Virus record (IMG/VR): IMGVR_UViG_3300031740_000003
Coordinates: 1 to 45,321 of that record
Strand: one strand, 5' to 3'
DNA from: a virus
DNA length: 45,321 nt
The position numbers and the translations under genes were made by a program. The notes below the pieces were generated by a model. That model saw only the letters and a program-made list of their open reading frames with translations, ran no database searches and was not told the DNA's origin. This document shows, in pieces, positions 1-45,321 of the stretch. Within the stretch, counting starts at the first letter, position 1. Every line of letters starts with the position of its first letter.

Positions 1-127
1 TCCCAGCCGTAGCCGATGGCATGGCCCCTGAGGATAGCCCCGTAAACGGCTTCGCTCATCGGGCTGCGATCCATGATCACGACGTCGTGGGTGTCCAGGG
101 CCTCGATGGCCGGCATGAACATCGGGA
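1..127. repeat. Terminal overlap, left copy
   Basis: These 127 bases are identical to 45195-45321. The overlap lies inside the kinase gene and joins its two halves in frame, so the contig closes into a 45,194-bp circle. A length of exactly 127 matches a commonly used maximum k-mer, so an assembly overlap is more likely than a true terminal repeat. Confidence 0.95.
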
Positions 128-272
128 GAATGCTTTTCTGCCCTGGCTTCGGGTTGACTGCGTGGATGCAGACAACCTTAGCTCCTACTGCCAGGGCCGC
201 GGCTTCGTACTTGCGAGCGAGAGTTGACTTGCCAGAGCCGTCAGGTCCCTCGAGGACGATAAGTTGCGGCAT
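1..272 (-). CDS. Deoxynucleoside monophosphate kinase, N-terminal part (continues at 45194 on the circle)
   Basis: This is the 5' part of a P-loop kinase that continues in frame at the other end of the window (stop at 44963). Joined across the 127-bp overlap it is 167 aa. The start reads MPQLIVLEGPDGSGKST, a Walker A motif with the EGPDGSGKST form typical of thymidylate kinases. Further on, DRSPMSEAVYG resembles the DR(Y/F)-type substrate motif of that family. It should phosphorylate dTMP or another dNMP to the diphosphate in the cytoplasm. GTAGGAGAACAAA gives a good ribosome binding site for the ATG at 272. At 167 aa it is shorter than cellular thymidylate kinases (about 200 aa), as phage dNMP kinases often are. 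The exact substrate cannot be read from sequence; a modified dNMP is possible given the thymidylate-synthase homologue at 4458. Confidence 0.85.
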   Translation of the reverse strand, partial: MPQLIVLEGPDGSGKSTLARKYEAAALAVGAKVVCIHAVNPKPGQKSILPMFMPAIEALDTHDVVIMDRSPMSEAVYGAILRGHAIGYGW

Positions 273-281
273 TTTGTTCTC

Positions 282-455
282 CTACTTCAGGACGATGATC
301 TCGGTAGCTTCTGCCTCAGGGTGACGACGATTCGCGTGCTTCATGGCATCGTCCATGACCCACTCGCTGTTCCCCCGGGTATTTACCCATTCCATCTTGC
401 AGACGGTACAGGTCACCATGGCCTTGCCGGCCGTCTTCACTGCCGGCTTGGTCAT
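282..455 (-). CDS. Small putative zinc-finger protein, 57 aa
   Basis: The protein begins MTKPAVKTAGKAMVTCTVC and ends ATEIIVLK. It has a CxxC pair (residues 16 and 19) and a later H-x4-H (40 and 45), a C2H2-like spacing that could bind one zinc. The start overlaps the stop of the upstream gene as ATGA, so the two are probably translationally coupled. The stop is 10 bp before the kinase start. Function unknown; a small nucleic-acid or protein-binding early gene is an inference. Confidence 0.7.
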   Translation of the reverse strand: MTKPAVKTAGKAMVTCTVCKMEWVNTRGNSEWVMDDAMKHANRRHPEAEATEIIVLK

Positions 456-619
456 GACTGGCCCATCCGATCTCGGATAGCTTCGGCGGCGTCGCCAATG
501 CCCTTGAGAACTTGGTCGGTGAGCTCTGCGCCCCTGCCGGCCAGACGGTCCTTGATGACTTGCTCCAAGGTCTCTTGGGACGGCACCTTGCGGGCCATCG
601 CCGTTTTGACTCGACTCAT
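452..619 (-). CDS. Hypothetical protein, 55 aa
   Basis: It begins MSRVKTAMARKVPSQETLEQ and ends IRDRMGQS. It is short and charged, probably mostly helical, with no recognisable domain. Its stop overlaps the next gene by 4 bases (ATGA). Upstream is a purine-rich GAGAGTGAA ribosome binding site. Not assigned to a family. Confidence 0.65.
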   Translation of the reverse strand: MSRVKTAMARKVPSQETLEQVIKDRLAGRGAELTDQVLKGIGDAAEAIRDRMGQS

Positions 620-683
620 TTCACTCTCATTTCTGGTTGGTGTTCATGGTCTACTGATCGTAGGCCTGTTGGTCGGGGAACGC

Positions 684-1409
684 CTAGGAGGGTATTCCCA
701 TGAGCTCTGAGCCGGCAAGCGAGTCTCGCCAGGTCTCGAAGCTGAACGGCACCAGGGCGGCACCGCCACAAACTATGCACGTCACAGGGCCTCGCATCGA
801 GTACCTGGTCCCCTTGCCGAAGCAAGCTCCGCAAGGTTGTTCTTCCACGTCGAACTCCCGGACAAAGTCCAGGATCTCGATCGACTTCGCCTCAAGCATT
901 GCGGCGACCGACAGGATCCTGTCCTGGCGAGCCTTCTTGATGGAATTGTTGGCGTTCAGCAGACGAGCCGAGACCAACTGGTTGTATCCAAGGCGGAACA
1001 GGTGAAGCCCGTAAGCCTGGAGGATGTCGAAGACCTCCTGGAGGTCGTTCGAGACGGCGATGCCCTCCTTTGCCAGGTAAATAGCATGGAGCCAGAGGGC
1101 CTCGATCTCGTCGCTCAGCTCCCACGGGTGCCAGTCAGGACAGCCCTCATGCCGACTCTTACGGTCGGCGTCCTGGAACCCTGGCTGGAACCACTTGTAA
1201 GCGGTTCCAACCAGGATTGGCAAGCCGCAAGACTCACACACCTCGTCTGGCAGAGGCCGAGATTTGTCCGGGTAGGTGGCCGCTCGGTAGATGCGTTCAC
1301 CGTCCGGCGTTTCCTTGGCCAGGATCATCCGAGGAGACCCGTCGGGCCACAGGGCGGGGACCCTCTCGTACCTCTGCCTGGACTTGGCGATGTGAGTGAT
1401 GCGGTGCAT
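684..1409 (-). CDS. Hypothetical protein with two zinc-knuckle-like regions, 241 aa
   Basis: The N-terminal third has CESCG (about residues 58-62) and, about 25 residues on, a His and a Cys (RHEGCPDWHP), a likely first metal site. The C-terminal part has CGACFGKGTR and CIVCGG, spaced like one DnaJ-type zinc knuckle. The middle (about 100-190) is helical. I do not recognise a catalytic domain. It lies in the small-gene early region; a 64-bp gap separates its stop from the downstream 55-aa gene and holds no other credible gene. Function unknown; RNA or DNA contact through the zinc sites is inference. Confidence 0.8.
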   Translation of the reverse strand: MHRITHIAKSRQRYERVPALWPDGSPRMILAKETPDGERIYRAATYPDKSRPLPDEVCESCGLPILVGTAYKWFQPGFQDADRKSRHEGCPDWHPWELSDEIEALWLHAIYLAKEGIAVSNDLQEVFDILQAYGLHLFRLGYNQLVSARLLNANNSIKKARQDRILSVAAMLEAKSIEILDFVREFDVEEQPCGACFGKGTRYSMRGPVTCIVCGGAALVPFSFETWRDSLAGSELMGIPS

Positions 1410-1411
1410 GG

Positions 1412-1501
1412 CTACTGCCTTCCGGTGAGCCGCTTCATGTTGGTCCAGATGATCAGGACGATGAAGCGGGCGATCTGGATCTTGTTGAAACGCTCGGACA
1501 T
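1412..1501 (-). CDS. Possible tiny membrane peptide, 29 aa
   Basis: The 30-codon frame reads MSERFNKIQIARFIVLIIWT followed by NMKRLTGRQ. The centre (ARFIVLIIWTNM) is hydrophobic and flanked by charged residues, so it could be a single membrane helix. An AGGACATGAC ribosome binding site lies just upstream, and the frame exactly fills the gap between neighbours at 1409 and 1510. It is very short, so it may not be a gene. Confidence 0.4.
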   Translation of the reverse strand: MSERFNKIQIARFIVLIIWTNMKRLTGRQ

Positions 1502-1509
1502 GTCATGTC

Positions 1510-1794
1510 CTAGCAGGGAGGTTCGAGGTCGAACTCTTCGCCGTCGTCGCCGTGCAGGTCAGCTGCCTGCTCGGGGGCTCCGATGGTCAACTCCAGGTAC
1601 AGCACGGGGTTGGCGTCCTCAGTCCAGACCGGCTCGACCGTGACCGGCAAGCCGTAGACGGCCATGACGAACAGGGGATCGAACTCCCCTGAGAGGTTGC
1701 CGTCCTCAAGCATCGTGCCGACGCCGACCTTGTCACCCGCGAAGCGGATATCGTACTGTACGCCGGCTTCAACGTCTGCTGGGCTAGCCTTCAT
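1510..1794 (-). CDS. Hypothetical acidic protein, 94 aa
   Basis: I chose the internal ATG (MKASPADVEAGVQYDIRFAG) because CAAGGAGAAAACCC lies directly before it; the longer frame has no such site. The protein is acidic, with probable beta strands (VQYDIRF, PVTVEPVW, PVLYLELTIG) and an acidic C-terminus (DDGEEFDLEPP). No family recognised. The tRNA-like gene lies 50 bp upstream. Confidence 0.75.
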   Translation of the reverse strand: MKASPADVEAGVQYDIRFAGDKVGVGTMLEDGNLSGEFDPLFVMAVYGLPVTVEPVWTEDANPVLYLELTIGAPEQAADLHGDDGEEFDLEPPC

Positions 1795-1843
1795 GGGTTT
1801 TCTCCTTGATGTAGGTCCTGCTCGGGGTTGGATGGTTATCCGG

Positions 1844-1924
1844 AAGGGCACCGGGAGTCGAACCCGGATCTGTCTCTCAGTTCTTAGCGCGCGCGACTGA
1901 GCTCTACCGTTGAGCTATGCCCCC
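1844..1924 (-). tRNA. tRNA-like gene with an enlarged anticodon arm
   Basis: Read on the minus strand it starts GGGGGCATAGCTCAACGGTA and ends with a perfect T arm, CCGGG-TTCGACT-CCCGG, followed by TGCCCTT. The acceptor stem pairs GGGGGCA with TGCCCTT, the two outermost pairs being G-U. The D arm is GCTC/GAGC. The anticodon arm is odd: the stem CTCAG/CTGAG encloses 16 bases (TCGCGCGCGCTAAGAA) instead of 7. Removing TCGCGCGCG would leave a normal loop CTAAGAA, anticodon AAG. I therefore cannot assign the amino acid with confidence. No CCA is encoded. It may be a degenerate or unusual tRNA. Confidence 0.7.
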
Positions 1925-1929
1925 CATGT

Positions 1930-1968
1930 GCCGGCCTGGTGTACGTGTCGGTTGCTTGCCAGGCCGGC
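1930..1968 (-). repeat. 10-bp inverted repeat upstream of the tRNA-like gene
   Basis: GCCGGCCTGG and CCAGGCCGGC form a perfect 10-bp stem around a 19-base loop, between the stop of the 90-aa gene at 1981 and the tRNA 5' end. No U-run follows on the minus strand, so it is not a standard intrinsic terminator. It could help process the tRNA from the early transcript (inference). Confidence 0.6.
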
Positions 1969-1980
1969 GGGTCTTTGGTC

Positions 1981-2253
1981 CTACTCGGTGTTGCCCGGGT
2001 GAGTGCCGGGGACGTGGATGCTGACTTGGACGTAGCTGTCTTCGTTGCCGTGCTGACGGTCGGTGTTGTCCTTACGCTCCAGGAACACCTCGCAGCCGGA
2101 CTGGATGGCCAGCATCAGGACGGGGTCGATTCCGCCGTCGACTTCCATGTCGGCGTTCAGGGTCAGCAAGCCGGCCGGGAACTCCTCGAAGAAGATGACG
2201 TGCTCGACCCCGACTGGGAGGTCACGAAGGTTGGTGTGCTTGACGAGTGCCAT
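1981..2253 (-). CDS. Hypothetical protein, 90 aa
   Basis: It begins MALVKHTNLRDLPVGVEHVI and ends IHVPGTHPGNTE. The ATG follows AGGAGACCATC, the extended Shine-Dalgarno leader shared by many early genes here. The sequence has short beta-like segments and no recognised motif. Last protein gene before the tRNA-like gene. Confidence 0.75.
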   Translation of the reverse strand: MALVKHTNLRDLPVGVEHVIFFEEFPAGLLTLNADMEVDGGIDPVLMLAIQSGCEVFLERKDNTDRQHGNEDSYVQVSIHVPGTHPGNTE

Positions 2254-2262
2254 GATGGTCTC

Positions 2263-2808
2263 CTAGATGATTTCTGCATCGATGATGCGGTCGGTGTTTT
2301 GGTTGGGTGGTGAAATCGTGCGGTTGTCGGGGGCGTACTCGAAGCCCTCCATGACGGTGTACTCGAACTTCCAGAACGGGGTCAGCTTGAAGCCGAGACG
2401 CTCTGAGATCTCCTGGAAGACGCGGGCCTTGCGACCCTCTGCCTTGTAGCGGGCGTCTTCCGGCTGGGCGTTCGAAACGTCGGCTGCGATCCAGAGATAC
2501 TGCTCCAGACCCTCTTGCCAATCCTTCTGGCTGGAGGCCAACTTCTTGGTCAGCTCGGCGTCGGTGAGCGGCTTGCGGATATGCCACTGGTAGTCGTCAT
2601 CGACGTCGAGCCCGTCCTTGACGGCTTGGTCCCGGAGGGCCATTGCCGCCAACATGAACTCCTGCGAGCACTTCGAGACGATCTGGGTCGGGTAGACCGA
2701 GACGAGATCGTGTCCTGTGAGCTCTGAGGTACTAAGGTCCGAGAAACACATGGGCCCGTGGATTTGCTGGATCTCAAGGCCGAAGTTCGTCGCTCGCTTG
2801 GTCTGCAT
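2263..2808 (-). CDS. Hypothetical protein, 181 aa
   Basis: The start MQTKRATNFGLEIQQIHGP is preferred over an upstream ATG 11 codons earlier because ACCAGGAGCAACAAG stands in front of it. The protein is soluble and charged with alternating helix and strand and no known catalytic motif. A run of aromatic residues (QYLWIAADV, FWKFEYTVMEGFEYAP) is notable. It overlaps the upstream coiled-coil gene by 35 bases. Confidence 0.8.
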   Translation of the reverse strand: MQTKRATNFGLEIQQIHGPMCFSDLSTSELTGHDLVSVYPTQIVSKCSQEFMLAAMALRDQAVKDGLDVDDDYQWHIRKPLTDAELTKKLASSQKDWQEGLEQYLWIAADVSNAQPEDARYKAEGRKARVFQEISERLGFKLTPFWKFEYTVMEGFEYAPDNRTISPPNQNTDRIIDAEII

Positions 2809-3130
2809 CTTGTTGCTCCTGGTCTGGTTGGTATTCATCAATTATGGCGCTTGGATCGTCGTCCACGGTCAATGCTGCGGTGGGGATTGGCGGGGTGTTG
2901 TAGACCTCGCCGGCGGCCAGGTAGTAAGCCTTGGCCGCCTCCAGCTCGGTAATGGCAAGAGTGATCTCAGCCATTTTCAACTCGTTCTCAGCCATGCTCT
3001 GAATCGCCTGTCGGAAGTTCTTCCTGGATTGTTCGTGGGCGTTCTGAGCGCTGATCAGGAGCCTGCGCTTGGCCTGGATGCATTCGTCCAGGGCCGCTGC
3101 CATGTGCGCCCCTGGCGCGACGTCAGTCAT
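2774..3130 (-). CDS. Hypothetical coiled-coil protein, 118 aa
   Basis: I use the start MTDVAPGAHMAAALDE, which overlaps the preceding gene's stop by 8 bases; an upstream extension in the same frame is Arg/Ser-rich antisense-like noise. Residues 10-70 are heptad-like and charged (LDECIQAKRRLLISAQNAHE onwards), consistent with a long helix or coiled coil. The C-terminal 40 residues are acidic and proline-containing. Function unknown. Confidence 0.7.
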   Translation of the reverse strand: MTDVAPGAHMAAALDECIQAKRRLLISAQNAHEQSRKNFRQAIQSMAENELKMAEITLAITELEAAKAYYLAAGEVYNTPPIPTAALTVDDDPSAIIDEYQPDQEQQDADQASDELRP

Positions 3131-3350
3131 CGTCGTCCTCTTCGTCTTCGTACTCGTCGACGCCGTAGATCGACGCTCGGACCTCCTCCTTGAGGATGAC
3201 CTTGACGAGCTGGAAGGCCTGTGCATCGGTAAACCCGACGCGGAGGTAGCTCTGATAGTACTCGTTCAGGAACAGGGCCGTGTCGTCGATGGATAGCATC
3301 GCCGGCGGTTGAGGCCGCTGACCGCTTGACGGGGTCGGGAACTCGTCCAT
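3123..3350 (-). CDS. Hypothetical protein with acidic tail, 75 aa
   Basis: It begins MDEFPTPSSGQRPQPPAMLS and ends in a nearly pure Asp/Glu tract (DEYEDEEDDDD). The centre (FTDAQAFQLVKVILKEEV) looks like a helical element. The leader AAGGAGACCAGTC precedes the ATG. It is the first gene after a promoter-like element at 3378-3393. The acidic tail could bind a basic protein surface or mimic nucleic acid (inference). Confidence 0.75.
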   Translation of the reverse strand: MDEFPTPSSGQRPQPPAMLSIDDTALFLNEYYQSYLRVGFTDAQAFQLVKVILKEEVRASIYGVDEYEDEEDDDD

Positions 3351-3377
3351 GACTGGTCTCCTTGCTTGTAGCTGTTG

Positions 3378-3393
3378 TTGTTCTTATATGGTA
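3378..3393 (-). promoter_or_regulatory. Promoter-like element TACCATATAAGAACAA
   Basis: On the minus strand this reads TACCATATAAGAACAA, 28 bp before the ATG of the 75-aa gene. The same 16 bases recur exactly at 38717-38732 in the same orientation ahead of another minus-strand gene. TACCAT would serve as the -10 box. It resembles the TACTATATAG elements described elsewhere in the window. Confidence 0.6.
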
Positions 3394-3423
3394 TAACGTG
3401 CGATGGGGGCTGGGAGCCCTTAT

Positions 3424-4101
3424 TTACCGGGGATCCCGTGGGTGCTTCTTGGCTCCGTCCATCAATTCCCACTGTTCCCAGTCAGCCTGGTTGGAGGGGG
3501 CGAACTCTGAATCTTTCGGTGGACGCCCCAGGGCGCCGGCGATGCGGAAGCGAGTCCGAACGCCCTTGTCCCGGTTGATGTAGTAGCCACTGACGTTTCC
3601 AGGCTGCTTTTCGGGCTTAGCCTCGCTGACCACAATGGTGGTGCCGGCTTCGTGGAAGATCTCAGTGTTCCAGGCGATCAGGAACTCGGTGACCGTACTT
3701 GCCACGGTTTCGGAGCCGATGCGGTAGGTCGTAAAGAGCCGACCAAGAGGGGAATACCTTACCGAGGACACAATGAAACCCTTCCACAGGACCTCGTTAG
3801 GGTCTGTGATGTTGCCGTCAGCGTCGAGCCAGCCGCCCTTGGGAGGGATAATATCCCCAATGCAAATCTCGTCGACCTTTACCTTTTCACCCCCAATACC
3901 CCACAGTTTTTTGTCTCCGTCCGGGCGACGCGGGAACTTGACGAGCTCAAGCGGCTGAAAAGTCCAGGTCGTTTGGTCGGTCTGGATGGTGATGATGCCA
4001 TCGACACAGTAGATCGATTCGACGACCTGGTAGCTAGTGTACGGGTCCATCGGTTCGAGCCGCATTCCTTGCCGTACTTGCCATGCTTGCTTAGCTGCCA
4101 T
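3424..4101 (-). CDS. Hypothetical protein, 225 aa, first gene of the leftward region
   Basis: It begins MAAKQAWQVRQGMRLEPMDP and ends GAKKHPRDPR. It looks beta-rich in the first half (YQVVESIYCVDGIITIQTD, WTFQPLELVKF), compatible with an SH3/KOW-like fold, but I cannot name a family. ACAAGGAGGCTCGCCATC gives a strong ribosome binding site. It is the promoter-proximal gene of the leftward early region and faces the divergent control region 4102-4457. An early regulatory role is inference from position only. Confidence 0.8.
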   Translation of the reverse strand: MAAKQAWQVRQGMRLEPMDPYTSYQVVESIYCVDGIITIQTDQTTWTFQPLELVKFPRRPDGDKKLWGIGGEKVKVDEICIGDIIPPKGGWLDADGNITDPNEVLWKGFIVSSVRYSPLGRLFTTYRIGSETVASTVTEFLIAWNTEIFHEAGTTIVVSEAKPEKQPGNVSGYYINRDKGVRTRFRIAGALGRPPKDSEFAPSNQADWEQWELMDGAKKHPRDPR

Positions 4102-4457
4102 GATGGCGAGCCTCCTTGTGTTGGGGTTAATAGGAACAGTCTACCCTGGTCTGGAAGGCTTGGGAAGCTTTTTTAGTCGGGAGTTCTACAGGGTGTTTTC
4201 AACCCACAGTGATACAGGCGAAAAGCAACTCTAGACAGAGTCTCTAGAGATATATACTATTATTTTTTAGATAATGTTCACATGTAGGACTGTTCAGACT
4301 AGCTTCTGGGGTCTATAGGTATAAATAAATATTATAAAAAGATAAGAAGAGATAGTAGGACTCCCGGCATCTTCCCTTGGTCTGACTTGGTTCTGAGAGC
4401 CAGTTGCTTGGTAGGATGGAGGAACCAATCCACTTCGACTGAAGGACTTCGATTCTG
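4102..4457. promoter_or_regulatory. AT-rich divergent control region
   Basis: About 355 bp with no credible gene lie between the leftward region (4101) and the rightward thymidylate-synthase operon (4458). It includes a markedly AT-rich core (about 4250-4360) with runs such as TATATACTATTATTTTTTAG and TATAAATAAATATTATAAAA. A 7-bp inverted repeat sits at 4229-4249. A plausible -10 (TAGGAT, 4412-4417) serves the rightward operon and TAGACT (near 4136-4141, minus) the leftward genes, but neither has a strong -35. An origin of replication here is possible but unproven. Confidence 0.6.
4229..4249. repeat. Palindromic operator-like site CTCTAGA-N7-TCTAGAG
   Basis: Perfect 7-bp arms, CTCTAGA (4229-4235) and TCTAGAG (4243-4249), are separated by CAGAGTC. 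The site lies at the edge of the AT-rich core between divergent operons, a usual place for a dimeric regulator's operator. I found no second copy by eye. Confidence 0.55.
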
Positions 4458-5306
4458 ATGAGCGAGCAGAGCTACCTGAATCTGGCAAAGCAGATTCTGA
4501 ATTACGGTGAGACCCGCACCGACCGAACGGGGACAGGAACGCGTTCCATCTTCGGAGCGCACCTGGAGTGGGACCTCCACGACAAGACCGTCGCCCTGGT
4601 GACCACGAAGGAGGTCGCCTGGGACAAGGCCCTCCATGAGCTCTGCTGGATGCTCCGCGGAGACACCTCGCTGGAAGGACTCGGGCCGGCCAGAAACATC
4701 TGGGAACCATGGGCTGACGAGCATGGACAGCTAGGGCCGATCTATGGAGCCCAGTGGCGAGGGACGACTTTCGCCTCTTCCCTCGGTGAAGAAGGCGCCG
4801 GTGACGGTTCGCTTCGGGTGGATCAGTTGGCGAACGTGATTGACTTGCTTCGTCAGTCGCCTGACACCCGCAAGGCTGTCCTGTCAGCTTGGAGCCCCCG
4901 CGATCTCCCGATGATGGCCCTGGAGCCATGCCCAGTGCTGTACCAGTTTTCAAGGCGAGGAGCGACCTACGGTGACCTGGAGCTGAGCGTCTACCAGCGT
5001 TCGGCGGACATGTTCCTGGGAGTCCCGTTCGACCTTTTTGAAATGAGCGTCATGGCTCACCTGGTGGCTCGCGAGCTCGGGATACGGGCGACTCGGCTGA
5101 TCTGGAACGCCGGAGACACCCACATCTACAAGAACCACTTGCCCCAGATGATGGAGCAGGTCGGGCGTCGGATCTCCAAGCACGTTCCGTCTCTGGTCGT
5201 CAAGGACCGGGCACCCGCGCTTCTGGACCCCTCGCTGGCTCGCCGGCACCTGGAGATCTGGAACTACGCTTCACTGCCCCGTCTGACCGGAAAGGTAGCT
5301 GTCTGA
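4458..5306 (+). CDS. Thymidylate synthase family protein, possibly dCMP-specific
   Basis: This is a 282-aa ThyA-fold enzyme. Visible motifs are DRTGTGT (22-28, phosphate-binding Arg23), HELCWMLRGDT (60-70), IWEPWADEHGQLGPIYG (81-97), RKAVLSAW (138-145), catalytic Cys158 in LEPCP, YQRSADMFLGVPFD (179-192) and GDTHIYKNH (219-227). In dUMP-specific synthases the last residue of the LGLPFN motif is Asn (E. coli N177); here it is Asp192. T4 dCMP hydroxymethylase has Asp at this place, and Asn-to-Asp mutants of thymidylate synthase gain dCMP activity. The His after the catalytic Cys in E. coli is Pro159 here. So this may methylate or hydroxymethylate dCMP rather than make dTMP. First gene of the rightward operon; the stop overlaps the next ATG by one base (TGATG). 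Confidence 0.93.
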   Translation: MSEQSYLNLAKQILNYGETRTDRTGTGTRSIFGAHLEWDLHDKTVALVTTKEVAWDKALHELCWMLRGDTSLEGLGPARNIWEPWADEHGQLGPIYGAQWRGTTFASSLGEEGAGDGSLRVDQLANVIDLLRQSPDTRKAVLSAWSPRDLPMMALEPCPVLYQFSRRGATYGDLELSVYQRSADMFLGVPFDLFEMSVMAHLVARELGIRATRLIWNAGDTHIYKNHLPQMMEQVGRRISKHVPSLVVKDRAPALLDPSLARRHLEIWNYASLPRLTGKVAV

Positions 5307-5497
5307 TGCTGGAACCAGAGTTCGAGATCAAGGACCACTACGGTGATTCCCTTGCCGTCGCCGCTGACCTCACCAGGAACGAGATCACCTTCACGATCTG
5401 CGAAACCTACGACTGCGCTTCTGCCGAGATCGGGGTCGTGGAGCTGGGAGTTCTGGTCGAGCACCTTGCCGGCCTGATAGGAAAGAGGTTAGTATGA
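5306..5497 (+). CDS. Hypothetical protein, 63 aa
   Basis: It begins MLEPEFEIKDHYGDSLAVAA. The start shares a base with the thymidylate-synthase-family stop (TGATG) and its own stop overlaps the next ATG by 4 bases, so it is embedded in a coupled operon. It is acidic with a predicted helix at the end (VVELGVLVEHLAGLIGKRL). No family recognised. Confidence 0.75.
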   Translation: MLEPEFEIKDHYGDSLAVAADLTRNEITFTICETYDCASAEIGVVELGVLVEHLAGLIGKRLV

Positions 5498-5703
5498 GTA
5501 GGGTCAAGGTTATCTTCTATATGAAGAGCGGCCACCTGATCAAGGTCATGGCTGATGAAATTCAGACGACCCGGGATGAGGCTTCCGGAAGGCTGATGGA
5601 GTTCACCCTGAAAGGGGCTTCCCCTGCGGTGGTAGGTCTCATGTGCGAGAACATCGAGGCGGTCACCTGGACGAGGGTCGGATCCGTTGAGGTGCCGGAA
5701 TGA
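5494..5703 (+). CDS. Hypothetical protein, 69 aa
   Basis: It begins MSRVKVIFYMKSGHLIKVMA and looks like a small beta sheet with one helix (VIFYMKSGHLIKVMADEI). It overlaps both neighbours by ATGA. Similar short single-domain proteins are common in actinophages but I cannot assign a function. Confidence 0.75.
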   Translation: MSRVKVIFYMKSGHLIKVMADEIQTTRDEASGRLMEFTLKGASPAVVGLMCENIEAVTWTRVGSVEVPE

Positions 5704-5996
5704 GTCAGCACCATATCAGCACCCGCCACATGAAGACCGTGAGGCGGAGGTTCCGAGAGGAGTGCAAGGAGAAGGACGAACCTTGCTGGCTCTGCGGACA
5801 GCGGACCATCGACTACGAGACTCAGGGTGAACCTGATTCGTTTAGCCTGGACCACTTCTATCCGGTGAGTACTCACCCCGAGTTCATCACTGACCCGGCT
5901 AACTTCAGGGCTAGCCACTCACTGTGCAACACCAAGCGAGGGAACGCTGCCCCGACAGCCGGCCTCGGAACTACGAGTGAAGACTGGGGAATCTAG
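5700..5996 (+). CDS. HNH endonuclease
   Basis: The 98-aa protein has CWLCG (about residues 29-33), then SLDHFYPVS with the DH pair and NFRASHSLCNTKRGN, which gives the N and final H of the HNH motif and a second Cys. Together these form the beta-beta-alpha-metal nuclease fold. It sits four genes upstream of the terminase small subunit. HNH proteins near terminases can assist cos cleavage during packaging; a free-standing homing nuclease is the alternative. ATGA overlap with the upstream gene. Confidence 0.85.
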   Translation: MSQHHISTRHMKTVRRRFREECKEKDEPCWLCGQRTIDYETQGEPDSFSLDHFYPVSTHPEFITDPANFRASHSLCNTKRGNAAPTAGLGTTSEDWGI

Positions 5997-5997
5997 G

Positions 5998-6315
5998 ATG
6001 CTCCGATTGAAGTTCACTAATGCCGGCGACAACAAGTGGCGCTGGATCATTTACACCGAGCAGGAGGGTGTAGTCCTGCTGACCAGCCCGGCGTATGAGA
6101 CCTTTGCCGCGGCCGAGGAGATGTGCGTCCACTTCTTGATGCACGTCGGCGTGATGCCGGCTCAGTACGCCACGGTCATCACCGGTGCTTTCAAGGAGTG
6201 GAAGCAGGAGATGGCTGAGGAAGAAGACCGGGAGAAGCGCCAGCTGCGGCTTCTCATGGAACAGGATGCTGCTGACGCAGAGGATCAGCAGCGGCTATTG
6301 GATGGAGGACTCTGA
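5998..6315 (+). CDS. Hypothetical protein, 105 aa
   Basis: I use the ATG at 5998 (MLRLKFTNAGDNKWRWIIYT), one base after the HNH stop, with GGGGA as ribosome binding site; a GTG 7 codons upstream is possible. The C-terminal third is a highly charged helix (EWKQEMAEEEDREKRQLRLL). The N-terminal part is beta-like. Stop overlaps the next start (TGATG). Confidence 0.75.
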   Translation: MLRLKFTNAGDNKWRWIIYTEQEGVVLLTSPAYETFAAAEEMCVHFLMHVGVMPAQYATVITGAFKEWKQEMAEEEDREKRQLRLLMEQDAADAEDQQRLLDGGL

Positions 6316-6665
6316 TGCATGTCAAGTACGAGGAGACCGAGGATGGCGCGTGGATCTTCAAGATCTACACGGTCGGTCATGGTAAGCCGACCGTGAAGTC
6401 GCTGCCTTACAAGACCTTGGAGATGGCATGGATCGGGTACGCTCAGCTGGAGTACGAGATGCGAGAGCTGGAGGATGGGGAGTACGAGCCAGGCTACAGG
6501 TACAAGCCACAGCCTGACCGCTTCCCTGAGCCGAGCAAGAAGAAGCGCCGGACTCGGAAGCAGAAGAGGCGGGCCAAGAAGAAGGGTCTGCTGCTTGGTC
6601 TGCCTGAGGAGTCGAGGCAGCGGCAGATCCTCAACGCTCGGACCGGCGACAAGAGGCCGTTCTGA
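6315..6665 (+). CDS. Hypothetical protein with strongly basic tail, 116 aa
   Basis: It begins MHVKYEETEDGAWIFKIYTV. The first half resembles the upstream protein in style (beta strands then a helix). Residues about 74-92 form a very basic stretch (KKKRRTRKQKRRAKKK), likely to bind nucleic acid. One-base overlaps with both neighbours indicate coupled translation. No family assigned. Confidence 0.75.
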   Translation: MHVKYEETEDGAWIFKIYTVGHGKPTVKSLPYKTLEMAWIGYAQLEYEMRELEDGEYEPGYRYKPQPDRFPEPSKKKRRTRKQKRRAKKKGLLLGLPEESRQRQILNARTGDKRPF

Positions 6666-6898
6666 TGGGCGACCTGCAAAGGGTGCCAGTCACCCTGACC
6701 ATTCAGATCGACGGACACGGACCTGAAGAGGTCGTGAGCCTGTCAGTAGGCATCAAGAGCGGCAGGCTCATCCACTCGGTGAGCGGGGTCAAAGGCGTCG
6801 GAGTCGTGCTGGACGAGACTGACCTCGGGCTGTCGTTGATGATGCTGACGGCGACAGTCGACAAGGTGATCCTGGATCTTCTTCGGAACTCGGGCTGA
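6665..6898 (+). CDS. Hypothetical protein, 77 aa
   Basis: It begins MGDLQRVPVTLTIQIDGHGP and ends KVILDLLRNSG. It is a small probable alpha/beta domain with no recognised motif, and the last gene of the thymidylate-synthase operon before a strong terminator at 6969-6997. Confidence 0.72.
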   Translation: MGDLQRVPVTLTIQIDGHGPEEVVSLSVGIKSGRLIHSVSGVKGVGVVLDETDLGLSLMMLTATVDKVILDLLRNSG

Positions 6899-6968
6899 CC
6901 GGGAACTGAACGGGAAGGGGGAGGGCGGCACAAATCACGGAGAAGTCCGGGGATGGCCCTTCCCCTGG

Positions 6969-6997
6969 GCCGGGGGGTTTTCCCTCCCCCGGCTTTT
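6969..6997 (+). terminator. Intrinsic terminator ending the 4458-6898 operon
   Basis: GCCGGGGG pairs with CCCCCGGC across a short T-rich loop, followed by TTTTC. It separates the early/middle rightward operon from the late operon. The G/C-rich bases just upstream (6910-6968) hold further short inverted repeats and could include a packaging site. Confidence 0.8.
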
Positions 6998-7010
6998 CAT
7001 CCACCCCTAT

Positions 7011-7018
7011 CTATATAG
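7011..7018 (+). promoter_or_regulatory. CTATATAG core, candidate late promoter
   Basis: CTATATAG sits 42 bp before the terminase start and right behind the terminator. This hairpin-then-CTATATAG-then-RBS order matches the accessory-gene cassettes at 26-31 kb. No clear -35 box. Promoter role is inference. Confidence 0.45.
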
Positions 7019-7059
7019 CCGCGCGCGATTATATCTAAAACTGCAAGGAGTTGTTTTAT

Positions 7060-7488
7060 ATGGCATCAGATGAGGTCGCCCTCGAGGGTGATATCGAGTA
7101 CGGGAACGAGTTCACCGGCAACATGTACGTGCTGGAGACACAGGTCCAGAAATCCATCGGCGAAATGCCCTGGTTGACTGAGGCGGACAACGGGATGATT
7201 ACCCTTGCCCTGCAGTACGCCAAGCGAATTGACAACGCCCTGAGGATCGCCGACAACCTGCCGGGCGACGCCACGGCGCAGGTCAATGCCACCAAGGCGC
7301 TCTACCTCGGGCCGCACCTGGTCAACTGTTTGAAGGAACTGGGAGGAACACCGGGCTCCAGGCTAGAATTGGAAGCGAAGCGCAAGGCTATCGTTGATCC
7401 AAAACTAACCAAGGAGGAGGATAAGATTGCCAGTTTCCTCGCCGACAACCTGGTCAAGGTCGCAGCAAGAGCTCGATCTAGCAAGTGA
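7060..7488 (+). CDS. terS: Terminase small subunit
   Basis: The 142-aa protein begins MASDEVALEGDIEYGNEFTG. It lies directly before the large terminase and is mostly helical, including a region ending in KALYLGPHLVNCLKELGGTP and a C-terminal SFLADNLVKVAARARSSK, in line with small terminases that recognise phage DNA and load the motor. The ATG at 7060 is chosen over a TTG at 7051 because AAGGAG ends at 7050, giving 9-base spacing. It overlaps terL by 62 bases. Assignment rests mostly on position and size. Confidence 0.75.
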   Translation: MASDEVALEGDIEYGNEFTGNMYVLETQVQKSIGEMPWLTEADNGMITLALQYAKRIDNALRIADNLPGDATAQVNATKALYLGPHLVNCLKELGGTPGSRLELEAKRKAIVDPKLTKEEDKIASFLADNLVKVAARARSSK

Positions 7489-9091
7489 GTTCTTCGAAGA
7501 CGGCCAGATTCCCGAGCACCTTGGACACATGGAGCCGCGAATCTGGAGCCGTCCGAAGCGCGCGCTGACCCCCGCGACGTCTCTTGGTTACGAAGTTATC
7601 AACTTCGCCAAGAGCGTCTTGGGGGTTTTGCTGTTTCCCTGGCAGCAGTGGTTGCTCATCCACGCCCTGGAGCTGAACGAAGACGGGACCTACCGGTTCA
7701 AGAAGCTGGTGATCCTGGTCGGCCGGCAGAACGGCAAGACGACCCTGCTCACAATCCTCTCCCTGTGGTGGCTCTTCGTTGATTCCCTGAGGGACACCAA
7801 CCGAATCCCGCCGTCCGACTTCCTGATCCTCGGCACCGCCCAGGACCTCGACACCGCGACCGAAGCCTGGGACCGGACCCTCAAGTACTGTGACCCCGAC
7901 CCGGAGAACGAAGCCGGCATTCCAGACTTGATGTCACGTAGCCTGAAACCCCTCAGGGTAAACGGCGGTAGGTCCATCCGACTGAAGAAGGGCCAGAAGT
8001 ACAAGGTCAAGGCGGCGACTCGCAAGAGCGGCCGCGGCAAGAGCGCCAGCCGAATCATCATGGATGAGCTCCGCGAGCAGCAGACCTTCGAGTCCTGGGC
8101 AGCCATCACCAAGACCATGAACGCCATCTGGAACGCCCAGCTCTGGACGATCTCGAACGCAGGCGACGCGAAGAGCGTCGTCCTTGCCCACGTCAGGAAC
8201 CTCGGGCACGCCGCGGTCAAGGCCTGGGCCGAGCAAGTCGAGACCGAGCAGATGGATATCGCCGAGTGGGAACGCGAGTTTGACGGCACCCTCGGTCTCT
8301 TCGAGTGGTCCGCCCTGGAAGACTGCGAGATCAACGACGCCGACCAGATCGCCAGGGCCAACCCGTCACTGGGCTATGTCGTCATGTGGGAAACCATCAT
8401 GTCCGACATGAAGACCGACCCGCTCTTCGTCTTCCGCACCGAGGTCCTTTGCCAGTGGGTCACTGCTGCCATCGAGACCTACATCACGGAAGAGGAGTGG
8501 ACCGCGCAGATCGACGTGACCTCCAAGATCGACAAGGAGTCTCCTGTCTACGTCTCGGTGCACGTCTCTGAGAACCGAGGCATGTCCTATATAGCTATCG
8601 CAGGCTTCCGCAAGGACGGAAAGAAGCACGTCGAGATCGTCGCCCAGCGCGCCGGCATGCTCTGGGTCCAGGGCGCTATCAAGAAAATGAACGCCAAGCG
8701 GCCGATCGCAGAGGTCATTATACAGGCCAAGGGTACTCCTGCCATGGAGTTGATCGAGCCGATCCAGGATCTCGACATCCCGGTCTACACCGTCGGGGGC
8801 TCCGAGCTCGGATCCTCGACCGGGCAGTTTCGAGATAAAGTTAGAGACGGTACTGTATGGCACCTGGCTCAACCGATTCTGGACCTGGCAATATCAGGCG
8901 GAACCACGAAGCGCCTGGGAGACATGCAGTTCTGGGATTTGGCGGGGTCGCCCATCGACATCGCACCTCTGGTAGCCGCCACCTATGCGGTATTTGGACT
9001 CGACCGCAGGCACGAACCTGAACGCAAGTCAGCTTACGATGACGACAGCGAAGACGACGGACAGCAAGAAAACGCAGATTGGTGGAACTAG
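7427..9091 (+). CDS. terL: Terminase large subunit
   Basis: The 554-aa packaging motor has an N-terminal ATPase with Walker A VGRQNGKTT (about residues 98-106) and Walker B ending in IIMDE (about 211-215, IIMDELREQQ), then a C-terminal nuclease half. It hydrolyses ATP to pump DNA into the prohead and cuts the concatemer. The start is TTG at 7427: a strong AAGGAGGAGG box at 7411-7420 is correctly spaced and no ATG in frame is better placed. A CTATATAG string at 8587 forces a rare ATA codon (TAT ATA). Confidence 0.95.
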   Translation: MPVSSPTTWSRSQQELDLASEFFEDGQIPEHLGHMEPRIWSRPKRALTPATSLGYEVINFAKSVLGVLLFPWQQWLLIHALELNEDGTYRFKKLVILVGRQNGKTTLLTILSLWWLFVDSLRDTNRIPPSDFLILGTAQDLDTATEAWDRTLKYCDPDPENEAGIPDLMSRSLKPLRVNGGRSIRLKKGQKYKVKAATRKSGRGKSASRIIMDELREQQTFESWAAITKTMNAIWNAQLWTISNAGDAKSVVLAHVRNLGHAAVKAWAEQVETEQMDIAEWEREFDGTLGLFEWSALEDCEINDADQIARANPSLGYVVMWETIMSDMKTDPLFVFRTEVLCQWVTAAIETYITEEEWTAQIDVTSKIDKESPVYVSVHVSENRGMSYIAIAGFRKDGKKHVEIVAQRAGMLWVQGAIKKMNAKRPIAEVIIQAKGTPAMELIEPIQDLDIPVYTVGGSELGSSTGQFRDKVRDGTVWHLAQPILDLAISGGTTKRLGDMQFWDLAGSPIDIAPLVAATYAVFGLDRRHEPERKSAYDDDSEDDGQQENADWWN

Positions 9092-9092
9092 G

Positions 9093-10859
9093 ATGGCAGA
9101 GGGAAAGGTCTCCCGCTTCGTACGGGCCCTTCTGAACGGCGGCAGCACGCAGTTCAAGGGTGAGGCGTATGGCCATGAGGTTACCTACACGATCAACAAT
9201 GCAGACGGCGGCGCCTTGTTCGCCAACCCTGCCAAGATGACGCCGGCCGCGATGTGGCGGACTCAGCCGCATCTGCGTACCGTCGTCGACTTCCAGGCGC
9301 GCCAGATCGGCATGCTTGGCCTTCACCTTTTCGACCGGGTTACCGATGACGAGGTCAAGCGGATCCGAGCCGGCAAGATTTACGACACCATAGCACGGCC
9401 TAATCCCGAGCAGACTACCTCGGAATTCGTCGAGGAGCTGGTCTCTGAGTGGGCTCTATATAATGAAACCTATGTCATCGTCCTGCCGAACCTGAGTGGC
9501 GGCTACGACCTCCGGGTCCTGCCGGCAGACTGGGTCGAGGCTACCTGGAAGAACTCTTTCCAGGTTGAGTACTACGTCATCACAGGCTTTGACTCCAAGG
9601 AGATCAAGGTCAAGCCAGAGCAGATCCTCCACTTCAAGGGCTGGACGGCAGGCGATCCGCAGAAGGGCACCTCTCCTGTAGAGACCCTGCGGTTGATCCT
9701 TGCCGAGCAGCACTCGGCCCGCGTCTACCGCGACCAGGTCTGGCGCAAGGGCGGCAGGAACGCCGGCGTCATCAAGCGGCCGGCAGACGCTCCTCCATGG
9801 AACAACGCCGCTCGCGCCAAGTTCATGAGGATGTGGACCGCGTTCACCGGCAACACCGGGGAGCGCGCCGGCGAGGACGTCCTGCTGGAAGACGGCATGG
9901 AGTACGAGAGCGTCAAGATGACCGCTCGCGACGAGCAGTTCGTCGAAGCCTCTAAGCTGTCCCTGGAAACTGTCTGCCAGGTCTATCACATCAACCCGAC
10001 CATGGTCGGCATGCTGGACAACGCGAACTACTCCAACGTGCGGGAATTCCGCCGGGGGTTGTACGGGGATACACTGGGCCCGATCATCAAGAAGATCGAG
10101 GACCGCTTCAACACGTTCCTCCTGCCGTTGCTCGGCGGAGGTCCTAACATGTTTGTCGAGTTCAACGTCGAGGCCATGCTCAAGGGCTCCTTCGAGGAAC
10201 AGGCCGGCGTCGTGAACACCGCGACCGGCCGTCCATGGCAGACTGTCGACGAGGCCCGTCACCACTTCAACCTGCCACCGCTGCCAGGAGGCGACAAGCT
10301 GGTCATGCCTTTGAACATGATCACAGCAGGCGGGGAAGACGAGTCCGAGGATTCCAAGAGCATGAGCGCTGAAGAGATGCTCCAGCGCGGCAACTACGCT
10401 TCCACTCTGATCCGCTCTGGCTTCGACCCGAACGAGTCGATGATCGCCGCTGGCTTGCCGGCCGTCCCGCACCTGGGACTTCTGCCAGTCACCGTCCAGC
10501 GCCCGACGGACGGCGGCACCGACGGTGCTGTCGACCAGGAGCTAGTCGACGAGATCACCAAGTCCCCTGTCGAGGTCTTCACGAAGTTCCTGGAACGCCA
10601 GGCCAGTGCAGTCCTCTCACGGAAGAAGGCCGGCCGCGAGGACTGGTGGGACGAGGACCGCTGGATGCGCGAGCTCTTCGACGACCTGACCAAGTCCGGC
10701 GTCGACCAGCAGAACGCCATGGCCACTTCGGTCATCGCCGTGTCCGAAGCCTTCGCACTGTACAATGAAGGTCGGGAAGACGTCAAGGAATCCCTGGTGA
10801 ACAACCTCCTCCCTTGGCTCCATCAGAACGAAATAACCACAGGAGAAACCGATGCGTAA
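9093..10859 (+). CDS. Portal protein (HK97 family)
   Basis: The 588-aa protein starts MAEGKVSRFVRALLNGG one base after the terL stop. Its sequence is typical of HK97/phage_portal proteins (RTVVDFQARQIGMLGLHLFD; NPTMVGMLDNANYSNVREF; EDRFNTFLLPLL). Twelve copies would form the ring through which DNA enters and leaves the capsid. It overlaps the protease gene by 8 bases. CTATATAA at 9456 encodes Leu (CTA)-Tyr-Asn in frame. Confidence 0.93.
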   Translation: MAEGKVSRFVRALLNGGSTQFKGEAYGHEVTYTINNADGGALFANPAKMTPAAMWRTQPHLRTVVDFQARQIGMLGLHLFDRVTDDEVKRIRAGKIYDTIARPNPEQTTSEFVEELVSEWALYNETYVIVLPNLSGGYDLRVLPADWVEATWKNSFQVEYYVITGFDSKEIKVKPEQILHFKGWTAGDPQKGTSPVETLRLILAEQHSARVYRDQVWRKGGRNAGVIKRPADAPPWNNAARAKFMRMWTAFTGNTGERAGEDVLLEDGMEYESVKMTARDEQFVEASKLSLETVCQVYHINPTMVGMLDNANYSNVREFRRGLYGDTLGPIIKKIEDRFNTFLLPLLGGGPNMFVEFNVEAMLKGSFEEQAGVVNTATGRPWQTVDEARHHFNLPPLPGGDKLVMPLNMITAGGEDESEDSKSMSAEEMLQRGNYASTLIRSGFDPNESMIAAGLPAVPHLGLLPVTVQRPTDGGTDGAVDQELVDEITKSPVEVFTKFLERQASAVLSRKKAGREDWWDEDRWMRELFDDLTKSGVDQQNAMATSVIAVSEAFALYNEGREDVKESLVNNLLPWLHQNEITTGETDA

Positions 10860-11604
10860 GAAGGACGACGCCCCGGGCATGAAGTTCATGACCGTGGAGA
10901 TCAAGGCGGCTGATGAAGCTGACGGCCTGAAGGTCGGGCAGTTCACTGGGTACGCTTCCGTCTTCGGCAACAAGGACAGCTACGGCGACGTCGTCGTCAA
11001 GGGTGCCTTTGCCGAGACCCTCCAGAAGTACGACGCTGGCGGGGCCGGCGTGCCGGTCTACTGGCAGCACCGCATGGATGATCCGATGATGAACATCGGT
11101 ATCACCCTGGAAGCACGCGAGGACGACCACGGTCTGTTCGTCAAGGTCCAGCTGGACCTCGACAATCCGAACGGCGCCCAGACGCACAAGCTCATCAAGG
11201 AGGGCCGTGTGAAGCAGATGTCCTTTGCCTTCACGGTCGTCGAACGCAAGTGGGTCGACACTGAGGAGGACTTCTACCAGGAGCTCACCCAGCTGGACCT
11301 ACATGAAGTTTCCGTGGTGCCCGTGGGGGCTAACCAGGAAACTGAGCTTCTTGCGGTAAAGTCTATGTTTGTAGGCAGCCCTGAGGAAACGAAGGCTGTC
11401 GACCTCCTGCTCAAAGCTATTGGCCTGATCCGCCAGGGCGAAGACTCGGGAGTAGTAGAGCCTGAAGAGGTAGTCCGTGACGAGGAACCGACGGTGACCA
11501 AGGTAGTAGCCGAGGAGTCGCTTGAAGTCAAGACGCAGAATGACGATCCCGATGCAGCTCTCGCACTAATCGCGCTGGCGACCGCCGGCGTGAACTTCGA
11601 TTGA
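10852..11604 (+). CDS. Prohead protease (HK97/U35 family)
   Basis: The 250-aa protein has the N-terminal GYASVFGNKDSYGDVVVKGAF signature of HK97-type prohead proteases, a histidine in YWQHRMD (about residue 67) and the serine region VKQMSFAFTVVER (about 121-133). It should cleave the scaffold-like N-terminus of the capsid protein during maturation. The C-terminal 60 residues are acidic and low-complexity. ATG overlaps the portal gene. Confidence 0.92.
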   Translation: MRKKDDAPGMKFMTVEIKAADEADGLKVGQFTGYASVFGNKDSYGDVVVKGAFAETLQKYDAGGAGVPVYWQHRMDDPMMNIGITLEAREDDHGLFVKVQLDLDNPNGAQTHKLIKEGRVKQMSFAFTVVERKWVDTEEDFYQELTQLDLHEVSVVPVGANQETELLAVKSMFVGSPEETKAVDLLLKAIGLIRQGEDSGVVEPEEVVRDEEPTVTKVVAEESLEVKTQNDDPDAALALIALATAGVNFD

Positions 11605-11620
11605 AAGGGAAGCCGAGACC

Positions 11621-12871
11621 ATGGCTAAGACCCTAGAAGAGCAGCGAGCAGAGGTTGCCGAGAAGGCTGCGGCAATTGCTAACGGCGCCAAGGCGTCTGC
11701 TCGCTCCCTGACCTCCGAAGAGGTTGGGCAGATCCGTGAATTTGTCGAAGAGATCAAGGGCTTCGACATCCAGCTCAAGAACGCGACCGACGCCGAGAAC
11801 CTTCTCGCTTCGATCTCCGCTCCTGTCGGCTACCAGAAGAGCGAGTCGGGACTCCTGACTCCTTCCAAGGCAAGCACCATCGGTGCCCACTTCTACGAGT
11901 CGGCTAAAGACCAGCTCGCACAGGTCAAGGGCCAGCGCTTCTCGGTCTCCGCACCGGAGTTCGGGTCCAAGGCCGCAACGGACACCCACAACACGAACGA
12001 CTTCAACGCTCTCCTGCTGCCCCCGCAGTACGACTTCAACATCGTTCGTCAGGTTCAGCGTCGTCTGTTCCTCACCGACTGGCTGGGTGCTGGCACCCTG
12101 ACCTCCTCGGCGATCACGTACTTCGTTGAAAAGGCTGATGCCTCGATCGAGGGCGCTTTCACCACGGTTGCAGAAGAAGGCCACAAGCCTCAGCTGCACA
12201 TGCCGGATTACGACCCGGTAACCGAGACCCTCAAGAAGATTGCCGGTTTCATCAAGATCTCTGACGAGATGCTTGAGGACGCGGCCTTCCTGGTCTCCGA
12301 GATCGAACAGCGCCTGATGTGGCAGCTGATGCTCTTCGAAGAGAACCAGCTCCTCAATGGTGACGGCCTTGGCACCAACGTCAAGGGCCTGCTCAACCGC
12401 GCCGGCCTGCAGACCGAAGTCTCTGCCAACATCACCGACAACTTCGATGCCATCTTCCGCGCTCTGACCAAGGTCGAGACCGGAAGCGACCTGACGGCCG
12501 ACGGTATCGTCATCAACCCGTCGGATTACCAGAAGCTCCGCCTCGCCAAGGACGGCAATGACCAGTACATTGCCGGCGGCCCGTTCCAGGGTCAGTACGG
12601 CGTCGGCGGCATCATGGTCAACCCACCGCTCTGGGGTCGCACCACCATCGTCACCCCGGCAATCGCCGCCGGTACGGTTCTGGTCGGCAACGGCGCCCAG
12701 GCATCGACTGTGTACCGCAAGGGCGGTGTCCGCGTTGAAGCAACCAACGCCAACGACACCGACTTCGAATACAACCGGATCACGGTCCGCGCTGAAGAGC
12801 GTGTGACCCTGGCAGTCCGCAAGCCGGCTGCCTACGTGAAGGTCACCCTCGACTACGATCCTGCCGTCTAA
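11621..12871 (+). CDS. Major capsid protein (HK97 fold)
   Basis: The 416-aa protein starts MAKTLEEQRAEVAEKAAAIA. The first ~80 residues form a charged helical region acting as an internal scaffold (delta domain), then the HK97 core follows (FNALLLPPQYDFNIVRQVQR, EENQLLNGDG, VNPSDYQKLRLAKDGNDQYI, near the end FEYNRITVRAEERVTLAV). The upstream protease would remove the N-terminal part. A terminator follows directly, as expected for a very highly expressed gene. Confidence 0.94.
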   Translation: MAKTLEEQRAEVAEKAAAIANGAKASARSLTSEEVGQIREFVEEIKGFDIQLKNATDAENLLASISAPVGYQKSESGLLTPSKASTIGAHFYESAKDQLAQVKGQRFSVSAPEFGSKAATDTHNTNDFNALLLPPQYDFNIVRQVQRRLFLTDWLGAGTLTSSAITYFVEKADASIEGAFTTVAEEGHKPQLHMPDYDPVTETLKKIAGFIKISDEMLEDAAFLVSEIEQRLMWQLMLFEENQLLNGDGLGTNVKGLLNRAGLQTEVSANITDNFDAIFRALTKVETGSDLTADGIVINPSDYQKLRLAKDGNDQYIAGGPFQGQYGVGGIMVNPPLWGRTTIVTPAIAAGTVLVGNGAQASTVYRKGGVRVEATNANDTDFEYNRITVRAEERVTLAVRKPAAYVKVTLDYDPAV

Positions 12872-12888
12872 GGTTCAGGTAGTAGAAT

Positions 12889-12922
12889 GAAAGCCGGGAG
12901 AACATAGTTCTCCCGGCTTTCC
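12889..12922 (+). terminator. Terminator or attenuator after the capsid gene
   Basis: AAAGCCGGGAGAAC pairs with GTTCTCCCGGCTTT across ATA, a near-perfect 14-bp stem with A/T at the base. Only a short pyrimidine tail (CCTC) follows, so read-through to the connector genes is likely. It would make capsid transcript more abundant than downstream messages. Confidence 0.75.
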
Positions 12923-12940
12923 TCATACTTAGGAGACACA

Positions 12941-13168
12941 GTGGAAGAGCTTCGGATTTTTGAGTACTTCGTAAACGGGCTGCCTCACACGGCACAGCTG
13001 GACGAGCGTCTTGCAAAAGACATGGGTCTCGACTGGGACAAGCACCTTGGTGCTCAGGTTCAAGCTAAGCCAATCCCGGCGCGAGGTAACCCCGCAGAAA
13101 AGACCCAGGAGGTTTCGGCTAAGGCCAAGACCCCGCGCAACAAGGCTGTCAAGCCGGAAGACAAGTAG
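12941..13168 (+). CDS. Small head-region protein, 75 aa
   Basis: It starts at a GTG just after AGGAGACACA and begins MEELRIFEYFVNGLPHTAQL. The first half is ordered, the second is Lys/Pro/Ala-rich and probably disordered (AKAKTPRNKAVKPEDK). It lies between capsid and the head-tail adaptor, where small connector or decoration proteins are common, but the family is not recognised. Confidence 0.75.
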   Translation: MEELRIFEYFVNGLPHTAQLDERLAKDMGLDWDKHLGAQVQAKPIPARGNPAEKTQEVSAKAKTPRNKAVKPEDK

Positions 13169-13175
13169 GCCCACC

Positions 13176-13703
13176 ATGGTTGCTCCACCGATTGTTAGCC
13201 TGATCTCAGGCAAGGCGCCGAACAGCCCGCAGTTCTGGCTGGACGCGGCTCAGCAGGCTGTTCGAAATTACTGTGGATGGCATGTGGCCCCTGCCATCGA
13301 TGAGACCCTGACTGTTACCGCCCGGGGTCCTCGCACGCTCTTCTTGCCGACCGGCAAGATCAACGCCATGACCCTGGTCATGAACGACGGGGTTGATGTC
13401 ACAGCCGACGTCCAGATGGACAAGACCGGATATCTCTATATAGATGGAGGGTGCTGGTCGCTGAAGCTCGGCGGCGTCGTCATCACGATGAACCACGGCT
13501 ACGCGGCCGACGAAGTATCTGACCTGGCAGGCGTCATCTCAAGGCTGGCTTCCAGGGCTGCAGCCTCGGCATCCAACATCACGGCTCAGCGAGCCGGCGG
13601 CATGTCGGTCAACTACGGCACTGTCGATGGACTCCCTGCCGGGACCGGGCTCCTGATCTCAGAGAAGGCCGAGCTAGATAACTACCGAGTGGTGGTGTAC
13701 TAA
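13176..13703 (+). CDS. Head-tail connector (adaptor), 175 aa
   Basis: The frame from MVAPPIVSLISGKAPNSPQF is used; sequence upstream in the same frame is a shadow of the preceding gene. WLDAAQQAVRNYCGWHVAPA near the N-terminus is typical of HK97 gp6-like connectors that bind below the portal. CTATATAG at 13436-13443 forces TAT ATA in frame. One-base overlap with the next gene (TAATG). Confidence 0.82.
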   Translation: MVAPPIVSLISGKAPNSPQFWLDAAQQAVRNYCGWHVAPAIDETLTVTARGPRTLFLPTGKINAMTLVMNDGVDVTADVQMDKTGYLYIDGGCWSLKLGGVVITMNHGYAADEVSDLAGVISRLASRAAASASNITAQRAGGMSVNYGTVDGLPAGTGLLISEKAELDNYRVVVY

Positions 13704-14041
13704 TGGCCATTGAATTCGCCTACGGCGAGGCAGTCGTCCGGCTCGTCTGGTCGGCCGGCCCGAAGGACAAGTACAACAAGCCGACCGACGTCTACACCGC
13801 CGAGACCCTGGACGGCGTCGGCGTCGACGTTCCGGAGCTGGATCCGAACATTCCGCAGGATGATCAGCAGGTCATGGACACCACCCTATTCCTGCCACCA
13901 GGCACAGCCACTTCCAAGCGTGATAAATTCGTGGTAAGGGGCGTGACCTACAATGCGGTCACTGACGGCGTAGTCGTCAAGAACGCCTTCACCGGTTCGG
14001 TCTTCCCGACGCCGGTCAGAGTGAGGAACGTCAGTGGCTAA
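13703..14041 (+). CDS. Head closure / stopper protein, 112 aa
   Basis: It begins MAIEFAYGEAVVRLVWSAGP and is beta-rich (TTLFLPPGTATSKRDKFVVR, VTYNAVTDGVVVKNAFTG). Size, beta character and place (second after the portal-proximal adaptor) match the stopper of siphophage necks. Overlaps the next gene by 8 bases. Confidence 0.72.
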   Translation: MAIEFAYGEAVVRLVWSAGPKDKYNKPTDVYTAETLDGVGVDVPELDPNIPQDDQQVMDTTLFLPPGTATSKRDKFVVRGVTYNAVTDGVVVKNAFTGSVFPTPVRVRNVSG

Positions 14042-14291
14042 CCGAGACAAGATCATCTTCAATAAGGATGCTGCCCAGAAACTTCGCAAGGATCCCAGGG
14101 TAGCAGCCGATCTTTTGCGTCGCGCCAAGCGAGTAGCTGCTGCAGCTGGCGGCGAAGAGATGGGCTACAAGGTCACTGAGCTGGTCCTCGAAGAGACTCG
14201 CTCGGCTGTCTCGGTCATGGCGACCGGCAAGGCCCACTTCGACAACAAGAAGCACCAGTCTCTGCTGCGTGCTCTGAACGCCGGGAGGTAG
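14034..14291 (+). CDS. Neck / tail-completion protein, 85 aa
   Basis: It starts at GTG 14034 within the previous gene's end and begins MANRDKIIFNKDAAQKLRKD. It is basic and helical at the N-terminus (PRVAADLLRRAKRVAAAAG). In siphophage order this slot holds the HK97 gp10-like minor neck or tail-completion protein. Assigned by position and composition. Confidence 0.65.
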   Translation: MANRDKIIFNKDAAQKLRKDPRVAADLLRRAKRVAAAAGGEEMGYKVTELVLEETRSAVSVMATGKAHFDNKKHQSLLRALNAGR

Positions 14292-14293
14292 CC

Positions 14294-14701
14294 GTGGTTG
14301 AGATCATCCAGCCGGTCGACCCTGTGCAGAAGGCGATTGCGTACCTGACGCCGTTCTTCCCAGACGTCGTCTTCGGCCTAGGCGTTCCCTCTGACTGGAC
14401 TTGGGGCCCATTGCTGATCGTGGTCTCAGACGCAGGCGGCGCCGGCACTCACGACTACATCCTCGATAACGCCTATCTGAGGGTTGAGATTTCCTGCCAG
14501 GATGTGGAGCTTTGCTCTGAGACTGCACGGAAAATCCACGGATTGCTCGCAGCCTGGCAATTCGAGGATAGAGCGGTATATTGGGATAGGACGCTCCAGC
14601 GTCCTACCTACGCCCTAGACGAGGAGACTGAGGTCCCATCCTACTCGCTGACGGTATCCATGAATTTCCGGATGACACGCGAACAGGTCACGGCCCCGTG
14701 A
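14294..14701 (+). CDS. Tail terminator protein, 135 aa
   Basis: It starts at GTG 14294, two bases after the preceding stop, and begins MVEIIQPVDPVQKAIAYLTP. The pattern PFFPDVVFGLGVPSDW followed by beta strands (YLRVEISCQD, VPSYSLTVSMNFRMT) and its place directly before the tube protein match tail terminators that cap the tube and join it to the neck. Confidence 0.75.
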   Translation: MVEIIQPVDPVQKAIAYLTPFFPDVVFGLGVPSDWTWGPLLIVVSDAGGAGTHDYILDNAYLRVEISCQDVELCSETARKIHGLLAAWQFEDRAVYWDRTLQRPTYALDEETEVPSYSLTVSMNFRMTREQVTAP

Positions 14702-14705
14702 ACCT

Positions 14706-14713
14706 CTATATAA
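14706..14713 (+). promoter_or_regulatory. CTATATAA core before the major tail gene
   Basis: CTATATAA lies in the only intergenic gap between terminator and tube genes, 23 bp before the ATG. It matches the core of the cassette elements and the terminase-proximal site, so it may be an internal promoter or operator. No -35 seen. Confidence 0.4.
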
Positions 14714-14735
14714 ACCACAATCCGAAAGGAACCCG

Positions 14736-15314
14736 ATGAGTACCGGAACCGATGCCATTCTCGTGGGCGCGCCACTCACCGCTACCGGCGGTGTGCTGTT
14801 TGCAGACCCCGCAGTGGCTGGCCCCACCAACGCAACCACGGCACTGGACGTGGGCTTCAAAGAAGGCGGCTATGTGGGTGAAGACGGGGTAACCCGTACC
14901 ACCGATGCCTCCGACGAAAAGATCAAGGCCTGGGGCGGCGACGTCGTCAAGATCGTCCGCACCGAGCACTCGATCACCTACACCTTCCAGTTCATGGAGT
15001 CCGCGAACGCGGAAGTCCTGAAGCTGATCCACGGCGAGGACAACGTCATCATTGTCCCGGCAGTTCCCGGCACTTCGTCCGGCACTGTCACCGTGAAGCA
15101 GACCTCCAAGCTTCCCCCGCGCAAGCAGTTCGTTCTGGACATGATCGACGCCACCAACACCATCCGCGAGTACATCAAGGATGGCCAGCTCACCAGCTCC
15201 GGCGACGTGGTCTTCGTCCACTCCGACGTGATCCGCTACTCCGTCACCATCGAGGCTTTCCCCGATGACGACGGCGTCAAGGCCATTACCTACATGGATG
15301 ACGGCCTGGGCTAA
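14736..15314 (+). CDS. Major tail (tube) protein
   Basis: The 192-aa protein begins MSTGTDAILVGAPLTATGGV. Features of siphophage tube proteins are visible: KEGGYVGEDGVTRTTDASDE, IKAWGGDVVKIVRTEHSITY and a C-terminal VIRYSVTIEAFPDDDGVKAI. It should polymerise into hexameric rings around the tape measure. The ribosome binding site is CCGAAAGGAACCCG and a strong hairpin follows the gene. Confidence 0.9.
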   Translation: MSTGTDAILVGAPLTATGGVLFADPAVAGPTNATTALDVGFKEGGYVGEDGVTRTTDASDEKIKAWGGDVVKIVRTEHSITYTFQFMESANAEVLKLIHGEDNVIIVPAVPGTSSGTVTVKQTSKLPPRKQFVLDMIDATNTIREYIKDGQLTSSGDVVFVHSDVIRYSVTIEAFPDDDGVKAITYMDDGLG

Positions 15315-15326
15315 GCCCGCAAAAAC

Positions 15327-15364
15327 CTCTTGCCCCTGATTGTGTCGGCTCTCAGGGGCAAGAG
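15327..15364 (+). terminator. Terminator after the major tail gene
   Basis: CTCTTGCCCCTGA pairs with TCAGGGGCAAGAG around a 12-base loop, followed by CTTCACCTTTTC. It is strong as a stem but has an interrupted T-run, so partial termination is likely. It limits expression of the chaperones and tape measure relative to the tube. Confidence 0.75.
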
Positions 15365-15403
15365 CTTCACCTTTTCAAGCCGACAAACCAACAAGGAGCC
15401 GAC

Positions 15404-15709
15404 ATGCCCGTAAGCAAGAAGCGCAAGATCAACCGCAAAGACGGTGGACAGAAGCGCTACGAGATGGTCCAGTTCACTTCCGAACTTTTCGACGAGGGCG
15501 AGACCTTCACCTTCCCAGACCAGAAGCACATGAGCCTCAAGCTCATCGCAGCCCTGAACGAAGGCGACGTCGGAGTTCTGATCGCCTGGCTGATGTCAGC
15601 CAAGGTTGACCCTGCCGAGATCGACGCGATCGGCGAACTTGAGCAGGGCGAGATCGAAGAATTCATGTCCGCCTGGGGCCGAGGATCGACGATCTCACTC
15701 CCAAAATAA
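15404..15709 (+). CDS. Tail assembly chaperone, short form (gpG-like)
   Basis: The 101-aa protein begins MPVSKKRKINRKDGGQKRYE and ends STISLPK. It lies between tube and tape measure, has the acidic helical style of gpG-like chaperones, and its end carries a slippery heptamer for -1 frameshifting. It binds the tape measure during tail assembly and is absent from the mature virion in known phages. Confidence 0.88.
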   Translation: MPVSKKRKINRKDGGQKRYEMVQFTSELFDEGETFTFPDQKHMSLKLIAALNEGDVGVLIAWLMSAKVDPAEIDAIGELEQGEIEEFMSAWGRGSTISLPK

Positions 15710-16107
15710 ACGGCCTGATCCAACTCCACAAAGAGTTCCCGGAGGGCTTCGAGGCCTCGCTCATTGAGCGGGGCCTCCGTTTTCGGGATGTGGGTTCGCG
15801 TGATTTTGACTGGTCCGACCTGCATGCAGTCATCATGACCCTGCCCTATGACTCACCCCTGGAGCGCCAGAAGAACGGGAAAGACTGGCACTGGTACGGG
15901 CCTTTGACGGACATTCTAGCGGGGATCTACGACAATATTGGGGTAGGTGTTGCCACACAAGCTCAACGGCGGAAGTGGCGTAAGTCTGATCTACCTAAGC
16001 CATTGAGACGGCCATGGCAAGTCCAGAAGCACATCGAGAAACTTGGCAAGATTGCGCTGCCTCTGGACCAGGTCCGGGAAAGGCTGGGCTGGAACAAGAA
16101 GAGGTGA
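15404..16107 (+). CDS. Tail assembly chaperone, frameshifted long form (gpGT-like)
   Basis: A -1 shift at 15700-15706 fuses the 101-residue short form to 133 more residues encoded from 15706 to 16107. The extension includes SLIERGLRFRDVGSRDFDWS and ends RERLGWNKKR; the ERGLR(L)RD(V)G pattern is recurrent in the T portions of actinophage chaperones. No credible ribosome binding site exists for independent translation of the T part (an in-frame GTG at 15790 is poorly placed). The low-abundance fusion recruits tube protein to the tape measure. Confidence 0.85.
15700..15706 (+). promoter_or_regulatory. -1 frameshift site CCCAAAA
   Basis: The zero frame reads CTC CCA AAA TAA. C-CCA-AAA is a canonical X-XXY-YYZ heptamer immediately before the stop. 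After slipping one base back, translation continues ATA AAC GGC without a stop into the frame ending at 16107. This is the usual arrangement for siphophage tail chaperones. Confidence 0.88.
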
Positions 16108-16111
16108 ACAA

Positions 16112-19100
16112 ATGGCTGCTGTCGAACTGGCTACCGGTTATGTGACTCTCGCAGTCGAAACCCGGGGAATCAACTCCCAGGTGGCACAGGCATTCCGTGG
16201 CGCCGGCGGTGTAGCAACCACCGCCGGCCGTTCCATGGGTCAGTCCATGGCCCGGTCCTTCAACGCAGCCCGACCAAACATCGACGTTCTCCGTGCTGAA
16301 TTCGAGAACGCTGAGAAGCGCATCGTTGCCCAGGCAGAAGTCTCCGCTCGTAAGCAGGAGGCCGCCAAGCGCAAGGTTGAGATCGCCCAGGCGAAGCTCA
16401 ATGAGACTACTACCCGATATGGCGCCGGATCTTCCCAGGCCTTGACAGCGGCTGACCGGTTGGCTGTCTCTGAGCAGAAGCTCACTGCCGAGACCATGGC
16501 AGCCCAGAGCGCTCAGAACAAACTTCAGACTGAACTCAACCAGTCAAGGACCGCCCTGGATAACGCCACGGCGGCATCTTCCAATGCCTCCTCGACGTAC
16601 GCCCGAGGTTGGAAGGGTGTCGGCCAGCGGCTGAAGGGCTACCTGACCAAGGGCGTCAGGAGCGCCGGCCGTGAAGCAGAACAGGCAGCAGCCAAGTCCG
16701 GCAAGGAGGGCGGCGGCCGGTTCTCTAGCGCGTTCAAGGGAGCCATTGCCGGCCTAGCAGCCGGCGTCTCGATCCAGGCCATCGGCACCCAGATCGTCAA
16801 GTCCATCACGAACGCCGGCAACCTGGAACAGTCGATCGGCGCTATCGACTCCGTGTTCAAGGGCAGCGCCAACCAGATGCACGACTGGGCGAAGAATGCC
16901 GCAGTCGACGTAGGCCTGACGCAGAACGAGTTCAACGAGCTCGGCACCCTGATCGGCGCCCAGCTCAAAAACGGCGGCACCGCCATGGACGAGCTCGGTC
17001 CGAAGACCAAGGGCTTGATCGGCCTCGGCGCCGATCTCTCATCCATGTTTGGCGGCACCACGAAGGAGGCCGTCGAGGCCCTGTCGTCCGCCCTCAAGGG
17101 TGAGATGGATCCTATCGAAAAGTACGGCATCACGATGAATGCCGCGGCTATCGATGCCGAGGGCATGCGTCTTGGGCTGGAGAAGACCGGGAAGTCCTGG
17201 AGCACTTCAGCCAAGCAGGCCATCGTCATGTCCCTGGCTACCCAGCAGTCGGCAGATGCACAGGGCAACTTCGCCCGCGAGTCCGATACGTTCGCCCACA
17301 AGCAGCAGGTCATGCAGGCCAAGTTCGAGAACTTGACCACGACCATCGGCGGGTTCTTCCTGCCGGTCCTGACCAAGGTCTTCAGCTACGTCGCCGACGT
17401 CGCAATCCCCGGCATCTCCACGTTCTTCGGATGGCTCGGCAAGACCGAGGTAGTCAGGGTCCTGGGGGACACCTTCAAGAACCTGGGGAGCTTCGTCCAG
17501 ACAGACGTCGTCCCTGCCTTTGCCGCGGCCGGAGGCTGGCTGAAGGAGAACAGCGGCCTGATGTCGTTCCTTGGAACGGTCATCGGAACTACGGCCGGCG
17601 CGCTGATCGTGGCCAAGATCGCCATGGGCGCTTGGTCCACTGCCGTGAAGATCGCGACAGGCATCCAGGCTGCGTTCAACTTCGTCATGAACGCCAACCC
17701 GATCATGAAGGTCGTTGCCCTGATCGGTCTCCTGGTCGGCGCGATTGTTTGGCTATATAAGAATAACGAGACAGCTAAGAAGATCATCGACGCAGCCTGG
17801 CAGGGTATCCAGACAGTCGTGAAATTCGCGTGGAACAACATCATCAAGCCGGTCTTCAACGCGATCGTCGGCTTCGTAAAGAACACGCTTGCCCCGATAT
17901 TCAACTGGCTGTGGAAGAACATCATCTCCCCGGTCTTTACTGGTATTTGGTCCGTCGTCAAAATCTACTGGGCCCTCATCGAGACGATTTTCAAGGGCAT
18001 CGTCTGGACTGTCAAGAACGTCCTGGCCCCGATCTTCACCTGGCTTTGGAAGAACATCGTGCAGCCGGTATTCGCTGGGCTGTTCGGAACTATTTCCGAT
18101 GTGTGGAACAAGAAGATCAAGCCTGTCCTGGAGGTCTTCGGCGGGTTCCTGAAGGCGACCGTCGGCCCAGCCCTGAGTAAGGGTGTCGACACCATCAAGA
18201 AGATCTGGGAGGGCATCCGCAAGATCGCTGCCGCTCCGATCAACTTCGTGATCGATACCGTCTACAACAACGGTCTGCGCAAGGCGCTGAACCTGGTTCG
18301 CAAGGTCGTCGGCGGAGATCCCCTGGATCCACTGCCGACCATCGGCGGTTACGCCAAGGGCGGCAAGGTCAAGGAAAACTGGTACCTTGCTGGCGAAGAA
18401 GGCCCAGAGCTGATCCACCGCGGCTCCGAGTCCAACCGCGTCTACACGGCTGCAGAGACTGCCAAGGCGTTCAGCGAGATGGGAAGCGATTCCCCTCTTG
18501 CCGAGAAGGCCAAGCAGGCAGCTACTTCCCGCCGCGGCGAGAAGCTCCCGATCGGCGGTTGGCTCGGCGACATCGGCAAGGCACTTGCCAAGCCGATCGA
18601 CTGGGTCCGTGGCGGTCTGGCCAACGCAGCTGAGAAGCTGATTGGCCCGTTGAAGGACGGGGTCAAGAACATGATCCCAGGCGGGACGGAGTTCGGTAAG
18701 ACGACCCGGTCCGCCCTCGACAATGCCTTCGCTGCGACCATCAAGTGGATCCGCGGTAAGGACGAGATGCCAGAGACCGCCGGCGGCGGCTCGGGCGGCG
18801 ACTCGTTCCTGAAGGTGCTCGGAGCTCTGGGCTCGTTCTCGCGTCCTCGCGGAACGATCACCTCTGGCTTCGGGTCTTCCCGTGGTGCTTACCCCCACGC
18901 CGGCATTGACTTTGCCCAGCCGATCGGTTCTATCGTCCGTGCGATGTTCAACGGCGTTGTCCGGAAGACCGGATGGAACGCTGTCAGTGGTCGCTCCGGT
19001 AAGGGCGAGGTTATCGATCACCCTAACGGGTACTCATCCTACTACGGCCACCTCTCCGGGTGGACCACCAAGGCCGGCGACAAGGTCAAGGCGGGCCAGC

Positions 19101-19456
19101 CGATCGCGTACTCGGGCAACACCGGTAAGTCGACTGGCCCCCACCTCCACGCCGAGATCTGGAAGAACGGCAACCCGTTCAACTTCATGAGCTGGCTGCA
19201 CGACGACGGTGGCTACCTCGGCACCGGGAAGTCGGTCCTGGAAAACAAGACCGGTCACCCTGAGCCAGTCCTCACCGCACCCCAGTGGGATACGATGTTT
19301 ACATTGGCTGACAGTGTTCGGGCAGGCGATTCCGGTGGGGATAACTACTACATCGAGAGCATCATCATCCCGGCTAGCGACATCGCTGAGTTCAAGGACA
19401 TCACTGAGTTCTTCAACACAGCTAAGCGCACCATGCGGAAGGGCGTAATCAAGTAA
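16112..19456 (+). CDS. Tape measure protein with M23 peptidase domain
   Basis: The 1114-aa protein starts at ATG 16112 (MAAVELATGYVTLAVETRGI). It sets tail length and is ejected with DNA. Order: N-terminal coiled coil (about 50-200), hydrophobic segments (about 490-570), near-repeats of the type FNWLWKNIISPVF / FTWLWKNIVQPVF (about 590-670), then a C-terminal M23 zinc endopeptidase. The latter shows GSSRGAYPHAGIDF (His929, Asp933) and GPHLHAE (His1011, His1013), the H-x3-D and HxH ligands, so it could cut peptidoglycan during entry. CTATATAA at 17753 encodes CTA TAT AAG. Its stop overlaps the next start (TAATG). Confidence 0.95.
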   Translation: MAAVELATGYVTLAVETRGINSQVAQAFRGAGGVATTAGRSMGQSMARSFNAARPNIDVLRAEFENAEKRIVAQAEVSARKQEAAKRKVEIAQAKLNETTTRYGAGSSQALTAADRLAVSEQKLTAETMAAQSAQNKLQTELNQSRTALDNATAASSNASSTYARGWKGVGQRLKGYLTKGVRSAGREAEQAAAKSGKEGGGRFSSAFKGAIAGLAAGVSIQAIGTQIVKSITNAGNLEQSIGAIDSVFKGSANQMHDWAKNAAVDVGLTQNEFNELGTLIGAQLKNGGTAMDELGPKTKGLIGLGADLSSMFGGTTKEAVEALSSALKGEMDPIEKYGITMNAAAIDAEGMRLGLEKTGKSWSTSAKQAIVMSLATQQSADAQGNFARESDTFAHKQQVMQAKFENLTTTIGGFFLPVLTKVFSYVADVAIPGISTFFGWLGKTEVVRVLGDTFKNLGSFVQTDVVPAFAAAGGWLKENSGLMSFLGTVIGTTAGALIVAKIAMGAWSTAVKIATGIQAAFNFVMNANPIMKVVALIGLLVGAIVWLYKNNETAKKIIDAAWQGIQTVVKFAWNNIIKPVFNAIVGFVKNTLAPIFNWLWKNIISPVFTGIWSVVKIYWALIETIFKGIVWTVKNVLAPIFTWLWKNIVQPVFAGLFGTISDVWNKKIKPVLEVFGGFLKATVGPALSKGVDTIKKIWEGIRKIAAAPINFVIDTVYNNGLRKALNLVRKVVGGDPLDPLPTIGGYAKGGKVKENWYLAGEEGPELIHRGSESNRVYTAAETAKAFSEMGSDSPLAEKAKQAATSRRGEKLPIGGWLGDIGKALAKPIDWVRGGLANAAEKLIGPLKDGVKNMIPGGTEFGKTTRSALDNAFAATIKWIRGKDEMPETAGGGSGGDSFLKVLGALGSFSRPRGTITSGFGSSRGAYPHAGIDFAQPIGSIVRAMFNGVVRKTGWNAVSGRSGKGEVIDHPNGYSSYYGHLSGWTTKAGDKVKAGQPIAYSGNTGKSTGPHLHAEIWKNGNPFNFMSWLHDDGGYLGTGKSVLENKTGHPEPVLTAPQWDTMFTLADSVRAGDSGGDNYYIESIIIPASDIAEFKDITEFFNTAKRTMRKGVIK

Positions 19457-21720
19457 TGGCCATCACCTGGGGTTCATACGTAAACAACTCCTCCGGTAAC
19501 GGAATGCGGCTGGGATACGAATTTTCCCAGTCGCCCTCCACCGTGGGCACCGGCACTTCTTCCGTCGTCGTGACCCTGGAAGTCTGGGTGCAGACCAAGG
19601 CATCGGTCGTTGACTCGACCAACACCTTCACCATCTCCGGTGACTTCTCCCAGTCCGGTTCCGAGAACATCAACCACAGCGGCGCCGACACGACTCTCCT
19701 GCAGACTGAGACCAGGACCGTCTCGACCAGCTACACGTCGACGGTCGTCTCTGACTTTTCCGCGTCACTGACCGGCATCAACGCCATTCCAGGCACCGCT
19801 TCTGTCTCCGGTGCCTGGACCACCGCCAAGCGCCCGATCTCCGCCCCGGCTGCGCCATCCAGCATCGGCGTGTCGCGAGGCTCTGATACCAGCCACACGA
19901 TCACCTGGACGAACAACTCGCCGACTGCGGCTGGTGCTCCGTACCAGAACATCGAGGTCCAGCGCTGGGACAACGTCAGCGATGCCTGGTCGACCATTGC
20001 CACGCTAGGCGTCGTGACCTCCTACACGAACACTTCGACGATCGCCAACCGCCAGTACCGCTGGCGGGTCCGTTCCAAGAACACGGCTGGCACTTCGTCC
20101 TATGTAACTTCCGGCTACTGGTCGACTACGCCGACGTCTCCCAATACACCTGTGGCTTCCAAGATCTCCAACGATGTCAAGCTAGACTGGACTAACCGAA
20201 ACACGGTCCAGTCTGGCGGCGTCGAGGTCTGGTGGTCGGCAAACGGCGGGGCCTACACTCTCCTGGCAACCTTGCCTGGGAACCCCAGCCCGATCACCTA
20301 CACGCACAACAACCCGAACGCCGCCCAGACTCACAGGTATAAGCTGAAGGCTTATGCTGGTGCGACCGACGATGCTCCAACTTTGTACTCGTCGTTCTCC
20401 GGGGAATCGAACATCATCCAGCTGCTGACTAACCCAGCAGCTCCTACAAACCTGTCTCCGACGTCTGGAGTCGTCGACGCGGCCACGACGGCAATCACCT
20501 TCACCTGGAAGCATAACCAGGTTGATGGCACCGCCCAGACCAAGTACGATTTCCAGTACCGTCTCAATGGTGGCTCCTGGGTTTCTTCAACTGCCACGAC
20601 CAGCACCCAGTCGAAGACCTTCGCGGCCGGTGCCCTGGCCAACGGCAACCAGCTGGAGTGGCAGGTCCGTACGTACGGCGCCTACGCCACTGCGCCGGCT
20701 TATTCCCCGTGGTCCGCTATTGGAACGCTGACCCTGTCTGCCGCGCCTCAGGCCGGCTTGACTTACCCTGACGGTGTCACTGACGTGGCTACTTCCAGGC
20801 TCTCGCCAGTATGGACCTACTACGACGAAGAAGGCTCGGCTCAGTCTCAGTTCCGCGTCAAGCTCTACACGGCCGGTGGTGCAGCTCTCCTAGAGGATCG
20901 CTCTGGCTCAGGAGCTATCACGACCTACGACCTGACGACTCTCCTGCAGAACGGAGTATCGTACCGGGTCGGTGTATCCGTCCGAGACGGTGTTGGCCTA
21001 TGGTCTCCTGAGTTCACCCAGGACTTCACTGTCACCTTCGCCCTGCCTCCTGTTCCCCTGGTCGACGTGACCTGGGACCCAGACGGGGCAGCTGTCCAGG
21101 TGTCCATCAATAACCCTGTCAACGTCGGTGACCCGGCAGTGACCGACCACAACGAGGTCTGGCGCTCCCTGGACGGTATAACGTACGAGAAGATCGCGGA
21201 CGACGTTCCGACCAACGGAACTGTGACTGACTACGTGCCGGCTGCAGGCGTCGAGAACCTCTACCTGGTTATCGCCCTGACTTCAATCGGTGCGTCCTCG
21301 TCTTCCGCCCCGACGCCATTCACCACCCCGACCACGGCCGGCTGGTTCTGGTTCAACGGCGGGCCGGCATTCTCGCAGCTGGTCAAGCTCTACTACGAGC
21401 CGGCTCGCCAGCGCAACTTCAGCAGGGCCAAGACCCTGAACAGTTTCGCTGGCCGGGAATTCCCCGTGGAGACGTCAGGCGAGTCAAGGACCAGGGACTT
21501 CGATCTGTCCTTTGCCGTGTTCGGCGAGGATGACTCTACCCTGCAGCAGATCGAGGACCTCGCCGACTTGGCAGCCCCGATCTGCGTGCGGGGCCCGAGC
21601 GGAGAACGTCGGTACGTGTCTCTCCAGACCACTGGCTCCTCTAGCTCCGGTGTCTACGAAGCGGTAAGTTTGAAGATGACTGAGGTCTCACCTCCTCAGG
21701 TCGAAACGATGCCAGTATAA
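19456..21720 (+). CDS. Minor tail protein with Ig/FnIII-like domains, 754 aa
   Basis: The first 130 residues are Ser/Thr-rich and beta (MAITWGSYVNNSSGNGMRLG). Residues about 130-560 contain several fibronectin-III-like repeats (APAAPSSIGVSRGSDTSHTI, TPVASKISNDVKLDWTNRNT, PAAPTNLSPTSGVVDAATTA, LPPVPLVDVTWDPDG). The C-terminal 130 residues (FSQLVKLYYEPARQRNFSRA; DDSTLQQIEDLADLAAPICV) resemble a distal-tail type domain. It is probably a surface-exposed tail-tip component binding cell-wall glycans. Confidence 0.82.
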   Translation: MAITWGSYVNNSSGNGMRLGYEFSQSPSTVGTGTSSVVVTLEVWVQTKASVVDSTNTFTISGDFSQSGSENINHSGADTTLLQTETRTVSTSYTSTVVSDFSASLTGINAIPGTASVSGAWTTAKRPISAPAAPSSIGVSRGSDTSHTITWTNNSPTAAGAPYQNIEVQRWDNVSDAWSTIATLGVVTSYTNTSTIANRQYRWRVRSKNTAGTSSYVTSGYWSTTPTSPNTPVASKISNDVKLDWTNRNTVQSGGVEVWWSANGGAYTLLATLPGNPSPITYTHNNPNAAQTHRYKLKAYAGATDDAPTLYSSFSGESNIIQLLTNPAAPTNLSPTSGVVDAATTAITFTWKHNQVDGTAQTKYDFQYRLNGGSWVSSTATTSTQSKTFAAGALANGNQLEWQVRTYGAYATAPAYSPWSAIGTLTLSAAPQAGLTYPDGVTDVATSRLSPVWTYYDEEGSAQSQFRVKLYTAGGAALLEDRSGSGAITTYDLTTLLQNGVSYRVGVSVRDGVGLWSPEFTQDFTVTFALPPVPLVDVTWDPDGAAVQVSINNPVNVGDPAVTDHNEVWRSLDGITYEKIADDVPTNGTVTDYVPAAGVENLYLVIALTSIGASSSSAPTPFTTPTTAGWFWFNGGPAFSQLVKLYYEPARQRNFSRAKTLNSFAGREFPVETSGESRTRDFDLSFAVFGEDDSTLQQIEDLADLAAPICVRGPSGERRYVSLQTTGSSSSGVYEAVSLKMTEVSPPQVETMPV

Positions 21721-21730
21721 GGAGCTCCCC

Positions 21731-22804
21731 ATGGATCTGACAGATGACCAGATTCTAGCACTGTCAGAACACCGTGAGGAGTCCTGGCGGTACGATTTGT
21801 TGAACCTTCAGGATCAGAAGATCGGGCAGTTGGACGGCGTCACTGGGGCGACGTTCGAGTGGTCGATCTTCACTGACATCCGGACCAGCGGAAGCATGGA
21901 CTGCGTAGATCCTGATATTGACTGGCTGTCAGTCAGGGTCCAGCCCTGGGCCACGGTAGTCGCCGCCGGCATGGAGCTCTCCTGGCCGGTAGGCGTCTTC
22001 ATCCCGGCCACCCCGGGGACCCAGTACTCCGGGGCCGGCAAGAGCCAGGCGATCGACCTCTACGACAAGTTGCAGATCCTGGTCGACGACAAGGTCGAGA
22101 ACACTTATTCGGTCGCAGCCGGCACCGTGGTCACGACCTTTATCAAGACCATGCTCGCCGGCGTCGGCGAGGTTCGCGACGCGATCACCCCATCTGCCGC
22201 GACCCTGCGCACCTCCATGGTCTGGGAAGCCGACACGACCAAGCTGAAGATCATCAACGACCTCCTGGCGTCGATCAACTACTTCAGCTTGTGGGTCGAC
22301 GGATACGGGGTTTTCCAGGGCGCACCCTACGTGGAGCCAGGCAGCCGAGGCATCTCTTGGATCTTCGCCGACGGTGCCCAGTGCATCTACTCGTCGGACT
22401 TCTTCCACAACAATGACGGATTCTTGGTGCCTAACAAGGTGAGCCTCATTTCCACATCTGATGGAGAGACAGCAGCTTTGACCGCACAGGCCACGAACGA
22501 AAACCCCGAGAGTGATTACAGCTATCAGAAGCGAGGGCGCTGGATCACCACGACGGAGAAGGACATTGAAGCTTCTGACCAGTCGACTTTGAACCTCATG
22601 GCCCAGCGCCGGCTGATCGAGCTCAGCGACGTCTCGTCGACCTATGACATCAGCCATGCCCTGATTCCTCTTGATTTGAATGCCGCGGTAAAATTCATAC
22701 GAAGCACCGAGGGCATCCTTGAGACGGCAGTCATCCAGAAAATGTCGTTTGGCACGGAGGTCGGTGGTCTGGTGAGGACAACTATTAGGGCTGTGGCACT
22801 TTGA
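21731..22804 (+). CDS. Minor tail protein, tail hub-like, 357 aa
   Basis: It begins MDLTDDQILALSEHREESWR after AAGGAGCTCCCC. The pattern (WSIFTDIRTSGSMDCVD, KSQAIDLYDKLQILVDDKVE, LKIINDLLASINYFSLWVDG) matches the hub/Tal-type proteins of actinophage tail tips, gp27-like beta domains that close the tube end. No peptidase motif is visible. Its stop overlaps a TTG start of the next gene. Confidence 0.75.
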   Translation: MDLTDDQILALSEHREESWRYDLLNLQDQKIGQLDGVTGATFEWSIFTDIRTSGSMDCVDPDIDWLSVRVQPWATVVAAGMELSWPVGVFIPATPGTQYSGAGKSQAIDLYDKLQILVDDKVENTYSVAAGTVVTTFIKTMLAGVGEVRDAITPSAATLRTSMVWEADTTKLKIINDLLASINYFSLWVDGYGVFQGAPYVEPGSRGISWIFADGAQCIYSSDFFHNNDGFLVPNKVSLISTSDGETAALTAQATNENPESDYSYQKRGRWITTTEKDIEASDQSTLNLMAQRRLIELSDVSSTYDISHALIPLDLNAAVKFIRSTEGILETAVIQKMSFGTEVGGLVRTTIRAVAL

Positions 22805-23631
22805 GCAACTACGATTTTCTCTTGCCGGCGATAGCAGACCCAACCGATACTTTCCGGTTCGGCGTCGTTACCGCTACCAGCCCTTGGCGTGTCCGTCTGG
22901 ACGGAGATATCGCTGCGATCGACGTAAACCCGATCATCACCTGCGAGATCGGCCAGGGCGACCGGGTCCTCTGCTTGATCCACAACCGCCAGCTAATCGT
23001 CACAGGACGGGTCGGATCTTTCACCGCCGCTATAGAGCTCGGCAACACCGAAAACCTGAACGACCTGACTAGTGATGGTACTTGGCACCAGGCCCAGAAC
23101 GCCGAGTCTTCGACGTCCAGGAACTACCCGCAGGCGCTCGCCGGCATGCTAGAAGTTTTCAACATGACCCACATCGCTGGTGGCACCACGTACATCTACC
23201 AGCGCTATACAGTCTACAACGGCACTGAGGTCTGGGTCAGGACCAACTACAACGGCACCTGGAACATCTGGCGCCGGCTGATCGGTTCTACCAGGACAGT
23301 CGACTGGACCACTGTCACTGGCTGGGACTCTACTGTTGAGCTATATAACGTCAGTGTTCCGGTCCAGGTCTGCGCGGTCGGCGGCGCGATCTTCCTGTCG
23401 GGTGCCATGCGCTGGAAGTCCGGCACCTCAGGAAAGATCGGTAACCTACCCTCGTGGGCCTACCCAGACACTTTCACCATTAAGGCTTGGCGTTGCCAGG
23501 GTTCTTCCAACAACGCGTGGGGCCTGGAAATCAATAGCTCTAACGAGCTCCGCTGGGGACGGCACGGACCTGCTGCCGCAACTACTGACGGCTGGCTCCC
23601 GTTCTCCGTCTCATGGCCACAGGTGCAATGA
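22801..23631 (+). CDS. Minor tail / receptor-binding protein with pyocin-knob-like region, 276 aa
   Basis: The start is a TTG overlapping the upstream stop (MSNYDFLLPAIADPTDTFRF). Residues 1-80 look like a small beta adaptor. Residues about 85-165 (LNDLTSDGTWHQ, NYPQALAGMLEVF, IYQRYTVYNGTEVWVRTNYN, WNIWRRL) fit the knob domain seen in tail fibres and pyocins. The C-terminal domain is beta-rich and aromatic. It is a good candidate for host recognition. CTATATAA at 23341 encodes CTA TAT AAC. Confidence 0.78.
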   Translation: MSNYDFLLPAIADPTDTFRFGVVTATSPWRVRLDGDIAAIDVNPIITCEIGQGDRVLCLIHNRQLIVTGRVGSFTAAIELGNTENLNDLTSDGTWHQAQNAESSTSRNYPQALAGMLEVFNMTHIAGGTTYIYQRYTVYNGTEVWVRTNYNGTWNIWRRLIGSTRTVDWTTVTGWDSTVELYNVSVPVQVCAVGGAIFLSGAMRWKSGTSGKIGNLPSWAYPDTFTIKAWRCQGSSNNAWGLEINSSNELRWGRHGPAAATTDGWLPFSVSWPQVQ

Positions 23632-24089
23632 TGATTGATCTGACAGTACTTACCATGGATGAGCTCAGTGAGCTGGCCACCGCCATTGGCCTGGAGAAGG
23701 ACAAGAGGATCCTGCTCTCCTCTGCCGAGGGCCAGATCGACAAGATTCTGGTCAGCGTCAAGCAGGCCAGTGGATTCAAGAACGGCGACACCTGGGCCCA
23801 GCCGCTCGGCGCCCATGATTCCTATCCTGCCGGGGCTCAGGTCACCTATGCCGGCAAGCGCTGGGAGTCGCTTCTAACTGCCAACGTCTGGGCGCCTGGA
23901 GTATCCGGATGGCGGGAGGTTGTCGTGGAAGGCCAGGTCGCTGCATGGGTGCAGCCGACAGGTGCCCATGATGCTTACCCGCTTGGCGCCAAGGTGACTT
24001 ACAACGGAAGCACCTGGGTGTCTTCCGTGGATGCGAACGTCTGGGCTCCAGGCGTCTACGGCTGGACTAACCTAGTAGGCAAGAAATGA
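23628..24089 (+). CDS. Tail protein with two carbohydrate-binding repeats, 153 aa
   Basis: I use ATG 23628, which overlaps the upstream stop (ATGA). The N-terminal 50 residues are helical (TMDELSELATAIGLEKDKRI). Then two copies of a CBM5/12-like motif follow: GAHDSYPAGAQVTYAGKRW...ANVWAPGVSGW and GAHDAYPLGAKVTYNGSTW...ANVWAPGVYGW. Such modules bind chitin-like or cell-wall glycans through stacked aromatics. It probably works with the adjacent knob protein in adsorption. Confidence 0.82.
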   Translation: MMIDLTVLTMDELSELATAIGLEKDKRILLSSAEGQIDKILVSVKQASGFKNGDTWAQPLGAHDSYPAGAQVTYAGKRWESLLTANVWAPGVSGWREVVVEGQVAAWVQPTGAHDAYPLGAKVTYNGSTWVSSVDANVWAPGVYGWTNLVGKK

Positions 24090-24532
24090 AAAATCTACGC
24101 CCCAAAGGGCCCAGGGGCTTGATGCTCCTGGGCTTTGGCATTACCGGGATGACCCTGGGACTGACCTACTTCGTAAGTGGAGACGCTTCCGCTAGGAGCC
24201 TGGACTGGCTAACGAACCTCATCCCCATGCAGGTTTTCGCTGCCTGCTGGTTTATTGTTGGATTGTGGATGGCCGTAGCCGCTTTTACTTATCAGCACAA
24301 GCTCGCGCTAGCCGCACATTCAGGACTGTGCGTTCTCTGGGGGACAGCTTACGGAGTAGCTGCAGTCATCAAGATGATCCATGGGGAAGAGATGAACGCA
24401 TTCTTCTTCGTGCCGCTATTCTGGGGGTTGGCTGTGGCATGCGGTGCAGCTGTCCGGATGAACAACCCTATCCGAAATCGCAAGGCACCGACGCCAGGAT
24501 CCAAGCTCCGTAGGAGTCTGAAGAATGGATAA
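24086..24532 (+). CDS. Membrane protein with about four TM helices, 148 aa
   Basis: Hydrophobic stretches are visible at about residues 11-30, 46-68, 76-95 and 104-122, with a basic C-terminal tail (NRKAPTPGSKLRRSLKNG). It lies between tail-tip and lysis genes, overlaps both neighbours, and may be a holin or holin-like lysis factor. Four TM helices are more than classical holins have, so this stays tentative. Confidence 0.75.
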   Translation: MKNLRPKGPRGLMLLGFGITGMTLGLTYFVSGDASARSLDWLTNLIPMQVFAACWFIVGLWMAVAAFTYQHKLALAAHSGLCVLWGTAYGVAAVIKMIHGEEMNAFFFVPLFWGLAVACGAAVRMNNPIRNRKAPTPGSKLRRSLKNG

Positions 24533-24917
24533 CATCAGCATAGGCTGGAGCATCATCATTGCCGTGATCGCGATCGTCGGATCCATCGTCGCCGCCTGGC
24601 TTACTGCCAGGGGGACGAAGTACGCTGCGAAAGCAGGGGCTGATGCCACTGTAGAGATCGGCCTAGGAAATATCGACAACAGCCGCATCGAGATACTGCT
24701 CAGGCAGTACGAAGGTCTCGCGGCCGTCTACCAAAAAGACCGAGCCGACGATGCCAAGGAGATTGCCGATCTGAAGATCGACGTCCAGCGTCAGGGGCTG
24801 GAGATTCTCGATCTCCGTGGTAAGTTCCCAAAATACCGTGCCGAGATTCGCAGGCTCCGGACCCTGGTCACGTCTCTCGGCGGCAAACCTGGACCCTGGC
24901 CTCCGGACTTGGAATAG
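24525..24917 (+). CDS. Single-TM protein with coiled coil, 130 aa
   Basis: Residues 6-28 (IGWSIIIAVIAIVGSIVAAW) form one TM helix; residues about 50-115 are a charged heptad-like region (DDAKEIADLKIDVQRQGLEI). The layout resembles holin- or spanin-like accessory proteins next to endolysins. Its stop is 43 bp before the endolysin start. Confidence 0.75.
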   Translation: MDNISIGWSIIIAVIAIVGSIVAAWLTARGTKYAAKAGADATVEIGLGNIDNSRIEILLRQYEGLAAVYQKDRADDAKEIADLKIDVQRQGLEILDLRGKFPKYRAEIRRLRTLVTSLGGKPGPWPPDLE

Positions 24918-24960
24918 GCGGTAGGATAGGCTTGAACCCATATGGAAGGAAAACACTGTA

Positions 24961-25929
24961 ATGGCTACCTCACAAAACGGGTGGACAGTCCGACTGAACG
25001 GTGACGAGTTCAAGGTCGTGGCGGTACCGCCAATTATCGGAAGTCTCCGGGCAGGAGATGTCGCTACCGTACTCGGGTACGTCCTGGCACAGTTCGATGC
25101 CCGCGTAGAAGACGCAGACAAGGGCAAGGATGACTGGGGCGGAAACGTCCGGCCTATCCGAGGCCAGAGCTCGGGCTACTCCAACCACGCCAGCTGGACT
25201 GCCATGGACGTCAACGCCATGCTCCACCCCCGTGGTGCCATCAACACGTTCTCCGCTGCTGAGCAGAAGGAGATCCACGAGATTCTCGACGAGGTCGAGG
25301 GAACCATCCGCTGGGGTGGGGACTACAACCTCAAGATCGCCAAGCGCGACGACATGCACTTCGAGGTCAACGTCGGGGCTGCTGCCCTTGCCAAGGTCGC
25401 AGCCAAGATCAAGGCCGGCACGATCAAGCCTTCCGGTGGTGGCATCAAGCCTCGTCCACCTGAGAAGCCGACCGTGCCCGTCAAGGCTGTCTGGACCGGA
25501 ATCTCGGTCGAGGATACCAAGCTGGTCCAGCGGTACCTGAAGCAGGTTACCGGGGATTACAAGGGGATCATCGACGGCATCTACGGGCCGATGATGGTCG
25601 AGGCTGTCAAGCGCTACCAGCGCCGGCAGAACCAGTACGGCAAGTTCAACCTCAAGGTTGACGGTCACTGGGACTCCAAGGTCCAGGCTCACTACGAGTG
25701 GGTCAAGGGATACCAGGACCTGATCAACGACTGGAACGCCTCGCAAAAGCTTGGGGCTCTTCCAGAAGACGGCGACTTCGGCAACCTGTCATGGAAGCAC
25801 ACCAAGGCCGTTCAGTCCGCGAACGGGAAGGCACCCGACGGATTCTACTACAAGGCCGGCGGTCGCATAGCGGATGGCGACCCCGGACCGATCACCCTGA
25901 AGATGATCGGCTACAGCAAGCACCCGTAA
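24961..25929 (+). CDS. Endolysin: M15 L,D-carboxypeptidase/endopeptidase with C-terminal peptidoglycan-binding region
   Basis: The 322-aa protein has an M15 (VanY-like) peptidase domain in the first ~145 residues: SNHASWTAMDVN (His76, Asp83) and DDMHFEVN (His133) give the three zinc ligands. A Pro/Lys linker (about 155-170) joins it to a C-terminal half with two peptidoglycan-binding-like repeats (DTKLVQRYLKQVTGDYKGII..DGIYGPMMVEAVKRYQ; later GDFGNLSWKHTKAVQSANGK). It should cut stem peptides in the cell wall at lysis. The AATGG start follows GGAAGGAAAA. No signal peptide, so a holin is needed. Confidence 0.92.
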   Translation: MATSQNGWTVRLNGDEFKVVAVPPIIGSLRAGDVATVLGYVLAQFDARVEDADKGKDDWGGNVRPIRGQSSGYSNHASWTAMDVNAMLHPRGAINTFSAAEQKEIHEILDEVEGTIRWGGDYNLKIAKRDDMHFEVNVGAAALAKVAAKIKAGTIKPSGGGIKPRPPEKPTVPVKAVWTGISVEDTKLVQRYLKQVTGDYKGIIDGIYGPMMVEAVKRYQRRQNQYGKFNLKVDGHWDSKVQAHYEWVKGYQDLINDWNASQKLGALPEDGDFGNLSWKHTKAVQSANGKAPDGFYYKAGGRIADGDPGPITLKMIGYSKHP

Positions 25930-25938
25930 GGAAAGACC

Positions 25939-26142
25939 ATGAAGATGAAAGAGTACGCGAAAGCCATCGTCGCAGCCATCACGGCCGGCCTGGCAGCCCT
26001 TGCCACCGGCCTCGCCGATGGCACGATGTCCCCGGTCGAGTGGGTCCTGGTCGCTTCGGCGGTCGTGGCCGCCGGCGGTGTCGTCTTCGGCGTTCCTAAC
26101 GCCGACCCAGAGGATGCTCCTGAGCATCTCGCTGAAGGCTAG
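25939..26142 (+). CDS. Holin-like protein, 67 aa
   Basis: Two hydrophobic helices (about 7-25 and 34-52) separated by a short polar turn (DGTMSPVE), Lys-rich N-terminus and acidic C-terminus: a class II holin profile. It directly follows the endolysin (9-bp gap) and ends the late operon before a strong terminator. Confidence 0.82.
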   Translation: MKMKEYAKAIVAAITAGLAALATGLADGTMSPVEWVLVASAVVAAGGVVFGVPNADPEDAPEHLAEG

Positions 26143-26153
26143 TCCTGACACAT

Positions 26154-26188
26154 GAAGGCCCTCTCCTTACGGAGGGGGCCTTCTTTTT
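26154..26188 (+). terminator. Late-operon terminator
   Basis: GAAGGCCCTCTCC pairs with GGAGGGGGCCTTC across TTAC, followed by TTTTTT. Classic intrinsic terminator on the plus strand. Its T-run abuts the stop of the convergent 68-aa gene. Confidence 0.92.
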
Positions 26189-26395
26189 TCAGCCGAGGAC
26201 TGTGACCATCGAAGATGTCTGTCCGTTCAGCTGGTGGACCTTGCCGGCCATGTTCCTCACCAGAGCCACAGTGCGCCGGCCGTAGACGACTGGCTCACGG
26301 ACGATAACGAAAGTTCCGGTCTCATAGGCCCATCCGTTCCAGAAGGTCTTCGTGAACTTCTGGCCCTCTTTGAGGCGGTCAAAGCGCTGTTCCAT
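26189..26395 (-). CDS. Hypothetical protein, 68 aa
   Basis: The start MEQRFDRLKEGQKFTKTFWN follows GGGGAGACCACC; an upstream extension in frame is Arg-rich antisense sequence. The protein is basic and beta-like (GTFVIVREPVVYGRRTVALV). Second gene of a two-gene minus cassette driven from the element at 26717. Function unknown. Confidence 0.72.
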   Translation of the reverse strand: MEQRFDRLKEGQKFTKTFWNGWAYETGTFVIVREPVVYGRRTVALVRNMAGKVHQLNGQTSSMVTVLG

Positions 26396-26406
26396 GGTGG
26401 TCTCCC

Positions 26407-26688
26407 CTAGAAGTCTTCTGGGTGTTCGCCCATAAGGGCGGCCAGGGCGGTCTCGTAGATATCGTCGAGGAAAACGATGCACTCGTTGATGACCTTGTCA
26501 TAGTGGGTGCTGGCCTCTTCTCCGAAGTACTGAGCCCCGTCCATGGTGACGATATCTCGGATGTCGTCGTCCGGGTGAAAGCCTCCGTCGAAGTTGGCGG
26601 CGAGGGCGTCCATTGCCAAGCCGGCCTCAAACTTGCTCTGTGGGATCTTGATGGCTAGCATCTTCTGATCGCGTTCTGAGCGGTTCAT
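26407..26688 (-). CDS. Hypothetical acidic protein, 93 aa
   Basis: It begins MNRSERDQKMLAIKIPQSKF after AAGGAGACCATC. It is strongly acidic in the C-terminal half (DDIYETALAALMGEHPEDF). No family recognised. First gene of the cassette after the TACTATATAGATATCAAC element. Small acidic early proteins of phages are sometimes anti-host or anti-defence factors, but nothing specific is seen here. Confidence 0.75.
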   Translation of the reverse strand: MNRSERDQKMLAIKIPQSKFEAGLAMDALAANFDGGFHPDDDIRDIVTMDGAQYFGEEASTHYDKVINECIVFLDDIYETALAALMGEHPEDF

Positions 26689-26716
26689 GATGGTCTCCTT
26701 AGTAGGTTTGTTCCTT

Positions 26717-26734
26717 GTTGATATCTATATAGTA
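26717..26734 (-). promoter_or_regulatory. Cassette element TACTATATAGATATCAAC
   Basis: Perfect copy of the repeated element, read on the minus strand, 29 bp before the ATG at 26688. A hairpin lies immediately upstream (26740-26775). TACTAT fits a -10 box; conservation continues downstream into what would be the start of the transcript (GATATCAACAAGGAACAA). Confidence 0.75.
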
Positions 26735-26739
26735 CACTG

Positions 26740-26775
26740 AAAAGGGCCCCTACAGAGCACTGTAGGAGCCCTTTT
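26740..26775. terminator. Bidirectional terminator
   Basis: AAAAGGG...CCCTACAG pairs with CTGTAGG...CCCTTTT, one G/C mismatch bulge within. A and T runs at each side allow termination in both directions. It ends the 159-aa gene's transcript and insulates the next element. Confidence 0.85.
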
Positions 26776-26796
26776 CTCAATGGACTTCGCCGGGGA

Positions 26797-27276
26797 TTAG
26801 GCGAGGGTCAGGATGCCGTCAGCGCTGGCCATGATGCTGGCCTTGCCGAAGTGGAGCTTCGTGTAAGTCACGGGGTGCTCTTCTTCGATGACGGTGACGA
26901 CTTCAGTGGCGGTGACTTCCTGCCAGAGTGGGGAACCGTAGTTGACAGTATCGCCGACAACGACATCCTTCACGAAGGAAAGCTGAAGACGGTCGCCGGC
27001 AATCATCCGCTGCCAAGCGGAGTCTGACATTGGTACCGGGGTTTCCTGGGCACCCTCGCTGGCAAGGTGGCTGTTCAACAGCGACTGAGCCCCGCGGCGG
27101 GTCTTGCGGATGTTCGTCCGGTAGGTTGAGTTCCAGGTGGTGAAGAGAATCACCTGGTAGGTGTTGTTCGGGTGGAGTTCTACGTAGGCGAGGGTGTGGC
27201 CGGCGAGGTCGACTGCCATGACCTTTACGTCTCCTTCGAGGGAATTGAAGTAGCTGACTTCTGGACGGTTGTTCAT
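26797..27276 (-). CDS. Hypothetical protein, 159 aa
   Basis: I choose MNNRPEVSYFNSLEGDVKVM, preceded by CCAAGGAGAGCATC; the 60-residue extension upstream runs through the promoter element. The protein is beta-rich, with strands such as VKVMAVDLAGHTLAYVEL, TYQVILFTTWNSTYRTNIRK and VVVGDTVNYGSPLW. No family is recognised. It is a single-gene cassette with its own element and terminator. Confidence 0.75.
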   Translation of the reverse strand: MNNRPEVSYFNSLEGDVKVMAVDLAGHTLAYVELHPNNTYQVILFTTWNSTYRTNIRKTRRGAQSLLNSHLASEGAQETPVPMSDSAWQRMIAGDRLQLSFVKDVVVGDTVNYGSPLWQEVTATEVVTVIEEEHPVTYTKLHFGKASIMASADGILTLA

Positions 27277-27292
27277 GATGCTCTCCTTGGTT

Positions 27293-27311
27293 GGTCTGTA
27301 TCTATATAGTA
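27293..27311 (-). promoter_or_regulatory. Cassette element variant TACTATATAGATACAGACC
   Basis: Minus-strand copy matching the consensus through TACTATATAGATA and then diverging. It lies 17 bp before the ATG at 27276, so the leader is the shortest of the set. It is back to back with the plus-strand variant at 27352. Confidence 0.65.
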
Positions 27312-27351
27312 CCCCGTTTCTATATGGAAGGGAACGCGGTACAGTCTTTAT

Positions 27352-27369
27352 TACTAAATAGTTTCCAAC
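27352..27369 (+). promoter_or_regulatory. Divergent cassette element TACTAAATAGTTTCCAAC
   Basis: Thirteen of 18 bases match the consensus (TACTAxATAGxTxxCAAC). It is 16 bp before the ribbon-helix-helix gene and its tail merges into the ribosome binding site CCAAGGAGG. Being the weakest copy beside a regulator gene, it may be an autoregulated site (inference). Confidence 0.45.
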
Positions 27370-27385
27370 CAAGGAGGATGCCGGC

Positions 27386-27553
27386 ATGGCACGCAAGAAC
27401 GAAGAACTAGACCTTATCGTCCGAGCCGTCAACATCGACTCGGAAGTCTGGGCCAAGGCTCAGGTGAAGGCAAAGCAGGACGGACTGTCGATGTCCGAGC
27501 TGATTCGAAATGTTTTGAAAGTTTATGTAGAAACGGGCCCCCAAGACCAGTAG
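27386..27553 (+). CDS. Ribbon-helix-helix (Arc/CopG-like) DNA-binding protein, 55 aa
   Basis: The protein reads MARKNEELDLIVRAVNIDSE and so on. The strand IVRAVNID followed by EVWAKAQVKAKQDG and LSMSELIRNVLKVYVE matches the beta-alpha-alpha RHH layout, whose dimers insert a two-stranded sheet into the major groove. The ATG at 27386 is 8 bases after AAGGAGG; an ATG at 27378 is in another frame. It lies between a divergent pair of cassette elements and directly before another, so it may regulate them. Below 60 aa, as usual for the fold. Confidence 0.75.
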   Translation: MARKNEELDLIVRAVNIDSEVWAKAQVKAKQDGLSMSELIRNVLKVYVETGPQDQ

Positions 27554-27560
27554 GGCGTGC

Positions 27561-27578
27561 TACTATATAGATATCAAC
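27561..27578 (+). promoter_or_regulatory. Cassette element TACTATATAGATATCAAC
   Basis: Perfect plus-strand copy 32 bp before the ATG at 27610, starting 8 bp after the RHH stop. Downstream CAGGAACAAACC also matches the copy at 26717. No strong hairpin stands between it and the RHH gene. Confidence 0.75.
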
Positions 27579-27609
27579 CAGGAACAAACCCACCAGGAGA
27601 CTGATTCCA

Positions 27610-28002
27610 ATGAGCACCATCTACGTCATCACCGCCCCCGACGGCGAAGTGACCACCCGCAAGACCAAGGACGGCATGACCCACGCCGTCGTTCGTAAGT
27701 TCGCAGGTGAGGACACCTACCAGGTAGCCCTTGCCGGCAGCTTCGAGAAGGCCCAGCGCGAACTCAAGAACCGCGTCGCAGCTGACCACGCTCTGATTCT
27801 GGCCTTCGATGAATCATCCCGGGCTTTCAGCTCTGATGACTCCATCGTCTACGAAGCACCAGAGCCGGCCATGCCGGCTGTGCGTGCTGACGTCAACGAC
27901 GAGGCCGCCATCTGGGAGGCAGCCTTCCAGGCCGGCAAGGACTACGCGCTCAAGTGCGCTTTCCAGGGCGTCGTCGCCCCGCCGGCCAACCCGTACCTTT
28001 AA
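27610..28002 (+). CDS. Hypothetical protein, 130 aa
   Basis: It begins MSTIYVITAPDGEVTTRKTK, an N-terminal beta segment, followed by a helix (SFEKAQRELKNRVAADHALI) and an acidic, probably flexible C-terminal part. No family recognised. First of a two- or three-gene plus cassette. Confidence 0.75.
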   Translation: MSTIYVITAPDGEVTTRKTKDGMTHAVVRKFAGEDTYQVALAGSFEKAQRELKNRVAADHALILAFDESSRAFSSDDSIVYEAPEPAMPAVRADVNDEAAIWEAAFQAGKDYALKCAFQGVVAPPANPYL

Positions 28003-28031
28003 CCACCAAATCAAGAAGGAGACCGATCACA

Positions 28032-28394
28032 GTGGAAAACCAAGAGCCCGTCCCAAGCACCCGCGTCCTCGAAGTATCCGAGGAGGAGCTGACTGTTCAG
28101 CAGCTCCGCGAGAACATCCGCGACTTGCCTTCAGCTACCAAGGTCGTCATCAAGCGGCCGGCTGACTCCGTCATTGCCTTCGAGTTCTCCTGGAAGGGCA
28201 GGACCCTCAACCAGATCTCACAGACCTGGCCAGACCAGTCCATCCAGGATCTCATCGAACGCTTGGTTGGTGAACTCCTGGAGCACGAATTTTCCGAGGA
28301 CAAGGGGGTGAAGGAGCTTCTCGTAACCCTGGAGGCCGAGACCCTTCTCCAGCTGATGTCCGAGCTCCAGGTACGCCGGATCGCGGCCACCTGA
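28032..28394 (+). CDS. Hypothetical acidic protein, 120 aa
   Basis: The start is GTG 28032 (MENQEPVPSTRVLEVSEEEL) because AAGAAGGAGACCGATCACA precedes it; upstream in-frame sequence is an Arg/Pro shadow. It is helical and acidic. No catalytic motif recognised. Follows the 130-aa gene by 29 bp. Confidence 0.72.
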   Translation: MENQEPVPSTRVLEVSEEELTVQQLRENIRDLPSATKVVIKRPADSVIAFEFSWKGRTLNQISQTWPDQSIQDLIERLVGELLEHEFSEDKGVKELLVTLEAETLLQLMSELQVRRIAAT

Positions 28395-28395
28395 G

Positions 28396-28533
28396 ATGGA
28401 TATCACCGAGAACCAGTTTCGTCTGCTGACCAACGACTTCAAGCTCTTCTGCTTATCCAAGGACATGGAAGAGGAGCGCGAAGCCGGCAACCCTGCCAAC
28501 ATCCCTTGGACGGAGTTTTGGCGCGCTGGCTAG
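28396..28533 (+). CDS. Hypothetical protein, 45 aa
   Basis: It begins MDITENQFRLLTNDFKLFCL and ends IPWTEFWRAG. ATG is one base after the preceding stop (TGAGATG). It is acidic with a Trp-rich C-terminus. No domain recognised; tight spacing supports it as a real coupled gene. Confidence 0.6.
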   Translation: MDITENQFRLLTNDFKLFCLSKDMEEEREAGNPANIPWTEFWRAG

Positions 28534-28597
28534 TTTTGCCCGCCAGCGGATAGAATAAGGGCAAGAGACCAACTGTCACCTGAAGGGGTGAACGGTC

Positions 28598-28780
28598 ATG
28601 GAGTATCAGGTACGTCTACTGTCTGAGGTAGTCGCGGTATTCGGCATTATGGTTTTGACTCTGCCTGTCAATACAATCATTTACGCCAGGCATGAGCTTA
28701 GCGGTAAGTATACCGCTGTATTTGACGGCATCTATTCAATAGATGACCTTCCAGAAACCAGTTTCGAAATCATCAAGTAA
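28598..28780 (+). CDS. Hypothetical protein with hydrophobic segment, 60 aa
   Basis: It begins MEYQVRLLSEVVAVFGIMVL after AAGGGGTGAACGGTC. Residues 9-28 are hydrophobic and could be a membrane helix. The 64-bp gap upstream contains TAGAAT (28552-28557), a possible -10. Base composition is more AT-rich than the surroundings (TTTACGCC, GGTAAGTATACCGC), hinting at separate ancestry. Confidence 0.6.
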   Translation: MEYQVRLLSEVVAVFGIMVLTLPVNTIIYARHELSGKYTAVFDGIYSIDDLPETSFEIIK

Positions 28781-28791
28781 GGGTGTGTGTC

Positions 28792-29103
28792 ATGCCTAAG
28801 GCTTTCGCCATTTCAAAAAGCAATTTCAATTTGGCTTTGCGTACCTTCATCACTGAAGGTGAAGTCTACGTCGAGCAGGCTTGGACTTCACTTGCCGGCA
28901 CGGATGAATTCGAAGCCATGGAACGAGACGCCGTCGAGGACTTGGTCGTCTCCCTTGCCTTCAGCCTGGTGCTGATGGAGCTGTCTGGGTACTCGCGGAG
29001 CTTGTCGGGAGAATACCTGTCGTCCCACCTGGAGGTGGTGGCCAAAGCCGTGAGCATCGCTGACGAGGCCCGTGCTCGCGGGGGAATAAAAAAGTTGATT
29101 TAG
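28792..29103 (+). CDS. Hypothetical protein, 103 aa
   Basis: ATG 28792 (MPKAFAISKSNFNLALRTFI) is preferred to a GTG three codons earlier. The protein is helical, with acidic patches and a basic end (ARARGGIKKLI). No family recognised. It ends 13 bp before the hairpin-element module at 29117-29168. Confidence 0.7.
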   Translation: MPKAFAISKSNFNLALRTFITEGEVYVEQAWTSLAGTDEFEAMERDAVEDLVVSLAFSLVLMELSGYSRSLSGEYLSSHLEVVAKAVSIADEARARGGIKKLI

Positions 29104-29116
29104 TTATATAGAATTG

Positions 29117-29147
29117 CCTCCAGGGGGTGTCGACTGCGCCCTGGAGG
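29117..29147 (+). terminator. Hairpin of the 29.1-kb module
   Basis: CCTCCAGGG pairs with CCCTGGAGG around GGGTGTCGACTGCG. It is followed at once by TGATACTATATAG. No U-run, so termination strength is uncertain. It aligns with the hairpin at 30531 with paired substitutions in both arms. Confidence 0.7.
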
Positions 29148-29150
29148 TGA

Positions 29151-29168
29151 TACTATATAGATATCAAC
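29151..29168 (+). promoter_or_regulatory. Cassette element TACTATATAGATATCAAC
   Basis: Perfect copy, preceded by TGA (TGATACTAT, an extended -10 form) and followed by AAGGAGCAACC. It is 36 bp before the ATG at 29205. Confidence 0.75.
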
Positions 29169-29204
29169 AAGGAGCAACCTGCTCCACGACTCAAGGAGAC
29201 CATC

Positions 29205-29630
29205 ATGAGCGTCGTCGAAATCAACGCCAACGAGACCTACACCCTCAAGGGCATCGTCCTCGACCGGTTCGGTGACAGCGTCAACCGCAACCAGACCAAG
29301 ACCCGCGTGTCCATGGAAATCCCGTCGGACGTCATGGAGACCATGATCGGAGTCCATCCTCCATACACCATGGTTGGTGAGGATCCCGAGAATGACAAGG
29401 CCTGGAAGGCCTACAACCGCGCTGAGGTTCGGACCATGAAGGCCGGCCTCCTGGAAGCAAACGCAGCTTTCAACTTCCTGCCGGCTGACGGCTGGGAGCT
29501 CACCTTCTCCCGGAAGGCCGGCTGCTCCTGCGGTTGCTCGCCGGCATTCATCCTCAAGACGTCAACCGGTGGTTTCCTCTGGATCGACGGCAAGCGCTAC
29601 AAGTCCGTCTGGGTAGTCATCAACAAGTAA
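29205..29630 (+). CDS. Hypothetical protein with CSCGC motif, 141 aa
   Basis: It begins MSVVEINANETYTLKGIVLD after CAAGGAGACCATC. The C-terminal third has RKAGCSCGCSPAFIL, three Cys in five residues, which could hold a metal or be an exposed reactive cluster. A beta segment at the end (GGFLWIDGKRYKSVWVVINK) is typical of small phage domains. Function unknown. First gene of its cassette. Confidence 0.75.
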   Translation: MSVVEINANETYTLKGIVLDRFGDSVNRNQTKTRVSMEIPSDVMETMIGVHPPYTMVGEDPENDKAWKAYNRAEVRTMKAGLLEANAAFNFLPADGWELTFSRKAGCSCGCSPAFILKTSTGGFLWIDGKRYKSVWVVINK

Positions 29631-29639
29631 CCATCCTCC

Positions 29640-29663
29640 TGGAGGGGCCTACGGGCCCCTCCA
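29640..29663 (+). repeat. Intergenic hairpin between two cassette genes
   Basis: TGGAGGGGCC pairs with GGCCCCTCCA around TACG, a stable UNCG-like tetraloop in RNA (CTACGG closing). No U-run follows, and the next gene's ribosome binding site begins 7 bp later, so it may protect RNA or tune translation rather than terminate. Confidence 0.6.
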
Positions 29664-29682
29664 ACAAGTAAGGAGCAAGACC

Positions 29683-29979
29683 ATGAACAACCCTATCCAT
29701 CCAGCCTGTGGAAAGACCTTCCCCGCCGGCACCCAGGCTGGTCACTGCCCGACCTGCTGCGAGACCTTCATCGGGGGCACGGCCTTTGACATGCACCGAG
29801 TGGGCATGCCGGGAACTCCCCAGAGGCACTGTGAGATCCAGCCGTACGAATCAGTCGGCAAGTCCGGCAAGACTGTCTACGGCCACTGGGCCGACGAACT
29901 CGGGTACTGGCACTACGGCAAGAAGGCGACAGCCGAGGAGAAGGCCAGGATGAAGTCCTTCTGGAAAGTCCCCGCCTAA
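29683..29979 (+). CDS. Small zinc-finger protein, 98 aa
   Basis: It begins MNNPIHPACGKTFPAGTQAG. HCPTCCETFIGGTAFDMHRVG is the CxxC...TAFDxHRVG pattern seen repeatedly in small actinophage zinc-finger proteins, with a later RHC supplying the remaining ligand. Role in the cell unknown. Second gene of the 29151 cassette, closed by a strong terminator. Confidence 0.8.
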   Translation: MNNPIHPACGKTFPAGTQAGHCPTCCETFIGGTAFDMHRVGMPGTPQRHCEIQPYESVGKSGKTVYGHWADELGYWHYGKKATAEEKARMKSFWKVPA

Positions 29980-30000
29980 GTCCACTCCAAGTCCATGTAG

Positions 30001-30036
30001 AAAAGAGGCTCCCTAGGGTGGCGGGGAGCCTCTTTT
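30001..30036 (+). terminator. Terminator closing the 29.2-30.0 kb cassette
   Basis: AAAAGAGGCTCCC pairs with GGGAGCCTCTTTT around a 10-base loop. A and T runs on both sides. It ends six bases before the next TACTATATAG element. The stretch before it, AAGTCCATGTAGAAAA, recurs at 30511 before the next hairpin. Confidence 0.9.
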
Positions 30037-30041
30037 GTTGG

Positions 30042-30059
30042 TACTATATAGATACCAAC
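30042..30059 (+). promoter_or_regulatory. Cassette element TACTATATAGATACCAAC
   Basis: One mismatch to consensus. With the preceding GTTGG it forms a near-palindrome (GTTGGTA...TACCAAC), which would suit a dimeric regulator. It is 21 bp before the ATG at 30081. Confidence 0.7.
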
Positions 30060-30080
30060 CAAGCACAAGGAGTGATCAAA

Positions 30081-30242
30081 ATGGAGACTTACCCCACCAC
30101 CCGCGAGATCATGGTGGCCGGCGTTATCATCCCCAAGGGGACGATGGTCAAGGCCAGCCTCTCGTTCAACGGAGACAAGGTCGTCATCCTCGTCGAGGGC
30201 GTCGGCACCAAGTTCTTCCAGGTTTCCCCGGTCAAGTTCTAA
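30081..30242 (+). CDS. Hypothetical protein, 53 aa
   Basis: It begins METYPTTREIMVAGVIIPKG after CAAGGAGTGATCAAA; a longer in-frame version would start inside the terminator. It is a tiny, probably all-beta domain (MVKASLSFNGDKVVILVEGV). No family recognised. Confidence 0.7.
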   Translation: METYPTTREIMVAGVIIPKGTMVKASLSFNGDKVVILVEGVGTKFFQVSPVKF

Positions 30243-30256
30243 GGAGATAGATTATC

Positions 30257-30502
30257 ATGAGCGAATACATCATCGACGGAAACGTCACCGCCCACATCAG
30301 CGACCGTACGGCGAGCAACCAGTTGGTCTCGCACAGCATGGTCGTCACCCTGGCAGGGTCCTTCATGTCGGAGGCCGAGATCGTTGAGAAGACCGAGGAG
30401 TTCGTAGACGAGTTCTGTGAGGCCCACAACGTCATCCCGTCGGTTCAGTTCAGCCAGATCTACATGTTCGTCGACAGGACCGTCGTCCACCTCCACTGCT
30501 AG
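30257..30502 (+). CDS. Hypothetical protein, 81 aa
   Basis: It begins MSEYIIDGNVTAHISDRTAS. The DNA around its start (ATCATGAGCGAATACA) is repeated exactly at the start of the gene at 30607, although the proteins then differ. It is acidic with a helix (EAEIVEKTEEFVDEFCEAHN). Second gene of its cassette. Confidence 0.72.
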   Translation: MSEYIIDGNVTAHISDRTASNQLVSHSMVVTLAGSFMSEAEIVEKTEEFVDEFCEAHNVIPSVQFSQIYMFVDRTVVHLHC

Positions 30503-30530
30503 TTCACGACAAAGTCCATATAGAAAAAAG

Positions 30531-30561
30531 CCTCCGAGGGGTGTACAGCACCCCTCGGAGG
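30531..30561 (+). terminator. Hairpin of the 30.5-kb module
   Basis: CCTCCGAGGGGTG pairs perfectly with CACCCCTCGGAGG around TACAG, preceded by AGAAAAAAG. The following TGATACTATATAG is identical to that at 29148. Compared with the 29117 hairpin both arms have changed together, preserving the stem. Confidence 0.78.
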
Positions 30562-30564
30562 TGA

Positions 30565-30582
30565 TACTATATAGATATCAAC
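30565..30582 (+). promoter_or_regulatory. Cassette element TACTATATAGATATCAAC
   Basis: Perfect copy in the extended form TGATACTAT, followed by AAGGAACAAAGGGAG. The ATG at 30607 is 24 bp downstream. Confidence 0.75.
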
Positions 30583-30606
30583 AAGGAACAAAGGGAGATG
30601 GAAATC

Positions 30607-30858
30607 ATGAGCGAATACACCAGGACCGACGTCAACGAGATCTTCGCAGGCACGCTGTCCACCACGGTCAAGAAGGCCGGCCTCATCGTCAACGGCCTCC
30701 TCACCGACTCGGACTACTTCGTTACCAAGCAGACCTTCTCGTCCGAAGATATCGACTTCCTCCACATGACCCTCCGCTCGGTGGTTGAAGACGAAAGCCG
30801 TTGGGTGAAGGACTACAAGGGACTGAAGACCATCAACCTCGCCGGCTACTACATGTAA
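30607..30858 (+). CDS. Hypothetical protein, 83 aa
   Basis: I use MSEYTRTDVNEIFAGTLSTT rather than an ATG 3 codons upstream because GGGAG is then correctly spaced (9 bases). The protein is mixed alpha/beta with no known motif. Single-gene cassette ending at the bidirectional terminator 30865-30901. Confidence 0.72.
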   Translation: MSEYTRTDVNEIFAGTLSTTVKKAGLIVNGLLTDSDYFVTKQTFSSEDIDFLHMTLRSVVEDESRWVKDYKGLKTINLAGYYM

Positions 30859-30864
30859 GACAAA

Positions 30865-30901
30865 AAAGAAGAGCCTCTCCGAAAGGAGAGGCTCTTCTTT
30901 T
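30865..30901. terminator. Bidirectional terminator between convergent regions
   Basis: AAAGAAGAGCCTCTCC pairs perfectly with GGAGAGGCTCTTCTTT around GAAA, flanked by A-run and T-run. It ends the plus accessory block and the long leftward replication region, whose last gene stops at 30908. Confidence 0.95.
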
Positions 30902-30907
30902 GCCTGG

Positions 30908-33112
30908 TCAGGCCCACTGGCGATCCCCGGTATTGACTACCGACAAAGCCACGTTCTCTACCACCTTCCGCGTGGAAGACTCCCGACGAACTTGATACCC
31001 TCGGTCAGTAAGCTGCTTGGAGAAGACCGGGAGGGGCTTCGGCCGGATTGCCAGGTCCTTGCACCAGATGGCGTACGCGTGGTAAATCCCCATGATCGAT
31101 TCCTCCATGCCGTCCTGAGGGCGGAGAGCCTCGTTGAGGAACATCCCCAAGACGTCTTGGTCCTCCTTGTAGTCGGCCACTGCGGCAAGGACAGTCAACG
31201 GTTCGTGGATCTTGCCGTCATCGGTGTTCAGGTAATGCCTTGCCCCTTCGACGATCCAGGCAAGGACAGCTTCGGCCTCGGTGGTCTTCATACTGGTCTT
31301 GACACGCGGATCCCTCTGGCTCTTAGGAATCGAGTGCGGGAAGGTGATCCGCTTCAGCCGGCGCATGAGGGCGTCGTCAGTAGACATCGGGTCGTGGTTC
31401 GTCGCGATCCAAAGCTTGAACTGAGGGAAGAAGTCGAACGCCCTCATGTACAGGTGCCGAGCCGTGGTCCTGTCCCCGGAAGTCACCTGCTTAGTCAGAC
31501 GGTCGTTGAAGTGGTCACCTTCGTCGATCTCCGCGATGGACACCATCCTGGCCCCCGCCATCCGCGCGAGGTCAGTCTCAGGCACCTGGCCGCGCCGACG
31601 CATGAAGACGTGGGACGGAACAGTGATGGAGTAGTCTCCGAGGGCGTGCTCGATAGCCAGCATGTAGGTGCTCTTGCCAGATGAACGAGGACCTGAGATA
31701 ACGAAGAAGCTCTCGTCATTGGTCAATCCTGTGGCCGTGTAGCCGGCGGCATCCTGCAAGTACGTCAACAGTTCTTCGTCGCCCTGGGTGCTTACCCCAA
31801 GGAAATCCTCCCAGAGCTGGCTCCTTGCCGACGGAGAGTATTTGACCCTGGTGTTTTTAGTCACCAGATCATTGCGGGAGTAGGGCCTCAGGGTCCCAGT
31901 CCGGAGATCCACGATGCCATTCTCGCAGGCGAGCTCCTCCGGGTTGCTGTCAAAGTCATCCATCTGACGGACGATCTTCGGGCTCTGCTCTACCAGGGCC
32001 TGAAGCGCCTTGTTGCCGGCAGCCGACCGGACTCGCGAGTAGCATGCTTCGTATTTGGTCCTCAGGGTCTTGTCCACGTAGGCCATGGTCGAGACCTCCT
32101 CCAGCAGGATATCTCCCACTGCCAGGAGGTTGGCCCTCAGCATGTAGTCCTCCATCGGCTGCCAGCCGCGGTCAGACCACATCAGCCAGCCAATAGCCGG
32201 CGAGAAGCGGAGGTCGTCACCGAAGGCCTTGATGAACCTGTCGGCGCAGCCCTGCTCGTCCAGCGGGAAGAAGCCCTGCTCGTCGAGAACTTCAGCCGGC
32301 TTGGAGTGGTCCTGCTTGAAAGCGGAATCGATGCACTTGGCTGCCTCAGCCCTGGAGAAGTTGGCTGCATCGGCAGCGGCGAAGATGACCGTCTCGATAA
32401 ACGAACGGCCTTCATCTTTGTCGCCTTCATGCTGGCGACGAAGCCGGCAAGCCAGCTTGAACAGGGTGTCATCCCGCTGGCCCTCTGGCAAGCCGGCAAG
32501 GATGGTCGGCAGGTCTGAGAGATCCATGCCTCCTTCTGCCTTGGAGCTTGGCGCCTGGAGCGCATCGTGCAGCTCTACTGAGATAGGTGCTATGGCCCTG
32601 GCGTTGGCCTCCCAGCGGTAGGTGCCACCTGAAAGGTGGTTGGACGGCGGCAGGAGAACATAGCCGCCGTTGGCCCGGACGTCGATGCCCGGCATCCACC
32701 CGACCTTGTTCTTGTAGTCAGAGTTCGAGGGGCAGGAGTAGTACAGGTGCCGGCCACCACCGCCAGTCAGAACGCGGAGGGTGTCGATAAAGGCGTTCGG
32801 GACGTTCCGATCCATTTCCTCTGCCGACTCGAAGCCGCCTGACTTACGGTCGATGTCGATCACGATGACGCCTGAGGCGACACCGGTTGCCAGAGCCCAG
32901 TTGGCTCCCGGCCAAGTCTTGTCCCACTGCTTGACGACAGCTGGATCCGTGGTGGCGTCCTTGACACCGTTGACCGTGCGGGGGTGCTTGCCCTGGCTCT
33001 TGCAGCCGTCCTTGCCACAGGTGCACTTGCCGTCGATGATTGAGTGGCAGGGGAAAATTGCCCAGCCCTGGGAGACTAGCGCCAGGAGGTTCTCAAGATC
33101 TTGGCTCTGCAT
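30908..33112 (-). CDS. Primase-polymerase / SF3 helicase fusion protein
   Basis: The 734-aa protein joins a PrimPol domain (about 1-190) to a D5-type helicase. PrimPol marks: CTCGKDGCKSQGKHP (about 30-44), VIDID (Asp86 and Asp88), GGGGRHLYY with His122, and GIDVRANGGYVLLPPSNHL with Asp144. The D5_N-like middle leads to Walker A GPRSSGKST (474-482), Walker B SIAEIDEGDH and the SF3 motif C WIATNHDP. It should unwind the template and lay down primers at the replication fork. It is the last gene of the leftward replication region and its stop touches the bidirectional terminator. Confidence 0.93.
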   Translation of the reverse strand: MQSQDLENLLALVSQGWAIFPCHSIIDGKCTCGKDGCKSQGKHPRTVNGVKDATTDPAVVKQWDKTWPGANWALATGVASGVIVIDIDRKSGGFESAEEMDRNVPNAFIDTLRVLTGGGGRHLYYSCPSNSDYKNKVGWMPGIDVRANGGYVLLPPSNHLSGGTYRWEANARAIAPISVELHDALQAPSSKAEGGMDLSDLPTILAGLPEGQRDDTLFKLACRLRRQHEGDKDEGRSFIETVIFAAADAANFSRAEAAKCIDSAFKQDHSKPAEVLDEQGFFPLDEQGCADRFIKAFGDDLRFSPAIGWLMWSDRGWQPMEDYMLRANLLAVGDILLEEVSTMAYVDKTLRTKYEACYSRVRSAAGNKALQALVEQSPKIVRQMDDFDSNPEELACENGIVDLRTGTLRPYSRNDLVTKNTRVKYSPSARSQLWEDFLGVSTQGDEELLTYLQDAAGYTATGLTNDESFFVISGPRSSGKSTYMLAIEHALGDYSITVPSHVFMRRRGQVPETDLARMAGARMVSIAEIDEGDHFNDRLTKQVTSGDRTTARHLYMRAFDFFPQFKLWIATNHDPMSTDDALMRRLKRITFPHSIPKSQRDPRVKTSMKTTEAEAVLAWIVEGARHYLNTDDGKIHEPLTVLAAVADYKEDQDVLGMFLNEALRPQDGMEESIMGIYHAYAIWCKDLAIRPKPLPVFSKQLTDRGYQVRRESSTRKVVENVALSVVNTGDRQWA

Positions 33113-33146
33113 TGTGACTCCTAAAAAGTGAGTGGGTGGTTAGACG

Positions 33147-33178
33147 GGTTTGCCCCTCCTTTTCAGAAGGGGCAAACC
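33147..33178 (-). terminator. Hairpin between the NTP-pyrophosphatase and primase genes
   Basis: GGTTTGCCCCT pairs with AGGGGCAAACC. On the minus strand a CCGTCTAACC tail follows, not a U-run, so it may attenuate or stabilise mRNA rather than fully terminate; the primase gene downstream needs read-through or its own promoter. Confidence 0.55.
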
Positions 33179-33195
33179 TCTCGACTCCTGGGGTG

Positions 33196-33684
33196 TCAGA
33201 CCCAGTACTTGGACTGCGTGGTGTCGCACTCGATGTAGGCGCCTTCGTTGGAGTAAATCTGCTGGCAGCTTACTCCGACGTCGTCTAGTGCTCGCTTGCA
33301 CCCAGGGCACTTCCCCTGGATGCCGTCGTAACCGTCTTGCTGGCGCTTGCGGTTCTTGTCGTTCTTCTCCCTGTACTGGTCATAGAGGGTGTCTGGTGTT
33401 CCCCCGCCGAGCACGTACAGGTTGATCAGGAAGTGGAGCGCGTCGACGATCTCACCCTGGAAGGCTCGCTCGTTCACATGCCGGCTTGTGGCCCATGGCT
33501 TCCACCCTGCCTCATTCAGCGCCTCATGGAGTTCATCCGTGAGGGCCAGGACGTTGTTCTTGATCTGCTGAATCCTGACTTCGGATATCTCCCTGGCCGC
33601 CAGGGCCTCCATGTCGAGGCCGTAGGCCTCTCGCTGGAGGCTGACCTGGCGGTCAAAGATATCCTGCAGGCGATCTCCCGCCAC
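33196..33684 (-). CDS. All-alpha NTP pyrophosphatase (dimeric dUTPase/dCTPase-like) with C-terminal zinc ribbon
   Basis: The 162-aa protein begins at GTG 33684, sharing a base with the upstream stop (TAGTG). It has ELHEALNEAGWKPW (ExxE plus Trp), EIVDALHFLINL (ExxD) and KNDKNRKRQQDGYDG, the metal-binding and KNxxNxxRQxxGY-type motifs of dimeric dUTPase/dCTPase enzymes. It would hydrolyse dUTP and perhaps dCTP to the monophosphate. The C-terminal 40 residues (KCPGC...SCQQIY...ECD) form a putative zinc ribbon, not usual in the family. It fits with the dCMP deaminase, thymidylate-synthase homologue and kinase. Confidence 0.85.
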   Translation of the reverse strand: MAGDRLQDIFDRQVSLQREAYGLDMEALAAREISEVRIQQIKNNVLALTDELHEALNEAGWKPWATSRHVNERAFQGEIVDALHFLINLYVLGGGTPDTLYDQYREKNDKNRKRQQDGYDGIQGKCPGCKRALDDVGVSCQQIYSNEGAYIECDTTQSKYWV

Positions 33685-34244
33685 TAGAACGGCAGCTTCG
33701 GTGCACCCGGATTCGCGACCGGGGCTTCTTCAGCGAGCATCCCCGGGTATTCCCCGGCTGGCTCGGCTGCTGCTGCTGCAGGAGCTGCAGCCGGCGTCGG
33801 GATGGAGGGGGTCATCGAGTTGACCGACCCCGTGCCGGCCGAGACGGCCGTCATGCCCTTCACGTTCTCACGGTCTCGTCCCTGCCAGGACGAGTGGTCG
33901 ATCGTGACGTCGGCGACTGCGCCGACCATCTTGGCTGCCACCTGTTCGGTGGTCGGCTTCGGGTTGCCCTTGAGGTAGGCCTCGCTGATGCCCAGGGCCG
34001 CCATGTTCACGAAGAACATGTAGAGGGCCTTCTTGTTGTCGGTGGTCATCGTGATGTTGTTGTAGACGGTCTTGCCGGTCTTGGGGCCGGTGATGACCTC
34101 CATGACGACCTTGAACATCAGCTTGCCCGTGCTGGCCTGGGTGGCCTCGGCCTTGATGACCTTCATGCGGTACTTGCCAACCGGCAAGATCTCAAAGGCG
34201 TCTGCCGAATCGTCGAGGAGAGATCCCCAGTTTACATCTGCCAT
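33684..34244 (-). CDS. Single-stranded-DNA-binding-like protein (OB-fold, DUF669 type)
   Basis: The 186-aa protein begins MADVNWGSLLDDSADAFEIL. PVGKYRMKVIKAEA followed by KLMFKVVMEVITGPKTGKTV and VYNNITMT is the pattern of phage SSB-like DUF669 proteins. A long Ala/Pro-rich linker leads to an end (PGAPKLPF) that recalls the short hydrophobic C-terminal tail of SSBs that recruits partners. It sits between the Sak4-type ATPase and the dUTPase-like gene. ssDNA binding is inferred. Confidence 0.8.
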   Translation of the reverse strand: MADVNWGSLLDDSADAFEILPVGKYRMKVIKAEATQASTGKLMFKVVMEVITGPKTGKTVYNNITMTTDNKKALYMFFVNMAALGISEAYLKGNPKPTTEQVAAKMVGAVADVTIDHSSWQGRDRENVKGMTAVSAGTGSVNSMTPSIPTPAAAPAAAAAEPAGEYPGMLAEEAPVANPGAPKLPF

Positions 34245-34262
34245 GTCGTGCTCCTTTGTCGG

Positions 34263-35063
34263 TTACTGCTGGTCTTCGGGAAATACTAATGCTAGCATTT
34301 CCGGGATGGTTGGGTTGCGTACCGGGTTCGGTAGTCGCCCTTGTACTCGCTCGCCAGCCTCAAACATATCGTGGGGGTTGACGAGCATCTGCCTCTGTGG
34401 AGCCAGGACTTTGGTGGGGTCAGTCGGGTCTGTCTCAGCCGCTACGTAGAGATAGCCGATGACGTCCAAGAAGTACGGGAGCTTCACCTGCAAGGCTCCC
34501 TGGACGTAAGGACGGTACTTGCCATCCTTCATCTGGGTCATAGCCGTCAAGACCACGACTTCGATCGGGTTGATGGGGTGCTCAGTCAGATCTCGGAAGC
34601 CGCGTACGAGCTTGTCCATCTCGTACAGTAGGTCTCCCCAGAGCTGCTGGCTCATCTGGCCTGAGGCCGTCAACTGGTCCCGGCACCTTGACTGGATCTC
34701 TGAGACGGAGTCGATGCCCAAGCTCCTGAATGGGTGCTGACCTGAGTTCAGCCACTCATAGGCCTTGCTCATGTCGGCGTACTCGCGGACGATCACCACG
34801 CAGGTTTCCCAGAGTCCGTTGTGCTCAGGTGGCGCCTCGGTCTTCGGGTCCCAGAAGACCTTGACTCCTGGCAGGAATCGGTAGGCCATCTCGGCGTCGA
34901 TCAACAGTCGCGGCGGGAAGGTCGTGTTCGTGATCGTGCTCTTGCCGGCCTTCGACCCACCATGGACGATGAGTGACATGGCCACTCCCTTCCGCCGAGG
35001 TGGGCATGCGTCGTAGACCTTCTTGAGCCTGGCCCGAAGTTCCTCTTCGGTTTCCTTAGCCAA
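34263..35063 (-). CDS. Sak4-like RecA-type ATPase
   Basis: The 266-aa protein has a Walker A (HGGSKAGKST, about residues 34-43), LLIDAEMAYRF, and FRSLGIDSVSEIQ as Walker B. These match the AAA_24/Sak4 single-strand annealing ATPases that pair with phage SSBs in recombination. The neighbours (Cas4-like nuclease upstream, SSB-like downstream) support this. It overlaps the nuclease gene by 8 bases. Confidence 0.87.
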   Translation of the reverse strand: MAKETEEELRARLKKVYDACPPRRKGVAMSLIVHGGSKAGKSTITNTTFPPRLLIDAEMAYRFLPGVKVFWDPKTEAPPEHNGLWETCVVIVREYADMSKAYEWLNSGQHPFRSLGIDSVSEIQSRCRDQLTASGQMSQQLWGDLLYEMDKLVRGFRDLTEHPINPIEVVVLTAMTQMKDGKYRPYVQGALQVKLPYFLDVIGYLYVAAETDPTDPTKVLAPQRQMLVNPHDMFEAGERVQGRLPNPVRNPTIPEMLALVFPEDQQ

Positions 35064-36000
35064 TTTCTTCCTGCCCTTCTTCTTGGTAACGAGCGTCTGG
35101 ATCCGAGTGGACCAGGTGCTCTTGCATTGCCAACTCTACATTGGATCCATCGTCGAAGAGCGGGCAAATTGACGTAAACGGGCACTTCCAGGAACAGTCC
35201 CGACTCGGCCTCGGCGGTACCACGTACTGCATCGGCTGACCTTCGTCGAGGTCTTTCCGGGCCTGGACGATCCGCTCCACCAGCTTCATAGTGGCAAGGT
35301 AGAAATTCTGGATCTCCGCCTTGTTGTGCCGGACTTCTTCCCGCTTGTAGAAGGGCGGCTTTGCTGCTGCCGTGCGGCCGACCTTCCGAAGCATGGTGTA
35401 CCTCGCGCCGTCCGTGTACTCGTCAGGCTTGATCAAGTACTCCAGCAGGTGGTAGAACTTCATCTGCTCGTTCAGGACCAAAAGAAGCCTGTCGGTGAAG
35501 CTCTTTGTGGTCTTCCAGTCGTTGAAGAGAATGGCGCCATCACTCAAACGCTTTACCCTCTGGTCCAGCTTGCCTCGGAGTGACACCCCAGGGAGATCCG
35601 GCAGCTGATAGATGAGGACCTCCTCGTTGCTCAGGACCGCATAGCCGGCATCGAGCCCCTCCTCCTCGCGCCAGTCCAGGAACCCGCGGATCATGGCCAC
35701 TGCTAGGGCCTTCTCCTTGGTCAGTTCCTTCTTGGCATCCTCAGGAAATTCCATCTCCGACAGCTTCTCGAAGTCCTCGTCGTACATCTGGTTGATGAGG
35801 TCCATCGGGTCGTTGTCCAGGTCGGAATAGATGATCTCCAGGACCTTGTGGATCTTGGTTCCCAGGGCAAGGGGGCCCCAGAGCGCAGACCGGCGCGGAG
35901 CCAGCTCCCGATAGTATTTGATATACCAACGGCGTTCGCAATCCTTGAACTCTTGGATTTGCGAATTGCTAATGAATAGTTCCTTATTGATCTTCGGCAT
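35056..36000 (-). CDS. Cas4/RecB-like PD-(D/E)XK exonuclease
   Basis: The 314-aa protein starts MPKINKELFISNSQIQEFKD (ATG 36000, six bases from GGAG). The RGKLDQRVKR...FNDWKTTKS segment gives the Asp and (D)xK catalytic residues. One N-terminal Cys (KDCERRWYIKYY) and three C-terminal Cys (RDCSWKCPFTSICPLF) fit the 4Fe-4S cluster of Cas4/AddB-type nucleases. It probably makes 3' single strands for the Sak4-type recombinase. No Cas genes or CRISPR array are nearby. Confidence 0.88.
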   Translation of the reverse strand: MPKINKELFISNSQIQEFKDCERRWYIKYYRELAPRRSALWGPLALGTKIHKVLEIIYSDLDNDPMDLINQMYDEDFEKLSEMEFPEDAKKELTKEKALAVAMIRGFLDWREEEGLDAGYAVLSNEEVLIYQLPDLPGVSLRGKLDQRVKRLSDGAILFNDWKTTKSFTDRLLLVLNEQMKFYHLLEYLIKPDEYTDGARYTMLRKVGRTAAAKPPFYKREEVRHNKAEIQNFYLATMKLVERIVQARKDLDEGQPMQYVVPPRPSRDCSWKCPFTSICPLFDDGSNVELAMQEHLVHSDPDARYQEEGQEEIG

Positions 36001-37813
36001 CAACTTCTCCTTTCAAGAGGGCTTCCAGGAATTTCTTGTCTCGCATGACTTCTTCCAGGTTGTCTCCCTTCTTGGCGAGAACCCCGAGCCTGGTCTCATC
36101 GATCGTGCCTGGAGTGATCAGATCGACGATGGTAATGCTCTCATGGACCTCAGCCCCGATACGATGGATCCGGTCCTCAGACTGCTTGGACTGGCTCATC
36201 TTCCAGGGCCGCTGCATGAAGCACAGGGTGTCGGCCCTGGTCAGCGTCAAGCCTTCAGCCCCGACCCCTGTGATGCAGAGGATCACCCGGACCCTGCCAC
36301 CCTGGAAGTCGTTGACTGCCTTCTGCCGTTGGTCAGGCGTCTGGCCTCCGACGACTTCAGCCCAGGTGATGTCAGCCTTGTCCAAGGCCGGCTTGGTGAT
36401 CTCGATCAGCTGGCGACTGGCAGAGAAGACCACAAGAGGCTTTCCGTCCATGTCCTCCAGGAGCTCCAACAGGCCGTTGACCTTGTTGGATGGGTTGGTC
36501 ATGCGGTAACCGCCCTCGCCGTCCTCCTCCATTGCCGCCGACGCCATCTGATCTAGGCGCATGACCTTTGTCAGGGTGTTGTCGACGACCATATAGGATG
36601 CTGGTTTCAGCTCTGCGAGCATGCCCTTCTTCATCTGGTCGTACTGCTTCTTCTGGACAGCAGTCATCTGGATGAAGCGCTTCACGTAGGTCTTGTCAGG
36701 CAGGTCCTTCAGGACAGCCTTCTTAGACACCCGCCGAAGGTACGGATCGATGATTGTGAGAAGCTCATCCTTGGTTTCAGGGTTGAGGCCCTTCACGATC
36801 ATTCCCCCGAAAGGGTTGTAGCCCAGGTCACAGTAGCGGTCGATGTACTTCCCTTTGTTGGAGAAGCTCTCGGGCTGCATGAGGTGAAGAGCTCCCCAGA
36901 GATTATCTGGGGCGGACGTCATCGCCGTGCCTGTCAGGCAGTAAGCGAACTCGACTCCCTTGCCTACGGCCCAGATCGCCCTGGTGTGCTTGGTCTTAGG
37001 CTCCTGGATCCTGTGAGCCTCGTCGACGATGATCGTCTTCCAGCCCTTCTTATTCAGTTCCTTGGGGCAGACTTCGCACTTGACCTGGGTCCTGGCAGGG
37101 TCGTCTACTGTCTTGTCGCAGACGATGCAGGTCTGGAGCTTGATCGAGCCGTACCCGGTGAGCCTGGAGTGGTACCGGACGGTCTCGTAGTTGATGATGT
37201 AGACGTCAGCCTCAGCGGCGATGGCTGCTCGACGCTGGGTGATGTTGCCGGCGATCATCGAGACCCTGACCTCGGGGTTCCACTTCTGGAACTCCTGTTC
37301 CCAGACCTTGGTCAGGGAGGTCGGCGCGACGATGATCGCTGGGTAAGGCATCTGGCCTGTCTGCTTCAGATATTCCAGGGTGTAGATGGTCTGGGCCGTC
37401 TTGCCGGTTCCCATCTCATCACACAGGTAAGAGGTCTTGGTCGTGGCAAGGAATTTCACCCCTGCCTCCTGGAACGGACGAAGGTCGTGTTCCCTCTTGC
37501 CCCTAAAGCTGGCGATGATCGGGTCGTCGTTGACGCCCTCGATGCTCATCCTCAGGGCAAGGGCTGGGTCGATGACCGTCTCCCGCAGGTTGACTGCCCA
37601 GTCCATCAGCTTGTCGCCGATGATCAGCTGGTTCCCGAAGATTCCCCGGAGTTGGTTGCATGCAGCCCAGGTCAGCGGGGCGATCCAGCCGGCACCGTCA
37701 GTAAACCTGGAGCCGACCATCTGCTTGATGCGATCCTTGTCCCGCATCGGGTAGTCGCTGTCAAGGCCAATGAACTCCTTGCCCTTGTAGCTGGTGATCT
37801 CAGCGGTAATCAT
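35984..37813 (-). CDS. SNF2-family DNA helicase/translocase
   Basis: The 609-aa protein starts MITAEITSYKGKEFIGLDSD, its ATG overlapping the upstream stop (TAATG). Motif I is DEMGTGKTAQT (132-142), motif II DEAH (264-267), motif III LTGTAM, and near the C-terminus GAEGLTLTRADT and QSEDRIHRIGA (motifs V and VI). A four-Cys zinc site (C229, C232, C246, C249) is inserted just before motif II, unusual for a phage SNF2. It likely remodels replication or recombination intermediates. Confidence 0.92.
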   Translation of the reverse strand: MITAEITSYKGKEFIGLDSDYPMRDKDRIKQMVGSRFTDGAGWIAPLTWAACNQLRGIFGNQLIIGDKLMDWAVNLRETVIDPALALRMSIEGVNDDPIIASFRGKREHDLRPFQEAGVKFLATTKTSYLCDEMGTGKTAQTIYTLEYLKQTGQMPYPAIIVAPTSLTKVWEQEFQKWNPEVRVSMIAGNITQRRAAIAAEADVYIINYETVRYHSRLTGYGSIKLQTCIVCDKTVDDPARTQVKCEVCPKELNKKGWKTIIVDEAHRIQEPKTKHTRAIWAVGKGVEFAYCLTGTAMTSAPDNLWGALHLMQPESFSNKGKYIDRYCDLGYNPFGGMIVKGLNPETKDELLTIIDPYLRRVSKKAVLKDLPDKTYVKRFIQMTAVQKKQYDQMKKGMLAELKPASYMVVDNTLTKVMRLDQMASAAMEEDGEGGYRMTNPSNKVNGLLELLEDMDGKPLVVFSASRQLIEITKPALDKADITWAEVVGGQTPDQRQKAVNDFQGGRVRVILCITGVGAEGLTLTRADTLCFMQRPWKMSQSKQSEDRIHRIGAEVHESITIVDLITPGTIDETRLGVLAKKGDNLEEVMRDKKFLEALLKGEVDAEDQ

Positions 37814-38253
37814 TAGACGTCCACGATCCTTCCGAGGTCGATGAGTTTGTGGGTTGCCATGTAGAGCATCAGATGCCGGCTGGCGTCGTCGGCGTGGCCG
37901 GCGAACCCCTTGGTCGAACCCTTGTACCAACCTAGCACCTTGAGCCGGGCGTCAGACCCGAAGTTCTTGGCTTGGCTCGGCTGCTGCATGACCGGAGGGT
38001 TCAGGCCGGCTTCTTGGCAGATGTACTCGATAGCGCCGATTAGCCTAAGCGACCAGGTCGACTGTGACTTCTTGGCGGTCTCCATGGTGATGAAGAAATT
38101 CTCGCAGATGATGTAGGCCTCAGGGTGTTCTCGGATGAACCTGGCTACAGCCGGCGCAGTCTCCTCGTAGGTGACTTCTGCCGAGCCATGCTCTTCATTG
38201 ACCCACCAGGCCAGCCCCGTCATTTTTCCGGGGTCTACAGACAGGATCTCCAT
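37813..38253 (-). CDS. RuvC-like Holliday junction resolvase
   Basis: The 146-aa protein has LSVDPGKMTGLAWW (first Asp), YIICENFFI (Glu) and HADDASRHLMLY (final Asp pair), the RNase-H-fold pattern of RuvC-type phage resolvases. It would cut branched DNA before packaging. Coupled to the SNF2 gene by a TAATG overlap. Confidence 0.88.
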   Translation of the reverse strand: MEILSVDPGKMTGLAWWVNEEHGSAEVTYEETAPAVARFIREHPEAYIICENFFITMETAKKSQSTWSLRLIGAIEYICQEAGLNPPVMQQPSQAKNFGSDARLKVLGWYKGSTKGFAGHADDASRHLMLYMATHKLIDLGRIVDV

Positions 38254-38254
38254 G

Positions 38255-38680
38255 CTACTGGTTGGCTCGGCAATCTGAGGCGTTGACCACGTAGGTGTTG
38301 ACTTCCTTGGTGACCTTCTCGTTGAGCTTGGTCATCTTGTCGGTGGTCGCTGTCAGGCCGGCGCCGTCCCAGGAGGCTGCCTGGTCGATGGCTTCTGCAG
38401 CCAGGTCCATTGCCGTTCCGAAGTGGCCGGCGAGAGCTTCCGAGTTGTCCAGGGCGTGCAGGCAGGATGCCGGAGTCTTGAAGACCTCGACGTTCTTGAT
38501 CTGGACCTGGCCGGGGACTTCCTTGATGACTTCCTTCGGGACCTCGATGGTCTTCTCGACGACGGTCGGCGTGCCGGATCCGATCGCAGCTCCGGTCCCG
38601 AGAAGGATGAAGGCTGCTGCCCCGATGCCGATTACCTTTGCTGAGCGGCCGGTGAGTGCCGACTTGAAATTCTTGTCCAT
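38255..38680 (-). CDS. Membrane-anchored exported protein, 141 aa
   Basis: It begins MDKNFKSALTGRSAKVIGIG. A positively charged N-terminus and a hydrophobic helix (about 16-35) suggest an uncleaved anchor, then a repeat-like KTIEVPKEVIKEVPGQVQIK stalk, then a helical extracellular domain with two Cys (about 73 and 137) that could form a disulfide. AAGGAGACCACC leader. Early expression of a surface protein suggests, but does not show, superinfection exclusion. Confidence 0.75.
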   Translation of the reverse strand: MDKNFKSALTGRSAKVIGIGAAAFILLGTGAAIGSGTPTVVEKTIEVPKEVIKEVPGQVQIKNVEVFKTPASCLHALDNSEALAGHFGTAMDLAAEAIDQAASWDGAGLTATTDKMTKLNEKVTKEVNTYVVNASDCRANQ

Positions 38681-38716
38681 GGTGGTCTCCTTGGTGGTGT
38701 TGAGTTGGTTTGAAGC

Positions 38717-38732
38717 TTGTTCTTATATGGTA
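38717..38732 (-). promoter_or_regulatory. Promoter-like element TACCATATAAGAACAA
   Basis: Exact copy of 3378-3393, here 37 bp before the ATG at 38680. A weak imperfect hairpin (38745-38775) lies upstream of it on the minus strand, as for the other elements. Confidence 0.6.
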
Positions 38733-38788
38733 CACTGCTCGGAAGGGGTGCCGGAGCGTGATGCTCGACACCCCCTCCTAGTTCCCGA

Positions 38789-39184
38789 TTAGCAGTAGAT
38801 CAGCAGGGTGGTGTTCGAGTAGACATAGTGCGTCCAGCCGGCGTGCATGATGGTGTACTTCTTGGTCAAGATGCCAGTGACCTTGTAGGTCACACAGCCG
38901 CGAGGGGCGACGAAATTGATCGCATTGAACATGCCGGCACCGTTGGTTCCGGTATTCTGTCCTGGTGCCAACCAGCGGTAGCCCTTCTCGACACGGTACC
39001 CCTGGATCCGATTGCCAACCCTGATGTCACCATAGACCCGGACGTTGCCGGTGGATCCGCCGTTGAGGTAGATCTTGTTCGCGGCCGGCAAGGCGTTAGC
39101 CGGCCCCGCGAAGATTGCCCCTGAGAAGATGATAGTCAGGGTCAGGGCGATGGTGGCCAGTGCGGCCGTGAAGCGATGCTGCAT
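38789..39184 (-). CDS. Secreted protein with signal peptide, 131 aa
   Basis: It begins MQHRFTAALATIALTLTIIF: basic n-region, hydrophobic core and a likely cleavage after PANA (about residue 31). The mature part is beta-rich with two Cys (about 97 and 131, the latter C-terminal). AAGGAGAAGTAAC overlaps the end of the upstream gene. It is the second exported protein next to the replication genes; no family recognised. Confidence 0.75.
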   Translation of the reverse strand: MQHRFTAALATIALTLTIIFSGAIFAGPANALPAANKIYLNGGSTGNVRVYGDIRVGNRIQGYRVEKGYRWLAPGQNTGTNGAGMFNAINFVAPRGCVTYKVTGILTKKYTIMHAGWTHYVYSNTTLLIYC

Positions 39185-39185
39185 G

Positions 39186-39347
39186 TTACTTCTCCTTCTT
39201 GTGAAGTTCGGCCGCCAATTCGAGGGCCTTGTTGTATCCGTCCGCGAAGCCTGCGTCGTAGGCGTCGTCGGTGCTCCACCCTCCAGCCGAGGCCGGTGGT
39301 GGGACAGCTTCAAATTCCTTGAGGAACTCTGCCAGGGTCTGTGCCAT
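39186..39347 (-). CDS. Hypothetical protein, 53 aa
   Basis: It begins MAQTLAEFLKEFEAVPPPAS after AAGGAGAGTC and ends ALELAAELHKKEK. The AYDAGFADGYNKALELA segment is a short motif often seen in small phage proteins (DAGFxDGYxxAL), probably a helix hairpin. It lies between the DNA polymerase and the secreted protein. Confidence 0.72.
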   Translation of the reverse strand: MAQTLAEFLKEFEAVPPPASAGGWSTDDAYDAGFADGYNKALELAAELHKKEK

Positions 39348-39355
39348 GACTCTCC

Positions 39356-41161
39356 TTAGTCAACTAGGTCTCCCCACGATTTCGTGGAGTATGCTCCGCC
39401 CCAGGTCAGGGGCACTGAGAACCGGCCTTCCGGCTGGTAGTTCAGGGCTTCTTCAATGATCGGCATCCACTCCTCTAGCATCTCGATCGGCATTTCAAGC
39501 AGGATCTCGTCATGCACCAGGAGGAGCATGTGAGCTTCTTCCGGCAGCATGGAGTCGATCAGGACGACCTTCTCCTTCAGGATCTCAGCTGCGTGGGACT
39601 GGATGACGTAGTTCGTCGCCGTGTAGTCCTTGTCGTCGTCGACTATCATCTTGCGGCCGAGAGGCGTCTTGACGTAGGCGACGCCTTCGATCCGCTTGCG
39701 GCTCTTGGCAAGTTGCATGAGCTCCTGCTGGAAGGCCTTGACCTCTGGGTAAAGCCTGTGGAAGTCATATAGGAACGCCGCCATTTCCGGCACCGTGATG
39801 CCGGCATTATGGGCAAGGGTCTCCTCACCGCCGCCGTAGATCAGGCCGTAAACAGTGGTCTTCGATGTCCCACGGCGTACGTCCTTCTTGTCGGTGATCG
39901 TCTCCCCGTAAACCTGGGAAGCGATCAGGCAGAAGAAGTCCTGCCCAGTCTCCTGGGCGTCGTTGAAGGCCTTGATCATTGCCGGCGAACCAGACAGGTG
40001 AGCCATCAAACGGGCTTCGATCTGGTCGGCGTCAAAGGAGACCAGGGCCATTCCGTCGGCAGGGATAACTGCCGACCTCACGGTCGTGTCCTTCTTTGGC
40101 AGGGTCTGGAGAGCAGGGTCGGTGATCGACATCCTTGCGGTCCTGGTTCCCATCGTCCAGAAGTTGGCATGCACTCGGTCGTTCTCGTCACGGTCCCTGA
40201 GGAATACCTCCAGGTACGTGCCGGTCAACCGCTCGACCTTACGGACGGCCAAGGTCGTCTCGGCGATCGGGTGGTTGACAGACTTCAGCACCTCCTTGTC
40301 CATGGACTCGGCCAGCCCCTTGGTCAGCTTCTTCATGTAGGGAATGCCGTTGTCTTTGAAGAACTTCAGCAGCTTCATCGGGGTGACGTGCGGGATACCG
40401 TACGTGTCGGCGATCCACTGCCCTGCCTCAGTGATGTAGTCCCGGAACACCTGGATCTTCTCTTCCAGGTAAGCCGGGTCAACGCGAATTCCACGATGTT
40501 CCATCTTGGCCACAACCCTGGTGACTCCCATCTCCAGGTCATACAGGGCGACGAGCTTCTCGTCTGCCATGACCTCCTCCAGGAGGTACTCAAGATAGTG
40601 GCTGGTCAGGACAGGATCCATTGCCGCGTAGATCCAATAGGCCGGCAGATTGGATGGGACTGTCGCCCAGGTCCACTTCTGCTTGGTCATGGCTTTACTC
40701 AGGTCATCCTGGCCAGCTGTCGCCTGTGGGTCGATGACCCTTGCCGCCCCGGTCTTCAGGCCCTTCGGCCTGAGAGGGTTGACCAGGTGGGCAAGGGTCA
40801 TCGAGTCGTGGGTCTTGTCCCAGGGCCACGAAAATTCCGGCATCTCATGAACGTACTGGCGGGCGTCAAACTTAGAGTTGTGAAGCCCCAAGTCCTCGTC
40901 CAGCTCCTCAAAGACCTGGTCGATCAGGCCTCCCCACTTGTCGTAGGGAACGGCCCAGCCATGCTTCTTGTCACCGAACTGCGCGAGCCTGATTCGGTCT
41001 GAATCAGGGCGCAGGCCCGTGGTCTCAGTATCGAAGCAGAGGATACCATCCCGAGGCCCACGGATCCAAGCCAAGAACTCGGCGACGTCTTCCATAGTCT
41101 CGACGAGGTGGAGGGACACACCATAGTCTTTCAAGTACCCGGATTCACCCCTCTTTTTCAT
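39356..41161 (-). CDS. DNA polymerase I (family A) with 3'-5' exonuclease
   Basis: The 601-aa frame starts at MKKRGESGYLKDYGVSLHLV, ATG 41161, after AAAGAGGAAATT; a TTG six codons upstream is possible. The exonuclease domain shows FDTETTGL (Asp about 44), LHNSKFDAR and an AAMDPVLT segment. The polymerase domain shows motif A SFDADQIEARLMAHLSG, motif B RRGTSKTTVYGLIYGG and motif C LLVHDEILLEM. There is no 5' nuclease domain, as usual in phage versions. The endonuclease VII gene overlaps its 5' end by 17 bases. Confidence 0.94.
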   Translation of the reverse strand: MKKRGESGYLKDYGVSLHLVETMEDVAEFLAWIRGPRDGILCFDTETTGLRPDSDRIRLAQFGDKKHGWAVPYDKWGGLIDQVFEELDEDLGLHNSKFDARQYVHEMPEFSWPWDKTHDSMTLAHLVNPLRPKGLKTGAARVIDPQATAGQDDLSKAMTKQKWTWATVPSNLPAYWIYAAMDPVLTSHYLEYLLEEVMADEKLVALYDLEMGVTRVVAKMEHRGIRVDPAYLEEKIQVFRDYITEAGQWIADTYGIPHVTPMKLLKFFKDNGIPYMKKLTKGLAESMDKEVLKSVNHPIAETTLAVRKVERLTGTYLEVFLRDRDENDRVHANFWTMGTRTARMSITDPALQTLPKKDTTVRSAVIPADGMALVSFDADQIEARLMAHLSGSPAMIKAFNDAQETGQDFFCLIASQVYGETITDKKDVRRGTSKTTVYGLIYGGGEETLAHNAGITVPEMAAFLYDFHRLYPEVKAFQQELMQLAKSRKRIEGVAYVKTPLGRKMIVDDDKDYTATNYVIQSHAAEILKEKVVLIDSMLPEEAHMLLLVHDEILLEMPIEMLEEWMPIIEEALNYQPEGRFSVPLTWGGAYSTKSWGDLVD

Positions 41162-41606
41162 AATTTCCTCTTTCGTCAAGGTAGGCTAGAGCTGCCTTCA
41201 GGTTGGATGGGCTGTCTCTAAACAGCCCTAATGCTTGGTTGCAACGACTACACAGGAAACCTCTTATCTCACCTGTGTCGTGGTTATGATCTACGTGCAA
41301 AGGCCTGGTCTCATTTGGATTTTTACAAATACCGCATAGATCTCCATGCTCAGCCTTCAGCTTGTCAAATTCTTCAATGGTCAATCCATATAGGTTTGCC
41401 ACTTGCCTTACCCTGGCGCAGTCCCTGCAGTAGCCAGATCCAGCTTTCACCTGGCTTGCCGTGAAATTGATTTTCAGGATGTGGCTCTGATGGCCTACAC
41501 ACCACATGAACGTTTCACGGCACTTATCGCAAGGACTGCGCCCCATGCCTCGGCTGGGGGTATAAGGTTCTCTACATAAGATGCATGTCTTCATAGAATT
41601 CATCAT
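41145..41606 (-). CDS. Endonuclease VII-like nuclease, AT-rich
   Basis: The 153-aa protein has several CxxC pairs (CILC, CDKC, CRDC, CGIC) and the Endonuclease_7 signature PLHVDHNHDTGEIRGFLCSRCNQALGLF, an HNH-type beta-beta-alpha-metal site. T4 endonuclease VII resolves branched DNA; many free-standing relatives behave like homing nucleases. G+C is about 44% over 41221-41400 (79 of 180 by my count), well below its neighbours, and its end intrudes into the polymerase gene. Recent insertion is likely. The start is uncertain (ATGATG at 41606/41603, weak ribosome binding site). Confidence 0.87.
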   Translation of the reverse strand: MMNSMKTCILCREPYTPSRGMGRSPCDKCRETFMWCVGHQSHILKINFTASQVKAGSGYCRDCARVRQVANLYGLTIEEFDKLKAEHGDLCGICKNPNETRPLHVDHNHDTGEIRGFLCSRCNQALGLFRDSPSNLKAALAYLDERGNYEKEG

Positions 41607-41624
41607 ATACCGTAGAGACTACCT

Positions 41625-42092
41625 TTAGGCCCACATCTCCTCGACCCTGACACCGCACTGCAGAAGGAACTCGGCGCCAACCAGCTTGCGGCCCTCCTCG
41701 GTACCGGTAGGAACTATCACCCGCATGATCCCAGAGTTAGCGATCGCCTTGGCGCAGGCCATGCAAGGCAGCTTGGTGATGTACATGGTCCCTCCCTTTC
41801 GGCGAGCCTGGTCTGAGTATAGCAGGGCGTTCATCTCGGCATGGTTCGAAGGGCAATCCGTATAGCCTGGATCCTTTGCCATCGGGAGCTTCAGCCGGCG
41901 ATCGCAAAACATCGCGCAGCTTTGCTCGTCATCCCCCCGGCATGAGTAGCCGGCTGGAGGGCCATTGTAGCCAGTGGCCTGGATCCTGCCGTCGGCTCCG
42001 ATGATGACCGCGCCGACCTGGATATCGCACTTGGACCTGGTCGCGATCACTTTGGCCACCTCCATCCAGGTCTTGTCTTCTGTCCGTCTCAT
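41625..42092 (-). CDS. Deoxycytidylate (dCMP) deaminase
   Basis: The 155-aa protein (from MRRTEDKTWMEVAKVIATRS, ATGA overlap; an ATG at 42107 is also possible) has CPSNHAEMNALL and LPCMACAKAIANSGI, giving the His, catalytic Glu and two Cys zinc ligands of dCMP deaminases. An upstream CRGDDEQSCAMFC cluster may hold a second zinc, as in T4 Cd. It converts dCMP to dUMP for thymidylate synthesis. Partner enzymes in the window: dUTPase-like 33196, thymidylate-synthase homologue 4458, kinase at the junction. Confidence 0.92.
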   Translation of the reverse strand: MRRTEDKTWMEVAKVIATRSKCDIQVGAVIIGADGRIQATGYNGPPAGYSCRGDDEQSCAMFCDRRLKLPMAKDPGYTDCPSNHAEMNALLYSDQARRKGGTMYITKLPCMACAKAIANSGIMRVIVPTGTEEGRKLVGAEFLLQCGVRVEEMWA

Positions 42093-42235
42093 AGCTTCTG
42101 AACCCATCCTTTCCTGACTCCGCAGTCCTCGCAGACGATGCTGTGAATTACAAGGTTACCACTCATCTGGGGCATCGATTCCTCAAACCGGTGAACCCCA
42201 GTGAAGCACCTCCACTTTGCCCGAAGTCTATTCAT
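42089..42235 (-). CDS. Small zinc-ribbon-like protein, 48 aa
   Basis: It begins MNRLRAKWRCFTGVHRFEES and ends RKGWVQKL. Cys10, His15 and the CEDCG pair (35-38) could bind a metal. The longer frame upstream is a shadow of the coiled-coil gene. Its start overlaps that gene's end by 8 bases and its stop overlaps the deaminase start. Confidence 0.65.
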   Translation of the reverse strand: MNRLRAKWRCFTGVHRFEESMPQMSGNLVIHSIVCEDCGVRKGWVQKL

Positions 42236-42650
42236 CAAGGGGAGCCACCACCAGCAAGGTGCCTCGCACAGACCCGCCGTGCTGAGTCCACTTGATGAAC
42301 GGGGAAATGGAGTCGGCGAGGCCGGCCTTGATGGTCTCCTGGACCATTTCCATCTCCGACGGGAAGTCACTGTACAAGCCCTGCGTGTAGCCAAGCTTGA
42401 CGGTCTTAGCCGGCATGAGTTCGCCGACTTGGATGGTCTCGGCCGCCTGCCTGGCAAGGTTAAGATCTCGCCTTAGGACTTCTGCCTCGTCCTTGAGCCG
42501 GCTGTTCTCGGTGAAGAGCGAGAAGTTGTGGTTCTTCAGCTTGTCACGCTGGCTGGTGAAGACCCGCTCGCGCTGGTTCTCGGCGAAGATGAAGACTGGG
42601 ACTATGACGATCAGGGTCCCGATGATTCCGATCAAAAGTTCTGCTGACAT
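42228..42650 (-). CDS. Single-TM coiled-coil protein, 140 aa
   Basis: Residues 4-23 (ELLIGIIGTLIVIVPVFIFA) form an N-terminal membrane helix; residues 25-75 are charged and heptad-like (RDKLKNHNFSLFTENSRLKD). The C-terminal part is mixed. Probably a membrane-tethered early protein of unknown role. Confidence 0.72.
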   Translation of the reverse strand: MSAELLIGIIGTLIVIVPVFIFAENQRERVFTSQRDKLKNHNFSLFTENSRLKDEAEVLRRDLNLARQAAETIQVGELMPAKTVKLGYTQGLYSDFPSEMEMVQETIKAGLADSISPFIKWTQHGGSVRGTLLVVAPLDE

Positions 42651-42653
42651 GGC

Positions 42654-42920
42654 CTAGGCCTCTTTCCTGGTTGATGGGGTGGCGATGAGGACCTTGGTGA
42701 CCCTCTTAGAGATCCTTTGCCAGTTGTAGGCGAAGATCTCGGCGACCTCGAAGACGGTCACGGTGACTCCGCGCTCGTCTGCGAGCTCCTGTGCCCGGTC
42801 TGAAAATTCGGGTAGCTGACCCAAGACCTCAGTCGTTGAGTCGAACAGCTCACCGTTCGGCCCCCGGAAGAATGCCTCCAGGGTGTAGTGAGCCCGCTTG
42901 TCGAGGATGAAGACGGTCAT
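42654..42920 (-). CDS. Hypothetical protein, 88 aa
   Basis: It begins MTVFILDKRAHYTLEAFFRG, overlaps the upstream stop (ATGA) and precedes the membrane protein by 3 bases. It looks like a small alpha/beta domain with a basic C-terminus. No family recognised. Confidence 0.72.
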   Translation of the reverse strand: MTVFILDKRAHYTLEAFFRGPNGELFDSTTEVLGQLPEFSDRAQELADERGVTVTVFEVAEIFAYNWQRISKRVTKVLIATPSTRKEA

Positions 42921-43258
42921 GACTGTTCTCCTTCAAATTCAGTAATGGTGACATATAGCTGGAACCGCTCAGGGAGGTCGTCGAGGGTGAGCTTGTTCAG
43001 CCCGCCGAAGGTCTGAGATCCCCGGTTGGTCGCATGAGGCGAGCCATCCTTCTTCAGGATCGCCCCGCTGAGCTCAATGCTGAAAGAGCTCTCCTTCTTG
43101 ACCCCGTTGTTCCATTCCTGGTGGATCACTCGAAGACGGTCAGGGATGAAGACCGAGCCGGCTGCGCGGTATTCAGCCCGCATCCGAACGTTCTGGTGGT
43201 CAGCCTCTTCCAGGACGTAGACGGTCTTGCTAGTGGTCATCGTGGTTGACAGCTTCAT
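42917..43258 (-). CDS. Hypothetical protein, 113 aa
   Basis: Start MKLSTTMTTSKTVYVLEEAD is chosen for its ATGA overlap with the upstream gene. The protein is beta-rich (SVFIPDRLRVIHQEW, SSFSIELSGAILKKDG, RFQLYVTITEF) and may be a small barrel. Unassigned. Confidence 0.72.
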   Translation of the reverse strand: MKLSTTMTTSKTVYVLEEADHQNVRMRAEYRAAGSVFIPDRLRVIHQEWNNGVKKESSFSIELSGAILKKDGSPHATNRGSQTFGGLNKLTLDDLPERFQLYVTITEFEGEQS

Positions 43259-43656
43259 GACTCTTCTCCTTCTATGTGGCAAAGGCACTTGCAGCCCTTG
43301 GTTCCGACCTGGGTCGCGCAGGTGGCATGACCATGGTCGTCAATCCCCGGCCACTGGCAGAAGCCAGACACCGAGAAGAACCCCTCAGACGGGAACGGCT
43401 TGGACACCGAGGCCGCTAGCTTGGCCAGGTCCTCGGCTGGCAGGATATCTTCAGCCTTGACCTGCTTCTTGTTCTTGTCCGGAAGCCCCTGGAGGAACTC
43501 GCCGACTGCCTTCCAGAACTCTGGCTTGGAAGCATAAGCCTCAGGCGGAAAGGTCTCCAAGAGGTCTCCATCCGAGGACTGAACGACACGATCGTCCTGG
43601 AAATCTACGCCCTTGCGGGCTGCCAGCTTCTCGACGGCTCTGCGTGAATATTCCAT
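43255..43656 (-). CDS. Hypothetical protein with C-terminal Cys/His cluster, 133 aa
   Basis: Start MEYSRRAVEKLAARKGVDFQ follows AAGGAGACCACA. The final 35 residues contain CQWPGIDDHGHATCATQVG and KGCKCLCH, enough Cys and His for one or two zinc sites. The N-terminal part is helical. No family recognised. Confidence 0.74.
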   Translation of the reverse strand: MEYSRRAVEKLAARKGVDFQDDRVVQSSDGDLLETFPPEAYASKPEFWKAVGEFLQGLPDKNKKQVKAEDILPAEDLAKLAASVSKPFPSEGFFSVSGFCQWPGIDDHGHATCATQVGTKGCKCLCHIEGEES

Positions 43657-43730
43657 TGTGGTCTCCTTGCGGTACGATTGGTTTATCACCTCCACTTGGA
43701 TTGGTCTCCGGAGGTTGGTTGGTAGGTTGA

Positions 43731-43766
43731 GGCTCCCAGATTCGCTCCTGGGAGCCTCCCTTTTTT
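43731..43766 (+). terminator. Terminator-like hairpin oriented against the surrounding genes
   Basis: GGCTCCCAG pairs with CTGGGAGCC and is followed on the plus strand by TCCCTTTTTT, an intrinsic terminator for rightward transcription, yet all neighbouring genes are leftward. On the minus strand no U-run follows. It could stop antisense transcripts. Confidence 0.65.
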
Positions 43767-43923
43767 ACTTGAACTTCAGGGCTTCTTCGTAGTCCAGGGT
43801 CAGGTACTTCAGACCCTTCCGGAAGTAGAGCTTGCCAGTTGACTTGCCGGTGCCGCGGTACTCCCACTTCTCCCCGTGGACTGAGATCATGTCGCCCTTC
43901 TGAAAACGGTACTGACCGTTCAT
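43765..43923 (-). CDS. Hypothetical protein, 52 aa
   Basis: Start MNGQYRFQKGDMISVHGEKW follows CGGGAGGTAGTC. Probably a small SH3-like beta domain (FQKGDMISVHGEKWEYRGTG). Two bases separate it from the upstream stop. Function unknown. Confidence 0.7.
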   Translation of the reverse strand: MNGQYRFQKGDMISVHGEKWEYRGTGKSTGKLYFRKGLKYLTLDYEEALKFK

Positions 43924-43925
43924 GA

Positions 43926-44075
43926 CTACCTCCCGATGAAATCTTCTATGTAGGTTTCCAGCATGACGGCTGTCCACCCGCGAGCATAAAGCTCAGCGCG
44001 GGACTTGCCGGCACCAGTATGGCCTCTGAGGATGATCTTCAGGAGCTGTTCATCGCTCCGTTCGTTGGCTTCCAT
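43926..44075 (-). CDS. Hypothetical protein, 49 aa
   Basis: It begins MEANERSDEQLLKIILRGHT and ends LETYIEDFIGR. GHTGAGKS resembles a P-loop but the protein is far too short for an NTPase; LKIILRGHTGAGKSRAELYA more likely forms a helix-turn-helix-like pair. It sits in the tightly packed small-gene run (10 bp after its neighbour's stop). Confidence 0.6.
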   Translation of the reverse strand: MEANERSDEQLLKIILRGHTGAGKSRAELYARGWTAVMLETYIEDFIGR

Positions 44076-44085
44076 GACACTGCCT

Positions 44086-44271
44086 TTACCACTTGCACTT
44101 CTGAGATGCTTCGTCGACGACCAAGATGGCCGTCACAACGTCCAGGGAATACCCCCAGCCGACTCCCAACCGCTGTGCAGCTTCCTGCAGGCGGAGGTGA
44201 ACGAGAAGCTCCGGCATCTTGACCTCTTTCGCGGTCTGGATGACGAGCTCTGTAACTTTGATGGTGTCCAT
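44086..44271 (-). CDS. Hypothetical protein, 61 aa
   Basis: It begins MDTIKVTELVIQTAKEVKMP after AGGAGACCATC. Mostly helical, no recognised motif. Confidence 0.7.
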   Translation of the reverse strand: MDTIKVTELVIQTAKEVKMPELLVHLRLQEAAQRLGVGWGYSLDVVTAILVVDEASQKCKW

Positions 44272-44280
44272 GATGGTCTC

Positions 44281-44577
44281 CTAAAGGGCCATTACTGCGG
44301 CGATGGTTTCTTCGAGGGTAAGCTCTTGGACGATGACTGCCCCACCCTCCATGGTGGACGTGAGGATCGGAAGGTAACCTCCGCACTCAAGGGTGATGGT
44401 GTTCCTACGTCCGTCAGGGCGAACCGTGTTGGACTGGAAGCTGACCAAGTACCGACGAGACCGGGGGGACACCCGGACGATCTTGTAGATCGTCGAGGTG
44501 CCTTCGTTCCACTGGCGGACCATGCCGACCTTGAGGTCCTTGACCTCAACGTCGGTGATCGGAGGATACTTGCTCAT
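44281..44577 (-). CDS. Hypothetical protein, 98 aa
   Basis: It begins MSKYPPITDVEVKDLKVGMV and overlaps the upstream stop by one base (TAATG). Beta-rich N-terminal two thirds (VGMVRQWNEGTSTIYKIVRV, RYLVSFQSNTV), possibly an SH3/KOW-like barrel, then a helix. Second gene of the 44760 cassette. Confidence 0.72.
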   Translation of the reverse strand: MSKYPPITDVEVKDLKVGMVRQWNEGTSTIYKIVRVSPRSRRYLVSFQSNTVRPDGRRNTITLECGGYLPILTSTMEGGAVIVQELTLEETIAAVMAL

Positions 44578-44738
44578 TACAGTGCCCTCTCAATGCGGTG
44601 GAGGTTGAAGGTCTCGTAGCCGGCGGCTTCGATCTCGTCGCGGACACCCTGGTGGGAATCCGTGGTGACTGCGATCTGGCGGATGAGGCCGGTCTCGTTG
44701 TCCCGGAAGGTGGCCCAGAATGCTGGCTTGGTGCTCAT
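44577..44738 (-). CDS. Hypothetical protein, 53 aa
   Basis: Start MSTKPAFWATFRDNETGLIR follows AAAGGAGCGAAGACC; an upstream in-frame ATG lies inside the element. A small alpha/beta protein, unassigned. First gene after the cassette element. Confidence 0.7.
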   Translation of the reverse strand: MSTKPAFWATFRDNETGLIRQIAVTTDSHQGVRDEIEAAGYETFNLHRIERAL

Positions 44739-44759
44739 GGTCTTCGCTCCTTTGAACTG

Positions 44760-44777
44760 GTTGATATCTATATAGTA
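44760..44777 (-). promoter_or_regulatory. Cassette element TACTATATAGATATCAAC
   Basis: Perfect minus-strand copy preceded by TGC, 21 bp before the ATG at 44738, and directly downstream of a hairpin (44783-44807). It lies about 14 kb from the accessory block, showing the element is genome-wide. Confidence 0.75.
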
Positions 44778-44782
44778 GCACG

Positions 44783-44807
44783 AAAGGGGGCCCATGGGAC
44801 CCCCTTT
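44783..44807. terminator. Terminator before the 44760 element
   Basis: AAAGGGGG pairs with CCCCCTTT; the inner CCCATGGG extends the stem. It follows the stop of the 52-aa membrane protein by 4 bases, then gives way to the element. Confidence 0.75.
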
Positions 44808-44811
44808 GGCG

Positions 44812-44970
44812 CTATTTCTTATGTGACTTTACCAGGAGCCTGGAGACGAATCCGACGACCGGAAGGACCAGCAAGCCGGCACCGGCTAGCATGATGCTCA
44901 GCCAGGCCTGGAAGGCTGCTGACTGGTCGTCGAGTCCAATGAAGTACTCTTCTGCCTCTTCGTCATTCAT
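44812..44970 (-). CDS. Small membrane protein, 52 aa
   Basis: It begins MNDEEAEEYFIGLDDQSAAF and ends RLLVKSHKK. An acidic N-terminus precedes one hydrophobic helix (about 22-45) and a basic tail, so N-out/C-in topology is likely. Its ATG overlaps the kinase stop (ATGAATGA). Function unknown; small membrane proteins of this kind are common in phage early regions. Confidence 0.72.
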   Translation of the reverse strand: MNDEEAEEYFIGLDDQSAAFQAWLSIMLAGAGLLVLPVVGFVSRLLVKSHKK

Positions 44971-45321
44971 CGGAGAAGTCCAGGTACTTCCAGCCGTACT
45001 CGGACAGGGTCATGATCGCGGCACGGTACTCGTTGACGATTTCCTGGAACTTGTCGATGGGCACGAAGTGCTCACCTTCAGGTCGATTGTAAGCCCGCTC
45101 GATCAGCTGCTCGTTCGAGGCGTCCAGAACGATGGCGGTGATCTTTAGGTTCGGGTCGACGTTGAAGTTGATGAACCTGTTCCACATGGCCCATTCCCAG
45201 CCGTAGCCGATGGCATGGCCCCTGAGGATAGCCCCGTAAACGGCTTCGCTCATCGGGCTGCGATCCATGATCACGACGTCGTGGGTGTCCAGGGCCTCGA
45301 TGGCCGGCATGAACATCGGGA
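44963..45321 (-). CDS. Deoxynucleoside monophosphate kinase, C-terminal part (continues from position 1)
   Basis: This is the 3' part of the kinase whose start is at 272. The window cuts the gene twice: 45195-45321 repeats 1-127, so the joined gene is 272-1 then 45194-44963, 167 aa. Visible here are MDRSPMSEAVYGAILRGHAI, a substrate/lid region, and VLDASNEQLIERAYNRPEGE, similar to the Arg-containing lid of thymidylate kinases. The stop overlaps the start of the 52-aa membrane protein. Confidence 0.85.
   Translation of the reverse strand, partial: PMFMPAIEALDTHDVVIMDRSPMSEAVYGAILRGHAIGYGWEWAMWNRFINFNVDPNLKITAIVLDASNEQLIERAYNRPEGEHFVPIDKFQEIVNEYRAAIMTLSEYGWKYLDFSDE
45195..45321. repeat. Terminal overlap, right copy
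   Basis: Identical to 1-127. Counting this once gives a 45,194-bp circular map. Confidence 0.95.

Follow-up and report, generated by a model that had tools for sequence, protein, structure and literature searches.

Known cytosine-specific enzymes of the thymidylate synthase family

Described systems close to the one analyzed here include members of the thymidylate synthase (TS) family that act on cytosine nucleotides. In phage Xp12, 5-methylcytosine replaces all cytosine (PMC9206674, PMC11946847); 5-methyl-dCMP is a substrate of known dCMP deaminases, and Xp12 itself obtains dTTP by deamination of 5-methyl-dCTP (PMC12088426). The dCMP hydroxymethylase of phage T4, gp42, carries a hydroxymethylation signature consisting of Asp145 and Ser94, with Leu as the TS residue at the place of Asp145 (PMC6400193). 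The CMP hydroxymethylases MilA and BcmA also have Asp for cytosine, and the preference of MilA for ribose is marked by Ala at position 167 and Lys at position 126 (PMC5175136). In the MetaGPA study, positions 147 and 177 (E. coli ThyA numbering) were the top two residues linked to cytosine modification in phage metagenomes, with Asp as the mark of modified-cytosine contigs; TS co-occurred with dCMP deaminase domains, and the Asn-to-Asp change switches TS to dCMP, yielding 5-methyl-dCMP (PMC8670742).

Genome and host

The stretch of DNA analyzed here (the window) is the IMG/VR virus record IMGVR_UViG_3300031740_000003, with a length of 45,321 nucleotides. Positions 45195 to 45321 are a perfect 127-bp copy of positions 1 to 127 and join the two halves of a kinase gene. 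The window is apparently a complete circular genome of 45,194 bp and, since it is taken as complete, the absence of particular genes becomes meaningful. It belongs to a tailed phage, with terminase, portal, protease, capsid, and tape measure genes on the plus strand and replication genes on the minus strand. The best relatives of its terminase and polymerase come from phages of actinobacteria (Propionibacterium, Arthrobacter, Micrococcus, Gordonia, and Microbacterium), and an actinobacterium of this kind is therefore the probable host; an IMG/VR scan for polymerase relatives returned nothing close. The only tRNA gene found in the window is that for tRNA-Ala (CGC), at 1842-1924 on the minus strand. 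Three copies of a 73-nt unit (29105-29177, 29996-30068, and 30519-30591), each with a G+C-rich inverted repeat and, after it, TACTATATAGATAyCAAC, are located just before small open reading frames, and this unit looks like a terminator-plus-promoter cassette. The features considered below are as follows.

1..272, minus strand: N-terminal part of a dTMP kinase/dNMP kinase-like gene that crosses the contig ends (P-loop GPDGSGKST; TIGR00041, 8e-7)
4458..5306, plus strand: TS-family enzyme, predicted dCMP C5-methylase dependent on 5,10-methylene-tetrahydrofolate (PF00303, Asp192/Pro159 pair, clade, AlphaFold2 model)
4929..4934, plus strand: codons of Cys158 (TGC, 4929-4931; equivalent to the nucleophile Cys146) and Pro159 (CCA, 4932-4934; replaces His147)
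5031..5033, plus strand: codon GAC of Asp192, equivalent to E. coli ThyA Asn177 (PFD for PFN)
30908..38253, minus strand: rest of the replication module (RuvC-like protein, SNF2 helicase, PD-(D/E)XK nuclease, RecA-like AAA_24, DUF669, and Prim-Pol/D5 primase), in the same order as in Micrococcus phage Kurnik
39356..41179, minus strand: DNA polymerase I, family A (PF00476, 4.9e-64; 43% identity to the Kurnik polymerase)
41625..42107, minus strand: dCMP deaminase with HAE, PCxxC (Zn), and the GYNG allosteric motif (PF00383, 3.3e-20; phrog_174 dCMP deaminase, 2.4e-42; 45% identity to the Kurnik deaminase)
44963..45194, minus strand: C-terminal part of the same dTMP kinase-like gene (rejoined protein)

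Active site of the TS-family enzyme

The reading frame at 4458-5306 is complete, with an ATG start, 282 amino acids, and zero internal stops, and in a Pfam search PF00303 spans the whole protein (E value of 7e-78). It is the sole TS gene of the record, as neither a second TS nor ThyX was found in the window genome. The AlphaFold2 model (pLDDT of 87.6) has only thymidylate synthases as its best PDB matches, including the Lactobacillus casei N229 mutants 1jmf and 1njc; Asn229 is the equivalent of E. coli Asn177, and 1njc was crystallized with dCMP. A ThyA fold can be confidently assigned to the protein on the basis of this model, and the general features of the superfamily are all in place, namely, the full-length fold, the catalytic Cys, and the counterparts of Glu58, Arg166, Asp169, His207, and Tyr209.

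E. coli ThyA is homologous to the window TS over its full length, and among the residues checked the two proteins differ at only two places. The sequence-only reading had put Asp192 at the place of Asn177 and Pro159 after the catalytic Cys158, where E. coli has His147. Both placements are borne out by the gapless alignment of the window motif YQRSADMFLGVPFD with YQRSCDVFLGLPFN of E. coli ThyA and by the codons listed above. The substrate-binding and catalytic residues R23, E61, W82, Y96, R138, R181, S182, D184, H222, and Y224 are retained, as is the C-terminal GKVAV, with the VAV tail typical of ThyA. Sequencing error or chance as the source of Asp192 was ruled out, since Asp is invariant in the window protein and 12 related actinophage-type TSs.

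Thus, the Asn177 of dUMP-specific ThyA is replaced here by the Asp found in cytosine-type members of the family. T4 dCMP hydroxymethylase likewise has this Asp, as seen in the gp42 alignment, with Thr at position 147; published Asn-to-Asp mutants of TS shift to dCMP (PMC8670742). With Ser182 and Arg138, the window TS is of the deoxyribose type, in contrast to the Ala and Lys (ribose type) of MilA and BcmA, and it does not have the residues of a CMP hydroxymethylase. We consider it likely that the enzyme is cytosine specific. In mechanistic terms, a ThyA-derived enzyme would have exchanged uracil for cytosine as its base: Asp192, in place of the uracil-selecting Asn, could protonate and hold the N3/N4 edge of cytosine, and the loss of His147 would remove the water network to uracil O4.

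Relatives and phylogeny

The closest known proteins are the TSs of Microbacterium phages of the genus Dismasvirus, with no more than 48% identity, all of which are annotated as “thymidylate synthase.” The TSs of BAjuniper (filed in cluster EB), Kenzers, Quenya, and Stromboli resemble the window TS in having Asp177, a lost His147, and a TS-type tail; PFD is present in the Dismasvirus TSs examined, but the catalytic Cys is followed by Met, whereas the window TS has Pro. The gene complements differ as well: dihydrofolate reductase (DHFR) is encoded beside or near the TS in Dismasvirus but was not found in the window genome, whereas the window phage encodes a dCMP deaminase and no PF00383 deaminase was found in Dismasvirus.

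In a tree of 129 rows, built with both trait columns (147 and 177) excluded from the alignment, the window TS and 12 others from Microbacterium Dismasvirus phages and IMG/VR contigs form a clade with SH-aLRT support of 99. This 13-row clade uniformly has Asp177 with Pro or Met at position 147 and is placed within a set of ThyA sequences with Asn and His. Counting supported branches only, the tree as a whole requires at least 6 changes between Asp and Asn at position 177. As His147 is retained in 18 of the 42 Asp-type rows, the change at position 147 is not required; coupling of the two positions over independent tree pairs ran in one direction only and was not significant.

A single-sequence scan of IMG/VR gave Asn/His TSs only, and detection of the Asp type needed an alignment-based scan together with a DNA pattern whose last codon encodes Asp. 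The pattern scan identified 41 Asp-type TS stretches in IMG/VR, 40 of them readable. Among the matches listed, a residue other than His at position 147 was seen in 15/40 Asp-type versus 1/79 Asn-type TSs (Fisher p of 1e-7, uncorrected for relatedness), where the counts are of sequences and not of independent events. In cellular genomes, the Asp pattern matched 14 stretches; several of them lie outside TS genes, and none is closely related to the window TS. DHFR accompanies 19 of 23 Asp-type versus 2 of 20 Asn-type records (10/14 versus 2/20 after collapsing by lineage). A dCMP deaminase is encoded in 9 of 23 Asp-type and 3 of 20 Asn-type records, a difference that is not significant by record (p of 0.10), and in five Asp-type records its gene lies within ~1 kb of the TS gene.

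Several of these contigs have unusual arrangements. DHFR and an Asp-type TS seemingly form one long reading frame, like the protozoan DHFR-TS fusion, in G017 (34457-36079; L136), and one frame read through TAG codons in G008 (29559-31163; L097), which suggests a phage recoding TAG. A TS with Asp at position 177 is also found in three IMG/VR contigs of ~171 kb, i.e., of T4 size (L103, L121, and L127); in G019, which contains L103, no TS other than the Asp-type one was found, and DHFR is its neighbor.

An ordinary or relaxed thymidylate synthase that works mainly on dUMP and tolerates Asp could account for the retention of all other checked ThyA residues and would fit the Asp-type rows that keep His147, and the phage deaminase could provide its dUMP. 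We regard this explanation as quite improbable, given that Asp is fixed clade-wide along with the loss of His147, that published Asn-to-Asp mutants move to dCMP, and that Asp marks modified metagenomic contigs (PMC8670742).

Phages AXL1 and A1432, relatives of Xp12, represented the Xp12 type in the residue comparison. AXL1 gp63 and its A1432 counterpart share Cys-Pro and Asp177 with the window TS but are remote in sequence and have Asn143 (at the place of T4 Asp145), Ser92 or Ala92, and a different C terminus. Other proteins are closer to the window TS than the Xp12-type enzymes, which also diverge from it at positions 92 and 143 and in the tail and are therefore viewed as analogous rather than as a direct template. 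The ThyA-like dCMP methylase predicted for the window phage and Dismasvirus is apparently independent of them. From the TS, Zn deaminase, and DHFR set of the Xp12-like phages, the window has the first two; both AXL1 and A1432 likewise have a deaminase gene, and AXL1 has DHFR, unlike the window. In the Xp12-type phages, the deaminase and TS genes are adjacent, with a pyrophosphohydrolase gene adjoining in AXL1, whereas the window deaminase is in another operon.

Methylation versus hydroxymethylation

The sequence-only reading allowed either 5-hydroxymethyl- or 5-methyl-dCMP as the product. Its dCMP-type assignment is strengthened by the clade-wide Asp177 and loss of His147, which recur in AXL1, A1432, and T4 gp42 and fall on the two positions of PMC8670742; the choice of product can be narrowed. 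T4 gp42 shares with the window TS the superfamily, the catalytic Cys, Asp for cytosine, and the replacement of His147 (by Thr), but it has Asp145 and Ser94 and no ThyA tail, whereas the window TS has Leu155 and Pro94 at those places and keeps the tail. There is no Asp or Glu three residues before the catalytic Cys and no Ser or Thr two residues before the Tyr equivalent to Tyr94, and ThyA Leu143, Pro92, and Trp80 (E. coli numbering) are all preserved. DHFR is needed when methylation oxidizes tetrahydrofolate, while hydroxymethylation does not need it. Because the T4 signature is absent, the catalytic residues and C-terminal tail remain those of ThyA, and DHFR, although lacking in the window, is common in Asp-type phages, 5-methyl-dCMP is the likelier product, a preference we hold with less assurance than the choice of base. 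With the tail, Trp82, and Leu155 in place and no water-activating Asp, the enzyme should carry the ThyA reaction through to its end: once the methylene group of 5,10-methylene-tetrahydrofolate has been transferred, hydride transfer would follow, giving 5-methyl-dCMP and dihydrofolate, the latter to be recycled by host DHFR.

The possibility that the enzyme is instead a dCMP hydroxymethylase like T4 gp42, making 5-hydroxymethyl-dCMP that is possibly further decorated, draws on the Asp177 and non-His147 common to both enzymes and on the T4-type enzymes that accompany the sister replication module of Kurnik and are also found in Microbacterium phage McGalleon. It appears unlikely, as the window TS has Leu155/Pro94 rather than the Asp/Ser signature (PMC6400193) and a ThyA tail, its relatives encode a DHFR that hydroxymethylation would not require, and the scans named no glycosyltransferase in the window, whereas Kurnik and McGalleon have annotated ones.

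The comparison with Kurnik (OR756649) covers a colinear set of genes with 35 to 48% identity, coding for the deaminase, polymerase, RuvC, SNF2 helicase, exonuclease, RecA-like protein, DUF669, and primase. The Kurnik TS is T4-type, with D143, S92, T147, and D177, where the window TS has Leu, Pro, Pro, and Asp, respectively. In Kurnik 4656-5405 and 14924-19770, this “thymidylate synthase” with the full T4 signature is found with a PRA-PH pyrophosphohydrolase (PF01503), two annotated glycosyltransferases, and a C5 DNA methylase nearby, making Kurnik a likely glycosyl-5-hydroxymethylcytosine phage of an actinobacterium. The sister of the window replication module is thus paired with a predicted cytosine-modifying TS of different origin, which is counted as support for the cytosine specificity of the window enzyme. 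In McGalleon (Ilzatvirus, NC_049927), a TS with Asp143, Ser92, Thr147, and Asp177 is clustered within 4 kb (2923-6597) with genes for a glycosyltransferase, a thymidylate kinase, and a nucleotide pyrophosphohydrolase. Matches to its TS type come from about 190 Microbacterium records, with the signature residues read in McGalleon only.

Fate of the product

The predicted 5-methyl-dCMP could be destined for DNA, for dTMP, or for both. On the path to DNA, it would be phosphorylated by the dTMP kinase-like enzyme, whose whole rejoined form has 167 amino acids (PF02223, 3.2e-7; PF01712, 1.9e-6), and the phage DNA polymerase I would need to accept the modified dNTP, resulting in 5-methylcytosine DNA, as in Xp12. 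The dCMP deaminase would trim the dCMP pool and feed dUMP and dTMP, as it could make dUMP or, from 5-methyl-dCMP, dTMP. An aromatic residue described close to the methyl group in the Xp12 and T4 deaminases is missing from it, an absence from which no inference is drawn. The case for linking the deaminase to the TS is weak because it is encoded in a separate operon, at a place common to other actinophage replication modules. No dCTP pyrophosphatase was detected in the window with PF03819, a search that also missed the Kurnik pyrophosphohydrolase (PF01503); without such an enzyme, replacement of cytosine might be partial. Since AXL1 keeps the GC content of its host (PMC9206674), the presence of 5-methylcytosine was not judged from base composition.

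Alternatively, dCMP methylation followed by deamination by the phage enzyme could form a thymidylate route (dCMP to 5-methyl-dCMP to dTMP) that leaves ordinary bases in the DNA. The window does encode a dCMP deaminase, such enzymes act on 5-methyl-dCMP, Xp12 makes dTTP from 5-methyl-dCTP (PMC12088426), and the TS and deaminase genes are close together in several Asp-type phages. However, Dismasvirus has the same TS with no PF00383 deaminase, so deamination is probably not the main purpose of the TS there; a dNMP kinase is present in the window; and both uses coexist in Xp12, so that 5-methylcytosine in DNA would still be compatible with this route. An exclusive role in dTMP synthesis therefore seems improbable, and we lean, by a small degree, toward the presence of 5-methylcytosine in virion DNA.

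Implications

The gene content and active-site residues indicate that the window phage and the Dismasvirus phages probably make 5-methylcytosine nucleotides for DNA, as Xp12 does. Enzymes of this kind are already known from Xp12 and, as Asp-type TSs, from phage metagenomes; the family shared by the window phage and Dismasvirus is newly recognized. A literature search of partial coverage found no report of base modification in Microbacterium phages. More tentatively, many phages of Microbacterium and of related Micrococcales may modify cytosine at C5, by means of two only remotely related TS-family enzymes, either a ThyA-derived dCMP methylase (window phage and Dismasvirus) or a T4-type dCMP hydroxymethylase accompanied by glycosyltransferases (Kurnik as well as McGalleon and its kin), with colinear replication modules pairing with either. 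If the predictions are right, a large group of isolated phages labeled as carriers of “thymidylate synthase” would have modified cytosine in their DNA, namely, 5-methylcytosine in Dismasvirus and 5-hydroxymethylcytosine, maybe glycosylated, in the McGalleon-type phages. The Dismasvirus phages exist as isolates, which makes this reading directly testable, and the family would offer a ThyA-like dCMP methylase for studying base choice and the methyl-versus-hydroxymethyl outcome.
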